DNA from: Clostridiales bacterium
GTDB taxonomy: Bacteria > Bacillota > Clostridia > Lachnospirales > Lachnospiraceae
Assembly: GCA_012520655.1 (NCBI GenBank)
Contig: JAAYNW010000052.1
Coordinates: 1-47,252 of the forward strand
Direction: 5' to 3'
DNA: 47,252 bases
A model generated the notes under the pieces. It was not told the origin of the DNA and did not search any database. It saw nothing but the letters and a program-made list of their open reading frames with translations. Positions 1-47,252 of the stretch are shown piece after piece. The number at the start of each line of letters is the position of its first letter. Position 1 is the first letter of the stretch. The position numbers and the translations under genes were made by a program.

Positions 1-2
1 CA

Positions 3-1250
3 CTTCTCATATTGGCGGTAGCTATCAGTCCGGCTATGACCCTCATCATATGCGGTGTTTTAGGCATTATTTTGCTGGTGAATAAAAAGGTTCTGGGTCC
101 TGTTCTTCGAAGGTTCGGACATGAGGTACAGACTAACAGCGCTCTTACCACGAAGTGGATTATGCAAGCGGTCAACGGAATGAAGGAAACGAAAGTGCTG
201 AATAAGGAACGGTATTTTGTGGAGCAATACGAGAAGAGCGCGGGCAGATTGAATACGATTCAAAAGAGACAGAATTCCATGCAGAATATTCCACGCCTTA
301 CCATAGAAACAGTATGTATGTGCGGGATTCTCGGAATTGTGGCGGCTTTTCTTGCTGTCGGAAACAACATCGGGGAGATGATCAAGCAGGTAGGCATGCT
401 GGCAGCGGTTGCGATTAAGCTTATGCCCAGCGCCAATAAGCTTTCCACCTATATTAATAACATTGCTTATTACGAACCGTCTCTTAGCGCTGTGGAGGAC
501 ATTATCATCCGAAGCCATGAGAAGGACAGCAATACCGATATTCTGTTCTTAAAAAGTGAAGAAATCGATCCCATGAACTTTGTAAATGAGGTAAAGCTGG
601 AAAATATTACGTATGCCTATCCGAATACGGAGATTAATATTTTAGAGGATGCGAGCGTGTCTATTCCCATCGGGAAATCCGTCGGTTTTATCGGGCCTTC
701 CGGTGCGGGCAAGTCTACTACAGTAGATATTCTGCTGGGACTTTTGCATCCCCAGAAAGGCAAGGTAACCGTAGACGGAGTGGATATCAGAACGAATCTT
801 CCCGGCTGGTATGCGAAGATTGGATATGTTCCGCAGATGATATTCATGCTGGACGATACGATTAGAAATAATGTGGCATATGGCGTGGATGAAGAGGATA
901 TTGACGACGATAAGGTATGGTATGCTCTGAAGGAAGCGCAGATGGATGAGTTTGTGCGAGGGCTTCCCGAAGGACTCGATACGAGCATCGGCGAACGGGG
1001 AGTACGTATATCCGGCGGACAGAGACAGCGTCTTGGCATTGCGAGAGCATTGTATACGGAACCCGATATCATGCTCTTCGATGAAGCGACATCGGCACTG
1101 GATAACGATACCGAACAGGCAATTATGGAAGCTATCGAAAGACTTCATGGTAAAAAAACACTTGTTATTATTGCCCATAGACTGACTACCATAGAGAAAT
1201 GCGATGCCGTTTATCGAGTGGAAAATCAAGTTTTTAAAAAGGAACGTTGA
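3..1250 (+). CDS. Half-size ABC transporter, lipid-linked oligosaccharide flippase type (5' truncated by window edge)
   Basis: The reading frame is open from the first bases of the window, so the true start lies upstream; the TTG at 12 is not a credible start. What remains is the end of the membrane domain (about 160 residues) and a complete nucleotide-binding domain. The domain has Walker A GPSGAGKST near base 691, signature ISGGQRQ near 1009, Walker B IMLFDEATSALD, and an H-loop in IIAHRLTTI. Family knowledge: PglK/MsbA-like exporters of this form flip polyprenyl-linked glycans across the membrane. A complete paralogue lies at 23217-24956 and matches almost motif for motif, including MDEFVRGLPEGLD against YDFIRNLPDGLD. 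The flippase role is inferred from that similarity and the surrounding transferases. A peptide or drug exporter is less likely. Confidence 0.85.
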   Translation, partial: LLILAVAISPAMTLIICGVLGIILLVNKKVLGPVLRRFGHEVQTNSALTTKWIMQAVNGMKETKVLNKERYFVEQYEKSAGRLNTIQKRQNSMQNIPRLTIETVCMCGILGIVAAFLAVGNNIGEMIKQVGMLAAVAIKLMPSANKLSTYINNIAYYEPSLSAVEDIIIRSHEKDSNTDILFLKSEEIDPMNFVNEVKLENITYAYPNTEINILEDASVSIPIGKSVGFIGPSGAGKSTTVDILLGLLHPQKGKVTVDGVDIRTNLPGWYAKIGYVPQMIFMLDDTIRNNVAYGVDEEDIDDDKVWYALKEAQMDEFVRGLPEGLDTSIGERGVRISGGQRQRLGIARALYTEPDIMLFDEATSALDNDTEQAIMEAIERLHGKKTLVIIAHRLTTIEKCDAVYRVENQVFKKER

Positions 1251-1275
1251 TTCCGGAAAGGAAAGTCTGAAAAAG

Positions 1276-1956
1276 ATGAGCGAATATAAAAATGGCAGAT
1301 TGCAGCTGCCGAATGTAACTTTGGCGGCGATGACCAGCGTTAATGTGAAGAAAACGATAAAAGCGCTGGAATATAGCATGAAAGGCATTGATTTCGGCGA
1401 AGTACTGCTGATCACCCATAGGAAGCCGTTCTTTCTGCCGAAGGGGATTACGTACAAGCATATTGCCAAATTAAAAACAATCGATCACTTTAATTATAAT
1501 ATGATTTATAAAATACATGAATATATTCGTACGGATTTTATGTTGCTCGTTCACTACGATGGCTTTGTGGTGAATCCTGATATGTGGCGCGACGAATTCC
1601 TGGATTACGACTACATCGGTTCCCCGTTCCCGCTTCCGAAGGATGACTTTTCCTATAGAGATGCGGACGGAAATATATGCCGTGTGGGGAACAGTGTATC
1701 TATCCGAAGCAAACGACTGTTAGAATTTCCGGAAAAAGAGGGGATTCCGTTTGAAGCTGACCACGGATTTTTCAATGAGGACGGGTTTATATGCTGTAAA
1801 AACAGGCATTTGTTCGAGGCGGCGGGGATGAAGTATGCACCTCTCGAAGTTGCCAAATACTTCGGACATGAGTCCATGATACCGGAGGTTGCCGGTATCC
1901 GGCCCTTTGTGTTCCACAAGTGGGCAGGAACGAATGCGGAATATCCCAGGTTTTAG
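1276..1956 (+). CDS. DUF5672-family putative glycosyltransferase
   Basis: The protein is about 226 residues and soluble. It shows the usual DUF5672 landmarks: an N-terminal LPNVTLAAMTSVN strand, LLVHYDGFVVNP, DYIGSPFP, VGNSVSIRS, and a late FNEDGFICC acidic motif. The family is found in polysaccharide loci and is thought to be glycosyltransferase-like, but I know of no defined reaction. The frame opens at ATG 1204 inside the ABC gene. I prefer ATG 1276, because GGAAAGG lies about 12 bases upstream and the family's conserved region begins just after it. The gene follows the ABC transporter by about 25 bases and precedes a GT-C gene by 19, so it is in the same operon. Donor and acceptor are unknown. 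Confidence 0.72.
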   Translation: MSEYKNGRLQLPNVTLAAMTSVNVKKTIKALEYSMKGIDFGEVLLITHRKPFFLPKGITYKHIAKLKTIDHFNYNMIYKIHEYIRTDFMLLVHYDGFVVNPDMWRDEFLDYDYIGSPFPLPKDDFSYRDADGNICRVGNSVSIRSKRLLEFPEKEGIPFEADHGFFNEDGFICCKNRHLFEAAGMKYAPLEVAKYFGHESMIPEVAGIRPFVFHKWAGTNAEYPRF

Positions 1957-1975
1957 AAATATATAAAGAGGGGAA

Positions 1976-3529
1976 ATGAATAACTTGGAAAAGAAAGAAA
2001 AGATATACATTTGCTTAAGCATTTTACTATTAGCCTGGATGGCAGTGTTTGCGTTTGTTAACGGAAACTGTCAATCTTTCTGGGCGGACGAACTAGCCTC
2101 CATGGGATATATAAGAAGCGGGATTAGCCTCAGAGAAATGTTATTATCCTATCTTCATGTAGACACGAATCTGCCCTTATACTCATTGATATTATACGGA
2201 GTTTACAGAATAGTTCCTTATGGTGAAAAATTTCTGCTTATCCCGTCTATCTTATTTTGCATTCTCGGGATTGCGGTGTTGGCCTTGGCTGCTAAGAAAA
2301 TAAAAGGAAGTAGTGCGGGGTTTCTAACAGTATGTATTGGTACGGCTTCGTCGGCCTTATTGTGGCAAGGGGCATGGGAGATGCGATGTTATGCATTGGT
2401 ATTCTGTTTGTCTTCCCTCACCCTATTGGCTTATATAAACAAAAGTCTGGAAAATAATAAAAAGAATGTTGCTATATACGGCACGGCCATTTTCTTGATT
2501 TTATGGAGTCACTGGTTTGCACTTATTCTCGTAGCTTGCTACGGGCTGGCAGATTTGATTCTTATGATAAGAAAAAAAATCGGCTGGAAAAATATTATTC
2601 CTTACTTAGCAGGCGGAGTCAGTCTTTTGCCTTGGTTTATTATCGTATTTCTTAATCAGCAGAAGAATATATCCGATTATTGGACGACGGCTCCGATATG
2701 GAAAAATACTGTATGGACGGTATTATTTTTATTGAGCGGGAGAAGGAGTCTATGGTATATCTGTCTATTGTCGTGTATCGCTCTTGTCGGATGTTTGCTG
2801 TATAAGGTTTTTATTAAAAAAGAAAAAAACATAAATGCAGGAGAAATATTCTGTGCACAATGTGTTTTTGCTGTAGTGTGGGTCATCGGAATTATTTTTA
2901 TATATAGTTATTTTATTAATCCGCAAGGCTCTATGTATGTGGATCGATACTTTACAATAGTCATGCCGCATATTTTCCTGATTACCGTTTACGGAATAGG
3001 AAAAATAATCGATGTGGCAAAATACGTGGTCCGAACGTTAATAAGTAGGGACTCTATTGCGTTTAAGCTCTTAAACCGGGGAGTAGTAATTCTTGTAGCC
3101 ATATGGATGATAGTTGAACTCGGCTTATGCTACAGGGATAGTTATATTGCAATAAGGAAACCGATGGAGGACTATAGGGCGGCGGCGGAATTATTAATTA
3201 AGGACGGAGGGATATGGAAGGAGAACTCCTTGTTCATAGGAAAAAACAGATATTGCATGTTCGACGGTTTTGTGGATTATTACTTTATAAAAAGAGGACT
3301 GGGCGAACCCTATCACATTATGGACGGTGGAGTTCATTTGCCGGAAGAAACCAGATTTTATCCGAATTATGAGATGAAGGGGAAGGAATGGATTCTTCAG
3401 CATGATAAAATATACGTACTTAAAATTCATATGGGAATGGAAGACGATTTGAAGAAGATCATAGAAGAATATTATTCGGTGATTCAAAGTGGTGAAGAAA
3501 ATGGCATTGAAATTTGGCAAAGGAAATGA
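1976..3529 (+). CDS. GT-C type membrane glycosyltransferase (GT39/GT83-like)
   Basis: This is a 517-residue polytopic membrane protein with roughly 10-11 hydrophobic segments, starting at residues 11-29. A WADEL motif (D38, E39) sits at the start of the first outer loop. An acidic pair in that place is the catalytic signature of GT-C enzymes that use polyprenyl-phosphate sugars. The C-terminal part, from about residue 400, is soluble. By family, it would add a sugar on the outer face of the membrane to a polymer or lipid-linked acceptor. The start has AGAGGGG nearby. Its end overlaps the start region of the next gene. Substrate cannot be assigned. Two other unrelated-looking GT-C proteins lie at 21701 and 45742. 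Confidence 0.75.
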   Translation: MNNLEKKEKIYICLSILLLAWMAVFAFVNGNCQSFWADELASMGYIRSGISLREMLLSYLHVDTNLPLYSLILYGVYRIVPYGEKFLLIPSILFCILGIAVLALAAKKIKGSSAGFLTVCIGTASSALLWQGAWEMRCYALVFCLSSLTLLAYINKSLENNKKNVAIYGTAIFLILWSHWFALILVACYGLADLILMIRKKIGWKNIIPYLAGGVSLLPWFIIVFLNQQKNISDYWTTAPIWKNTVWTVLFLLSGRRSLWYICLLSCIALVGCLLYKVFIKKEKNINAGEIFCAQCVFAVVWVIGIIFIYSYFINPQGSMYVDRYFTIVMPHIFLITVYGIGKIIDVAKYVVRTLISRDSIAFKLLNRGVVILVAIWMIVELGLCYRDSYIAIRKPMEDYRAAAELLIKDGGIWKENSLFIGKNRYCMFDGFVDYYFIKRGLGEPYHIMDGGVHLPEETRFYPNYEMKGKEWILQHDKIYVLKIHMGMEDDLKKIIEEYYSVIQSGEENGIEIWQRK

Positions 3530-3540
3530 GAGGGCAAATA

Positions 3541-4425
3541 ATGGTTTACGATAGTTTCCAGTTTTTTAACGAGTTAGACATTCTGTTGCTTAGAATGCAT
3601 ATTTTGAACGATGTGGTAGACAAATTTGTTATCAGCGAATCCACGGTAACATTTTCCGGCGATTCGAAACCGCTTTTCTATGCGGAGAACAAAGAAATGT
3701 TCAAAGAATTCGAGCATAAGATCATTCATAATGTGGTGGAAGACACGCCGATGGACTGCGATGCCTTTACAAGAGACCATCATCAGAAATGTGCCGTAGC
3801 AAGGGGACTTGCAGGTTGTAAGCCCGAAGATATAGTAATATTCAGCGATGTGGATGAGATTCCCAATCCCGAGACACTAAGGGAACTGCTTCCTAAGGTG
3901 GAAGACGGGAAGATATATATGCTGGCGCAGCGGCTTTTTTATTGCTATTTGGATATGGAGGAGGTCTCAGGCAGACTGCTTTCGGTAACGGGAGATTTCG
4001 ACGGTGTGGAGAAGCCGATGTGGCTCGGCACAAAGGTGTGCCGCTACAGCATGCTCGAACACTATACGACGGAAGAACTAAGAAACAAGGAGCAGAAAGC
4101 TATCGGCATAAGAGTTCCTAACGGCGGCTGGCATTTCAGCTATATGGGCGGAGCTAAGAATCAGTCCGTAGAAGAACGGGTCAAATATAAGATAAAAAGT
4201 GCGGCGCATCAGGAATATAATAACCGCTCCACACTATCCAAGGTAAGGAATAATATTAAGAAACATCAGGATATCTTCGGCAGGGATGCGCAGATGGTAC
4301 AGGTAAAGATAGATGAGACGTTTCCGGCATATTTGCGGGAAAACATAGATAAGTATCGGCATTTGCTCTATAAGGAACCGAAGTGGTATGATTTTATTTT
4401 AAGAAAATTGAGGAACGGATTATAA
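3541..4425 (+). CDS. Glycosyltransferase family 17-like
   Basis: The sequence opens with YDSFQFFNELDILLLR, a near-diagnostic GT17 N-terminus, and carries a DVD metal-binding motif at residues 103-105 within FSDVDEIPNPE. GT17 is best known from the eukaryotic bisecting GlcNAc-transferase (MGAT3). Bacterial members occur in surface polysaccharide loci, with mostly unknown substrates. The frame opens at TTG 3514 and has ATGs at 3526 and 3541. I choose 3541 because AGAGGG lies six bases upstream and the conserved block begins immediately. The product is about 294 residues, a normal length. It is translationally coupled to the next gene through a TAATG overlap at 4423-4427. Family assignment is firm; the sugar transferred is not known. 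Confidence 0.85.
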   Translation: MVYDSFQFFNELDILLLRMHILNDVVDKFVISESTVTFSGDSKPLFYAENKEMFKEFEHKIIHNVVEDTPMDCDAFTRDHHQKCAVARGLAGCKPEDIVIFSDVDEIPNPETLRELLPKVEDGKIYMLAQRLFYCYLDMEEVSGRLLSVTGDFDGVEKPMWLGTKVCRYSMLEHYTTEELRNKEQKAIGIRVPNGGWHFSYMGGAKNQSVEERVKYKIKSAAHQEYNNRSTLSKVRNNIKKHQDIFGRDAQMVQVKIDETFPAYLRENIDKYRHLLYKEPKWYDFILRKLRNGL

Positions 4426-5264
4426 TGAAAAAGACAGATAATTTTTTTCTCATTCATAATTTCAATACGGTTCCGGAGGAGATTCTCGAATATTGCGAGA
4501 ATTATCTTATTGTGGATGCCTCTACGGAAGCGGATATAGAGCCTCGGCTTCGGGCGCAGAAGCTTCATTATGTACACATAGACAATACGGGGCACAATAT
4601 TACGACTTACTTTGATTATTTTGCGGATCATTATGAGGATTTGCCCGAAGTGATATGTCTTTGCAAGGGTAACATGCTGGGACGCCACTGTTCGAAAGAA
4701 TATTTTGAAAGAGTATATGACAATAAATACTTTACATATCTCTATGAAGATAGGGGCAGCCGGGATAGGTTCTCAAAGGTCACCGCGGCGAACCCTCGAA
4801 CAGAAACGAGCAGCATATCCAGTCTTATCTCTGAGAGCCAGTATATTGAAGAGAATACTTCATGGTATGTGGATTCACCCAATCATCCGCACAGATACTT
4901 CGATAATTTCGATGAGTTACTGACCTTTATATACAAGGATCCGGTAATCCCCAGATATTGTTTGTTTTCACCGGGTGCTTGCTACATTGTAAGACGGGAA
5001 CAGATTAAAAAACATAGTCCGCTATTTTACCGTAATCTGAACAAAATTATGAATTATGGATTGAATCCCAATTTCCCGTCTGAGGCGCATATGGTAGAGA
5101 GAATGCTCCCTGTAATCTTTGAAGCGGCTTATGCGGAAAATCAGTGGATGAATGACGAGAGAGCATTCGATGAAAAATTATCGGAATGCATGGACATTAT
5201 AAAGAAAAAAGACGATTGGAACGGAAAACGATTCAAGAGGCTGCGCCGGTTATTCGGACAATAA
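4425..5264 (+). CDS. DUF3431-like putative glycosyltransferase
   Basis: This is a 279-residue soluble protein. Features seen are HYVHIDNTGHNITTYFDYF, a VICLCKGN strand, CLFSPGACYIVRREQI, and SEAHMVERMLPVIF. The FSPGACYIV and SE-H-ER pattern resembles DUF3431 proteins, a group of predicted glycosyltransferases in surface glycan loci and in fungi. The similarity is judged by eye and is moderate. Its start overlaps the stop of the GT17 gene (TAATG), so the two are almost certainly co-translated. The C-terminus is basic (KRFKRLRRLF), which could help membrane association. Function, donor and acceptor are unknown. Confidence 0.55.
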   Translation: MKKTDNFFLIHNFNTVPEEILEYCENYLIVDASTEADIEPRLRAQKLHYVHIDNTGHNITTYFDYFADHYEDLPEVICLCKGNMLGRHCSKEYFERVYDNKYFTYLYEDRGSRDRFSKVTAANPRTETSSISSLISESQYIEENTSWYVDSPNHPHRYFDNFDELLTFIYKDPVIPRYCLFSPGACYIVRREQIKKHSPLFYRNLNKIMNYGLNPNFPSEAHMVERMLPVIFEAAYAENQWMNDERAFDEKLSECMDIIKKKDDWNGKRFKRLRRLFGQ

Positions 5265-5301
5265 ACAGTAAAGAGCAAGGAATCGGAGAAGGTAATAACA
5301 T

Positions 5302-6303
5302 ATGATCGGAACGGAATTTTTGAAAGGACAGGGACTTGGCAATCAGCTGTTCTGTTATGTATCGGCAAGGTGCATCGCGACGGATCTCGGCTACGAATTC
5401 GGAACAGCAGGGCAGGAGCAGCTTGCCGTGAATATCCATAGTAAGAAAGGAATGTATTTTATGGATATGGATTTGGGGCGGCCTGTTCTTGATATAAGCG
5501 GTTTTGACATTTACAGGGAGGCGGAGGAGAGACTGTATCTGAAAAGCTGTGTCCATGACATGACCTATGGGTGCTATGTGTCAGGAGCGGACGAGAGATT
5601 GTACCAAATCGGTGACAATACACTTATTTACGGAAATTTTCAGTCAGAGAGATATTTTCGCCATCATCGGGAAGCCATAAAAGAATGGCTGAAGGTAAAG
5701 GAAGAATACGATTCTTACGAGTTCTCCAAAGAGAACCTGTGCATAATGAATGTACGGGGCGGAGAATATGTGGATAACAGGACTCTTTTTCTAAGAAGAA
5801 AGTATTGGCTGGACGCCATGAAAAACATGCGAAGTATCCGTCAGGATATGGAGTTTATGATAGTGACGGATGATGTGGAGGCAGCAAAGAGGCTTCTTCC
5901 TTCTATACCGGCCTATCATTTCGATCTGGCCAAGGATTATGTGACGATAAAAAATGCAAGGTATTTGATTTTATCCAATTCCACTTTCGCTTTTTTCCCG
6001 GCTTTTACAAGTGAAACGGCAGAAAGGATCATTGCTCCCAAGTATTGGGCGAGGCATAATGTGTCGAATGGATATTGGGCTTCCGAGCAGAACATTTATG
6101 AGAATTTTATATACCAGGATAGACAGGGAAGATTGTTTACGGCCGAAGAATGCCGCGAAGAGTTGAAAAAATATAAAGAAAAAGAAAATAAATCAAGAAG
6201 CGATAGGCGTTATAAAGATAGAGAAATAAGGATGCGGGCGGCAGAAGACCGTATTCTGTACTATGTGGATAAGGCAGTAGGAAAAGTAAGAGGAATGATA
6301 TAA
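5302..6303 (+). CDS. GT11-like (alpha-1,2-fucosyltransferase superfamily) transferase, divergent
   Basis: The N-terminus [15 protein letters not shown] matches the GGLGNQLFQYA nucleotide-binding loop of GT11. The second GT11 hallmark, HVRRGDY, appears here as NVRGGEYVD, and the late [12 protein letters not shown] block matches the family's ANSTFSWWGA. The protein is thus a recognisable but divergent GT11 relative, compared with the canonical one at 14432. It is 333 residues, somewhat longer than usual because of a highly charged C-terminal tail of about 40 residues. The start ATG has GAGAAGG nine bases upstream. It ends in a TAATG overlap with the next gene. The changed arginine/histidine motif suggests a different donor or acceptor from ordinary fucosyltransferases; this is inference. 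Confidence 0.75.
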
Positions 6304-7181
6304 TGGCAAAGGTATCTGTATGTATTCCTGCATATAATAATGAGCAGTCGTTAAGAAGATTGCTCGAGTCGGTGGAAATCCAGACTTATAGAGACTACGA
6401 AGTGATTATCACGGATGACTCGGAAGATGACCGGATTGCGAAGCTGACAGAAGAAAAAAAATATATACAGTATTTCAAAAATCAGAAAAGGCTTGGGGCT
6501 ACGGCCAACTGGAACGAGGCAATCGGAAGAAGTCACGGAGAATACGTAAAAATTATGCACCATGACGATTGGTTTACCGATAAAAACAGTCTTCAGGCCT
6601 TTGTGGATATGCTGGAAGAACACCCGGAGGCCGATATAGCCTTCTCAGGTACCGTGCAGGTGGAAGAGAGGAATTCGTTTGCCAGACATATAAGCAAAGA
6701 CAGTGTCCGGCTTATAGAAGCGGATTACCGCAATCTGTATCTCGGTAACACGATTGGAGCGCCCAGTGCCGTAATAGTGAGAAGAAGCAGCAAGGCCGGC
6801 GGAAACGAAAACATCTTTTTCAAATATGATGAGAGCTTGAAATGGCTCGTCGATATGGAATATTATATGTGCATACTCCAAAATAATCCTCGGTTTGTAT
6901 ATACAGAGAAACCGCTTATATCCATAGGTATAGGAAGAGAGCAGCTAACGGAACAATGTCGGGATGACAATGAGCTGAACGCATATGAGTACGGGTATAT
7001 TTTTGACAAATATAATTTGAAACAAGAAGAGATATACAGAAAAAAACTGGTAGAAGTTTTCGCGCAAGCGAGGAAGAGCTCAAAAGATATTAAAGAACAT
7101 GGAATTGCGGGAAGGGAATACAAACGAGCATTGGCAGGTAAGCTTGTCAGCAAAATAAAATGGAAGCTGACACATACTTGA
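6303..7181 (+). CDS. Family 2 glycosyltransferase (GT-A fold)
   Basis: This is a 292-residue cytoplasmic enzyme with a standard GT2 core. It has [21 protein letters not shown] at the start, TDDS near residue 38, and the metal-binding HHDDW at 86-90. GT2 enzymes add single sugars from nucleotide donors to a growing lipid-linked chain. The start codon overlaps the previous stop (TAATG at 6301-6305), so expression is coupled to the GT11-like gene. A 116-base gap follows before the polymerase gene. The identity of the sugar cannot be read from the sequence. Confidence 0.85.
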
Positions 7182-7241
7182 AGTTTTTTTATGAAGAAAA
7201 CAGTGTAATTTCAATGCAGAGTGAAGAGCGGATTAAAACGT

Positions 7242-7277
7242 ATAGTTAATAGATAATAGATAGTTAATAGATAATAG
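7242..7277 (+). repeat. Perfect tandem duplication of an 18-bp AT-rich unit
   Basis: The unit ATAGTTAATAGATAATAG occurs twice back to back (7242-7259 and 7260-7277), followed by a partial third start (ATATAAG). It fills the gap just upstream of the ribosome binding site of the polymerase gene at 7298. No good promoter hexamers with correct spacing were found in this gap. The repeat could be a slippage product, a protein-binding site or mRNA leader sequence; nothing further can be shown. Confidence 0.9.
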
Positions 7278-7297
7278 ATATAAGAAACGAGGTAGCC

Positions 7298-8548
7298 GTG
7301 AATAAGGATGTAAAAAGCTTAGAAATAAAATGTGTAAAAAGTCTAATAACCGGAAGCGAATTTACAGCGGAAAACATAGGAATTTTAGTTCTCTACCTGA
7401 GCGTAGTACTGGAGATTCTAATCGTAATTATAGATAAAAGCAATTACACCAACCCGATAGAGGGACAACTGTTTCGGGTTACGTTCCTGCTCGCTTCCAT
7501 GAAGGTGCTGCTTACAAAATATACGAAAAAAGAGTGGCTCGTTTTGATAGCCTTCGGACTTCTCGGCCTTGTGTCCTATAAGTTAACGGGGCGCAATGAG
7601 ATACTCCGCATTGTCGTATTTGTTGCAGCTTGCAAGAATGTAGACATGAAGAGACTGTTAAAACTTGTATTTTACATGACCTTATCAGGCTGTATGCTGC
7701 TAATATTATTATCCGTGAGCGGAATATACGGAAGATTAGCTTTGGAAGCGGATTTCGGCAGGGGCTATGTGCAGACCAGATACTGTCTGGGAATCGGACA
7801 TCCCAATGCTCTTCATTGTATGTTTCTCATGCTGGCGGCTTTAGGATTATATTTGTATAATGACAAGATGAGGTGGTATTATTATATTATCCTCTTTTTA
7901 CTTAATTACGGCTTGTTTGTGCTGACTGATTCGAATACCGGTTTTCTGATGAGCACGTGTGTGATAGCGGGCGCTTTCATTGTAAGATACTGGAAGGGCT
8001 TAAGAAAGCAATTGTGGGCTTATGGCGCAGGGGTGGCAGTGCTATTATTCTGTGTCGTATTCTCTGTTTTGGTTGCGGATAGCAGAGTGGCAAAGCCTGA
8101 GAATTATTGGTTTGCAAGCCGATGGGTTGCAGAAGCGGAGACCCATTTAAACGGTAGAATTATGGATTTGTATTACGGCTCGATAGATCGGGAGGGAACG
8201 ACTGCTACGTGGTCGCTGTTTTCGGTGCCTGAGAACCATTATTATTTCGATATGGGATTTGTCAGACTGTTCTATTGGTATGGAATAATTCCGGCAATTA
8301 TCTATACCGTCTTGCAGGTACTCCTTATCCGGCAATTTTATAAGAAGAAGGATGCCATGGGACTTGTAGTTATAACTGTTTTTGCCGTATATACGGTAGT
8401 AGAGGCTCATTTGGTGTCTGTATATATAGGCAGAAACTATATATTGTTTTTTATGGGAATGTATATGAGCGGGATGCTGGGCTTAAGGAGCGAAAAGGAA
8501 GAGAATATACTGAATGCATGGAAACTGCTTGACAGAAGATATTCATAA
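7298..8548 (+). CDS. Wzy-like polysaccharide polymerase (membrane protein)
   Basis: This is a 416-residue polytopic membrane protein with about 10-11 predicted helices and a long outer loop around residues 250-300, the general plan of Wzy/WaaL-type polymerases. A conserved-looking TRYCLGIGHPNALH segment at about 160-173 sits before a helix. The second polymerase at 26145 has the comparable segment IRWGMGYSTGNVFH, and upstream parts also align (GRNEILRIVVF against GRLGIVLSVLA). Family role: it joins flipped lipid-linked repeat units into chains outside the membrane. The start is GTG with ACGAGG upstream, preceded by the 18-bp tandem repeat. It lies directly before the initiating transferase, a common pairing. 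The assignment is by topology and context, since Wzy proteins share little sequence. Confidence 0.7.
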   Translation: MNKDVKSLEIKCVKSLITGSEFTAENIGILVLYLSVVLEILIVIIDKSNYTNPIEGQLFRVTFLLASMKVLLTKYTKKEWLVLIAFGLLGLVSYKLTGRNEILRIVVFVAACKNVDMKRLLKLVFYMTLSGCMLLILLSVSGIYGRLALEADFGRGYVQTRYCLGIGHPNALHCMFLMLAALGLYLYNDKMRWYYYIILFLLNYGLFVLTDSNTGFLMSTCVIAGAFIVRYWKGLRKQLWAYGAGVAVLLFCVVFSVLVADSRVAKPENYWFASRWVAEAETHLNGRIMDLYYGSIDREGTTATWSLFSVPENHYYFDMGFVRLFYWYGIIPAIIYTVLQVLLIRQFYKKKDAMGLVVITVFAVYTVVEAHLVSVYIGRNYILFFMGMYMSGMLGLRSEKEENILNAWKLLDRRYS

Positions 8549-8587
8549 GATACGGTTGCCGGACTTTGGAAGGGAATGGTTGGGATT

Positions 8588-10000
8588 ATGAAACAGAAAA
8601 ATAAGATTATAGAAGTATACGGTTTATGGTTTGCGGACTTAGTATGTATAGTGATTTCTTTCATAGCCGCAACTTATATTCGCTTTGGTAACTTCTCAGA
8701 TATGGGAGACCAAAACGTACATTTTCTTGTATGCTTATGCCTGATGCTTTTTGGAACCGTCTATAATTTTTTTATTGATTGGAATAGAAATTTCTTAAAA
8801 AGGAGTCTATGGAAAGAGGCATATGCCGTACTGCAGTACAACGCCATTATGATTCTGGTAGTTACCTTCCTTATGGTGCTTGTAAAATGGGCGGATGTTT
8901 TTTCGCGTCTTGTGTTGGGATATTTCTTTATTTTGAATTTCTTTTTCTGCCTGGCTGTGCATATGGGTGTAAAAAAGTTTTTAAACAAGTATTACTCTTC
9001 GGAGCAGAATTCCGTAAAAGCTATGGTAGTAACGCAGAGCGACCTTATTGATTCTACACTGGACCGGTTGGAAAAGGAACTGGATATTTACTATCAGGTG
9101 GTTGCGCTCGTGTGCGTGGACAAGAATCTGAAAGGGGAGACAATAAGAGGAATTCCCGTAGTTGCCGGAAAGGAAGATTTGATTGAAGTCGCAACGCAGA
9201 TGGCATTAGACGAGGTGTTTTTAAGCCTGCCTGATATCTCCCGGAACAAGCTGGAAAATATTATCCGAGGATTCGGGGACATGGGAGTGAATTGTCATTA
9301 TAATCTGGAACTTCCGGGGATGGAAGCCAACCGAAGCAAGGTGGACACCTTCGGAAATTATACGGTCATTACCTATACTCGTTTCCAAAGCAGCTACAAG
9401 AGAATGTTAATAAAGCGGTGGATGGATATTATCGGAGGACTGGTGGGGATATTAATTACCCTTATTTTCCTTCCGTTTGTAGCAGGTGCGATTAAGCTGG
9501 ATTCCAAAGGGCCGGTGTTCTTTTCTCAAGTCAGAATCGGACGAAACGGAAGAAGGTTTAAAATATATAAATTCCGTTCTATGTATATGGATGCGGAGGA
9601 GCGTAAAAAAGAGCTGGAAGAAAAGAATGAGATGCATGGATTTATGTTTAAGATAGAGAATGACCCACGCATCACAAAGGTGGGGGCTTTTCTTAGGAAA
9701 ACGAGTATCGATGAGCTTCCCCAGTTCTATAATGTATTCAAGGGCGATATGAGTCTGGTAGGGACAAGGCCTCCTACACAGGACGAATTCGAGAAATATA
9801 ATCAATATTACCGCCGCCGCATCAGCATGACTCCGGGGCTTACCGGGATGTGGCAGGTAAGCGGAAGAAGCGATATTGAAGATTTCGACGATGTGGTAAA
9901 GTATGATTTGATGTATATAGATAACTGGTCTCTGAAACTGGATATTAAGATACTGTTTCAGACCGTTGGCGTCGTTTTGTTTGGAAAAGGAGCGAAGTAA
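8588..10000 (+). CDS. Initiating polyprenyl-phosphate sugar-1-phosphate transferase (WbaP/WcaJ type)
   Basis: The N-terminus has about four membrane helices (to about residue 120), followed by a Rossmann-like region (to about 240). The C-terminal bacterial sugar transferase domain runs from about 275 to the end. Conserved features include KRWMDIIGG with its re-entrant helix, FFSQVRIGRNG, the catalytic pair D375-E376 in SIDELPQFYN, and SLVGTRPP. The enzyme moves a hexose-1-phosphate onto undecaprenyl phosphate and so starts each repeat unit. It is the only initiator in the window. The frame opens at ATG 8576, but GGAAGGG at 8568-8574 is too close to that codon. ATG 8588 is my choice, with ATG 8576 possible. 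Its stop overlaps the next start (TAATG). Which hexose is used is unknown. Confidence 0.93.
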   Translation: MKQKNKIIEVYGLWFADLVCIVISFIAATYIRFGNFSDMGDQNVHFLVCLCLMLFGTVYNFFIDWNRNFLKRSLWKEAYAVLQYNAIMILVVTFLMVLVKWADVFSRLVLGYFFILNFFFCLAVHMGVKKFLNKYYSSEQNSVKAMVVTQSDLIDSTLDRLEKELDIYYQVVALVCVDKNLKGETIRGIPVVAGKEDLIEVATQMALDEVFLSLPDISRNKLENIIRGFGDMGVNCHYNLELPGMEANRSKVDTFGNYTVITYTRFQSSYKRMLIKRWMDIIGGLVGILITLIFLPFVAGAIKLDSKGPVFFSQVRIGRNGRRFKIYKFRSMYMDAEERKKELEEKNEMHGFMFKIENDPRITKVGAFLRKTSIDELPQFYNVFKGDMSLVGTRPPTQDEFEKYNQYYRRRISMTPGLTGMWQVSGRSDIEDFDDVVKYDLMYIDNWSLKLDIKILFQTVGVVLFGKGAK

Positions 10001-11160
10001 TGAATCTGGTAATCGACTGCTTTAAGCTTGTGAAGGGTGCGGGAAAGAGTATCGGTATATATAATCTGGCAAAGAGCGTTACTCTGCACTTGGGAGAGCG
10101 CGCAGAGAGTGAAGCCGATGGAACGCGGGTCAATTCAATCATTGTGCTCGGTAATTCATATAACAAAAAAGATTTTGACGTGCCGGGCGTAACCTTCGTG
10201 GAACTGAAAGGGAATCCTCTGAATAAAATTTATTGCATTCTATGGGAATTGTTCCTTGTGCCTTGGTATGCAAAGCGGTATGGGGCCGACAGGATATTGT
10301 TTCCCAGAGGTTTTGCCCCCTTTGGCATTGCTAAGAGGCTTGCTTCCGGTGCCGGAAAAGAAATAAAGGACACGATTATCATTCATGACTTAATTCCTTT
10401 TTTTTATGATAAATATTACCCGGGCGTTTTTAATAAGTTTGAAAATGCATATATCATGAACCGTTTAAAGGCCTCCATAAAGCAGGCGGACCGCGTTATA
10501 ACTATATCGGAGCATTCGAAAGAGGATATCCTTGATAAGGTTAAGGGATGTGAGAAGAAAATAACGGTTATTCATAACGGATTGAATGATGTATTCCATA
10601 ACGATACGGGAAATGACAGTCAGGGGGCGGAATATATTGTGGCTATGACCTCCGGGCTGCCTCATAAGAATGCAAAAGGTGTATTAAAGGCGTACGAGGC
10701 ATATTATTCGCAAACCAAAGAGCAGGGAAAGGTTCCGCTGTCGCTTGTTGTAATCGGAATCGCGGATACATCTCCATATGCGGAGATGGACGGTGAGGCG
10801 AAGAGCCATGTAAGATGCTACAAGTTTTTTGAAAATTTTGAGGAGATGTGCAGGCTGGCAACAGGAGGAAAGGCGTATCTGTTTCTCTCTTATGCGGAAG
10901 GATTCGGCTTCCCGCCGTTAGAAGCAATGCAGATGGGTATTCCCGTTGTATGCTCTGACAGAAGTTCGCTTCCTGAGGTTGTGAAAGATGCAGGAATTCT
11001 TGTAGATCCCGATGATACGGCAGCAGTGGCAAAGGCGCTTATCCAAGTTCTTACGGTTGGGAAACTGCGAGAAGAGCTGATAGCAAAGGGCTTTGAGAAC
11101 ATTAAGAGATTTTCTTGGGAAACCAGAACGGATCTATATTGGAAGGAATTGTTTCGGTGA
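10000..11160 (+). CDS. Family 4 glycosyltransferase
   Basis: This is a 386-residue GT-B enzyme. The C-terminal donor-binding half has the retaining GT4 signature EGFGFPPLE (E300 and E308), followed by AMQMGIPVVCSDRSSLPEV. IIHDLIPFFY near 127 and VIHNGLN near 190 are typical of the mannosyl/rhamnosyl/glucosyl branch. It is coupled to the initiating transferase by a TAATG overlap, so it may add the second sugar of the repeat unit; this is inference from gene order. It is followed by an overlapping GT4 gene. Donor specificity cannot be read from the sequence. Confidence 0.88.
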   Translation: MNLVIDCFKLVKGAGKSIGIYNLAKSVTLHLGERAESEADGTRVNSIIVLGNSYNKKDFDVPGVTFVELKGNPLNKIYCILWELFLVPWYAKRYGADRILFPRGFAPFGIAKRLASGAGKEIKDTIIIHDLIPFFYDKYYPGVFNKFENAYIMNRLKASIKQADRVITISEHSKEDILDKVKGCEKKITVIHNGLNDVFHNDTGNDSQGAEYIVAMTSGLPHKNAKGVLKAYEAYYSQTKEQGKVPLSLVVIGIADTSPYAEMDGEAKSHVRCYKFFENFEEMCRLATGGKAYLFLSYAEGFGFPPLEAMQMGIPVVCSDRSSLPEVVKDAGILVDPDDTAAVAKALIQVLTVGKLREELIAKGFENIKRFSWETRTDLYWKELFR

Positions 11161-12314
11161 GTAGATTACTTATATATGATACATCTAATTTCATAGATTT
11201 TCCGATCGGCGGGCAGCTGACGAGCATCGGCAACTTTTTGCACTTCCTGTGCGAAGAGCATCCGGAACGGACTGATGATATAATGTTGGTAGGCGTCACC
11301 TTGGAACCCTCCGAATTAGGGAAAGTAAAAATGCTCGAATTGTACGGAAGGCAGATTAATTTTCTTCCGGTAGCTGTGGCGGAGAGGGATCTCGGTAATA
11401 CCGTCAAGTCCTTGCGGCTGCAGTATGCGAAGGGCTTGTTAAAGTTCAAAAAAATGTTGAAAATTACAAGAAGGGATTGCAATTATATTCACGCACCGGA
11501 AGCTTACGGTATAGTAAAGCTTTTTTCGATAGGGTTTCAATGCGTTATCTTTTCCCATGGCAGTTACTTCAATATGGAACGGGGATTTAGGTTTTTTCAG
11601 AAAAATGTACTGATAAAGAAGGGATTTGTAGCGTATCTAAAATGGATGTTAAAAAATGCCGATATGATATTCTTGCTTGATAAGGATAGCCTGAGAGATT
11701 ATGCGCCCTATAACGATAACCTGGTAGAGGTCGTGAACTCCATCGTATGTCCGCAGATTGCCGGAGGCCGGCACGAATTGAAGCATGGAAGGGTAAAGGA
11801 GATTCTGTTTGTGGGACGCCTTTCCAAAGACAAGGGAGTGGTTCCGATTATTCATGCCATAGCAGGAAAAGAGGGTTTGCCCGGTATGGAGGGGCTGCAT
11901 CTCACAATCGTGGGAAACGGGGAGGAATATAACCGACTTATTCGTTATGAAAGCGAGCGCGTGCATTTCACGGGAGCGGTTGCTCCGAGGAGGGTGAAGG
12001 AATATATGGAAAAAGCGGATATACTCGTAATGAATTCTGCTTTTGAAGGAATTCCTATGACGATATTAGAGGCCATCAGCTATGCTCTTCCCGTTATTAG
12101 CACGAATGTGGGGGGAATAGGGCAAGTGCTTCGCTTCGGACAAGATTCGGAAGAAACGGACGGAACGGCGGAAAGCATACAAGGAGCGATAAGAAGGATT
12201 TCAGATAGCTATGACAGCTATTCGAAGAATGCCTACGATAATTCCAAGGCTTTCGATTACAGATGTGTCAATAAAAAAGTGTATGAGTTATTGAGCATCT
12301 ATTGGAGGGCATAA
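11157..12314 (+). CDS. Family 4 glycosyltransferase
   Basis: The product is about 385 residues with a GT-B fold. LFVGRLSKDKGVVPIIHAI at about 218 begins the donor-binding domain, and FEGIPMTILEA (E297, E305) is the GT4 signature. The frame extends upstream to 11115. GTG 11157 is preferred because GGAAGGA (11141-11147) lies nine bases before it, and GTGA overlaps the previous stop. The N-terminal acceptor half is less typical than in the other GT4s, although HAPEAYGIVKLFS and SHGSYFN are present. It acts in the cytoplasm on a lipid-linked intermediate. Sugar unknown. Confidence 0.84.
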   Translation: MSRLLIYDTSNFIDFPIGGQLTSIGNFLHFLCEEHPERTDDIMLVGVTLEPSELGKVKMLELYGRQINFLPVAVAERDLGNTVKSLRLQYAKGLLKFKKMLKITRRDCNYIHAPEAYGIVKLFSIGFQCVIFSHGSYFNMERGFRFFQKNVLIKKGFVAYLKWMLKNADMIFLLDKDSLRDYAPYNDNLVEVVNSIVCPQIAGGRHELKHGRVKEILFVGRLSKDKGVVPIIHAIAGKEGLPGMEGLHLTIVGNGEEYNRLIRYESERVHFTGAVAPRRVKEYMEKADILVMNSAFEGIPMTILEAISYALPVISTNVGGIGQVLRFGQDSEETDGTAESIQGAIRRISDSYDSYSKNAYDNSKAFDYRCVNKKVYELLSIYWRA

Positions 12315-12327
12315 GGCAGGTAGTCGG

Positions 12328-13308
12328 ATGGACAATAAAAAAGTAAGTATTATAGTTCCGGTATATAATGCGGAAAAATATGTTGAGAGGTGTCTTAGGA
12401 GCCTGCTTGAGCAAACCTATGGGAATACAGAAATAATAATCGTCGATGACGGTTCCACAGACGGCAGCGGACAGATATGTGATGCATTCGCATTAAAATA
12501 TGATAAAATAAAGAAAGTTCATGTTGAAAATTCCGGTGTATCCGCGGCAAGAAACAGAGGAATGGATGAAGCGGAGGGCGATTTCTTCGCTTTTGTTGAT
12601 GCGGATGATTATTTGGAAAAAGATGTGATAGCCCATCTGGTAAAGCTGCTGGAGGAGACGGACAGCGATATTGCAGGGTGTGAATTCCATACATTTTCAG
12701 AGGGAATGGCGGAAGGAATCCTGCCCAGTGAAAAGATTACGGTGGAAGTTCTCGACGGAAAAGAGTTTATAGAAAAAGGGATTCTTGCCGGAGATACAAG
12801 ATGTTGGGCAAAGCTTTATACGAGAGAGGCCGTTGCTAATAAGCGTTTTGAACAGGGGCTTACAATCGGAGAAGACATGCTTTTTCTGTTAGAGCTCGTG
12901 CGGGAGGATGTGAAAGTCTGCCGGAGCTCCTATAAAGGCTACGGATATTTTGCAAATGAATCCGGTGCCATGAAGCAGCAATTTAGAGAAAGCTATATGG
13001 ATCAGATTCTTTGCTGGAAGAAGGCAGAAGAGCAGGTGGGAAAGATTCCGGAGTTGCGGGCAAAAGTCATATCTATTTTGATGATTTCCATTATGCTGGT
13101 GGTCGGGAAGCTGGCAATTCTTTCCCCCGAAGAGAGAGCGAAGTACGCCGGTTATATAAAAGTCTGCAAGGAAGAAATGAAAAGATGTAAAAAAGTACGC
13201 GGAGCCTATAAAGAACTTTCCTTAGGGTATAAGGTTAAAACGATTGTTTTTGACATGTGTCCCGAAGTATATATAGGTGCTTATCATGTATTCAAGGGTA
13301 GAAAATAA
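12328..13308 (+). CDS. Family 2 glycosyltransferase
   Basis: The 326-residue GT-A enzyme has a textbook N-terminal half: VSIIVPVYNAEKYVERCL, VDDGSTDGS at 39-47, GVSAARNRG, and the metal-binding DADDY at 91-95. About 150 residues of variable sequence follow, with a helical, basic C-terminus. This subfamily includes galactosyl-, glucosyl- and N-acetylhexosaminyl-transferases of capsule loci. The ATG lies 13 bases after the GT4 stop. Its ribosome binding site is weak (AGGCAGG), so coupling to the upstream gene is likely. Confidence 0.88.
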   Translation: MDNKKVSIIVPVYNAEKYVERCLRSLLEQTYGNTEIIIVDDGSTDGSGQICDAFALKYDKIKKVHVENSGVSAARNRGMDEAEGDFFAFVDADDYLEKDVIAHLVKLLEETDSDIAGCEFHTFSEGMAEGILPSEKITVEVLDGKEFIEKGILAGDTRCWAKLYTREAVANKRFEQGLTIGEDMLFLLELVREDVKVCRSSYKGYGYFANESGAMKQQFRESYMDQILCWKKAEEQVGKIPELRAKVISILMISIMLVVGKLAILSPEERAKYAGYIKVCKEEMKRCKKVRGAYKELSLGYKVKTIVFDMCPEVYIGAYHVFKGRK

Positions 13309-13327
13309 TAGTAAAGAGGGAAAATAA

Positions 13328-14395
13328 ATGAGGGAACAGATTGAACGGCTGGAGGCGGAAGCAATATTTGTAATGCTGCACTACCATGAACGAACGGGAA
13401 AGCAAAAAGTAAAGGATATGGTAAAACGGGCAGCAGGGCGTTATGTCCCCCCTAAAGATTATATATCCTGGCCGACAGGGCTTATTGCCAATGCTTTTAT
13501 GGAGAATTGTGACAGGTGGAAAAACAAAGAAAAAGTCCTCGCGGCGCTCGAAGCTTATTTTGACCGTTGGATAGAAAAAGGAATGCCTATATATTACATG
13601 GACGACGTACTGTGCGGCATGGCTCTCCTCACGTTATATAAAATGACGGGAAAGGAAAGATATAAGGCCGGTGTGGATAAAATGGCAGATTATCTGTATA
13701 CGATAGAAGAAAATGATGCGGATGCCAAGGGGAGTCTTCCCTATCGCCCGTCACAGAAGAACTTCCATATATATGTGGATGGGATCGGGATGATATGCCC
13801 TTTTTTGTGCAAATATGGTGTGGAATTCAAAGATGACAGGGCAGTACAGCTTGCCGTAAAGCAAATAAAGAATATGTTGGAATACGGCATGGATGAAAAT
13901 ATATTCCTTCCTTATCACGGATATATGTATGAAAGCAGGATAAAATATGGTATTATTGGCTGGGGGCGTGCTGTCGGGTGGCTGCTTATGGGAATGGCAG
14001 GCATCCTTTGCTTTTTACCGAAGGAACACTCCGATTATCGTTATATCAAGGGGGAGTTTGAGAGAGTGGTAAGCAGCGCATACCGATATCAAAAAGAAAA
14101 CGGAGCCTTTGCATGGCAGCTGGAAGCGGTGGAAGGGCCGGAGGACAGTTCGGCGACCGCGATGATAACATCGGCGGTTTTAAAAGGAATATGTGCGGGA
14201 ATTATAGATGAAGGTAAAGACATATACGGAGAAAAGGTAAAGAAGGCAGCCGAATTTCTCGCAGGTTGTGAGAATGGCGGCAGAATATCCGCCTGCTCCG
14301 GCGAGTGCAAGGGATTCTCGGAATATCCGCAAATCTACGGGGCATATCCGTGGTCATTGGGGCCGGGACTGGAAGTACTCTTGCACGAAGGATGA
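13328..14395 (+). CDS. GH105/GH88-like unsaturated uronyl hydrolase, cytoplasmic
   Basis: The 355-residue protein has the layout of an alpha/alpha-barrel hydrolase. Seen are YYMDDVLCGMAL with D91/D92, YVDGIGMICPFLCKYG with D151, GWGRAVGWLLMG, and EDSSATAMITSAVLKG. These correspond in order to blocks of GH88/GH105 enzymes, whose catalytic acids are one Asp in an MDD-like site and one in the W/Y-V-D-G site. Such enzymes hydrate and cleave 4,5-unsaturated uronic acid ends left by polysaccharide lyases. No signal peptide is seen, which fits the cytoplasmic location usual for GH105. A degradative enzyme in the middle of a synthetic operon is unusual. It could be an editing enzyme, or a family member with another activity. 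AGAGGG precedes the start by seven bases. Confidence 0.75.
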   Translation: MREQIERLEAEAIFVMLHYHERTGKQKVKDMVKRAAGRYVPPKDYISWPTGLIANAFMENCDRWKNKEKVLAALEAYFDRWIEKGMPIYYMDDVLCGMALLTLYKMTGKERYKAGVDKMADYLYTIEENDADAKGSLPYRPSQKNFHIYVDGIGMICPFLCKYGVEFKDDRAVQLAVKQIKNMLEYGMDENIFLPYHGYMYESRIKYGIIGWGRAVGWLLMGMAGILCFLPKEHSDYRYIKGEFERVVSSAYRYQKENGAFAWQLEAVEGPEDSSATAMITSAVLKGICAGIIDEGKDIYGEKVKKAAEFLAGCENGGRISACSGECKGFSEYPQIYGAYPWSLGPGLEVLLHEG

Positions 14396-14431
14396 ATATG
14401 TCATAAAATGTGTGGAAGGATGTAAACGGAT

Positions 14432-15331
14432 ATGATCATTATACAGGTTGCGGGCGGACTGGGCAATCAACTGCAGCAGTATGCTTTGTATCAGAAGTTC
14501 TTAAGCCTTGGCATAGAAGTAAAATTGGATATTTCTTGGTTTACGGAGGATGGACGGCAGAGCGGCGTATATGCGAAGCGGGAGTTGGAGCTTAATTACT
14601 TCGACGGACTGGAATATGAAGTATGTACGGAAGAAGAAAAACGAATGCTAATAGGAAATAAGAGCCTATTGGGAAAAGTAAAAGGAAAACTGTTTTCAAA
14701 ATCCAGGAAAATTTTTTATGAATCGGATATGTATCATCCGGAAATCTTTGGCTTTCGCGATATGTATTTATGCGGTTACTGGGCTTGTGAAAAATATTAT
14801 GAGGATATCATGAGCCTCCTTCAGGAGAAAATCAAGTTCCCGCCAAGCGGTAATCCGGAAAACGAAAAGACCGCACAAAGAATGGAAAATGAGGAATCCG
14901 TCAGCATCCATGTGAGAAGAGGAGATTATCTCGATGCCAAGAATCTGGAAATGTTCGGAAATATATGTACGGAAGAATATTATGCAGGTGCGATAAGACA
15001 AATAAAGCAGATTTATCCAAGCGCACATTTTTATTTATTTACGGATGACGAAGAATATGCACGAGAAAAATATACGTCGGACGAGTATACAATAGTATAT
15101 TGGAATAAGGGTAAAGACAGCTTTTATGATATATGGCTGATGAGCAGATGCAAGCATAATATATGTGCCAACTCGACCTTCAGCTTCTGGGGAGCCAGAT
15201 TAAATAAAAATCCTGAAAAAGTGATGATAAGACCATCTATTCATAAAAATTCGCAGAAGTTCGAACCGGAGCAAATGCATGAGTTATGGAAAAAGTGGCT
15301 GCTTATAGATAATAAAGGGGACATCTTGTAA
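14432..15331 (+). CDS. Family 11 glycosyltransferase (alpha-1,2-fucosyltransferase-like)
   Basis: The 299-residue enzyme is a full-length GT11 with all major motifs: VAGGLGNQLQQYALYQ at the N-terminus, SIHVRRGDYLD near the middle, HFYLFTDD, and CANSTFSFWGARLN near the end. The HxRRGDY arginines bind the GDP-fucose diphosphate in studied members. It would transfer a 6-deoxyhexose, normally L-fucose in alpha-1,2 linkage. No GDP-L-fucose synthase is seen in the window; the reductase at 35346 resembles the D-rhamnose branch instead. GDP-fucose must therefore come from elsewhere, or another donor is used. The ATG has a GAAGGATG-type site upstream and follows the hydrolase by 36 bases. Confidence 0.88.
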   Translation: MIIIQVAGGLGNQLQQYALYQKFLSLGIEVKLDISWFTEDGRQSGVYAKRELELNYFDGLEYEVCTEEEKRMLIGNKSLLGKVKGKLFSKSRKIFYESDMYHPEIFGFRDMYLCGYWACEKYYEDIMSLLQEKIKFPPSGNPENEKTAQRMENEESVSIHVRRGDYLDAKNLEMFGNICTEEYYAGAIRQIKQIYPSAHFYLFTDDEEYAREKYTSDEYTIVYWNKGKDSFYDIWLMSRCKHNICANSTFSFWGARLNKNPEKVMIRPSIHKNSQKFEPEQMHELWKKWLLIDNKGDIL

Positions 15332-15352
15332 AAGACCTGAAAGGAAAGACAA

Positions 15353-16492
15353 ATGGGTAAGAAATTTAGAATAGCCATGATAGGGCAGAAGAGAATACCG
15401 TCCAGAGAAGGCGGAGTGGAAATTGTCGTAAATGAGTTATCCACTCGCCTTGTGAAGAAGGGTTATGAGGTGGATGCCTACAACCGTTCAGGATACCATG
15501 TTTCCGGCAAGGAATTCCAGAGAAAAGGGAAAAAAGGAAAATATTATGAGAATATTCGGATTATCATAGTTCCTACTTTTAAAAACGGAAAATTAAATGC
15601 TATTGTATATTCTTTTCTCGCCACGCTACGTGCGCTATTCGGAAGATATGATGTGATTCATTATCATGCGGAGGGACCTTGTTCTATGCTGTGGATTCCT
15701 AAACTGTTCGGAATACGCATAGTCGCTACTATCCATGGACTCGACTGGCAACGCGCAAAGTGGGGGAATTTTGCCTCCTATGTGCTGAAGTTCGGGGAAA
15801 AGACGGCGGCCAGATACGCAGACGAAATTATTGTATTATCGAAAAATGTCCAAGACTATTTTAAAAAAACATACGGAAGAGAAACCAATTATATTCCTAA
15901 CGGAATCGATAAGCCGAAAATAAAAGAGGTTAAAGTCATTAAAGAAAAATATGGGCTGGAAAAAGACGGTTATATTTTGTTTCTTGCCAGATTAGTCCCG
16001 GAAAAAGGCCTGCATTATCTCTTGGAAGCCTTTGCCCAAATAGAAACGGATAAAAAGCTCGTGGTAGCCGGAGGAAGCAGCCATTCTTTCGAATATATAG
16101 ACAGAGTGAAAAAGATGGCAAAGAAGGATAAGAGAGTAATTTTTACGGATTTTGTACAAGGCGAAACCTTGGAAGAGCTCTATTCCAATGCGTATTTGTT
16201 TGTGCTTCCGAGCGACATTGAAGGAATGGCTATCAGCCTGTTGGAGGCGATGAGCTATGGGAACTGCTGTGTAGTGAGCGATATCAAAGAGAATATGGAA
16301 GTGATCGGTTTGAAAGGAATCCCGTTTAAAAAAGGAAACGCGGCGGATCTCAGGGAAAAATTACGTTATCTGCTCGACAATAGAGATGAGGCTGAAAAAT
16401 ATAAGCGAGATGCCTCGGACTTTATATGTGGGAAATATAATTGGGAAGATGTTCTGAAGGAGACGGAGAAGCTCTACAGAGGCAGGAAGTAA
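15353..16492 (+). CDS. Family 4 glycosyltransferase with DUF1972-type N-terminus (Cps2T/WchF-like)
   Basis: The 379-residue GT-B enzyme starts AMIGQKRIPSREGGVEIVV, followed by DAYNRSGYHV and HGLDWQRAKWG near 128. This set is characteristic of the subgroup containing the pneumococcal beta-1,4-rhamnosyltransferase Cps2T/WchF. The C-terminal half has FLARLVPEKGLHYLLEAF and IEGMAISLLEAM (E290, E298). In streptococci the enzyme usually adds the second sugar (L-rhamnose) to the lipid-linked glucose. That specificity is only suggested here, since no dTDP-L-rhamnose genes lie in the window. It is the last gene before an internal promoter. Confidence 0.85.
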   Translation: MGKKFRIAMIGQKRIPSREGGVEIVVNELSTRLVKKGYEVDAYNRSGYHVSGKEFQRKGKKGKYYENIRIIIVPTFKNGKLNAIVYSFLATLRALFGRYDVIHYHAEGPCSMLWIPKLFGIRIVATIHGLDWQRAKWGNFASYVLKFGEKTAARYADEIIVLSKNVQDYFKKTYGRETNYIPNGIDKPKIKEVKVIKEKYGLEKDGYILFLARLVPEKGLHYLLEAFAQIETDKKLVVAGGSSHSFEYIDRVKKMAKKDKRVIFTDFVQGETLEELYSNAYLFVLPSDIEGMAISLLEAMSYGNCCVVSDIKENMEVIGLKGIPFKKGNAADLREKLRYLLDNRDEAEKYKRDASDFICGKYNWEDVLKETEKLYRGRK

Positions 16493-16510
16493 CAGAGTAA
16501 AGCGGCTTTG

Positions 16511-16539
16511 TTGCCTATGCTTTGGGGATGTGCTATAAT
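16511..16539 (+). promoter_or_regulatory. Internal sigma-A-type promoter with extended -10
   Basis: TTGCCT (16511-16516) and TATAAT (16534-16539) are separated by exactly 17 bases. A TG dinucleotide one base before the -10 gives TGCTATAAT, the extended -10 form. Transcription would begin near 16546, giving a leader of only about 15 bases that still contains GGAGG (16550-16554) before ATG 16560. It sits in the 67-base gap between two operon genes, so the downstream part of the locus probably has independent expression. Confidence 0.7.
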
Positions 16540-16559
16540 TCACACGTTAGGAGGCTTTC

Positions 16560-17462
16560 ATGTCAGGCGAAAATATTACTATATTAACTCCGGCGTATAA
16601 TCGGGCCGAACGGTTGGAAAAGCTCTATTGCAGTTTGAAGGAACAGACGCTTTCAGGATTCGTATGGCTGATTGTCGATGACGGAAGTAAAGACAATACG
16701 GCGGAACTTGTCAAGGTATGGCAGGAAGAAGGGGCAGTTCCCATAGAGTATATCCACAAGGAGAACGGCGGCAAGCACACGGCGCTGAACCTGGGGATTA
16801 CCCGTATAAAAAGCGAGCTGACCTTTATCGTGGACAGCGATGATTATCTTCCTTCCGATGCAATAGAGCTTATCATGAATTATCATGATAAGTATAGAGA
16901 AAAGAAGCTTGAGAACAGACTGTGCGGTTATAGCTTTCTTCGGTATTACAGCGATGGAACGGTCAATACGGCATATTTTCCTGAAAATGAGAAAATAGAT
17001 ACTTACCTTCAGGTAAGAATAAACGGAGGTATCGGGGGAGATAAGGCCGAGGTATTTTATACTGAGATAATAAAGAAATATCCCTTCCCGGTATTTCAGG
17101 GAGAAAAGTTTCTTCCGGAGGACGTCGTATGGATGCAGATGTCAGAAAAGTACAATATGGTACATATCAATGAATGTGTATACTATTGTGATTATCTGGA
17201 AGGCGGACTTACGAAAACCGGAAGAAGGATGAAGATAAAATCGCCTAAAGGGATGTGCCTGCGTTCAAAGATATATTTGAATAATGAGAAAGTATGCTTG
17301 AAAGTAAAGATAAAAATGATGCTTCTATATATTATTTACGGACGTACATCGGGAGAAAAGTGGATATCTCTCTATCGTGAAGTACAGTGCAAGGGCTTGT
17401 ATGCCCTTTCTTTTCTTCCCGGAATGGCATTATTCGTTTTCTGGAAATTAAAATATAAATAA
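16560..17462 (+). CDS. Family 2 glycosyltransferase
   Basis: This is a 300-residue GT-A enzyme with ITILTPAYNRAERLEKLY, VDDGSKDNT at 39-47, GGKHTALNLG at 70-79, and the metal site VDSDDYL at 91-97. The GGKHTALN and VDSDD forms are typical of a GT2 branch common in Gram-positive capsule loci. The start is strongly supported: GGAGG sits five bases upstream and a promoter directly before it. A hydrophobic C-terminal stretch (LYALSFLPGMALFVFWKL) may anchor it to the membrane. Sugar donor unknown. Confidence 0.88.
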   Translation: MSGENITILTPAYNRAERLEKLYCSLKEQTLSGFVWLIVDDGSKDNTAELVKVWQEEGAVPIEYIHKENGGKHTALNLGITRIKSELTFIVDSDDYLPSDAIELIMNYHDKYREKKLENRLCGYSFLRYYSDGTVNTAYFPENEKIDTYLQVRINGGIGGDKAEVFYTEIIKKYPFPVFQGEKFLPEDVVWMQMSEKYNMVHINECVYYCDYLEGGLTKTGRRMKIKSPKGMCLRSKIYLNNEKVCLKVKIKMMLLYIIYGRTSGEKWISLYREVQCKGLYALSFLPGMALFVFWKLKYK

Positions 17463-17474
17463 AGGTGAAAAAAG

Positions 17475-18539
17475 GTGAAAATTGTATTTGTAGTCCCTGA
17501 CATGGCAGGCGGAGGCACGGAGAAAGTCATCAGCCTGTTGGCAAATGAATATGTGAAAAAAGGCATTTCGGTAGATATACTTCTTTTTGCCGGCAATCAG
17601 GTGGCATATAAGCTGGATGAGAGGATTCAAGTGGTCTTTGCGGGAGAAGAATCGGGAGGAAATATGGCCGTTCGTGCGAGAAGACTTCTCGCCATGAGAA
17701 GATATTTCAAGGCCAATAAGGGCTGCTATATTTTTTCCTTCAGCACTTACGGAACTGGATTTATCGTGATGTCTACAATAGGTATGCGCCGCCGCATGCT
17801 CGTTTCGGAGAGGACGGACCCGAGGAGCTGTGACCATAAACCATACCGCGACTTTTTCTATAGATTTGCAGATTGTCTTGTTTTTCAGACAGCGGATGCA
17901 AAAAATTGTTTTCCGGAAAATATAAGAAAGAAGTCTTTTGTATTGCCCAATCCTGTGGATCCGGACCTACCGGAGCCGTATCAGGGAGAAAGAACGAAAA
18001 AAATCGTATCGGTAGGGCGCCTTGTCCCTGTGAAAAACCACCGTATGCTAATACGGGCATTTGCCGAGTTCAGCAGAAAATATGAAGACTATTCCCTGCA
18101 TCTGTACGGACAGGGAGATTTGGAGCAAGAGCTCCGCGAACAGGCAGCAAAAGAGGGAGTGGAAGGAAAAGTTATTTTTCACGGATTTTGTACTGACGTA
18201 AAGGAAGAAATAAAAGATAGCGGCATGTTTGTGCTTTCTTCCGATTTTGAGGGGATATCCAATGCGATGGTAGAAGCCTTGTCCATGGGAATACCGGTCA
18301 TTGCAACAGACTGTCCCATCGGAGGGTGCAGAATGTATATCAGAAATGAAGAGAACGGGCTGTTGATTCCGACAGGAGATGCGCTGGCTTTAGTAAAAGC
18401 GATGGAAAAGATTGCGTCGGACATCGAGCTCGCAAGAAAGCTATCCAATAAAGGTACCGATACAAGAAGGAGCTGTTCGGCAGAAAGGATCGCGGAGGAG
18501 ATGCTGCGTATAGCAAGGAGTAGCTTTGATAGGAGATAA
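17475..18539 (+). CDS. Family 4 glycosyltransferase
   Basis: The 354-residue GT-B enzyme begins KIVFVVPDMAGGGTEKVIS, the glycine-rich acceptor-side loop of GT4. It continues with VSVGRLVPVKNHRMLIRAF at about 178, SSDFEGISNAMVEAL (E259, E267), and TDCPIGGCRMYI at about 278-289. The last motif is typical of capsular N-acetylgalactosaminyl- or galactosyl-type GT4s, but specificity is not proven. The start is GTG. The sequence AAAGGTGAAA occurs twice in tandem at 17461-17480 and supplies the AAAGG binding site and the start codon. Confidence 0.87.
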   Translation: MKIVFVVPDMAGGGTEKVISLLANEYVKKGISVDILLFAGNQVAYKLDERIQVVFAGEESGGNMAVRARRLLAMRRYFKANKGCYIFSFSTYGTGFIVMSTIGMRRRMLVSERTDPRSCDHKPYRDFFYRFADCLVFQTADAKNCFPENIRKKSFVLPNPVDPDLPEPYQGERTKKIVSVGRLVPVKNHRMLIRAFAEFSRKYEDYSLHLYGQGDLEQELREQAAKEGVEGKVIFHGFCTDVKEEIKDSGMFVLSSDFEGISNAMVEALSMGIPVIATDCPIGGCRMYIRNEENGLLIPTGDALALVKAMEKIASDIELARKLSNKGTDTRRSCSAERIAEEMLRIARSSFDRR

Positions 18540-18542
18540 GCG

Positions 18543-19754
18543 TTGAAAGTATTGATGGTAAATAAGTTCCTGTATCCTAACGGAGGTTCCGAAACCTATG
18601 TCTTTAAATCAGGTGAAGAGCTGATGAAGATGGGACACGAAGTTCAGTATTTCGGAATGGAGCATGAGAGGCGTATTGTAGGGAACCGGGCAGAAAGCTA
18701 TACGTCAAATATGGATTTCCACACGGGAAAGCTGCAAAAGCTCTTATATCCATTTAAAATTATATATTCTATGGAAGCGAGAAAGAAACTACGGAAGGTA
18801 TTGGAAGATTTTGAACCGGATGCAGTTCATTTGAATAATTTTAATTTTCAACTGACTCCTTCTGTTATTTATGAGATACGCGCTTTCGATAAGAAGAGAA
18901 AGAAAAAGACAGCTCTTATCTACACGGCGCATGATTATCAATGGGTATGTCCGAATCACATGCTGCGTATTCCGGCAAACGGAAAGCTGTGCATGAGATG
19001 TGTAAATGGAAGCTATGGAAATTGCGCGAAATACAACTGTATTCATAACTCTAAGATAAAGAGCATCCTGGGGACAATAGAGGGAACCTTATATAAAAAG
19101 CTAAAGACATACCGCCACATAGATAAGATCGTATGTCCGAGCGAATTTATGAACCGGATATTATCCAATAATCCTTTGTTAAAAGAAAAAACCGTTACCC
19201 TGCATAATTTTATCGAGAAGTCTTCCGGCATTCATATAAATAGTGATGAAAAGAAAGACTATATATTGTACTTTGGACGCTATGCGGAGGAAAAAGGAAT
19301 TAGGACGCTTCTTGAGGTATGCGAAGAGCTGGAAGAGCTGCCGTTTGTGTTTGCAGGCAATGGCCCTCTGGAAGAGATGGTAAACAAAGTGAAGAATATT
19401 GAAAACAAAGGTTTTCTTTCAGGGGAAGAATTGAAGAAAATAATCAGAGAGGCCAGATTCGTTCTCTTTCCTTCCGAGTGGTATGAAAACTGTCCCTTTT
19501 CAGTCATGGAATCCCAGATGTATGGGACGCCGGTGCTTGGAGCGGATATAGGAGGGACACCGGAACTGATAAAGGAATATGTTACCGGTGAGCTCTTTGA
19601 AAGTGGGAATAAAGAAGCATTGAAAGCTGCCATCAAAAAATTGTGGGACGATAGAGAGACTTGCAGGAAATATGCAAAAGGCTGCAGGGATATTACATTT
19701 GATACAACGAAAGAGTACTGCAGGAAACTGGTTGATATATACCGGCTGAATTAG
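18543..19754 (+). CDS. Family 4 glycosyltransferase with cysteine cluster
   Basis: The 403-residue GT-B enzyme starts at TTG, with AGGAGA six bases upstream. Motifs are NKFLYPNGGSETYVF, YTAHDYQWVCPNHML, FGRYAEEKGIRTLLEV, and SEWYENCPFSVMESQ (E315, E323). Cysteines at 136, 150, 153, 161 and 166 form a cluster (GKLCMRCVNGSYGNC) that is conserved in one GT4 subgroup and may bind a metal. The substrate is unknown. It is separated from the previous gene by three bases and from the radical SAM gene by 14, so the three are co-transcribed. Confidence 0.87.
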   Translation: MKVLMVNKFLYPNGGSETYVFKSGEELMKMGHEVQYFGMEHERRIVGNRAESYTSNMDFHTGKLQKLLYPFKIIYSMEARKKLRKVLEDFEPDAVHLNNFNFQLTPSVIYEIRAFDKKRKKKTALIYTAHDYQWVCPNHMLRIPANGKLCMRCVNGSYGNCAKYNCIHNSKIKSILGTIEGTLYKKLKTYRHIDKIVCPSEFMNRILSNNPLLKEKTVTLHNFIEKSSGIHINSDEKKDYILYFGRYAEEKGIRTLLEVCEELEELPFVFAGNGPLEEMVNKVKNIENKGFLSGEELKKIIREARFVLFPSEWYENCPFSVMESQMYGTPVLGADIGGTPELIKEYVTGELFESGNKEALKAAIKKLWDDRETCRKYAKGCRDITFDTTKEYCRKLVDIYRLN

Positions 19755-19768
19755 AAAAGAGGAGTAAA

Positions 19769-20779
19769 ATGGCAAGAAGAACATTATATGGAACCGTAAT
19801 CGTGACATACAGGTGCAATGCACGTTGCAATATGTGCGATTGCTTTAAAGATCCGACCAAACCGAGCGAAGAAATTACTCTGGAGGATATTAAGAAGCTT
19901 CCGGAAATGGCATTTACCAATATAACCGGAGGCGAGCCCTTCATCAGACAGGATATTCCTGATATCGTGCGGGAGCTTTATAAGAAGTCGGACCGGATTG
20001 TTATTTCTACAAATGGTTATTTCACGGATAGAATTATCGCTTTATGCAAAGAGTTTCCTAAGGTTGGAATACGCATAAGCATTGAAGGACTTCAGGAAAC
20101 CAACGATAAAATCCGCGGAATACCGGATGGCTTTAACAGGGGCTATAATACCTTGAAAACATTGGTGGAGATGAAGCATCCGGACGTAGGCTTCGGAATG
20201 ACGGTGCAGGATATGAACTGTCAAGATCTGGTGCCTCTTTATAATATATCTGACGGGCTGGGGATGGAGTTTGCTACGGCAACTTTGCACAATTCCTTTT
20301 ATTTTAGAAAGACGGATAATAAAATTGATAATAAATTAAAGGTAGCACAGAACTTTGAGAAGCTGATCAATGAGCTGTTAAAGAGTAAATCGCCGAAAAA
20401 GTGGTTTAGGGCGTACTTTAACCATGGATTGATCAATTATATATACGGAAACAAAAGGCTATTGCCTTGCGATATGTCGAGAAATGCATTTTTTATTGAT
20501 CCCTTCTGTGATGTCTTGCCCTGCAACGGTATGGAGAAGAAGGCAGTAATGGGAAACCTCAGAGAACAGACATGGGAAGAACTGTGGAATTCGAAGCAGG
20601 CGCAGGAAGTGCGGGTATGCACAAGAAACTGCGAGAGAAATTGCTGGATGATAGGAAGTGCATCGCCGGCTATGCACAAGTATATATGGGTACCCGGCTG
20701 GTGGGTGATTAAGCACAAGCTTTTTAAAGGCGGAAAGTACAGCCTGAAAGAAAATAAATTTATAGATAAAAGTTTATAA
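19769..20779 (+). CDS. Radical SAM protein with SPASM-like C-terminus
   Basis: The 336-residue protein has the radical SAM cluster CxxxCxxC at C16, C20 and C23. The SAM-binding NITGGEP lies at 51-57, and ISTNG and IRISIEGL strands follow. The C-terminal part carries six further cysteines (C234, C247, C252, C284, C288, C292) arranged as in SPASM/Twitch auxiliary iron-sulfur domains, plus MGNLREQTWEELWNS. The reaction is not predictable; relatives modify peptides, sugars or lipids by radical chemistry. Its position between a GT4 and a GT-D gene argues for a role in building or decorating the glycan, by inference only. No peptide substrate gene is visible nearby. GAGGAG precedes the start. Confidence 0.85.
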   Translation: MARRTLYGTVIVTYRCNARCNMCDCFKDPTKPSEEITLEDIKKLPEMAFTNITGGEPFIRQDIPDIVRELYKKSDRIVISTNGYFTDRIIALCKEFPKVGIRISIEGLQETNDKIRGIPDGFNRGYNTLKTLVEMKHPDVGFGMTVQDMNCQDLVPLYNISDGLGMEFATATLHNSFYFRKTDNKIDNKLKVAQNFEKLINELLKSKSPKKWFRAYFNHGLINYIYGNKRLLPCDMSRNAFFIDPFCDVLPCNGMEKKAVMGNLREQTWEELWNSKQAQEVRVCTRNCERNCWMIGSASPAMHKYIWVPGWWVIKHKLFKGGKYSLKENKFIDKSL

Positions 20780-20801
20780 ATAAATAGCATTCGGTGAAGA
20801 T

Positions 20802-21695
20802 ATGAAAAAAACGGTCAAAAAGATATTGGCGGAAATTGTATATTATCTATATAAGAAAAAAATCCTGAAGAATAAAATCAAATTGATGTCGCTTGATGAA
20901 ACTTTGGATGCGTTGTTGGCTACGGAGAAGAGTTTAGTCAGATTCGGAGACGGGGAAATTGTAATCTTGAAGGGTGTCGATTTGGAACTCCAGAAGGCTG
21001 ATTTAGAGATTACGGAAAATCTTATCCGCATCTTGGGATACGAATATGAAAACCTGATGGTTGCATTGCCCGGTATTTTCGACGGAGTAGAAAAATATCA
21101 GGAAAAAAGCAGACTGTTTTGGAAAGATCATCTGCTATTTTGCCGTAATATCTATAACAGATACTGCAGCAAGGAAAAGCTATACGGCGACGCGATGGTA
21201 AGCAGATGCTATTATTTATTTAAGGAAAAAAGCCAATGCGGCGGATGGTTTGATAAGTTTAAGCTGGTTTGGAAGGATAAGGATATAGTTGTGGTTGAGG
21301 GAGAGAGGACACATAACGGAGTGGGTAACGATTTATTTGAACATGCCCGCAGCGTAGAGAGGATTATATGTCCGCCCAGCAATGCATATGATGTATATGA
21401 TAGAATTCTGGAAGAGTGCGGCAAGGTTTCCAAAGATAAGCTTTTTCTTATATCGCTCGGAGTGACCGCGAAGATGCTTACGGAAGCTTTGTTTTTACAA
21501 GGATACCGTGTATTGGATATAGGAAATCTGGATATGGAATATGAGTGGTATCTGAGCAAAGCGCAGAGCAAAACGGAAATAGGCAAGCATAAGATTATAG
21601 GATTAGAAGCAAATGAAGAGGCCGGCTATTCGGAATATTTACAGCAAATCATCGCAAGAATCGGTCCGGAGGATTCTCACGAAACGAGCAGGTGA
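20802..21695 (+). CDS. GT-D fold glycosyltransferase (DUF1792/DGT1-like)
   Basis: The 297-residue protein has the family hallmarks: SLVRFGDGEIVI at 44-55 with the DxE metal motif D50/E52, the central VVVEGERTHNGVGNDLF, SLGVTAKMLTEALF, and the late DIGNLDMEYEWYLS. The founding member DGT1 of Streptococcus parasanguinis adds glucose during glycosylation of the adhesin Fap1. Other family members sit in capsule loci. The N-terminus is basic and helical, perhaps for membrane contact. It ends with GTGA overlapping a possible start of the next gene, so translation is probably coupled. Confidence 0.85.
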   Translation: MKKTVKKILAEIVYYLYKKKILKNKIKLMSLDETLDALLATEKSLVRFGDGEIVILKGVDLELQKADLEITENLIRILGYEYENLMVALPGIFDGVEKYQEKSRLFWKDHLLFCRNIYNRYCSKEKLYGDAMVSRCYYLFKEKSQCGGWFDKFKLVWKDKDIVVVEGERTHNGVGNDLFEHARSVERIICPPSNAYDVYDRILEECGKVSKDKLFLISLGVTAKMLTEALFLQGYRVLDIGNLDMEYEWYLSKAQSKTEIGKHKIIGLEANEEAGYSEYLQQIIARIGPEDSHETSR

Positions 21696-21700
21696 TAAAG

Positions 21701-23080
21701 ATGGGCAATATGAGCAGGAGTATATATAAATGGTATGAGAAGCGTTTTTTTGCAATCCTTATAGTTTTATCTGCGCTAATTGCAGGAAGCATATTTGTAA
21801 TCTATGGATATCAGGATCTGAAATCCTTAACGGTGTGGTCGTTAAATCTTTTGGATGTGATTTATGAAAGGAGACCATACGAATACTACGCTTATTGTGC
21901 TGAAAATGTATATAATTTAAACCATGAATATATGGGTTCCGGTTATTTGGCCCTGATACCGTGGGCTGTTTGGAACATACCTATCTGGATATTGCAAAGA
22001 TGGTTCGGCATTATTGCAGTCGGACATGCATGGACGCTTCTGTATTCGAAAATGTTTCTGGTCGTCACGGAAAGCATCATGCTGTATTATTCATATAAAA
22101 TTACCATGCACATTACCGGGGATAGGCAGAAAAGCAAAATGGCTGCTTACTTGACATTCTCCTCTCCGTTTGTGCTAATCAGCATATATTATACCGGACA
22201 GTCGGATATAGTTTCCCTATGCCTTTTTGTAATTGCGGTATATAAGCTTTTAAACAAGAAACAGAGATGGTTTCTCGTCTTGGCCGCATTGGGAATAGCT
22301 GCTAAGCCATATATCTTGTTAGCATATATAGCAATCATTTTGGTGATAGAAAAAAATATATGGAAGATATGCGCTTATATATTTGCAGGGGGAAGTGTGG
22401 CATTGCTGTTTAATCTTCTATACGCAGATGCGCCTATGTTCCGGGAATCAATGAACAGCGGTCCGACAGGAGGGCAATTAGACTCATTTTTGTCGGTAGC
22501 TATAGATGGGGGAATAGGTCAAAAAATTCCTTTATTTATTGTAGCCATCGTTTTGTTTTACTTTTATTTATATATTAGCAGATGTGATCAAGAGAAGGAT
22601 ATTCGGATTATTTATTCCTCGGCAGTAACGTTCCTCATTTATTTTATGCTGACAGAGCCTGCCGCTTATCGAATGATTTATATAGTACCTTTTATTTATA
22701 TACTATTTATGAAGAAAGAAGACTGCTTCCCGTTAAACCTGTTGCTGGAAGTAACCGGTACTATTTGTGCGGCCTTAGTATTTTATATCAGAAATGTTAA
22801 TTTCTTTTCCGGATGGTATGTGTTTCAGTTTATAAGGGATGCTGTTCCGGGCGGTGGAGAAGCGGCGCTTTCCAATGCAAGAAATGAATTGGAAAATATG
22901 CATTTGGGACCTTACGTATATATAATTACTGCCGTTTATTGCGCAGTGCTAGTTTTAATTATCATTATAAACCGGTCTGATTTTCGTTTCCCGTATAAGG
23001 ATGATTTTAAATTAGGAGAAAAAACTATTTTGTGGATAAGAGCACTTATATTAGTGCCCATAGTTATCCTATCTCTATAA
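21701..23080 (+). CDS. GT-C type membrane glycosyltransferase
   Basis: The protein is about 459 residues with 10 or more hydrophobic segments. The first helix (FFAILIVLSALIAGSIFVIYG) is followed by an outer loop with acidic residues, and later parts include YTGQSDIVSLCLFVIAVYKLL and IAAKPYILLAYIAI. The overall plan fits GT-C enzymes that use polyprenyl-phosphate sugars outside the membrane (GT87 or mannosyltransferase-like). The assignment is by topology and weak motifs. Starts at GTG 21692 and ATG 21701 are both possible; AGGTGA lies just before ATG 21701. It is the last gene before the internal promoter at 23140. Confidence 0.62.
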   Translation: MGNMSRSIYKWYEKRFFAILIVLSALIAGSIFVIYGYQDLKSLTVWSLNLLDVIYERRPYEYYAYCAENVYNLNHEYMGSGYLALIPWAVWNIPIWILQRWFGIIAVGHAWTLLYSKMFLVVTESIMLYYSYKITMHITGDRQKSKMAAYLTFSSPFVLISIYYTGQSDIVSLCLFVIAVYKLLNKKQRWFLVLAALGIAAKPYILLAYIAIILVIEKNIWKICAYIFAGGSVALLFNLLYADAPMFRESMNSGPTGGQLDSFLSVAIDGGIGQKIPLFIVAIVLFYFYLYISRCDQEKDIRIIYSSAVTFLIYFMLTEPAAYRMIYIVPFIYILFMKKEDCFPLNLLLEVTGTICAALVFYIRNVNFFSGWYVFQFIRDAVPGGGEAALSNARNELENMHLGPYVYIITAVYCAVLVLIIIINRSDFRFPYKDDFKLGEKTILWIRALILVPIVILSL

Positions 23081-23139
23081 TTTTTTCCACGATATCGGTA
23101 TAAGATACCATAATGAGATCACAGTAGAATCATTAATGA

Positions 23140-23168
23140 TTGTAATTATGATATTGATTGGATATAAT
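23140..23168 (+). promoter_or_regulatory. Sigma-A-type promoter before the ABC flippase
   Basis: TTGTAA (23140-23145) and a perfect TATAAT (23163-23168) are separated by 17 bases. The predicted start of transcription near 23175 lies upstream of ATG 23217 but downstream of ATG 23136, so it supports the shorter protein for the next gene. The hexamers and spacing equal those of the promoter at 29584, and both continue TTGTAATTAT. Confidence 0.7.
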
Positions 23169-23216
23169 GAAAATTGTCTGGTAAGATTTTCAATAGGAAA
23201 AAGATATGGAGAAACT

Positions 23217-24956
23217 ATGATTAAACAATTAAGCTACATTTTTAACAGAAGAGATAAGGTAAAAATAGTATTTATTTTATTTATGGTCATCGTGGGCAGC
23301 TTTTTTGAGCTGATGGGAGTAACTATTTTTATGCCTTTTATCCAGATACTTATGGATCCTGCTATAATAAAGGAAAACGTGTATCTTAAGTATTTTTACG
23401 AGTTATTTCATTTCAGCAACGAACAATATTTTTTGGCAGGATTGACGGGAGTAATTATATTTATATATATATTTAAAAATGCCTTTCTTGCGATAGAGAA
23501 AAATATTATTTACCGTTTTTGTTATAATACTCAGATGAATATGTCTACCAGATTATTGAAAGCATATATGAATAAGCCGTATACCTTCCATTTGAATAAG
23601 AACGTAGCCGAGTTGCAGCGCAGCATGCAGGAGGATACGGATTTATTTACGAAGGGAATCATTCATATACTGGAACTTATTATGGAAGTGACGGTCTGTG
23701 CAGTGCTTGCAATCTACTTATTTATTGTGAGCAAATCGATTGCCACGCTTGTGCTCGTAATGCTTGTGCTCTGCATAGGAGTATTTACTACCATATCTAA
23801 GAGGTATTCGATTAAACTCGGGCAGAGAAGCCAGAGATATAAAGGCAAGCTGTATCAGTGGATGAACCAGTCTTTGGGAGGCATCAAAGAAGTCAAAATC
23901 TTAAACAGAGAAGATTATTTTATCGATACCTACTCCGCTTATTTTGAGAAATACGTTCACGGTCTGAGGCTAAACCGTTTGATAGCCGAAATGCCAAGGT
24001 ATTTTGTAGAGGCTTCCTGCATGACAGGTATCCTGGTAGCGGTGCTGGTTAAGATGTTCTTTGGATATAACGATATTACCGTATATATTCCGCAGCTTGC
24101 GGTATTTGCGGTTGCTGCATTCAGGCTACTGCCGTCCGTCGGAAAAATCAATGTACATGTTGCGGATATTCTATACTCCCTTCCTTCCTTCGATTTAATC
24201 TATCATGACTTAAAGGAGATAGAAGGAACTCCGGAAAAGATAATTGATGGGAAAAAGGATTGGAATTTCGAGAAGGAAATACTTATTAAGGATGTAAGCT
24301 ATCGTTATCCCGATGCGGAAGAAAATGTCATCGACCATGCCGATTTTTCAATCGAGAAAGGCAAAACAATCGCATTTATCGGTTCATCCGGAGCAGGCAA
24401 AACGACTATGGTGGATATCATTTTAGGTTTGCTGCAGCCTCAGGAAGGAAGAGTATTGGCCGATGGTATGGATATTCACAGAAATCCGGACACATGGCAT
24501 TGCGAGCTCGGATATATACCTCAAGTAATATATTTGTCGGATGATACGATACGCAATAATATTGCATTCGGAGTACCTAAGGAGGAGATCTCTGATGAGG
24601 CCGTTATCACGGCTCTTAAGAGGGCTCAATTATACGATTTTATCCGGAATCTGCCGGACGGATTGGACACCTTTGTCGGAGACAGGGGAGTAAGGCTTTC
24701 GGGAGGTCAACGGCAGCGAATCGGTATAGCGAGAGCGCTTTATCATAATCCGGAGATTCTCGTACTGGACGAAGCTACTTCCGCCCTTGACAATGAGACG
24801 GAAGCAGCCGTAATGGAGGCGATTGAGAATCTTCAGGGAATGAAAACGATGATTATTATTGCCCACAGATTGACGACGATAAAAAATGTGGATGCAATTT
24901 ATGAGGTTGCCGGCGGTAAGGTATTACCTAAAGCAAAGGAAGAAGTATTTGGATAA
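23217..24956 (+). CDS. Half-size ABC transporter, lipid-linked oligosaccharide flippase (PglK/MsbA-like)
   Basis: The 579-residue protein has an N-terminal six-helix exporter domain (to about 330) and a nucleotide-binding domain. It carries Walker A GSSGAGKTT near residue 388, signature LSGGQRQ near 495, Walker B ILVLDEATSALD, and H-loop IIAHRLTTI. Early motifs SFFELMGVTIFMPFIQ and SLGGIKEVKILNRE match the PglK/WlaB flippase group, which moves polyprenyl-linked oligosaccharides outward using ATP. A longer frame opens at 23136. ATG 23217 is chosen because GGAG lies five bases upstream, the length is then normal, and the promoter places transcription start after 23136. It is a paralogue of the truncated transporter at the window start. 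Confidence 0.9.
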   Translation: MIKQLSYIFNRRDKVKIVFILFMVIVGSFFELMGVTIFMPFIQILMDPAIIKENVYLKYFYELFHFSNEQYFLAGLTGVIIFIYIFKNAFLAIEKNIIYRFCYNTQMNMSTRLLKAYMNKPYTFHLNKNVAELQRSMQEDTDLFTKGIIHILELIMEVTVCAVLAIYLFIVSKSIATLVLVMLVLCIGVFTTISKRYSIKLGQRSQRYKGKLYQWMNQSLGGIKEVKILNREDYFIDTYSAYFEKYVHGLRLNRLIAEMPRYFVEASCMTGILVAVLVKMFFGYNDITVYIPQLAVFAVAAFRLLPSVGKINVHVADILYSLPSFDLIYHDLKEIEGTPEKIIDGKKDWNFEKEILIKDVSYRYPDAEENVIDHADFSIEKGKTIAFIGSSGAGKTTMVDIILGLLQPQEGRVLADGMDIHRNPDTWHCELGYIPQVIYLSDDTIRNNIAFGVPKEEISDEAVITALKRAQLYDFIRNLPDGLDTFVGDRGVRLSGGQRQRIGIARALYHNPEILVLDEATSALDNETEAAVMEAIENLQGMKTMIIIAHRLTTIKNVDAIYEVAGGKVLPKAKEEVFG

Positions 24957-24980
24957 TTGCAGAACAGAGGGAGAACCGCC

Positions 24981-26120
24981 ATGCGCGTATTGTATATGTC
25001 ACATCGTTACCATACGAATCAGAACACTATTATGAAAGGCTGGGTGGAAAACAAACATGAAATTTGTTTTCTGAGTCAATACGCCGGAAAAATAGAAGAT
25101 TATACCTATGTGAAGCCTATTGTAGTAGGTTATTCGGCGTTTTTCAGGTTTATATATTATATTTATGTACATATCTTGTTCCGCAAGGATCCGGCGGCCA
25201 TGGATATGAGATTGAAATACGGATTTCCTCCTATCCTTAAGCTGAGAAAGCTGATAAAGGATTTCAAGCCGGATATCGCTATACTAAGGGAGCGCTCTAT
25301 TTACACAATTTGCATGAACGCCATTTGCCGGAGTTTGAAGATTCCTACGATTCTTTATAACTTGAGCCCTGTATGGGACAAGCCGAAGAAAATGGACCTC
25401 GCCCATAAAATAGTGTGGAAACTGACGCCGAAGTATAGAATGACGCCGGTTAAATTAACCGGCGTCGATTTTGACGGGCTGGTGGAAGATACAAACGGAT
25501 ATTTTGCGCCTTTTTTGATGGAGCCGAGAGTGTCGCCCGAAAATAAGACTTATTTTAAAGACGATAGGATTAATATTTTCTGCATTGGGAAATATCAGCA
25601 AAGAAAAAACCACTTTTTGATGGTTCAGGCAGTGGAAGAGCTTCTCGACAAATACAACTTGCATCTTGCGATTGCCGGAGAGGTTTCCAATGATTTTCAT
25701 GAGGAATATTACGCGTCGCTTGAAAAATATATTATGGAGCATCATTTGCAGGATAAAGTTACTTTGCTGAAAAACCTTGGCAAGGAGCAGGTGTTCGCCC
25801 AATATGAACAGGCAGATGTATATGTGGTTCCGAGCACGGCGGAACCGGCATCCATAACGGTAATAGAAGCGATGGCATTCTCGATACCGTCAATCAGCGG
25901 CAGTGATAACGGAACGGCAAGCTATATTGACGAAGGAGTGAACGGATACGTCTTTAAAGATAATGATAAGGAAGACCTGAAGAAGAAGCTGGAAATGATA
26001 GTATGTGACAAGGATAATATTCCGCTTATGGGCAAGAAAGGGTACGAATCTGTTTTAGCTAATTTTCAGTTTAAGAACTATTACGATGTGGTAGAAGAAA
26101 TAAAGAAAAAGTTATTATAA
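24981..26120 (+). CDS. Family 4 glycosyltransferase
   Basis: The product is about 379 residues and GT-B. It opens MRVLYMSHRYHTNQNTIMKGW, with the donor domain beginning at NIFCIGKYQQRKNHFLMVQAV. The signature region STAEPASITVIEAM keeps the E-x7-E spacing. The frame begins at TTG 24957, right after the ABC stop. ATG 24981 is preferred, with AGAGGGAG upstream and the conserved strand starting there. Being sandwiched between a flippase and a polymerase, it probably works on the same repeat unit. Sugar unknown. Confidence 0.84.
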   Translation: MRVLYMSHRYHTNQNTIMKGWVENKHEICFLSQYAGKIEDYTYVKPIVVGYSAFFRFIYYIYVHILFRKDPAAMDMRLKYGFPPILKLRKLIKDFKPDIAILRERSIYTICMNAICRSLKIPTILYNLSPVWDKPKKMDLAHKIVWKLTPKYRMTPVKLTGVDFDGLVEDTNGYFAPFLMEPRVSPENKTYFKDDRINIFCIGKYQQRKNHFLMVQAVEELLDKYNLHLAIAGEVSNDFHEEYYASLEKYIMEHHLQDKVTLLKNLGKEQVFAQYEQADVYVVPSTAEPASITVIEAMAFSIPSISGSDNGTASYIDEGVNGYVFKDNDKEDLKKKLEMIVCDKDNIPLMGKKGYESVLANFQFKNYYDVVEEIKKKLL

Positions 26121-26144
26121 GAAAGGAGGAAGAAAATTAATTAA

Positions 26145-28094
26145 ATGGAGAAAAGCGTTCCTATTCATTCGCTGACATTAAAAGAGTTATCCTACTATAT
26201 GTTCTTTGTACTAATGCTGGCGTCAAAAGGGTTGGGATTGGATAGTGGAGATAAATTATATTATATACTTAGTCTGATTGCTTTGGCGGCTGTTGCCTGC
26301 AAGCTTTGTATGACTGAGTATTCCTTTAAGGAAATGGCGGTTATAGGAATTCTACTACTTATAGCCTTTTTTGCGTACAGAAATTCCGGAAGATTGGGGA
26401 TTGTATTAAGTGTTCTGGCAATTGTCGGTATGAAGGACATGGAGGTAAATAAATTGTTTCGTCTGGGACTTGGCGTGTTTGCAATTACTTTTGCGGTTAC
26501 TGTCCTGGGTGCGGCTTACGGAATCATTCCCAATCCCCTGGTGGTCCACGAAAAGGGAGAAATCGGTGAAGTGATACGGTGGGGGATGGGATACAGCACG
26601 GGAAATGTTTTTCATATTTCTTATTTTATACTGGTTGTACTTGCCGTCTACAATATGCGGGATAAATATGGCCTGAAAGCTTTGCTGTGGCTGATGGCCG
26701 GCAATATAGTTGTATTTATCTTTTCATTAAGCTATACGGGGATAGCGGTAACTGCTTTTTATCTGCTGTTGAATCTATATGCTGTAAAACGTAAGAGACT
26801 ATGCAGAGTGGAGAAGGTCTTATCCATGTTTCCGTTACCTTTATGTCTTTTATTTTCTTTTATTATGCCTTTTTATATAAGTAGCCCGATAGGGCGGAAG
26901 CTGGATTCTCTCTTGCAGGCGAGACTCAGCTTTTCTAATTATTTTCTTACCAGCCAATCCATTACCCCATTAGGTACCCGAATGAAGGATGTTCCGTACT
27001 TTTGGGTTATTATGGATAATGGATATGTGTATATCCTTATGACCTTTGGCGTGATTACTTTATTATTATTTGCCGCCGCATATGCAGTGCTTATTTCCGG
27101 CTACAGTAAATCGGGAGACGTTAGAAAGCTTGCCGTAATTTATGCTTTTTTAGTATACGGAATTATGGAGCAGTTCATATCCAATGCATTTATGAATATA
27201 TCCCTGCTTTTTATCGGAGAAATTCTCTTTTGCGGGAAGAGTGAGATAAAGATTCTGAAGCTTCAAAGAACAGGGATACTATCCGGTTTGATAAGGCTTG
27301 GCGAAAAAGAAGTTGCACTTTTTTCAAATGAAAATATAATAGGCCGAAGGGAAAAAGCAGCAGAAAAGCTGGTGAAAAGGAAAACGAGAATACAAATAGC
27401 AGGCGGCACGGCGGGACTTCTGCTAATCATTGCATACATTGTCGTAGGACCTAAGCGTGCTTATGCCGAGGTGCCGCTTACCGCTCTTAACTATATCGAT
27501 ACGCACGTGGCTCTTTTTCACACGGAAGAACCGTATGAACAAAAAAGTGGTTTAAAGAATTTAATGGAGCGCTATCAGCAAATAGCTACGGATGAGACCT
27601 TTGGTGAGAAGGTGCTCGAAGCATTGGAAAAGGATAATAAGGATCAACGTATTTCTGCTGAGGTCAGGGAATTAACACCGGAAGAAATGAGGAGCATGCT
27701 GGAGTTCTCACTGCCTCAATATGTACACAGCAGCAGAAATTATGATACTTTCAGAATACGTCTCTTGGAAAGTGATTATAGCATATCGGATGAGACATAT
27801 GAGCTTATGCTGCAGGAAATCGTCAAGGGACTTGAGGAAGAAAACGAGAAATCGGGCGTTTATTCGGAGCTGTTGCCGGAGGAAAGAATCTGGAAAAGTG
27901 CCGGAACGGATAGAATCGAGCATATAACGGATAAAGAATTATATTTTATTAAAAAGGACGGAAATATTGCAGCCGTAGAGAATATCAGAACCGCAATCAT
28001 CTGGATGCTGACAGGATGTGGGGCAGGAAGTATTATATACGGATTGGGAATCGTATGCTTACAAAAAGGAGCTGATACAAAAGCAGAGGAATAA
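26145..28094 (+). CDS. Wzy-like polymerase fused to a Wzz-like C-terminal domain (putative)
   Basis: This is a 649-residue protein in two parts. Residues 1 to about 365 form a polytopic membrane region resembling the polymerase at 7298 (VGMKDMEVNKLFRLGLGVF against ACKNVDMKRLLKLVFYM, and IRWGMGYSTGNVFH). After a basic linker, a helix at 416-435, an outer domain of about 178 residues (436-613), and a final helix (614-637, IIWMLTGCGAGSIIYGLGIV) form a two-helix hairpin. That layout, the FRIRLLESDYSISDETYE-type strand-helix, and the glycine-rich last helix resemble Wzz/polysaccharide copolymerase proteins that set chain length. The fusion reading is inference. AAGGAGG lies about 15 bases upstream, an unusually long spacing. 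The stop codon lies inside the following terminator. Confidence 0.65.
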   Translation: MEKSVPIHSLTLKELSYYMFFVLMLASKGLGLDSGDKLYYILSLIALAAVACKLCMTEYSFKEMAVIGILLLIAFFAYRNSGRLGIVLSVLAIVGMKDMEVNKLFRLGLGVFAITFAVTVLGAAYGIIPNPLVVHEKGEIGEVIRWGMGYSTGNVFHISYFILVVLAVYNMRDKYGLKALLWLMAGNIVVFIFSLSYTGIAVTAFYLLLNLYAVKRKRLCRVEKVLSMFPLPLCLLFSFIMPFYISSPIGRKLDSLLQARLSFSNYFLTSQSITPLGTRMKDVPYFWVIMDNGYVYILMTFGVITLLLFAAAYAVLISGYSKSGDVRKLAVIYAFLVYGIMEQFISNAFMNISLLFIGEILFCGKSEIKILKLQRTGILSGLIRLGEKEVALFSNENIIGRREKAAEKLVKRKTRIQIAGGTAGLLLIIAYIVVGPKRAYAEVPLTALNYIDTHVALFHTEEPYEQKSGLKNLMERYQQIATDETFGEKVLEALEKDNKDQRISAEVRELTPEEMRSMLEFSLPQYVHSSRNYDTFRIRLLESDYSISDETYELMLQEIVKGLEEENEKSGVYSELLPEERIWKSAGTDRIEHITDKELYFIKKDGNIAAVENIRTAIIWMLTGCGAGSIIYGLGIVCLQKGADTKAEE

Positions 28095-28122
28095 TTATCT
28101 GCTGTGTATCGGCTTCTTTTTG
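28062..28122. terminator. Long bidirectional terminator between convergent genes
   Basis: The arms 28062-28078 and 28106-28122 pair over 17 positions with two G-U wobbles. A second stem (AGCAGA/TCTGCT at 28082-28087 and 28098-28103) closes a 10-base loop. A5 begins the left arm and T5 ends the right arm, so a U tract is produced in both directions. It overlaps the last codons and stop of the polymerase on the plus strand, and lies 26 bases beyond the ugd stop on the minus strand. Confidence 0.85.
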
Positions 28123-28147
28123 TAAGTGCGCCTGGCGGTGCATGCTT

Positions 28148-29437
28148 CTAACGTCCTATGCTTTCATAGATCACATCCGATTGCTTGAATGCATCTAAAG
28201 ACAGGCAGTTCCTTCCATCCAGCACGATAGGCTTTCTCATGGAATTAAGAAAATCCTGCGGCGAAAGAGCTCTCACTTCCGGCCATTCCGTAAATATAAA
28301 ACAAATATCGGCATCTCTCAAAGTGTCTGAAATGGTCTGACAGTAGGTAAGCTGATCCGGAAAGACCTTTTTGAAATTTTCAATTCCGACAGGATCCCAT
28401 GCTTTTACTCGAGCGCCGTCCTCCAGAATAATCGGAATGTTTACAAGAGAAGGTGCTTCCCGCAAATCATCGGTTCCCGGCTTGAAGGTAAGCCCCAGGA
28501 TCGCCACATTGAGTCCGCGGAAATCCGCATAGTATTTTCGGGCTTTTTTTAATAATTTCAGTTTCTGCTGTTCATTCACCTCAATCGCTGCTTTTACCGT
28601 TTTCAACTCCATATCGTTGTAAGATGCCATCCAGTTAAGAGCCTTTGTATCTTTAGGAAAACAAGAGCCTCCATATCCTATGCCGGCTTGAAGAAAATAT
28701 CGTCCGATCCGTTTATCAAACCCCATTCCCTCCGCAACGTCTTCGACGTTGGCTCCGACTATCTCACAGAGATTCGCGATCTCGTTAATATAAGATATTT
28801 TCAAAGCGAGGAAATCGTTAGAAGCGTATTTGATCATTTCGGCACTCTTTCGGTTGGTAACCAGAAGAGGAATATCCGTAAAACCGGCGTATACTTTGCG
28901 AAGAACATTTTCGGCAAACGGATCTTCAACGCCAAGAACGATTCTGCTGGCGTGAAGAGTATCTCTGACAGCGGTCCCTTGAGAGAGAAATTCGGGATTG
29001 GAAGCTACCGATACTTTAACGCTATGCTTTAAATTATTCTTTAGTATATTTTCTACTTTATCGTTCGTTCCGATAGGAACGGTAGATTTCACTACGACTA
29101 CGCAGTCTTTTTCGAGAGTCTGAGCGATTTGCCCGGTAACCGCATACACATACGAAAGATTGGCGGAACCGTCTTTCTTTTCCGGTGTTCCGACACCTAT
29201 AAAAATAACGTCGGCATCTTTATAGGCAGAGGCATAATCGGTAGTAAAGTAAAGCCTGTCCCTATTTTTATGCATTAGTTCTTCAAGTCCCGGTTCAAAA
29301 ATCGGACTTATACCTTGATTCATTTTTGCAATTTTACTTTCATCAATATCAACACAAGTGACGGTATTTCCATTTTCCGCAAGGCAAACGCCTGTTACTA
29401 AACCGACATACCCGGTTCCGGCTACAGCTATTTTCAT
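28148..29437 (-). CDS. ugd: UDP-glucose 6-dehydrogenase
   Basis: The 429-residue enzyme oxidises UDP-glucose twice, using two NAD+, to UDP-glucuronic acid. Seen are the N-terminal dinucleotide loop GTGYVGLVTG (7-16), VFIGVGTPEKKDGSANL, VVVKSTVPIGT, SNPEFLSQGTA, EMIKYASNDFLALK, and the catalytic cysteine C259 in GYGGSCFPKD. LGLTFKPGTDDLREAP begins the C-terminal domain. All family hallmarks and the usual length are present. It is the only gene on the minus strand, with its own promoter and GGAAAGG ribosome site. It supplies uronic acid to the polymers made by the flanking operons. Being separately controlled, it may serve more than one pathway. A UDP-N-acetylhexosamine dehydrogenase is possible but less likely. 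Confidence 0.95.
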   Translation of the reverse strand: MKIAVAGTGYVGLVTGVCLAENGNTVTCVDIDESKIAKMNQGISPIFEPGLEELMHKNRDRLYFTTDYASAYKDADVIFIGVGTPEKKDGSANLSYVYAVTGQIAQTLEKDCVVVVKSTVPIGTNDKVENILKNNLKHSVKVSVASNPEFLSQGTAVRDTLHASRIVLGVEDPFAENVLRKVYAGFTDIPLLVTNRKSAEMIKYASNDFLALKISYINEIANLCEIVGANVEDVAEGMGFDKRIGRYFLQAGIGYGGSCFPKDTKALNWMASYNDMELKTVKAAIEVNEQQKLKLLKKARKYYADFRGLNVAILGLTFKPGTDDLREAPSLVNIPIILEDGARVKAWDPVGIENFKKVFPDQLTYCQTISDTLRDADICFIFTEWPEVRALSPQDFLNSMRKPIVLDGRNCLSLDAFKQSDVIYESIGR

Positions 29438-29505
29438 TAGGGCACCTTTCCAGTATTAAAAAGTACTATATTAAATTTAAGTAGAAAAAAATTGGTATCT
29501 GAATA

Positions 29506-29534
29506 ATTATAAGGAAAAAAGCATGGGGAGTCAA
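29506..29534 (-). promoter_or_regulatory. Near-consensus promoter of ugd (minus strand)
   Basis: Reading the minus strand, TTGACT (29534-29529) and TATAAT (29511-29506) are separated by 17 bases; only one base differs from consensus. Transcription would begin near 29499, giving a leader of about 62 bases with GGAAAGGTG before the ATG. It is back to back with the plus-strand promoter at 29584 in a 207-base divergent region. Confidence 0.8.
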
Positions 29535-29583
29535 CCTGAATGCCGGGATTTAGAGAAGACGGTGGTATATTCCATCTGAAAGA

Positions 29584-29612
29584 TTGTAATTATAAGAAAA
29601 GTCCGATATAAT
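29584..29612 (+). promoter_or_regulatory. Promoter of the 29645 operon
   Basis: TTGTAA (29584-29589), 17 bases, then a perfect TATAAT (29607-29612). Transcription would begin about 26 bases before ATG 29645. The first ten bases, TTGTAATTAT, are identical to those of the promoter at 23140, and both have GATATAAT at the -10. A moderate ribosome site (TAAGGAAA) follows. Confidence 0.72.
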
Positions 29613-29644
29613 ATAAAAATAATATAAATAAGGAAATATATGAG

Positions 29645-30841
29645 ATGAGAATAGTAATTGATTTAACCTCTTTAGCTGATAATTTTTCGGGGATAGAGCG
29701 TTATGCAATGAATATTACCAAGGAATTAATTTCGCTGGATTACGAGAAAAGAAACACTTATATATTATTGTTTAAAAGAGAAATCCATACGGAGTTTAAG
29801 AAGTATAAAGACAGAAATAATGTTATATGCAAAATATATAAGGGGCAGAATAAGCTGATATTCCAGCAGCTTCTGTTACCTTTTCATTTATATGGAATCA
29901 AGGCGGATGCTTATTTGTTTTTGGCATTTCAAAGTCCGGTTCTTTTCTTAAAAAAGGGGATATATAATACAATCCATGATCTTACCAGTTGGGATTGCCC
30001 GGAGACAATGAAGAAAAAGATGGAATTGTATTTTAAGCTGACCATCAGAAATGCATTGTGGGTCAGCAAAGGAATTATAGTGAACTCGAAGTTTACGCGA
30101 GACAGAATCGTAGATAAATTTCATTATAACAAAAAGAAGATCACTATTGCTTACTGCGGAATCTCGGACGTATTCATGGACTATATAGCGGCTCAGCCGA
30201 AAAAAACGTTAGATAGCGATGAGAGTAGGCAGGAAAATATAGACTATCTCGAGAAAATTCGCAGTCGGTCTTTGGATGTACGTCATAAATACCACCTACC
30301 GGAGCAATATCTTCTTTGCCTTGCTACTTTAGAACCGAGGAAGAACCTTCCTTTTCTGGTAGAAGCTTACGTGGAGCTGCTGGAGGAAGGCAAGGTGGAT
30401 ATTCCCCTTGTTCTTGCGGGCCGGAAGGGTTGGAAGATGGACGAGTTCCTTAATAGAATCGAGGAGGAATATAGAAGGTGCATCATTGTAACAGGCTTTA
30501 TCGATGACGAAGATTTGCCTTATGTATATCATATGGCAGACTGCTTCATATTCCCTTCTATTTATGAAGGATTTGGCATGCCGCCGTTAGAAGCGATGGC
30601 GGTAGGTACGATGGTAATCTCCTCCGATGCGGCGTCACTGCCGGAGGTGCTTGGCAAGGCGGCTTCTTATTTTCATTCAGGCAATAAAGAGGAATTGAAA
30701 GAAAAGCTACGCCAAGGCATTCACCAGGAATGTGACGAAGTGACTGTGCAGGAGATTAAGAAGAGAGTGGAAATGTTCCAGTGGAGGAAGTCTGCGAAAA
30801 AGCTAGAAGAGAAAATCACTCGTCAATATAATCCACGCTGA
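29645..30841 (+). CDS. Family 4 glycosyltransferase
   Basis: This is a 398-residue GT-B enzyme with RIVIDLTSLADNFSGIERYA at the start, TIHDLTSWDCPE, and IVNSKFTRDRIVDKF. The donor half starts LCLATLEPRKNLPFLVEAY. The signature is EGFGMPPLEAMAVG, followed by SSDAASLPEVLGKAA. The LEPRKN and EGFGMPPLE forms are typical of mannosyl/rhamnosyl-type GT4s. It is the first gene behind the 29584 promoter and is followed after 15 bases by another GT4. It acts in the cytoplasm. The exact sugar is not assignable. Confidence 0.88.
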   Translation: MRIVIDLTSLADNFSGIERYAMNITKELISLDYEKRNTYILLFKREIHTEFKKYKDRNNVICKIYKGQNKLIFQQLLLPFHLYGIKADAYLFLAFQSPVLFLKKGIYNTIHDLTSWDCPETMKKKMELYFKLTIRNALWVSKGIIVNSKFTRDRIVDKFHYNKKKITIAYCGISDVFMDYIAAQPKKTLDSDESRQENIDYLEKIRSRSLDVRHKYHLPEQYLLCLATLEPRKNLPFLVEAYVELLEEGKVDIPLVLAGRKGWKMDEFLNRIEEEYRRCIIVTGFIDDEDLPYVYHMADCFIFPSIYEGFGMPPLEAMAVGTMVISSDAASLPEVLGKAASYFHSGNKEELKEKLRQGIHQECDEVTVQEIKKRVEMFQWRKSAKKLEEKITRQYNPR

Positions 30842-30856
30842 AGCAAAGGGTCATAT

Positions 30857-32104
30857 ATGAAATTAAAAAAGATATTTAGAAAAATGCTTCCGGATGCTGT
30901 TGCTTTGCAATTGAAAAGTATAATTAATGTGAAAAGCAGCAGGAAAATGCTTGCTGAAAAGGAGAAGATCCGGCCATATAAAAAGGGGCACTACCCTCCC
31001 GGAATCAATCTGATAGGAGATATTAAAGCGGAGACAGGGCTGGGGCAAAGTATCCGGATATTAGCCGGCATTATGGAAAAAAGCGATATTCCTTTCGATA
31101 TAAAACAAACAGAGCTTCATGGGAACCTGGAGCGTAACGACGATACGTGGGAACGTAAAATTACGGATAGAGTAAAGTACGATGTCAATGTAATTCATTG
31201 GATTCCCGAGACATGGGCAAGAGACTATAACGAAGCGGATAGCGACATGCTGGATTACCGTTATAATATTGCCTATTGGCTATGGGAGCTGGAAGAGTTT
31301 CCTGACAGATGGGTGCCCTGCATTCAGACAGTGGATGAGATATGGACTCCGTCTGAATTTATCAGTAACAGTTTAAGAAAGAAGACGAAAAAACCGGTTA
31401 TTACAGTACCGTATGCTATAGAGACAGCACAAGATGACTGCCTGGACAGAAAGTACTTTTCTCTGCCGGAGGATAAATTTCTTTTTTTGACTATGTATGA
31501 TTTCATAAGTATAAGCGAGAGAAAGAATCCTGCGGCGGTAATCGATGCCTATATCAAAGCATTTCCTGAGGGAAATAAAGATGTAGGGTTAGTCATTAAA
31601 ATAAATCATGCGGAAGATAAGAAGCTGGAGAAGCTGAAGAACAAGCTGAAAGACTATAGCAACGTCTATTTTATTACAGATAATCTTACGAGACATGAAG
31701 TAGACTCTTTGCTCTGCGTATGCGACGTACTCGTATCTCTGCACCGTTCGGAAGGCTTCGGTCTTCCCCTCGCAGAAGCGATGGCGCTCGGTAAACCTGT
31801 TATCGCTACGAATTGGTCGGCGCCTACGGAATTCATGGATGGAGAGAGCGCCTGCCTCGTAAGCTACAAGCTGATAAAGCTGAAGAAGACTATCGGGCCG
31901 TATGAGAAAGGGAATTATTGGGCAGATGCCGACACGGACCATGCGGCTGATTATATGAAAAAACTATGGGAAGACCGGGAATATCGGGAAAAGATAGGAA
32001 GAAATGCTCAAACGTACATAAAGGAGCATTTGAGTTATGAATATGCGGCTGGCATTATGAAAGACAGATTGAAGGAAATATATGAAAAGGATAGCATTTG
32101 TTAA
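30857..32104 (+). CDS. Family 4 glycosyltransferase
   Basis: The protein is 415 residues. After a basic N-terminus of about 45 residues comes GINLIGDIKAETGLGQSIR, then VIHWIPETWA, YNIAYWLWELEEFPDRW, and IWTPSEFISNSL. These motifs define a GT4 branch with a WELE block. The donor half has SLHRSEGFGLPLAEAMALG with the E-x7-E pair, and ATNWSAPTEFMDGES. The gene overlaps the next one by 23 bases, indicating translational coupling. Donor unknown. Confidence 0.86.
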   Translation: MKLKKIFRKMLPDAVALQLKSIINVKSSRKMLAEKEKIRPYKKGHYPPGINLIGDIKAETGLGQSIRILAGIMEKSDIPFDIKQTELHGNLERNDDTWERKITDRVKYDVNVIHWIPETWARDYNEADSDMLDYRYNIAYWLWELEEFPDRWVPCIQTVDEIWTPSEFISNSLRKKTKKPVITVPYAIETAQDDCLDRKYFSLPEDKFLFLTMYDFISISERKNPAAVIDAYIKAFPEGNKDVGLVIKINHAEDKKLEKLKNKLKDYSNVYFITDNLTRHEVDSLLCVCDVLVSLHRSEGFGLPLAEAMALGKPVIATNWSAPTEFMDGESACLVSYKLIKLKKTIGPYEKGNYWADADTDHAADYMKKLWEDREYREKIGRNAQTYIKEHLSYEYAAGIMKDRLKEIYEKDSIC

Positions 32105-33251
32105 CCAGAGATATGGTAAAGAAGTAAATGGAGGCTCCGAATACTATACGCGTTTGATGGCGCAGAAGCTGAAAGAGCATTATGAAGTGGAAGTGCTTAC
32201 AACAAAAGCTCTTACTTACGAAAAGTGGGAAGACTATTATAAAGAGGATATCGAAGAAATAGACGGCGTAAAAGTAAGACGGTTCGGAGTAAAGAGGAAA
32301 CGAAGCCGCATTCTTCAGAGGCTTCTTAAGATTCTTATTACGAGATTCGGAGGAAACAAGCGAAAAATAACGGAGACATGGAATAAAGTATTGGGTCCGT
32401 ACGTTCCCGATCTGGTAAAATATATCCGGGAGAATAAGGAAGAGTACGACGCTTTCATATTTGTTACATATATGTATTATCCCGCTGTATTCGGCATGCG
32501 AGAGGCAGCGGAAAAAGCCATATTTGTACCGACGGCTCACGATGAATACTGTATTTACTTCAAACTGTACGAAGAAGTATTTCGATTGCCGAGAAAAATA
32601 GTTTTTCTGACGCCGGAAGAGAGAGACTTCGTGCATGGTCTGTTCCATAATGAGAAAATACCCGGAGAGGTAATCGGTGTGGGCATAGATTTGCCGGAAA
32701 ACATCGGTGAAGAAAGCTTTCGGAAGAAATATGAAATAGAAGGAGAATATCTGCTCTACGCAGGAAGAGTGGACTCGGAAAAGGGCTGTGACGAAATGTT
32801 CGACTATTTCCGAAGATTCAGCGAGAACGGAGGCGATCTTCAGCTTGTGGTAATCGGGAAAGCATACATGGACATCCCTAAACAGGACAATATCCGCTAT
32901 CTTGGTTTCGTCTCCGAGGAAGATAAATATAATGCCATAAAAGGCGCTAACATACTCTGGCTGCCGTCCAAGTTCGAAAGCCTCTCCATTGCTGTGCTTG
33001 AGGCGATGGCACTGGGAGTCCCCGTAATCGTGAACGGGAAGTGCGAGGTACTTAAGGGGCATTGTGACAGAAGCGGTGGGGGCGTAAGTTATGAAAGTTA
33101 TGAAGAATTTGCAGACGGAATATTTGAACTTTCTAAAGACAATTACGGAGTTATATGTGAGAGGGCCCAAAAGTATATTGATAAAGAATATGATTGGAAC
33201 ATAATTATAGATAAATGGGAGTTAATTTTAAATGGAAATACAGAGAAATGA
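32082..33251 (+). CDS. Family 4 glycosyltransferase
   Basis: The 389-residue GT-B enzyme starts RIAFVNQRYGKEVNGGSEYY, has VPTAHDEYCIYFKLYEEVF and FLTPEERDFVHGLF, a donor half beginning LLYAGRVDSEKGCDEMFDYF, and the signature KFESLSIAVLEAMALGVP. The YGKEVNGGSE opening and HDEYCIYF block mark a recognised branch of capsule or O-antigen GT4s. It overlaps both neighbours: 23 bases with the previous gene and 20 with the next. It is the last gene with the codon usage of the first half of the window; sequence from about 33.2 kb on is visibly more AT-rich. Confidence 0.87.
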   Translation: MKRIAFVNQRYGKEVNGGSEYYTRLMAQKLKEHYEVEVLTTKALTYEKWEDYYKEDIEEIDGVKVRRFGVKRKRSRILQRLLKILITRFGGNKRKITETWNKVLGPYVPDLVKYIRENKEEYDAFIFVTYMYYPAVFGMREAAEKAIFVPTAHDEYCIYFKLYEEVFRLPRKIVFLTPEERDFVHGLFHNEKIPGEVIGVGIDLPENIGEESFRKKYEIEGEYLLYAGRVDSEKGCDEMFDYFRRFSENGGDLQLVVIGKAYMDIPKQDNIRYLGFVSEEDKYNAIKGANILWLPSKFESLSIAVLEAMALGVPVIVNGKCEVLKGHCDRSGGGVSYESYEEFADGIFELSKDNYGVICERAQKYIDKEYDWNIIIDKWELILNGNTEK

Positions 33252-34086
33252 AAAGCGAAAAAAAGTTGGAATCGTTTTACCAAGTTTCAATCAAGGAAAA
33301 TATTTGGAACGTGCAATAAAAAGTATTGTAGAAAACATGAAACATGAAAATATATCTCTTGTTGTGATGGATGGAGGCTCAACGGATAACAGTATTGAAA
33401 TTATTAAAAGATATGAAAAATATATATATTACTGGCAATCCCAAAATGATGGTGGGCAGGCAGCGGCTATTAACGAAGGTGTTAGGCACTTGGAGGACTG
33501 TGATTATATTATGTGGCTCAATTCAGATGATGAATTTGAAGATGAAATAGCAGTTAATAAAATTGCTTCTTTTGCACAGAAAAGCGGATACAAGGTGTGT
33601 TATGGAAAATCTTATTTTATCGACGAAAAAAGTCAAAAAATAGGTACTTACAATACATATCCGTTTGATTGTAGAAAGATAAAAAAAGAATGCTTTTTGA
33701 GTCAGCCTAGTGTTTTGGTGGATAAGAGGGTATGGGAAGAGTATGATGGATTAGATGAACGGTTAAAAATGTGTTTGGATTATGAATTATGGATTAGATT
33801 ATCAAAAAAATATGAATTTGGCTATCTGGAAGAGTATATTGGAAATACGAGGATGTATGAAAACACAAAAACATCAACGATGCAGAGTGTCCATTTAGAT
33901 GAAGCCATTTGTATTTTAAATAAACAATACGGAAAAGTGTCTGTAAATTGGATATATTCAAAATGGCTATATAAACATAACTTAGAAGATTTTAGGAAGC
34001 CAATAAAGTGGATTATTAAGTTTTTTTTAATGCATAAAAAAGCCAAATATATTAGAGAAGCACAGAAAAATTGCAATTACGAATAA
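33232..34086 (+). CDS. Family 2 glycosyltransferase (WcaA-like)
   Basis: The 284-residue GT-A enzyme has VGIVLPSFNQGKYLERAI, MDGGSTDNS at 46-54, DGGQAAAINEG, the metal site WLNSDDE at 95-101, and CLDYELWIRLS. The DGGST and NSDD forms and the CxDYxxW block are shared with the GT2 at 43422, so the two are close relatives. The gene is clearly AT-richer than its upstream neighbour, although it overlaps it by 20 bases and is thus in the same operon. A weak hairpin with T5 follows the stop. Confidence 0.87.
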   Translation: MEIQRNEKRKKVGIVLPSFNQGKYLERAIKSIVENMKHENISLVVMDGGSTDNSIEIIKRYEKYIYYWQSQNDGGQAAAINEGVRHLEDCDYIMWLNSDDEFEDEIAVNKIASFAQKSGYKVCYGKSYFIDEKSQKIGTYNTYPFDCRKIKKECFLSQPSVLVDKRVWEEYDGLDERLKMCLDYELWIRLSKKYEFGYLEEYIGNTRMYENTKTSTMQSVHLDEAICILNKQYGKVSVNWIYSKWLYKHNLEDFRKPIKWIIKFFLMHKKAKYIREAQKNCNYE

Positions 34087-34088
34087 AT

Positions 34089-34109
34089 GCACGATGTTAG
34101 GTGCTTTTT
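34089..34109 (+). terminator. Weak candidate terminator
   Basis: GCAC (34089-34092) pairs with GTGC (34101-34104) around an eight-base loop and is followed by T5. A T-T mismatch and three A-T pairs extend the stem. The stem is short, so this is only a candidate, but it lies just after a gene end and before a strong new promoter. Confidence 0.35.
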
Positions 34110-34182
34110 ATGCGGAAAACGGAAAGACTAACAATATGGCTCGGTTAAGTAAAATAATAAAATAATATTAAGATACTAGAAT

Positions 34183-34211
34183 TTGACATTATATATTTTA
34201 TAATATAGAAT
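34183..34211 (+). promoter_or_regulatory. Strong sigma-A-type promoter of the sugar-nucleotide and exporter module
   Basis: A perfect TTGACA (34183-34188), 17 bases, then TAGAAT (34206-34211, one change from consensus). Transcription would begin near 34218, about 31 bases before ATG 34249. It is the best promoter on the plus strand and heads a run of genes to about 45.4 kb. Confidence 0.8.
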
Positions 34212-34236
34212 GAAATAGTAAAATTTTAATGGGTGA

Positions 34237-35280
<1,044 letters not shown>

Positions 35281-35300
35281 AAAAATATGACAACAAAGGG

Positions 35301-35330
35301 AAAGGGAATTCTAAATTCAGGATTCCCTTT
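35301..35330 (+). other. Nine-bp perfect inverted repeat between gmd and the reductase gene
   Basis: AAAGGGAAT (35301-35309) pairs with ATTCCCTTT (35322-35330) around a 12-base loop. The hairpin ends with only three T, so it is a weak terminator at best. It may act as an attenuator, a processing or stability element, or a protein site. It lies 15 bases before the start of the next gene and could also shield or set spacing for its ribosome site. Confidence 0.65.
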
Positions 35331-35345
35331 CATGGTATTGGGCAA

Positions 35346-36287
35346 ATGAAGAAAGCAATGATTATTGGAGCGGCCGGATTTGTAGGCAATTATCTAATGG
35401 AATATTTAAGGAAGGAATGTAACATGGAGGTGCATGTTACAAAACTTCCGCGCGAAGAAATTCACAACAATTATTTGAAAGCGTATGATTTGGATATTCT
35501 GGATAAAGAAGCGATTGTTTCGCTACTGTTTGAAATCAGACCGGATTATATATTTCATCTTGCAGCACAAAGCTCTGTGGGTTTAGCATGGAAAAATCCG
35601 TGTTTGACAATCGATGTAAACATTAAAGGCAGTGTAAATGTTATGGATGCAATCCGTGAATTATACTATAAACCAAGAGTTATTTTAATCGGTTCGGGAG
35701 AAGAATACGGACATATTAACGAAGGAGAAACGCCTATTAAAGAAGGGAATATGATTCGTCCGGGGAATATATATGCCGCAACGAAGGTTTGTCAGAACAT
35801 GATTGGAAATATTTATGCCCAAGCTTACGATATGGAACTGATGATGGTGCGGGCCTTCAATCATATTGGGCCGACGCAAGCCCCCATGTTTGTAGTGGCA
35901 GACTTTTGCAAGCAGGTTGCAGAAATCGAAAAAGGAATAAGAGAGCCTGTAATATATGTCGGAAATCTGGAAGCAAAACGTGATTTTACGGATGTTAGGG
36001 ATGTAGTTCGAGCGTATGCTATGTTAATTGAAAAAGGCAAGGCCGGAGAAACCTACAATGTAGGAAGCGGGCATGCTGTATCTATCAGAAAGATATTGGA
36101 CTTGATTATTTTGTCATCGGGTAAGGATATTAAAGTGAAAATTGACCCTAATAAATTAAGGCCGGTAGATGTACCTATCATTGAAGCAGATACTACAAAG
36201 CTGCGAAATCTTACCGGTTGGAAGCCGGAGATAACCTTGGAACAGACAATTAAAGAAACGCTGGATTATTGGCGTGAAAGGGTATAA
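35346..36287 (+). CDS. rmd: GDP-4-keto-6-deoxy-D-mannose reductase (GDP-D-rhamnose forming)
   Basis: The 313-residue NAD-dependent epimerase/dehydratase-type protein has IIGAAGFVGNYLMEYL, FHLAAQSSVGLAWKNP, SGEEYG, and YAATKVCQNMIG with Y143 and K147. It also has RAFNHIGPTQAPMFVVADFCKQVA and YVGNLEAKRDFTDVRDVVRAY. The FNHIGP block and the VVADFCKQVAEIE stretch match Rmd, which reduces the Gmd product to GDP-D-rhamnose. They do not match the epimerase/reductase that makes GDP-L-fucose. It directly follows gmd, the usual pairing. A 6-deoxy-talose-forming reductase is a less likely alternative. Confidence 0.87.
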   Translation: MKKAMIIGAAGFVGNYLMEYLRKECNMEVHVTKLPREEIHNNYLKAYDLDILDKEAIVSLLFEIRPDYIFHLAAQSSVGLAWKNPCLTIDVNIKGSVNVMDAIRELYYKPRVILIGSGEEYGHINEGETPIKEGNMIRPGNIYAATKVCQNMIGNIYAQAYDMELMMVRAFNHIGPTQAPMFVVADFCKQVAEIEKGIREPVIYVGNLEAKRDFTDVRDVVRAYAMLIEKGKAGETYNVGSGHAVSIRKILDLIILSSGKDIKVKIDPNKLRPVDVPIIEADTTKLRNLTGWKPEITLEQTIKETLDYWRERV

Positions 36288-36301
36288 TGAGGTGATTGAC
36301 T

Positions 36302-37189
36302 ATGGGTGATATCAGTACATTATTTACAACGACAGGAATAACAGATTCCCAGAGAATGCTGCATACTCCCGGAGAATTTGCAAAGAAGAACTTATTTTAT
36401 GTGCAGGAAGTAGGAAAATTAAAAAGCTTGCAGCCGCATAAGTCACAGAGAGAAAAATTGGATTCTTTTTTATTTCTTGGCGTATTGAATGGTGCCGGGA
36501 CAATTACTATTGGAAATGCTGAGTATAAAGTAAAAAAAGGTCATTGCGCATGGATAAATTGTATGAATTATTATGCCCATGAAAGTAGTAAGGAGAAGCC
36601 TTGGGAGCTTATGTGGGTACATTTTAACGGAAATACTGCAAAAGAATATTTTGAATTATTCATGGAACAGAATGAGCAAAAGAATATTTTTGAGCCGGAA
36701 AGCTTGGAAGAATTGGAAAGGTTTATAAGCAAACTGATGGAATATCAGAAAGAAAAAGACTTGGAATCAGAGCTATTAAGTGGAAATATCCTGGGACAAT
36801 TGATGAATGCTTGCCTTTTTGCCGTCATGCATCGTGAAAGAGCAAATCAGCAAAAATATAAAAAGATGTGTAATGAAATAAGAGAGTGTGTTAACGAAAA
36901 ATATCGAGAGGAAGGACTGCTTCAGACTTTTGCAGATAGATATGGAATAGGTGAAGAGGAATTGGATACTTGTTTTCAAAAAACTTATGGCATAACACTG
37001 CGAGATTATATTGTAAATAGAAGATTTACGGCAGCAAAGGAACTGCTTCGATTTACGGTAAAGCCTATAAAAGAAATTATAGAAGAATCAGGTATAGGGA
37101 ATGATGATTTGTTTAGAAAGTTATTCCAGGACGGCGAGAAAATGACAGCAGAAGAATATCGGATGAAATGGTCACAGTGGGTAAAATAA
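36302..37189 (+). CDS. AraC-family transcriptional regulator (degenerate DNA-binding domain)
   Basis: The product is about 295 residues. The N-terminal half is a cupin-like ligand domain (FLFLGVLNGAGTITIGNAEYKVKKGHCAWINCMNYYAHE, in two segments). The C-terminal 100 residues have two helix-turn-helix units with AraC landmarks such as LQTFADRYGIGEEELDTCF, GITLRDYIVNRRFTAAKELL and ESGIGNDDLFRKLF. The landmark phenylalanine-rich second helix and the GYSxxxYF pattern are altered, so the DNA contacts may be unusual. ATG 36302 is chosen over TTG 36296, since GAGGTGA lies six bases before it. A sugar-responsive regulator inside the operon could sense a cell sugar or intermediate; this is inference. 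Confidence 0.8.
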   Translation: MGDISTLFTTTGITDSQRMLHTPGEFAKKNLFYVQEVGKLKSLQPHKSQREKLDSFLFLGVLNGAGTITIGNAEYKVKKGHCAWINCMNYYAHESSKEKPWELMWVHFNGNTAKEYFELFMEQNEQKNIFEPESLEELERFISKLMEYQKEKDLESELLSGNILGQLMNACLFAVMHRERANQQKYKKMCNEIRECVNEKYREEGLLQTFADRYGIGEEELDTCFQKTYGITLRDYIVNRRFTAAKELLRFTVKPIKEIIEESGIGNDDLFRKLFQDGEKMTAEEYRMKWSQWVK

Positions 37190-37222
37190 CGTGCAGATGT
37201 AACTTAAATGAGGTGAGACTAA

Positions 37223-38287
37223 GTGAAACTAGATATTAACTTTTATAAGGATAAGAAAATTCTGATAACAGGCCATACGGGGTTTAAAGGAAGTTGGATG
37301 TGTAAAGTGCTAACCGATGCGGGGGCAGTGGTAACCGGATATGCGTTAGAACCGCCCACAGATCCGAGCCTTTTTGAGATATGTGGTGTTGCAAATAAAA
37401 TGAAATCGATTTTAGGTGATGTACGGGATTTGGCGCATTTACAGCAAGTATTCAACGAAGAAAAACCTGAAATAGTCATTCATATGGCAGCTCAGCCGCT
37501 TGTACGCGATTCATATAAGAATCCTGTATATACATATGAAGTAAACGTAATGGGGACAGTAAATATACTTGAGTGTGTAAGAAATTCTTCTTCTGTAAAA
37601 TCATTTCTTAATGTAACAACGGATAAAGTATATTTGAACCACGAATGGGAATGGGGATATCGAGAGAATGAAGAATTAAACGGGTACGATCCATATTCTA
37701 ATTCAAAGTCGTGTTCTGAACTTGTTACAAGTAGTTTTAAAAATTCTTTTTTTGCAAATACCTCAATTGCAGTTTCAACCGCACGTGCCGGGAATGTTAT
37801 AGGTGGAGGTGATTTTGCAACGGATAGGATTATTCCTGATTGTATAAGAGCGGCCAGAGAAGGGAAGAAGATTGTTGTGCGCAATCCATATTCCACAAGG
37901 CCTTATGAACATGTTCTGGAGCCGATAATGGCTTATTTGATGATCTGTCAGGCGCAATATGAAGATATTTCCTATGCGGGTAGCTACAATGTAGGACCTG
38001 ATGAAACGGATTGTTGGACAACTGGTGATTTGGTCGCCCTATTTTGCGAGAAATGGAATGCCAAAACAGGGGAATCAATTGGCTGGAAAAATGAATATGA
38101 TGGTGGGCCGCATGAAGCTAATTTTTTGAAGCTTGACTGTTCTAAAATCAAGAAAACATTTAATTGGAAACCAAGATGGAATGTAGAAACAACTATGGAA
38201 AAGATTGTTGAATGGACAGAAGTATATTTGAGAGGGGAGAATATAGAAGATTGTATGGGACGGCAGATAAAAGAATTTTGCAAATAA
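37223..38287 (+). CDS. rfbG: CDP-glucose 4,6-dehydratase
   Basis: The 354-residue short-chain dehydrogenase has LITGHTGFKGSWMCKVL (17-25 core), HMAAQPLVRDSYKNP, VTTDKVYLN with D134/K135, YSNSKSCSELV with Y158/K162, TARAGNVIGGGDFATDRIIPD, RNPYSTRPYEHVLEP, and YNVGPDETDCWTTGDLV. GFKGSW and RPYEHVLEP are diagnostic for RfbG, which makes CDP-4-keto-6-deoxy-glucose, precursor of 3,6-dideoxyhexoses. The partner glucose-1-phosphate cytidylyltransferase (RfbF) and the next enzyme (RfbH or a reductase) are not in the window. The start is GTG with TGAGGTGAG upstream. It is the last gene before a 97-base gap and the exporter. Confidence 0.92.
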   Translation: MKLDINFYKDKKILITGHTGFKGSWMCKVLTDAGAVVTGYALEPPTDPSLFEICGVANKMKSILGDVRDLAHLQQVFNEEKPEIVIHMAAQPLVRDSYKNPVYTYEVNVMGTVNILECVRNSSSVKSFLNVTTDKVYLNHEWEWGYRENEELNGYDPYSNSKSCSELVTSSFKNSFFANTSIAVSTARAGNVIGGGDFATDRIIPDCIRAAREGKKIVVRNPYSTRPYEHVLEPIMAYLMICQAQYEDISYAGSYNVGPDETDCWTTGDLVALFCEKWNAKTGESIGWKNEYDGGPHEANFLKLDCSKIKKTFNWKPRWNVETTMEKIVEWTEVYLRGENIEDCMGRQIKEFCK

Positions 38288-38297
38288 GTTTAGGTAA

Positions 38298-38317
38298 TGG
38301 ATAAAATGATTTATCCA
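38298..38317. other. Eight-bp palindromic hairpin in the rfbG-wzm gap
   Basis: TGGATAAA (38298-38305) and TTTATCCA (38310-38317) pair perfectly around a four-base loop. No T tract follows on the plus strand, so it is not a plus-strand intrinsic terminator. It could be an operator or mRNA stability element. No convincing promoter was found in the rest of the 38288-38384 gap. Confidence 0.6.
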
Positions 38318-38384
38318 AAACTCTAGGGGGTGTTTTGGTCTGCCCTTATTTTAAGCCGCAATATGGAATTGAAAGGGAATATGA

Positions 38385-39173
38385 ATGCTTAAGGTACTAT
38401 ATAAAAACAATTATTTGCTGAGACAGTTAGTTAAAAAGGACATACAACAAAGATATCAGGGATCGGTGCTTGGAATGCTTTGGTCTTTTATTGTGCCGAT
38501 TTTGATGTTAATTATTTATACTTTCGTATTTAGTGAAGTATTTCAGGCAAAGTGGAATATAGACACTAGTAATAAATATGAATTTGCACTAGTTTTGTTT
38601 TGTGGATTAAGTGCTTTTAACCTTGTGGGCGAGGTAATGAACCGTGCCACGGTTCTGATAGCGATGAATACAAATTATGTTAAAAAGGTTATATTTCCTT
38701 TGGAGATACTTCCGGTGGTAGTAACGATATCTGCGCTATTTAATTGCGCAATCAGTTATATAATATTAATTGTAGCAAAATTGATTTTATATCATAATAT
38801 TTCTTCTACCCTTTACTTGATTTTCATAGCATTAGTACCGCTTGTGGTGATGTCTGTGGGGCTAGGTCTATTTATTTCAGCTCTTTCCGTATATTTAAAG
38901 GATGTTAGCAATATTATTTCAGTACTGGTTACAGTACTGATGTATATGAGTCCGGTTTTTTTCCCCCTATCTTCGGTGCCGGAGCGTTTTAGATTTATCT
39001 GTGAAGCAAATCCCATGACTTACATTATTGAAAACTTTAGAAATGTTGTGCTGTATGGGGAGTATATTAACTGGAAATTCTACGGAATTTCGTGCATAGT
39101 GGCGTTTGCGATTTACCTATTGGGGAAGGTGGTATTCATGCGGGCGAAGGAGGGATTTGCGGATGTCTTATAA
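38385..39173 (+). CDS. wzm: ABC-2 type polysaccharide export permease
   Basis: The 262-residue membrane protein has six hydrophobic segments. The N-terminal LVKKDIQQRYQGSVLGMLWSF is the characteristic cytoplasmic amphipathic stretch of Wzm/TagG/KpsM permeases, and PVFFPLSSVPERFRFICEANPMTYIIENFRNVVL is the conserved block near the end (given here as a region, about 202-236). With its ATPase it exports completed lipid-linked polysaccharide. In Gram-positives the same family also exports teichoic acids, so the cargo could be a wall polymer. The next gene begins 11 bases before this stop. Confidence 0.92.
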   Translation: MLKVLYKNNYLLRQLVKKDIQQRYQGSVLGMLWSFIVPILMLIIYTFVFSEVFQAKWNIDTSNKYEFALVLFCGLSAFNLVGEVMNRATVLIAMNTNYVKKVIFPLEILPVVVTISALFNCAISYIILIVAKLILYHNISSTLYLIFIALVPLVVMSVGLGLFISALSVYLKDVSNIISVLVTVLMYMSPVFFPLSSVPERFRFICEANPMTYIIENFRNVVLYGEYINWKFYGISCIVAFAIYLLGKVVFMRAKEGFADVL

Positions 39174-40545
39174 GACGGACGAAAAGGCAATAAGTGTAAG
39201 TCATGTGTCAAAGGTATATAAAATTTTTGATACGCCGGGGAAAAGATTTCTTTATCATATGTTTCACACTAATGACGGAAAAGATTTTGTTGCATTAAAT
39301 GATGTAAGTTTTCAAGTGAAAAAAGGAGAGGCCTTTGGTATCATAGGTCGTAATGGTAGTGGTAAGAGTACTATGCTACAAATATTGGCAGGTATCATTA
39401 AAGCAACTACGGGAAACGTTGAAATAAATGGAAGGGTTGCTGCTTTGCTAGAACTTGGAAGTGGTTTTAATCCGGAAAGCACCGGATATGAAAATATTTA
39501 TATGAATGCCGCTATACTGGGAGTATCGAAGGAGGAAATTGAAGGAAAAATTGCTCGGATAGTGGAATTCGCTGATATAGGAGATTTTGTTAATCAACCC
39601 GTCAAGACGTATTCTAGCGGTATGTTTGTAAGGCTTGCTTTTTCGGTGGCTATCAATGTAGATGCAGACATTCTACTGATTGATGAAGCATTGGCTGTGG
39701 GAGATGTTTTTTTTCGGCAAAAATGTTATACAAAATTAAATCAATTAAAAAAAGAGGGTAAAACAATTATTCTGGTAAGTCATGGAATGAATGAGGTAGA
39801 GCAATTTTGTGATAGGGTATTACTGCTTAACAAGTCAAATGTGTTAATGTGCGGAGATGCCAGAGAAGCAGTACAAAGGTATTATATGCTCGAACAGGAG
39901 TCAAACGCAAGTAAACAAGAAGATGAGTTTCGAGTTGACCATGATGATAATATAGAGAATTTTGAATGCAAAACAGCCTTTGACAGATGGCATAGGTTAG
40001 AAAGTAGTAATTTTAACTGTATAATTAATTACGAAAGCGAAATAAATAATGGTAAAGTTAAATTTTTACGAGTAGGGATATTTAATGAAAATGGTCAGGA
40101 GAGTAAAGTTTTTCAACAAGGAGAAAATGCTTATTTTCTTTATGAAATCGAGGTTCTTCATGATATAAAGACGCCGATTGCAGGTATTGTTTTTTATGAT
40201 CAGCGCAACACAATTGTATTTGGAAAAGATAATCTACAGACATACACGAAGGTTCCGGAACATGTAAAAAAGGGAAGTGTAGTTAGATGTCTTTTCAAGA
40301 TTAAAATGGATATTGCAATAGGGGAATATACGTTTGATGCAGGTTTTAATTCAATAAATAGTGAAGACTATTTCTCCAGAAGTAATAAAAAACAAGAAGA
40401 AATAAACGAAGCTCGTGAAATTTTATGTGCGCTTTCTAATGTAGGTAGTTTTTCCGTTCATGAGAGAGCAGTAGGGAAACCAATGAAAATTATGTTTCAT
40501 GGATGTTGTGATTTACCAAGTGATGTAGAAATGATAGTAAACTAA
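39163..40545 (+). CDS. wzt: Polysaccharide export ATPase with C-terminal glycan-binding extension
   Basis: The 461-residue protein has an N-terminal ABC domain with Walker A GRNGSGKST at 62-70, signature YSSGM near 150-154, Walker B ILLIDEALAVGD, and H-loop SHG near 206. Beyond about residue 285 a beta-rich domain follows (KFLRVGIFNENGQ, QGENAYFLYEIEVL, GIVFYDQRN, YTFDAGFNS). Wzt proteins with such an extension recognise a chemically marked non-reducing end of the polymer before export. Those without it do not. The frame opens at 39106, but ATG 39163 is preceded by GAAGGAGGG at nine bases and begins the conserved part. The neighbouring coiled-coil methyltransferase is a natural candidate for writing the mark. 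Confidence 0.92.
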   Translation: MSYKTDEKAISVSHVSKVYKIFDTPGKRFLYHMFHTNDGKDFVALNDVSFQVKKGEAFGIIGRNGSGKSTMLQILAGIIKATTGNVEINGRVAALLELGSGFNPESTGYENIYMNAAILGVSKEEIEGKIARIVEFADIGDFVNQPVKTYSSGMFVRLAFSVAINVDADILLIDEALAVGDVFFRQKCYTKLNQLKKEGKTIILVSHGMNEVEQFCDRVLLLNKSNVLMCGDAREAVQRYYMLEQESNASKQEDEFRVDHDDNIENFECKTAFDRWHRLESSNFNCIINYESEINNGKVKFLRVGIFNENGQESKVFQQGENAYFLYEIEVLHDIKTPIAGIVFYDQRNTIVFGKDNLQTYTKVPEHVKKGSVVRCLFKIKMDIAIGEYTFDAGFNSINSEDYFSRSNKKQEEINEAREILCALSNVGSFSVHERAVGKPMKIMFHGCCDLPSDVEMIVN

Positions 40546-40577
40546 GGCGTAATCTTGAAACTCAGAAAGGGAGAACA

Positions 40578-41852
40578 ATGGACAAGTGCTGGTGTGGCAA
40601 TGATAAACTGAAAGAATATTCTAAAAACTATTTTTTGTGTAGTGAATGTAAATCTTTAGTTTCCAAAAAAGCATTTGAAGACAGCATATACCATGTAGAA
40701 GATGAGAATGATGACTTGTATGGGGAAAACTACTGGGAAGAAGTAATGACCAAAGAGGCCGGTGTTAATTCTACGGATGAAATTATTGATTTATATCTTC
40801 ATGAAAGAGGAATTTACTGGTTAAAATATATTGTTAAGTATTTTCCGTTCAACAGCAAAGTTGCTGAAATCGGTTGTGGACTTGGACAGTTATCTTATTT
40901 GATGAAAATGCTTGGATATCAGCAGATTGCATATGAATTGAGTCCTGCTATATGTAAATATGTTAAAAACAAGTTAAACATTAACATTGTATGCCAGACT
41001 TTTGGAAAAGGAAATGAAAAGTATGATGCTATTGTTGCAATGGATGTATTTGAGCATATCTTAAATCCGCAAGAATTTCTCGGTGAATGCTCGGAACACA
41101 TAACAGATAAAGGAATATTGTGCTTACAAACTCCATGCTATGATGAAACGTTGACTTATGATAAAATGCGTTGTGAAAAACCGCGTTTTGAAAAACTAAT
41201 GGTCGAAGAACAGCACATTTTTATTTATAGTAAGAAATCTATTACACAAATTTTAGAAAGCTACGGATTTTATGAGATTATCTTTGAACCGGCTTTCTTT
41301 GGTAATGATTACGACATGTTTTTGTTTGCATCTAAAGAAAAAATTAGTGTAAATTCCGCGGAAGAGATTGATAATCATTTTAACCATGTAGAAAGCGGAA
41401 GATTAATAAAAGCAATGTTAACTCTGTTTGATGCTAATAGGGAATTAGAATTATGCTATCAAACAGCAGATGCAGACCGTAGTTCCCGCTTGGAGCAAAT
41501 CGAAGAGCTAACGAAGATGCTGAAAGAAAGTGAAAAAGACCGAGAGGCGCGTCTGGGAGAAATAAATGATTTGACGCGAATGGTGCAGGAGTGCGAAAAG
41601 GACCGAGAGGCGCGCCTGGGAGAAATAAGTAAACTGACACAAATGCTGCAGGAAAGCGAAAAGGACCGAGAGGCGCGTTTGAAGCAGATAAATGAACTGA
41701 CGCGAATGCTGCAGGAAAGCGAAAAGGACAGAGAGATGCGTTTGAAGCAAATAAATGAACTGACGCGAATGCTGCAGGAAAGTGAGGCAGACCGTGAAGC
41801 GCGTCTTAATCAAATTAATACACTTACTGAAATGTTATATAAAAAAAGATGA
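40578..41852 (+). CDS. SAM-dependent methyltransferase with six-repeat coiled-coil tail (possible chain terminator and ruler)
   Basis: The 424-residue protein starts with a possible zinc knuckle (C4, C6, C21, C24). It continues with a class I methyltransferase domain: VAEIGCGLGQLSYLMKMLGY at about 95-114, AIVAMDVFEHILNPQEFL, GILCLQTPCYDE. From residue 298 to 423 it consists of six 21-residue repeats, each three heptads, of the form EKDREARLxEIxxLTxMLQES, strongly predicted as coiled coil. The domain order methyltransferase then coiled coil, next to a Wzt with a binding domain, recalls WbdD of E. coli O9a. There the enzyme caps the chain and the coiled coil sets its length. No kinase domain is seen here. 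Function as terminator is inference. Alternatives are methylation of an internal sugar with a scaffold tail. Confidence 0.85.
   Translation: MDKCWCGNDKLKEYSKNYFLCSECKSLVSKKAFEDSIYHVEDENDDLYGENYWEEVMTKEAGVNSTDEIIDLYLHERGIYWLKYIVKYFPFNSKVAEIGCGLGQLSYLMKMLGYQQIAYELSPAICKYVKNKLNINIVCQTFGKGNEKYDAIVAMDVFEHILNPQEFLGECSEHITDKGILCLQTPCYDETLTYDKMRCEKPRFEKLMVEEQHIFIYSKKSITQILESYGFYEIIFEPAFFGNDYDMFLFASKEKISVNSAEEIDNHFNHVESGRLIKAMLTLFDANRELELCYQTADADRSSRLEQIEELTKMLKESEKDREARLGEINDLTRMVQECEKDREARLGEISKLTQMLQESEKDREARLKQINELTRMLQESEKDREMRLKQINELTRMLQESEADREARLNQINTLTEMLYKKR
41469..41846 (+). repeat. Six tandem 63-bp coding repeats
   Basis: The units begin at 41469, 41532, 41595, 41658, 41721 and 41784. Units 2-5 are very similar at DNA level (for example GAAAAGGACCGAGAGGCGCG starts unit 3 and almost exactly units 2 and 4); unit 1 is the most diverged and unit 6 is a tail variant. 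All are in frame, so gain or loss of units by recombination or slippage would lengthen or shorten the coiled coil by 21 residues without breaking the gene. The repeats are richer in G and C than the sequence around them. Confidence 0.93.
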
Positions 41853-41882
41853 GAAGAATACTATTTTTTTGAGGTGGGAAAG

Positions 41883-43406
41883 ATGAAGATTGCAGTAGAT
41901 GTGCTATCAATTAGACCGGACGGAAGCGCGGGTGGGGCGATGGGTTTTGCGTTGGAATTAATTAAAGGGTTTGCAGCAAAACCAGATATTCAGGTTCTGG
42001 TATTGTGCGCAGACTGGAATATTAGTTATTTAAAAGGATTATTACCAAAGAATATTCAGTACTATCAAGTATTGGGTGAATATAAATTAACGGGTATCGG
42101 CCGAATTGATAGAATAGTTGATCGTATCAGACAGAAAATATACTCAAATTCGGTTTTAAAAAAGAATAATGTGGATGTTTTGTACTGTCCGTTTAGTGCT
42201 GCCACATATAAAGAAAAAGGAATTCCGACAGTGAGTACTATTCTTGATATTCAACATGAATACTACCCGCAGTTTTTTGAGCCACAAGAGTTGGCTCACA
42301 GGCGTAAGTTTTATCATAGCATTGTAAAGAAAGTAGAACGAGTCGTGTGTATTTCAGACTATACTAAGGAAACCTTTTGCGAGAAGTATAAATTTCCGTT
42401 GGATAGGGCTCAGACAATTTATATTGCAATACAAAATCGCTTTTTTAAACAAGATGATAAGGTTTTAGATAAGTTAAATTTACGAGGTCAAGAGTATATT
42501 GTATATCCTGCAAACTTTTGGGAACATAAAAACCATAAGCTTCTCTTAAATGCTTTTGCAATGTATCGATATGAGAATAAGTATCTAAAATTAGTACTGA
42601 CCGGGAATCCGTTAGAGCAGTCTACATATTATAATAACTTACTTAAGGCCATGAAGATAGATGAGTGCACAGTAATTACTGGGTATGTTACAGATGAAGA
42701 ATTGTATAGTATTTTGAAAAATGCGAAAGGACTTATCTACCCAAGCTTATTTGAAGGTTTTGGAATTCCAATTGTTGAAGCGATGCATTTACATAAGTTG
42801 ATTGCCTGTAGCAATCTGACGAGCCTTCCGGAAATTGGATGTGATGCAATTTTTTATTTTAATCCGAAGAAACCAGATGATATATTGGCAGGAATTAGGT
42901 ATTTGGCAGAAAATGAAATGACGAATGATATTATACAACAGTATGAGACGAAACTGAATGATTACAAAACTGAAAAGATGGTAGAAGAATATTTGAAGGT
43001 ACTGAAAGATGTAGTCAGCAAGAAGGAGGCTTTGGTTTTTCAGGAAGAAGTTATAGGAGTATATCCCGACGGATGGAGCACTCCCGAAATTGTCATACAG
43101 TTGAAGGATAGAGAAGACAGTATTCTCAGGGGGAAAATTATTTTACCCGAATTTACTGGGATGAAAATGAAAATTTTGTTAGAAAATAATGGAAAACGGA
43201 GGCAAATATTATTAAAATCAGGTGATTCAATTGAACTAGAAGAAAAAATCACTAGTAATTGTGCAACGGTAATATTGCGCATGAGTAAAACATGGTCTCC
43301 TCAAGAAGTCTTAAAAAACAACGATGTCAGAGAACTGGGAGTATTCTTAGAAGATTTAAAACTTGAAACAGCGGATGAGATGATAGAAGTAAAAAATTTG
43401 GTATAA
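41883..43406 (+). CDS. Family 4 glycosyltransferase with C-terminal beta-rich accessory domain
   Basis: The product is about 507 residues, roughly 125 longer than a normal GT4. The catalytic part has IAVDVLSIRPDGSAGGAMGF, STILDIQHEYYPQFF, VVCISDYTKETF, YPANFWEHKNHKLLL, and the signature LFEGFGIPIVEAM. From about residue 385, after KEALVFQEE, comes VIGVYPDGWSTPEIVIQLKD and alternating hydrophobic strands to the end. This tail is probably a separate beta-sandwich, perhaps for glycan binding or placing the acceptor. GTG 41874 opens the frame, but ATG 41883 has GAGGTG six bases before it. It directly follows the coiled-coil methyltransferase, suggesting they work on the same chain. Confidence 0.85.
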   Translation: MKIAVDVLSIRPDGSAGGAMGFALELIKGFAAKPDIQVLVLCADWNISYLKGLLPKNIQYYQVLGEYKLTGIGRIDRIVDRIRQKIYSNSVLKKNNVDVLYCPFSAATYKEKGIPTVSTILDIQHEYYPQFFEPQELAHRRKFYHSIVKKVERVVCISDYTKETFCEKYKFPLDRAQTIYIAIQNRFFKQDDKVLDKLNLRGQEYIVYPANFWEHKNHKLLLNAFAMYRYENKYLKLVLTGNPLEQSTYYNNLLKAMKIDECTVITGYVTDEELYSILKNAKGLIYPSLFEGFGIPIVEAMHLHKLIACSNLTSLPEIGCDAIFYFNPKKPDDILAGIRYLAENEMTNDIIQQYETKLNDYKTEKMVEEYLKVLKDVVSKKEALVFQEEVIGVYPDGWSTPEIVIQLKDREDSILRGKIILPEFTGMKMKILLENNGKRRQILLKSGDSIELEEKITSNCATVILRMSKTWSPQEVLKNNDVRELGVFLEDLKLETADEMIEVKNLV

Positions 43407-43421
43407 ATAGAGGCTAAAAAC

Positions 43422-44288
43422 ATGAAAATTACAGTGGTAACTCCTTCCTATAATCAAGGAGTTTTTATAAAGAGAACTATAGAAAGCGTGCTATCCCAAG
43501 GAATAGATGATTTGGAATACATTATCATGGATGGTGGGAGTACGGATGAAACTGTGGATATCCTAAAAGAATATGGAGATAAGATTATCTGGAAAAGCGA
43601 AAAAGATAAGGGGCAGACAGATGCTGTAAACAAAGGAATTAGAGCGGCACATGGAGAAATCATTGGATGGCTCAATTCGGATGATATCTATTATCCTAAT
43701 GCAATTAAGAAGGTTATGGAGGTATTTGAAAACCATCCGGAAATTAATGTAGTATATGGAAATGCAAATCACATTAATGAAGATGACATTTTTATTGAAG
43801 AGTATTATACAGAAGATTTTGATTATGAAAGATTAAAAGATATCTGCTTTATATGCCAGCCGTCTTTGTTTTTCAGAAAGAAGCTGGTAGATAAATATGG
43901 ATTTTTGGATGATAAATTGCAGTATTGTATGGATTATGATTATTGGCTTCGTCTGGGGAAAGGAGAGAGATTCTATCGTTTAAATGAATTGATAGCCGGA
44001 TCCAGATTATATGATGATAATAAGACATTAGGAGCGCGGAGAAAAGTACATGAAGAAATGCTGACTATGCAGGAAAAAAATTTTGGAAAGGCATCGGAAA
44101 GATGGGTCTATAATTTAGCGCATGTGATTGTGGATGAAATGGGAATTCCCAGAATAAAGAATGAGAGATCAAATCCGGAGTTTGTTAAGACGTTAGCTAA
44201 GGTATCGACAAAAGAATTTTTAAAGCATTATAAATATATTCCTTGGAATGTGATGAAGAATATTGTTGGATGGTATTTTCAAAAATAA
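43422..44288 (+). CDS. Family 2 glycosyltransferase (WcaA-like)
   Basis: The 288-residue GT-A enzyme has ITVVTPSYNQGVFIKRTIES, MDGGSTDET at 36-44, KGQTDAVNKGI, the metal site WLNSDDIYY at 83-91, CQPSLFFRKKLV, and CMDYDYWLRLGKG. It shares this exact motif set with the GT2 at 33232. It sits between two GT4 genes in the exporter module and probably adds one of the sugars of the exported chain. Gaps of 15 and 27 bases to its neighbours indicate one operon. Confidence 0.88.
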   Translation: MKITVVTPSYNQGVFIKRTIESVLSQGIDDLEYIIMDGGSTDETVDILKEYGDKIIWKSEKDKGQTDAVNKGIRAAHGEIIGWLNSDDIYYPNAIKKVMEVFENHPEINVVYGNANHINEDDIFIEEYYTEDFDYERLKDICFICQPSLFFRKKLVDKYGFLDDKLQYCMDYDYWLRLGKGERFYRLNELIAGSRLYDDNKTLGARRKVHEEMLTMQEKNFGKASERWVYNLAHVIVDEMGIPRIKNERSNPEFVKTLAKVSTKEFLKHYKYIPWNVMKNIVGWYFQK

Positions 44289-44315
44289 TTAAAATCGGTT
44301 GAAAGGGGAGTATGA

Positions 44316-45419
44316 ATGAAGATTGGATTTGATATTAGCCAGACGTGCGAGAGCAAGTCCGGTACAGGATTTTATGCGGATCAAATGATACGGGCACTTG
44401 CTCATGTAGATAATGAAAATGAGTACACACTTTTGCCGTGGTTTTATGATTATAGACCACAGACATTGGATAATGCAACGAAGATTAATAGGGAGAATTT
44501 TGAAGAAAAAGTCCTTAAGAGGTTTAGCGATGAAGAAAATGCTATGAAAAGGCTTGATATAATACATTCTAATAACTTTCGCTTTCCCAAAGATGTTTCA
44601 GCAAAGAAAGTGGTAACCTTATATGATGTATGTTTTTTAGACCATCCGGAATATACGACTGAAGCTAATAGACTTTTTTGCTATAAGGGAACATTGGACT
44701 CTATGCTGTTTGCGGATAAGATAATTGCTATATCTGAGTACACAAAAAAACGTCTGCTTTATTTTTTCCCGTTTGTGGATGAAAAGAAGGTAGAGGTGGT
44801 GTATTGTGGCAATAGAGATACGTTGCTAAAAGAGAAAGATGATGAATCGCTCATTAAAAGGTACGGTTTGAAGAAGGACGAGTATTATTTATCGGTGGGA
44901 ACAATAGAACCTAGGAAAAATTATACCACATTATTACAAGCATACAAGATTTATAAGGAAAAAAATCGGGACTATAAAAAACTGTGTATTGCAGGTGGGT
45001 ATGGCTGGATGGAAGAGAACTTTAAACATAGGATTGTGGAATTGGGGTTAACGCAAGATGTCGTAGTTACAGGCTATGTTACAGATGCAGAGTTATCCAA
45101 TTTATACCGTTATTGTTTTGGATTTGTTTATCCCACTTGGTATGAGGGGTTTGGACTACCGGTTTTGGAAGCGATGAACTTCAGAAAACCGGTTATTGCA
45201 AGCAGAGTATCTAGTATTCCGGAAATCACGGGAGATAGTGCTATTTTAGTTTCTCCCGGAGAATGCGAAGAAATTGTTAATGGGATGCTTTATCTGGAAG
45301 CCTCGGATGAAAGGTATTCGAGTATTATTAACAAAGGATATGAGCAAACCAGAAAATTTTCTTGGATAAAGTCAGCGAATCAATTATTCGACATATATAA
45401 ACAAATTATACTGATTTGA
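44316..45419 (+). CDS. Family 4 glycosyltransferase
   Basis: The 367-residue GT-B enzyme has KIGFDISQTCESKSGTGFYA at the start, VVTLYDVCFLDHPEY, IIAISEYTKKRLLYFFP, and VEVVYCGNRD. The donor half begins LSVGTIEPRKNYTTLLQAYK. The signature is TWYEGFGLPVLEAM, then ASRVSSIPEITGDSAIL. This is the mannosyltransferase-like (WbaZ/MtfB-type) form of GT4. Together with a GDP-D-rhamnose pathway upstream it may act as a D-rhamnosyl- or mannosyl-transferase; this is inference. GAAAGGGGAG precedes the start. It ends the exporter module. Confidence 0.87.
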   Translation: MKIGFDISQTCESKSGTGFYADQMIRALAHVDNENEYTLLPWFYDYRPQTLDNATKINRENFEEKVLKRFSDEENAMKRLDIIHSNNFRFPKDVSAKKVVTLYDVCFLDHPEYTTEANRLFCYKGTLDSMLFADKIIAISEYTKKRLLYFFPFVDEKKVEVVYCGNRDTLLKEKDDESLIKRYGLKKDEYYLSVGTIEPRKNYTTLLQAYKIYKEKNRDYKKLCIAGGYGWMEENFKHRIVELGLTQDVVVTGYVTDAELSNLYRYCFGFVYPTWYEGFGLPVLEAMNFRKPVIASRVSSIPEITGDSAILVSPGECEEIVNGMLYLEASDERYSSIINKGYEQTRKFSWIKSANQLFDIYKQIILI

Positions 45420-45703
45420 AGCATAATGCCAAAAATAACTTCATTAAGTAAGATTCTTTTAGCACTAAACTATTATGTTAAATTAATGGTGCTATTTAGT
45501 TAAGTCCCATGTATGTTGTTTTTTTAAGATATATCTGATAATATAGTGAACATGTATGTCATTATAAATCTATAGTTATGAATCTATAATTTATTTAGAG
45601 GTTAGATTACTTTGCAAAAATAAATTTGTAAACAATTATTTTATGCTAAATATTGTCTGCCAGACTTTAAGGTTAAAACGTAAAAATTAAAGGAGTTTTG
45701 ATT
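45420..45703. other. AT-rich intergenic region without a convincing gene
   Basis: This is the longest non-coding stretch. A dyad TAGCAC/GTGCTA (45460-45465 and 45489-45494) has no T tract after it. The octamer AATCTATA occurs twice (45567-45574 and 45581-45588). TATAAT is present at 45585-45590, but its -35 candidate (TTATAA, 17 bases upstream) is poor. A promoter for the last gene is likely here but cannot be placed with confidence. A strong ribosome site (AGGAG, 45691-45695) ends the region. Confidence 0.6.
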
Positions 45704-45745
45704 ATGCCAAGCAATTTGGACATAATTCAAAGATTTAGAGTATGA
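45704..45745 (+). CDS. 13-codon leader open reading frame, ATGA-coupled to the next gene
   Basis: ATG 45704 has AGGAG eight bases upstream, the best ribosome site in this area. It encodes MPSNLDIIQRFRV and stops at TGA 45743-45745, which overlaps the ATG (45742) of the membrane protein as ATGA. The long gene has no ribosome site of its own beyond the leader sequence. Its translation would thus depend on ribosomes finishing the leader. It could also be a relic of a longer N-terminus after a frameshift, since the two frames differ. Confidence 0.5.
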   Translation: MPSNLDIIQRFRV

Positions 45746-47181
45746 TTTTGAGTGTTATAATATCATTTATTTTAAAATTAATTATTGTATTACTGATAGG
45801 GTTATGGTTCTATAAAATAAATAAAAACGTAATTGAGTCTTTGGTTTGCGGTTGGCTTTTGATGTATGAGCTCCAAATAGCATTAATGTTGTTTTTCTCT
45901 TGTTTTAAGATAATGAACAGATGGTGGCTTGGGTTTGGATTAATAGTCATTATTGTTATGCTTTTCTTAGTACAAAGAAAGAGAATATTTGATGCATTAT
46001 ATTATCTAACCCAAAGGCTGAAAGAAGGTCATCAGTACGACTATATCATTTGGGGTGGCGCAATATTACTCTTTATTTATGTGGCGGCACATAACTTCTT
46101 ATTTTTCGATGGAACGTGGGATGCACACACGTATGAGCTGCCGCGAATTGAATTTTTTTCACAAAAAGCGTCGTTATTTGTAAATATGAAAAGTGGTGCT
46201 TTAAATATATTTTGTAATGAATGGAACGGGGAACTGAATGGTATATTTTATAGAATAATGGGGAATGAAAATCAAGGAATCTTTTTTTCCAATACGGAAA
46301 ATTTTTTCTATGGTCTTTTTGTTGTATGGTGGTTTGCTGAGAAAATCGGTATAAATAGATTAGGTAGAGGTATTTCCTTGCTTTTCTATTGTAGCTTCCC
46401 AGTTATTGTTTTTATGTCGATGTCTTCTAAAGGCGATTTCCTTGCAATAGTACTCTTTTTATGTGTAACAATTTGGCTAAAAGAATTTTTATATTCAGAG
46501 ACAGGTTATTCTTTATTGTTTTTGGCTATTTCACTCGGTTTAGCAGCAGGTACTAAAATTACAATGGTTCCATTTGCCGGATTATGTTTTATTAGTATAT
46601 GTATTTATTTTTTGATGAAATTCAAAGTAGAAGTAAAAAGATATGTTACATTAATAAAAAAAACATGGAAATCTATTGTGCTTGGAGTGCTATTAAGCGT
46701 GGTGGGTTGTTTTAGGTATGTTCTGAATTATATATACTTTGGAGATTTTTTTCAAAGAGTTGAATCGGTAAATATTTCTTTTAAAAATATAAAATCTTCA
46801 TTTTTAGAAATGTTAAAAACTATTCTATTCCCTGATAATGCATTTATACATGCCGATATTATAGAGTCGTTAAATCAGGATTTGGGAATAGTAGGATTTC
46901 CATTTATCATTATGCTTTTACCAGTAGTTATATTGTGGTGTATGATGAGTATTTTAAGGGAACCCAAAAGAAAGATGGATTATAAGATATTATTTATTTT
47001 ATTTCCGACAGTGGGGAGTTGCTTTTTTTTAATGGCTTCCACAAATTGGTATAGCTGGTCTTTTCGGTATTATACACCTTGGATATGTACTTTATTTATC
47101 GTGTTCGTGTTATTAGTACAGGACATAATTTCAGCTTTACCTATGACATGCAAAAAACTGATATTAGGAGCGGTCAGATAG
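45742..47181 (+). CDS. GT-C type membrane glycosyltransferase
   Basis: The 479-residue polytopic membrane protein has about 11 hydrophobic segments. After the third helix the outer loop contains FFDGTWDAHTYELPRIEFFSQ, whose D-x-x-x-Y-x-L-P-R pattern resembles bacterial GT-C enzymes with a WDxxTYHLPR motif. SSKGDFLAIVLFL and GLAAGTKITMVPF also fit that group. It would transfer a sugar from a polyprenyl-phosphate donor outside the membrane. The start overlaps the leader stop (ATGA). A strong terminator follows, so it forms its own unit or the end of the locus. The donor-making enzyme is not in the window. Confidence 0.72.
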   Translation: MILSVIISFILKLIIVLLIGLWFYKINKNVIESLVCGWLLMYELQIALMLFFSCFKIMNRWWLGFGLIVIIVMLFLVQRKRIFDALYYLTQRLKEGHQYDYIIWGGAILLFIYVAAHNFLFFDGTWDAHTYELPRIEFFSQKASLFVNMKSGALNIFCNEWNGELNGIFYRIMGNENQGIFFSNTENFFYGLFVVWWFAEKIGINRLGRGISLLFYCSFPVIVFMSMSSKGDFLAIVLFLCVTIWLKEFLYSETGYSLLFLAISLGLAAGTKITMVPFAGLCFISICIYFLMKFKVEVKRYVTLIKKTWKSIVLGVLLSVVGCFRYVLNYIYFGDFFQRVESVNISFKNIKSSFLEMLKTILFPDNAFIHADIIESLNQDLGIVGFPFIIMLLPVVILWCMMSILREPKRKMDYKILFILFPTVGSCFFLMASTNWYSWSFRYYTPWICTLFIVFVLLVQDIISALPMTCKKLILGAVR

Positions 47182-47204
47182 GGATATATAATTCCTGAAA
47201 AATT

Positions 47205-47240
47205 CGGCATAGTCGTTGATATTCGGCTATGCCGTTTTTT
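47205..47240 (+). terminator. Strong intrinsic terminator
   Basis: CGGCATAG (47205-47212) and CTATGCCG (47227-47234) form a perfect eight-bp stem with a 14-base loop, followed by T6. It lies 23 bases after the last gene and probably marks the end of this part of the polysaccharide locus. Confidence 0.92.
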
Positions 47241-47252
47241 CGTTTATTTTGG

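Follow-up and report, generated by a model that had tools for sequence, protein, structure and literature searches.

Can a bacterium without an outer membrane measure a surface polysaccharide with a coiled coil and mark the finished chain with a methyl group for export? This question is raised by three consecutive genes in a 47,252-nt stretch of DNA from a Clostridiales bacterium of the Lachnospiraceae (contig JAAYNW010000052.1, here the window), which a first-pass annotation had interpreted as a possible ruler-and-cap system. In our view, there is a slightly better than even chance that the locus specifies a capped, ABC-exported surface polysaccharide in which the methyltransferase carries a coiled-coil ruler and the cap is read by the carbohydrate-binding domain (CBD) of Wzt. 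The assumption that the cell lacks an outer membrane is probably correct: Neither LpxC nor Omp85 had a match in the 94.6% complete genome assembly. Spo0A matched twice.

The gene set at 38385-41852 and its neighbours

All three genes lie on the + strand where the first-pass annotation had placed them, and Pfam domains confirm the identity of each. The wzm gene (38385..39173) encodes an ABC-2 permease of 262 aa (PF01061 ABC2_membrane, E 4.8e-29) that is 48% identical to Wzm of genome G072 and 38% identical to Wzm of the Phycisphaerales locus L032. The wzt gene (39163..40545, +) encodes a 460 aa protein composed of an ATPase (PF00005, E 3e-21) and a C-terminal Wzt_C domain (PF14524, E 6.9e-20). 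Its open reading frame was listed from 39106. Judged by the homologues and the onset of similarity, ATG 39163, which overlaps the 3' end of wzm, appears to be the better start. The third gene (40578..41852, +) encodes a coiled-coil methyltransferase of 424 aa, the proposed chain terminator. It begins with a zinc-ribbon-like cluster, Cys4-Cys6-Cys21-Cys24 (40587..40649, +), which is invariant in three aligned homologues and would bind zinc. The cluster is followed by a class I SAM methyltransferase domain (residues 84-231; 40827..41270, +; PF13489 Methyltransf_23, E 2.8e-18). Promoter and terminator signals in a scan of 36000-46000 were at chance level.

Upstream, gmd (34249..35280, +) encodes a GDP-mannose 4,6-dehydratase (TIGR01472, 474.7 bits, cut-off 415) with 78% identity to its counterpart in the G072 cluster and 49% to that of L032. 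The adjacent rmd-like SDR gene (35346..36287, +; PF16363, E 3.1e-65) probably encodes a GDP-4-keto-6-deoxymannose reductase. No NCBIfam model scored above its cut-off on this protein. A 45% identical gene is located immediately 3' of gmd in G072, and none was found in the L032 stretch. A CDP-glucose 4,6-dehydratase gene (37223-38287) lies just upstream of the wzm-wzt-methyltransferase set. Downstream, three glycosyltransferase genes follow on the + strand: a GT4 with a C-terminal extension (41883..43406; PF00534, E 1.7e-22; listed from GTG 41874), a GT2 (43422..44288; PF00535, E 5.9e-31) and a second GT4 (44316..45419; PF00534, E 6.9e-32). The first shares 29% identity with the GT4 portion of the fused GT4-GT2 protein encoded after the G072 methyltransferase, and the GT2 shares 50% with the GT2 portion of the G072 fusion and 44% with that of the L032 fusion.

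The Wzt tail and the coiled coil of the methyltransferase

An ABC-2 permease encoded beside an ATPase with a C-terminal Wzt_C domain is the arrangement of cap-recognising ABC glycan export systems. Comparison of the Wzt tail with known CBDs assigned it to the Wzt_C family (core at 40036..40368, +; PF14524) and revealed homology to the solved cap-binding domain of Aquifex aeolicus. The best solved-structure match of entire Wzt was 8dku (E 2.2e-72). In a phmmer search, the tail alone matched 8dky (E 1.4e-4) and 6o14 (E 1.9e-4), i.e. A. aeolicus Wzt-CBD. The latter is reported to bind 3-O-methyl-mannose, not mannose, and A. aeolicus Wzt to serve a D-Rha/D-Man polymer capped by a 3-O-methyl group (PMC9445017). 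Two A. aeolicus residues, Gln230 and Tyr233, the second of which is described to contact the glycan (PMC9445017), align to Gln238 and Tyr241 here, with the numbering offset derived by hand. Other sugar contacts differ: Asn313 is replaced by Asp, and His350, just beyond the aligned stretch, would be replaced by Asn. By sequence similarity, the C-terminal domain is a putative reader of a modified non-reducing chain end.

The methyltransferase ends in a tandem array (41487..41849, +). The six 21-residue repeats noticed before are real, and their count had to be corrected to five full units (63 bp each) followed by 16 residues of an incomplete sixth, together residues 304-424. Within residues 290-424, self-identity amounts to 0.66 at offset 21 and 0.62 at offset 42, and to at most 0.15 at all other offsets from 5 to 49. 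TRF counted 4.8 copies of 63 bp. These repeats are not due to chance. Each unit contains RLxxI(E/N/S) once, at residues 304, 325, 346, 367, 388 and 409. It resembles what we take to be the trimer motif R-h-x-x-h-E, with E in only one of the six copies, so that a trimer is conceivable.

AlphaFold2, run on two-sequence alignments of the proteins from this locus and L032, predicted for the single chain one continuous helix of 152 residues, a candidate coiled-coil spacer (residues 272-423; 41391..41846, +). Block-mean pLDDT was 74-89 over residues 301-420 and lower on either side. Over the methyltransferase domain (34-67) and the Wzt tail (26-60) the models are of low confidence. The C-terminus LTEMLYKKR directly follows the repeats, and past the stop codon the frame only enters the start of the next gene. 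This means, a C-terminal membrane- or polymerase-docking region as in WbdD is absent after the coiled coil.

Homologues and related loci in the host's order

Two full-length homologues of the methyltransferase were found (L003/L095 and L032), and both adjoin wzm-wzt or are located one gene beyond. The gene order is gmd-rmd-x-wzm-wzt-MTcc-GT4/GT2 in G072 and wzm-wzt-MT-MTcc-GT2-GT4/GT2-gmd in L032, where MTcc denotes the coiled-coil methyltransferase. The wzm-wzt-methyltransferase order is therefore kept in both other genomes, with an additional methyltransferase in between in L032. Homologues lying mostly outside ABC export loci would have spoken against the first reading; with n = 2, both are at Wzm-Wzt. 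Both carry 28-residue repeats and have gmd and GT4/GT2 genes nearby. Their unit differs from the 21-residue unit by exactly one heptad, and DRxxRL is found in most units. Used alone, the array matched only its own genome, both as DNA (1/98 at E 0.001) and as protein (1/98 at E 1e-8, with G072 also unmatched). Because it matches no relative, a common origin of the repeats is supported by gapped alignments of the full-length proteins. Strains differing in repeat number were not found, so that copy-number change of the 21-residue units is hypothetical.

Further searches yielded one relative in a scan of genome contigs with narrow patterns, one weak partial match among plasmids and none among viral sequences. 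A profile search in 398 genomes of the phylum hit 29 genomes at E 1e-15, including its own. The best other match, L164, shows on visual inspection neither a coiled coil nor, within the 3.8 kb read, a Wzt. None of 46 solved matches of the profile at E 0.001 is a chain named WbdD.

Loci with a CBD-bearing Wzt were surveyed in the host's order using a home-made coiled-coil detector whose rules were tried on the methyltransferase and its two homologues. It yields false positives, e.g. the secreted-looking protein L106. The set was not random: It comprised 45 of 46 matches below 125 bits (own locus excluded) and 15 of 103 higher-scoring rows. These 60 loci plus the own locus, minus L066, where no Wzt turned up, and L067, whose contig stops behind Wzt, gave 59. 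The contig fragment G707 was left out, and L032 was omitted from the counts due to a wrong frame taken there. With a cut-off of 80 aa, chosen after the first table, coiled-coil runs were found at position +1 after wzt in 18 of 59 and at +2 in 9 of 58 cases, i.e. in 27/117 vs. 1/331 at the other seven positions. Run length among these 27 proteins ranged from 81 to 193 residues. A methyltransferase domain is present in 19 of them (13 PF13489, 5 PF13578, 1 FkbM), assuming that the PF13489 and PF13578 sets do not overlap.

The control consisted of 40 loci with a CBD-less Wzt, taken from the top-scoring NF050108 matches that had short frames. Methyltransf_23 occurred at +1 in 25/59 CBD-bearing vs. 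3/40 CBD-less loci (Fisher p 1e-4), and long coiled coils after Wzt in 26/59 vs. 7/40 (p 0.009) or, at +1 only, in 18/59 vs. 6/40 (p 0.10). These and the preceding counts are uncorrected for kinship. At least three coiled-coil proteins in CBD-less loci are methyltransferases as well (L123 by Pfam, L143 and L157 by profile). Therefore, their pairing with Wzt does not need a CBD. Altogether, sets like this one look common in the host's order.

Possible length control, alternatives and known systems

According to the preferred reading, the GT4/GT2 glycosyltransferases would build up a lipid-linked chain on the cytoplasmic side, perhaps with GDP-D-rhamnose from gmd and the rmd-like gene as donor, so that the polymer is perhaps a D-rhamnose polymer. 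The helical coiled coil (152 residues, up to ~226 angstrom) might keep the methyltransferase away from the polymerase. Once the chain reaches the active site, its non-reducing end would be O-methylated and growth would stop. Subsequently, the Wzt C-terminal domain would bind the methylated end and Wzm-Wzt export the chain, which might then be attached to wall, protein or lipid. Coiled-coil chain terminators share an enzyme module that carries an extended coiled coil and is encoded inside an export cluster, as found here. By analogy, the methyltransferase is a putative terminator whose coiled coil might set glycan length. Of the ruler-and-cap reading, the family of the Wzt tail and the position of the homologues at Wzm-Wzt speak in favour, and the missing WbdD-like docking region speaks against it.

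This missing anchor favours a cap without a ruler, where the methyltransferase terminates, the CBD reads, the coiled coil only oligomerises the enzyme or links it as a scaffold to the glycosyltransferases, and enzyme ratios determine length. Methylation by WsaE of Geobacillus stearothermophilus, reported to be independent of chain length in vitro (PMC2943079), points in the same direction. We consider this rather unlikely, since the repeat units are whole heptads, the runs beside Wzt vary from 81 to 193 residues as a spacer could, and WbdD and WbbB provide precedents (PMC11231755). Weight was nevertheless shifted towards it from the ruler reading, because the array matches no relative and methyltransferase coiled coils occur in CBD-less loci.

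Methyltransferases often decorate polysaccharides. Accordingly, the enzyme might methylate residues throughout the chain, with an ordinary repeat-unit epitope being read by the Wzt tail, and the A. aeolicus cap contacts not kept here would fit. The preference of Methyltransf_23 for CBD-bearing (25/59) over CBD-less loci (3/40), the long coiled coil and the wzm-wzt-MTcc linkage in both homologues make this quite improbable. Even less probable is a nucleotide-sugar methyltransferase producing a C-methyl branched sugar. It would agree with the N-terminal Cys cluster, the CDP-glucose 4,6-dehydratase gene and a profile search that weakly matched TcaB9, a sugar methyltransferase (E 0.0006). However, the Pfam C-methyltransferase N- and C-terminal domains, which we take to define enzymes of the TcaB9/TylC3 type, were both unlisted at E 0.1, the stretches covered of the two homologous clusters have no clear CDP-glucose dehydratase counterpart (only a 25% cross-match to gmd), and the coiled coil would be left without a role.

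The proposed capping ruler has counterparts among known systems. WbdD proteins have an extended coiled coil, and O9a WbdD is a kinase-methyltransferase (PMC3482155, PMC11231755). The same logic without a kinase, regarded as new at first, was already described for E. coli O8, where a kinase-less WbdD methyltransferase caps the chain (PMC3482155). As there, Wzm, a Wzt with a C-terminal cap-reading domain and a coiled coil are present here. In contrast to E. coli O8 and O9a, the cell has no outer membrane, and in contrast to WbdD, with O8 WbdD set apart by description, the repeats are regular and the C-terminal region, with its amphipathic membrane helix and its site for recruiting the polymerase (PMC11231755), is lacking. 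Similarly, a coiled coil sets off the terminator module in the ABC-dependent Klebsiella pneumoniae O7 ORF6 and O12 WbbB, which have fused glycosyltransferase modules and a methylphosphate (O7) or Kdo (O12) cap (PMC11231755).

In our literature search, which was thin on subscription papers, no description of such a set in Clostridia was found. Among Gram-positives, a wzm-wzt-methyltransferase set has been published: The S-layer glycan cluster of G. stearothermophilus NRS 2004/3a comprises overlapping wzm-wzt-wsaE, its terminal rhamnose is 2-O-methylated, and Wzm-Wzt was predicted to export the chain once methylated (PMC2943079). Unlike the protein here, WsaE is a methyltransferase fused to two rhamnosyltransferase domains, the glycan contains L-rhamnose from dTDP-rhamnose (PMC3898925), and the system is without a demonstrated ruler. 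A. aeolicus, the best match of Wzt among solved structures, would also fit the D-rhamnose route via gmd and reductase, but it bears LPS and its sugar-contact residues differ. The main text of the paper mentions neither methyltransferase nor coiled coil (PMC9445017). The locus would be a rare case of a known cap-then-export logic.

Control of chain length by cap and ruler has been described chiefly for the O antigens of Gram-negative bacteria. It is possible, though doubtful, that coiled-coil ruler terminators encoded directly after a cap-reading Wzt commonly set glycan length in bacteria without an outer membrane, including spore-former relatives in the host's order, with this locus as the plainest case. 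If so, the ruler of a stand-alone methyltransferase would lengthen or shorten by entire DNA repeats of 21 residues (three heptads), which could let chain length evolve stepwise, in fixed increments, with the catalytic head untouched. Should the mechanism operate here, the length of one coiled coil could serve to read and to test how long the surface polymers are across a large group of Clostridia-like bacteria. The similar 63-bp units would provide a clean experimental handle on chain length.

The wzm-wzt-methyltransferase set and its precedents

In the window (contig C19; assembly of 2.85 Mb, 94.6% complete), wzm (38385-39173), wzt (39163-40545) and the gene for a coiled-coil methyltransferase, MTcc (40578-41852), stand in succession on the forward strand (38385-41852). 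With the ATG at 39163 as wzt start, wzm and wzt overlap. LpxC and Omp85 have no match in the assembly, and Spo0A has two and LytR-CpsA-Psr (LCP) one. Because of this pattern, a spore-former lineage without outer membrane is the natural reading of the source cell, in agreement with the first-pass annotation, which considered an outer membrane probably lacking.

E. coli O8 WbdD has no kinase and methylates the sugar directly (available part of PMC3482155). In Geobacillus stearothermophilus, wzm, wzt and wsaE overlap, the cap is 2-O-methyl and its recognition by Wzt was predicted; in vitro, WsaE methylates independently of chain length (available parts of PMC2943079, PMC3898925). Due to these precedents, the window set belongs to an already known cap-and-export kind; its specific subfamily is rare. 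The accessible text of PMC11231755 describes this way of ending chains as widespread throughout the bacterial kingdom, with its reference 23 as source. Our literature search, covering parts of the sources, found no description of a comparable set in Clostridia. Thermoanaerobacterium thermosaccharolyticum is presumably a relative of the clostridia. Its S-layer glycan cluster is named in the available part of PMC2943079.

Wzt tail, methyltransferase and proposed mechanism

The Wzt tail matches PF14524 (Wzt_C), the cap-binding-type domain (CBD), with E 6.9e-20. Alone against solved structures, it significantly matched four chain sequences, 8dky (E 1.4e-4), 6o14 (1.9e-4), 7k2t and 8dku (2.3e-4 each); we take 8dky and 8dku to be deposits from the Aquifex aeolicus Wzt study PMC9445017. 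According to its available part, 6O14 and 7K2T are A. aeolicus Wzt, whose CBD binds 3-O-methyl-D-mannose, not mannose, and whose D-Rha/D-Man polymer carries a 3-O-methyl cap. The likeness of the tail to known carbohydrate-binding domains, raised in the first-pass annotation, is thus borne out by the A. aeolicus CBD chains. However, the contact residue Asn313 is Asp in the window Wzt, and His350 would align with Asn (chain index and paper numbering are offset by one, as derived here). Therefore, the sugar or cap read may differ from that of A. aeolicus.

MTcc comprises a class I SAM methyltransferase domain (residues 84-231) and, near its N terminus, four cysteines invariant across three homologues. 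Residues 304-424 are built of 21-residue units, directly followed by the C-terminal end; the periodicity proposed earlier holds, whereas instead of six repeats the array has five complete units plus part of a sixth. Adjacent full units are 67-84% identical at DNA level. The predicted helix of 152 residues would span about 226 angstrom if straight. G+C of the array (41487-41849) is 0.449 vs 0.33 in the methyltransferase domain and 0.343 in wzt, as if it had a separate origin or experienced other codon pressure.

We lean slightly towards the following scheme as a whole: GT4 and GT2 would build the polymer on a lipid, MTcc would O-methylate the chain end, gated by length, the Wzt tail would recognise the methylated end and Wzm-Wzt would export the capped chain. 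Any docking would then fall to the coiled-coil end itself, with the C-terminal extension of GT4 (41883-43406) as a speculative partner. As gmd and an rmd-like gene are present, the polymer sugar may be D-rhamnose.

A module shared with two distant lineages

The search for relatives covered 98 genomes, the window's own among them. Apart from the latter, a full-length MTcc match was obtained in one genome, G072, from another family of the order (E 1e-60). All other matches are confined to a portion of the methyltransferase domain (best within the genus E 1.6e-7). In the class-wide search of 391 genomes, none but the window itself passed E 1e-15, and a scan of genome contigs yielded one match, in a Phycisphaerales MAG.

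The window order is gmd (34249-35280), rmd-like (35346-36287), AraC, CDP-glucose dehydratase, wzm, wzt, MTcc, GT4, GT2 (43422-44288). G072 has gmd (78% identical), rmd (45%), kept together as in the window, another gene, wzm (48%), wzt (49%), MTcc (33%) and a fused GT4-GT2. The MAG has wzm (38%), wzt (43%), another methyltransferase, MTcc (29%), GT2, a fused GT4-GT2 and gmd (49%); its examined stretch contains no rmd-like gene. The wzm-wzt-methyltransferase order, whose conservation the first-pass annotation had left to be checked, thus accompanies both full-length homologues, in the MAG with the additional methyltransferase between wzt and MTcc. Judging by these shared gene orders, a gmd/wzm-wzt-MTcc/GT module reappears in two lineages distant from each other. 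Repeats are 21 residues long in the window vs 28 in each homologue, the alignment gaps are mostly exactly seven residues, and a DRxxRL step is common to most units. Searched by itself, the array did not match G072 at E 1e-8.

Several further features were observed. The MAG Wzt (L032:5167-7383) has an extra C-terminal part of about 240 residues, sulfotransferase-like by eye. In the window, the CDP-glucose 4,6-dehydratase (37223-38287; TIGR02622, above cut-off) directly precedes wzm, with no CDP-glucose synthase noticed alongside, and the AraC-type regulator (36296-37189) lies within the run of sugar-nucleotide genes. A large second glycan cluster (1-28100) comprises a Bac_transf initiator (8576-10000) together with two GT11 and a single GT17, a protein of the GT-D fold and PF00664-type ABC exporters (23136-24956 and 12-1250, the latter apparently truncated where the contig ends). 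It also encodes a GH88-family protein (13328-14395) as well as a radical SAM/SPASM protein (19769-20779).

Methyltransferases and coiled coils beside Wzt across the order

Matches to PF14524 were obtained in 133 of 392 genomes from the order. Sixty CBD-bearing loci, a non-random set, were fetched and, with the window included and two loci dropped, 59 were counted, using a home-made coiled-coil detector (runs of at least 80 residues). Such runs occur at the first gene after wzt (+1) in 18/59 and at the second (+2) in 9/58 loci vs 1/331 genes from -4 to -1 and from +3 to +5 (Fisher p 3e-16, kinship ignored). Pfam assigned 13 of the 27 +1/+2 proteins to Methyltransf_23 and five to Methyltransf_24; one more is of the FkbM type. 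This makes 19 methyltransferases, as long as no protein was assigned to both Pfam families. Next to the 40 CBD-less control Wzt genes, coiled coils were found at +1 in 6/40, +2 in 1/39, +3 and +4 in 1/37 each and +5 in 0/35, with none at -4 to -1; at least three of these proteins are also methyltransferases (L123, L143, L157). Loci with a coiled coil at +1/+2 number 26/59 vs 7/40 (p 0.009; +1 alone, p 0.10), and Methyltransf_23 directly follows wzt in 25/59 vs 3/40 (p 1e-4). Because of these counts, the link of CBD-bearing Wzt with a methyltransferase is firm within the sample, and that with a coiled coil is real, not exclusive. The wider pattern in the order deserves a proper survey.

Other arrangements were seen after Wzt. 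At L111:5652-7049, L112:5159-9382, L121:9358-12999 and L083:3945-8015, all in other genomes from the order, a separate or fused kinase-like module accompanies a coiled coil (by eye), reminiscent of the K. pneumoniae O7 methylphosphate terminator. These modules, with an IDYEWxFDF-type motif, lie near, or are fused to, a methyltransferase; Pfam named no kinase for them. In five loci (L086, L088, L090, L091, L097), the gene right after Wzt encodes a methyltransferase (383-425 aa) that bears a long coiled coil and represents another type of candidate terminator. Methyltransf_24 was found directly for L088, and the five such members are taken to be these loci by likeness. The next gene encodes a 1014-1016 aa protein in L088, L090, L091 and L097 (incomplete in L086). 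The window's own genome has a second Wzt_C exporter (G000:C50:19813), higher-scoring than that of the window and adjoined by a 704-aa methyltransferase protein. The only LCP gene found in the genome lies about 13 kb from this exporter on the same contig.
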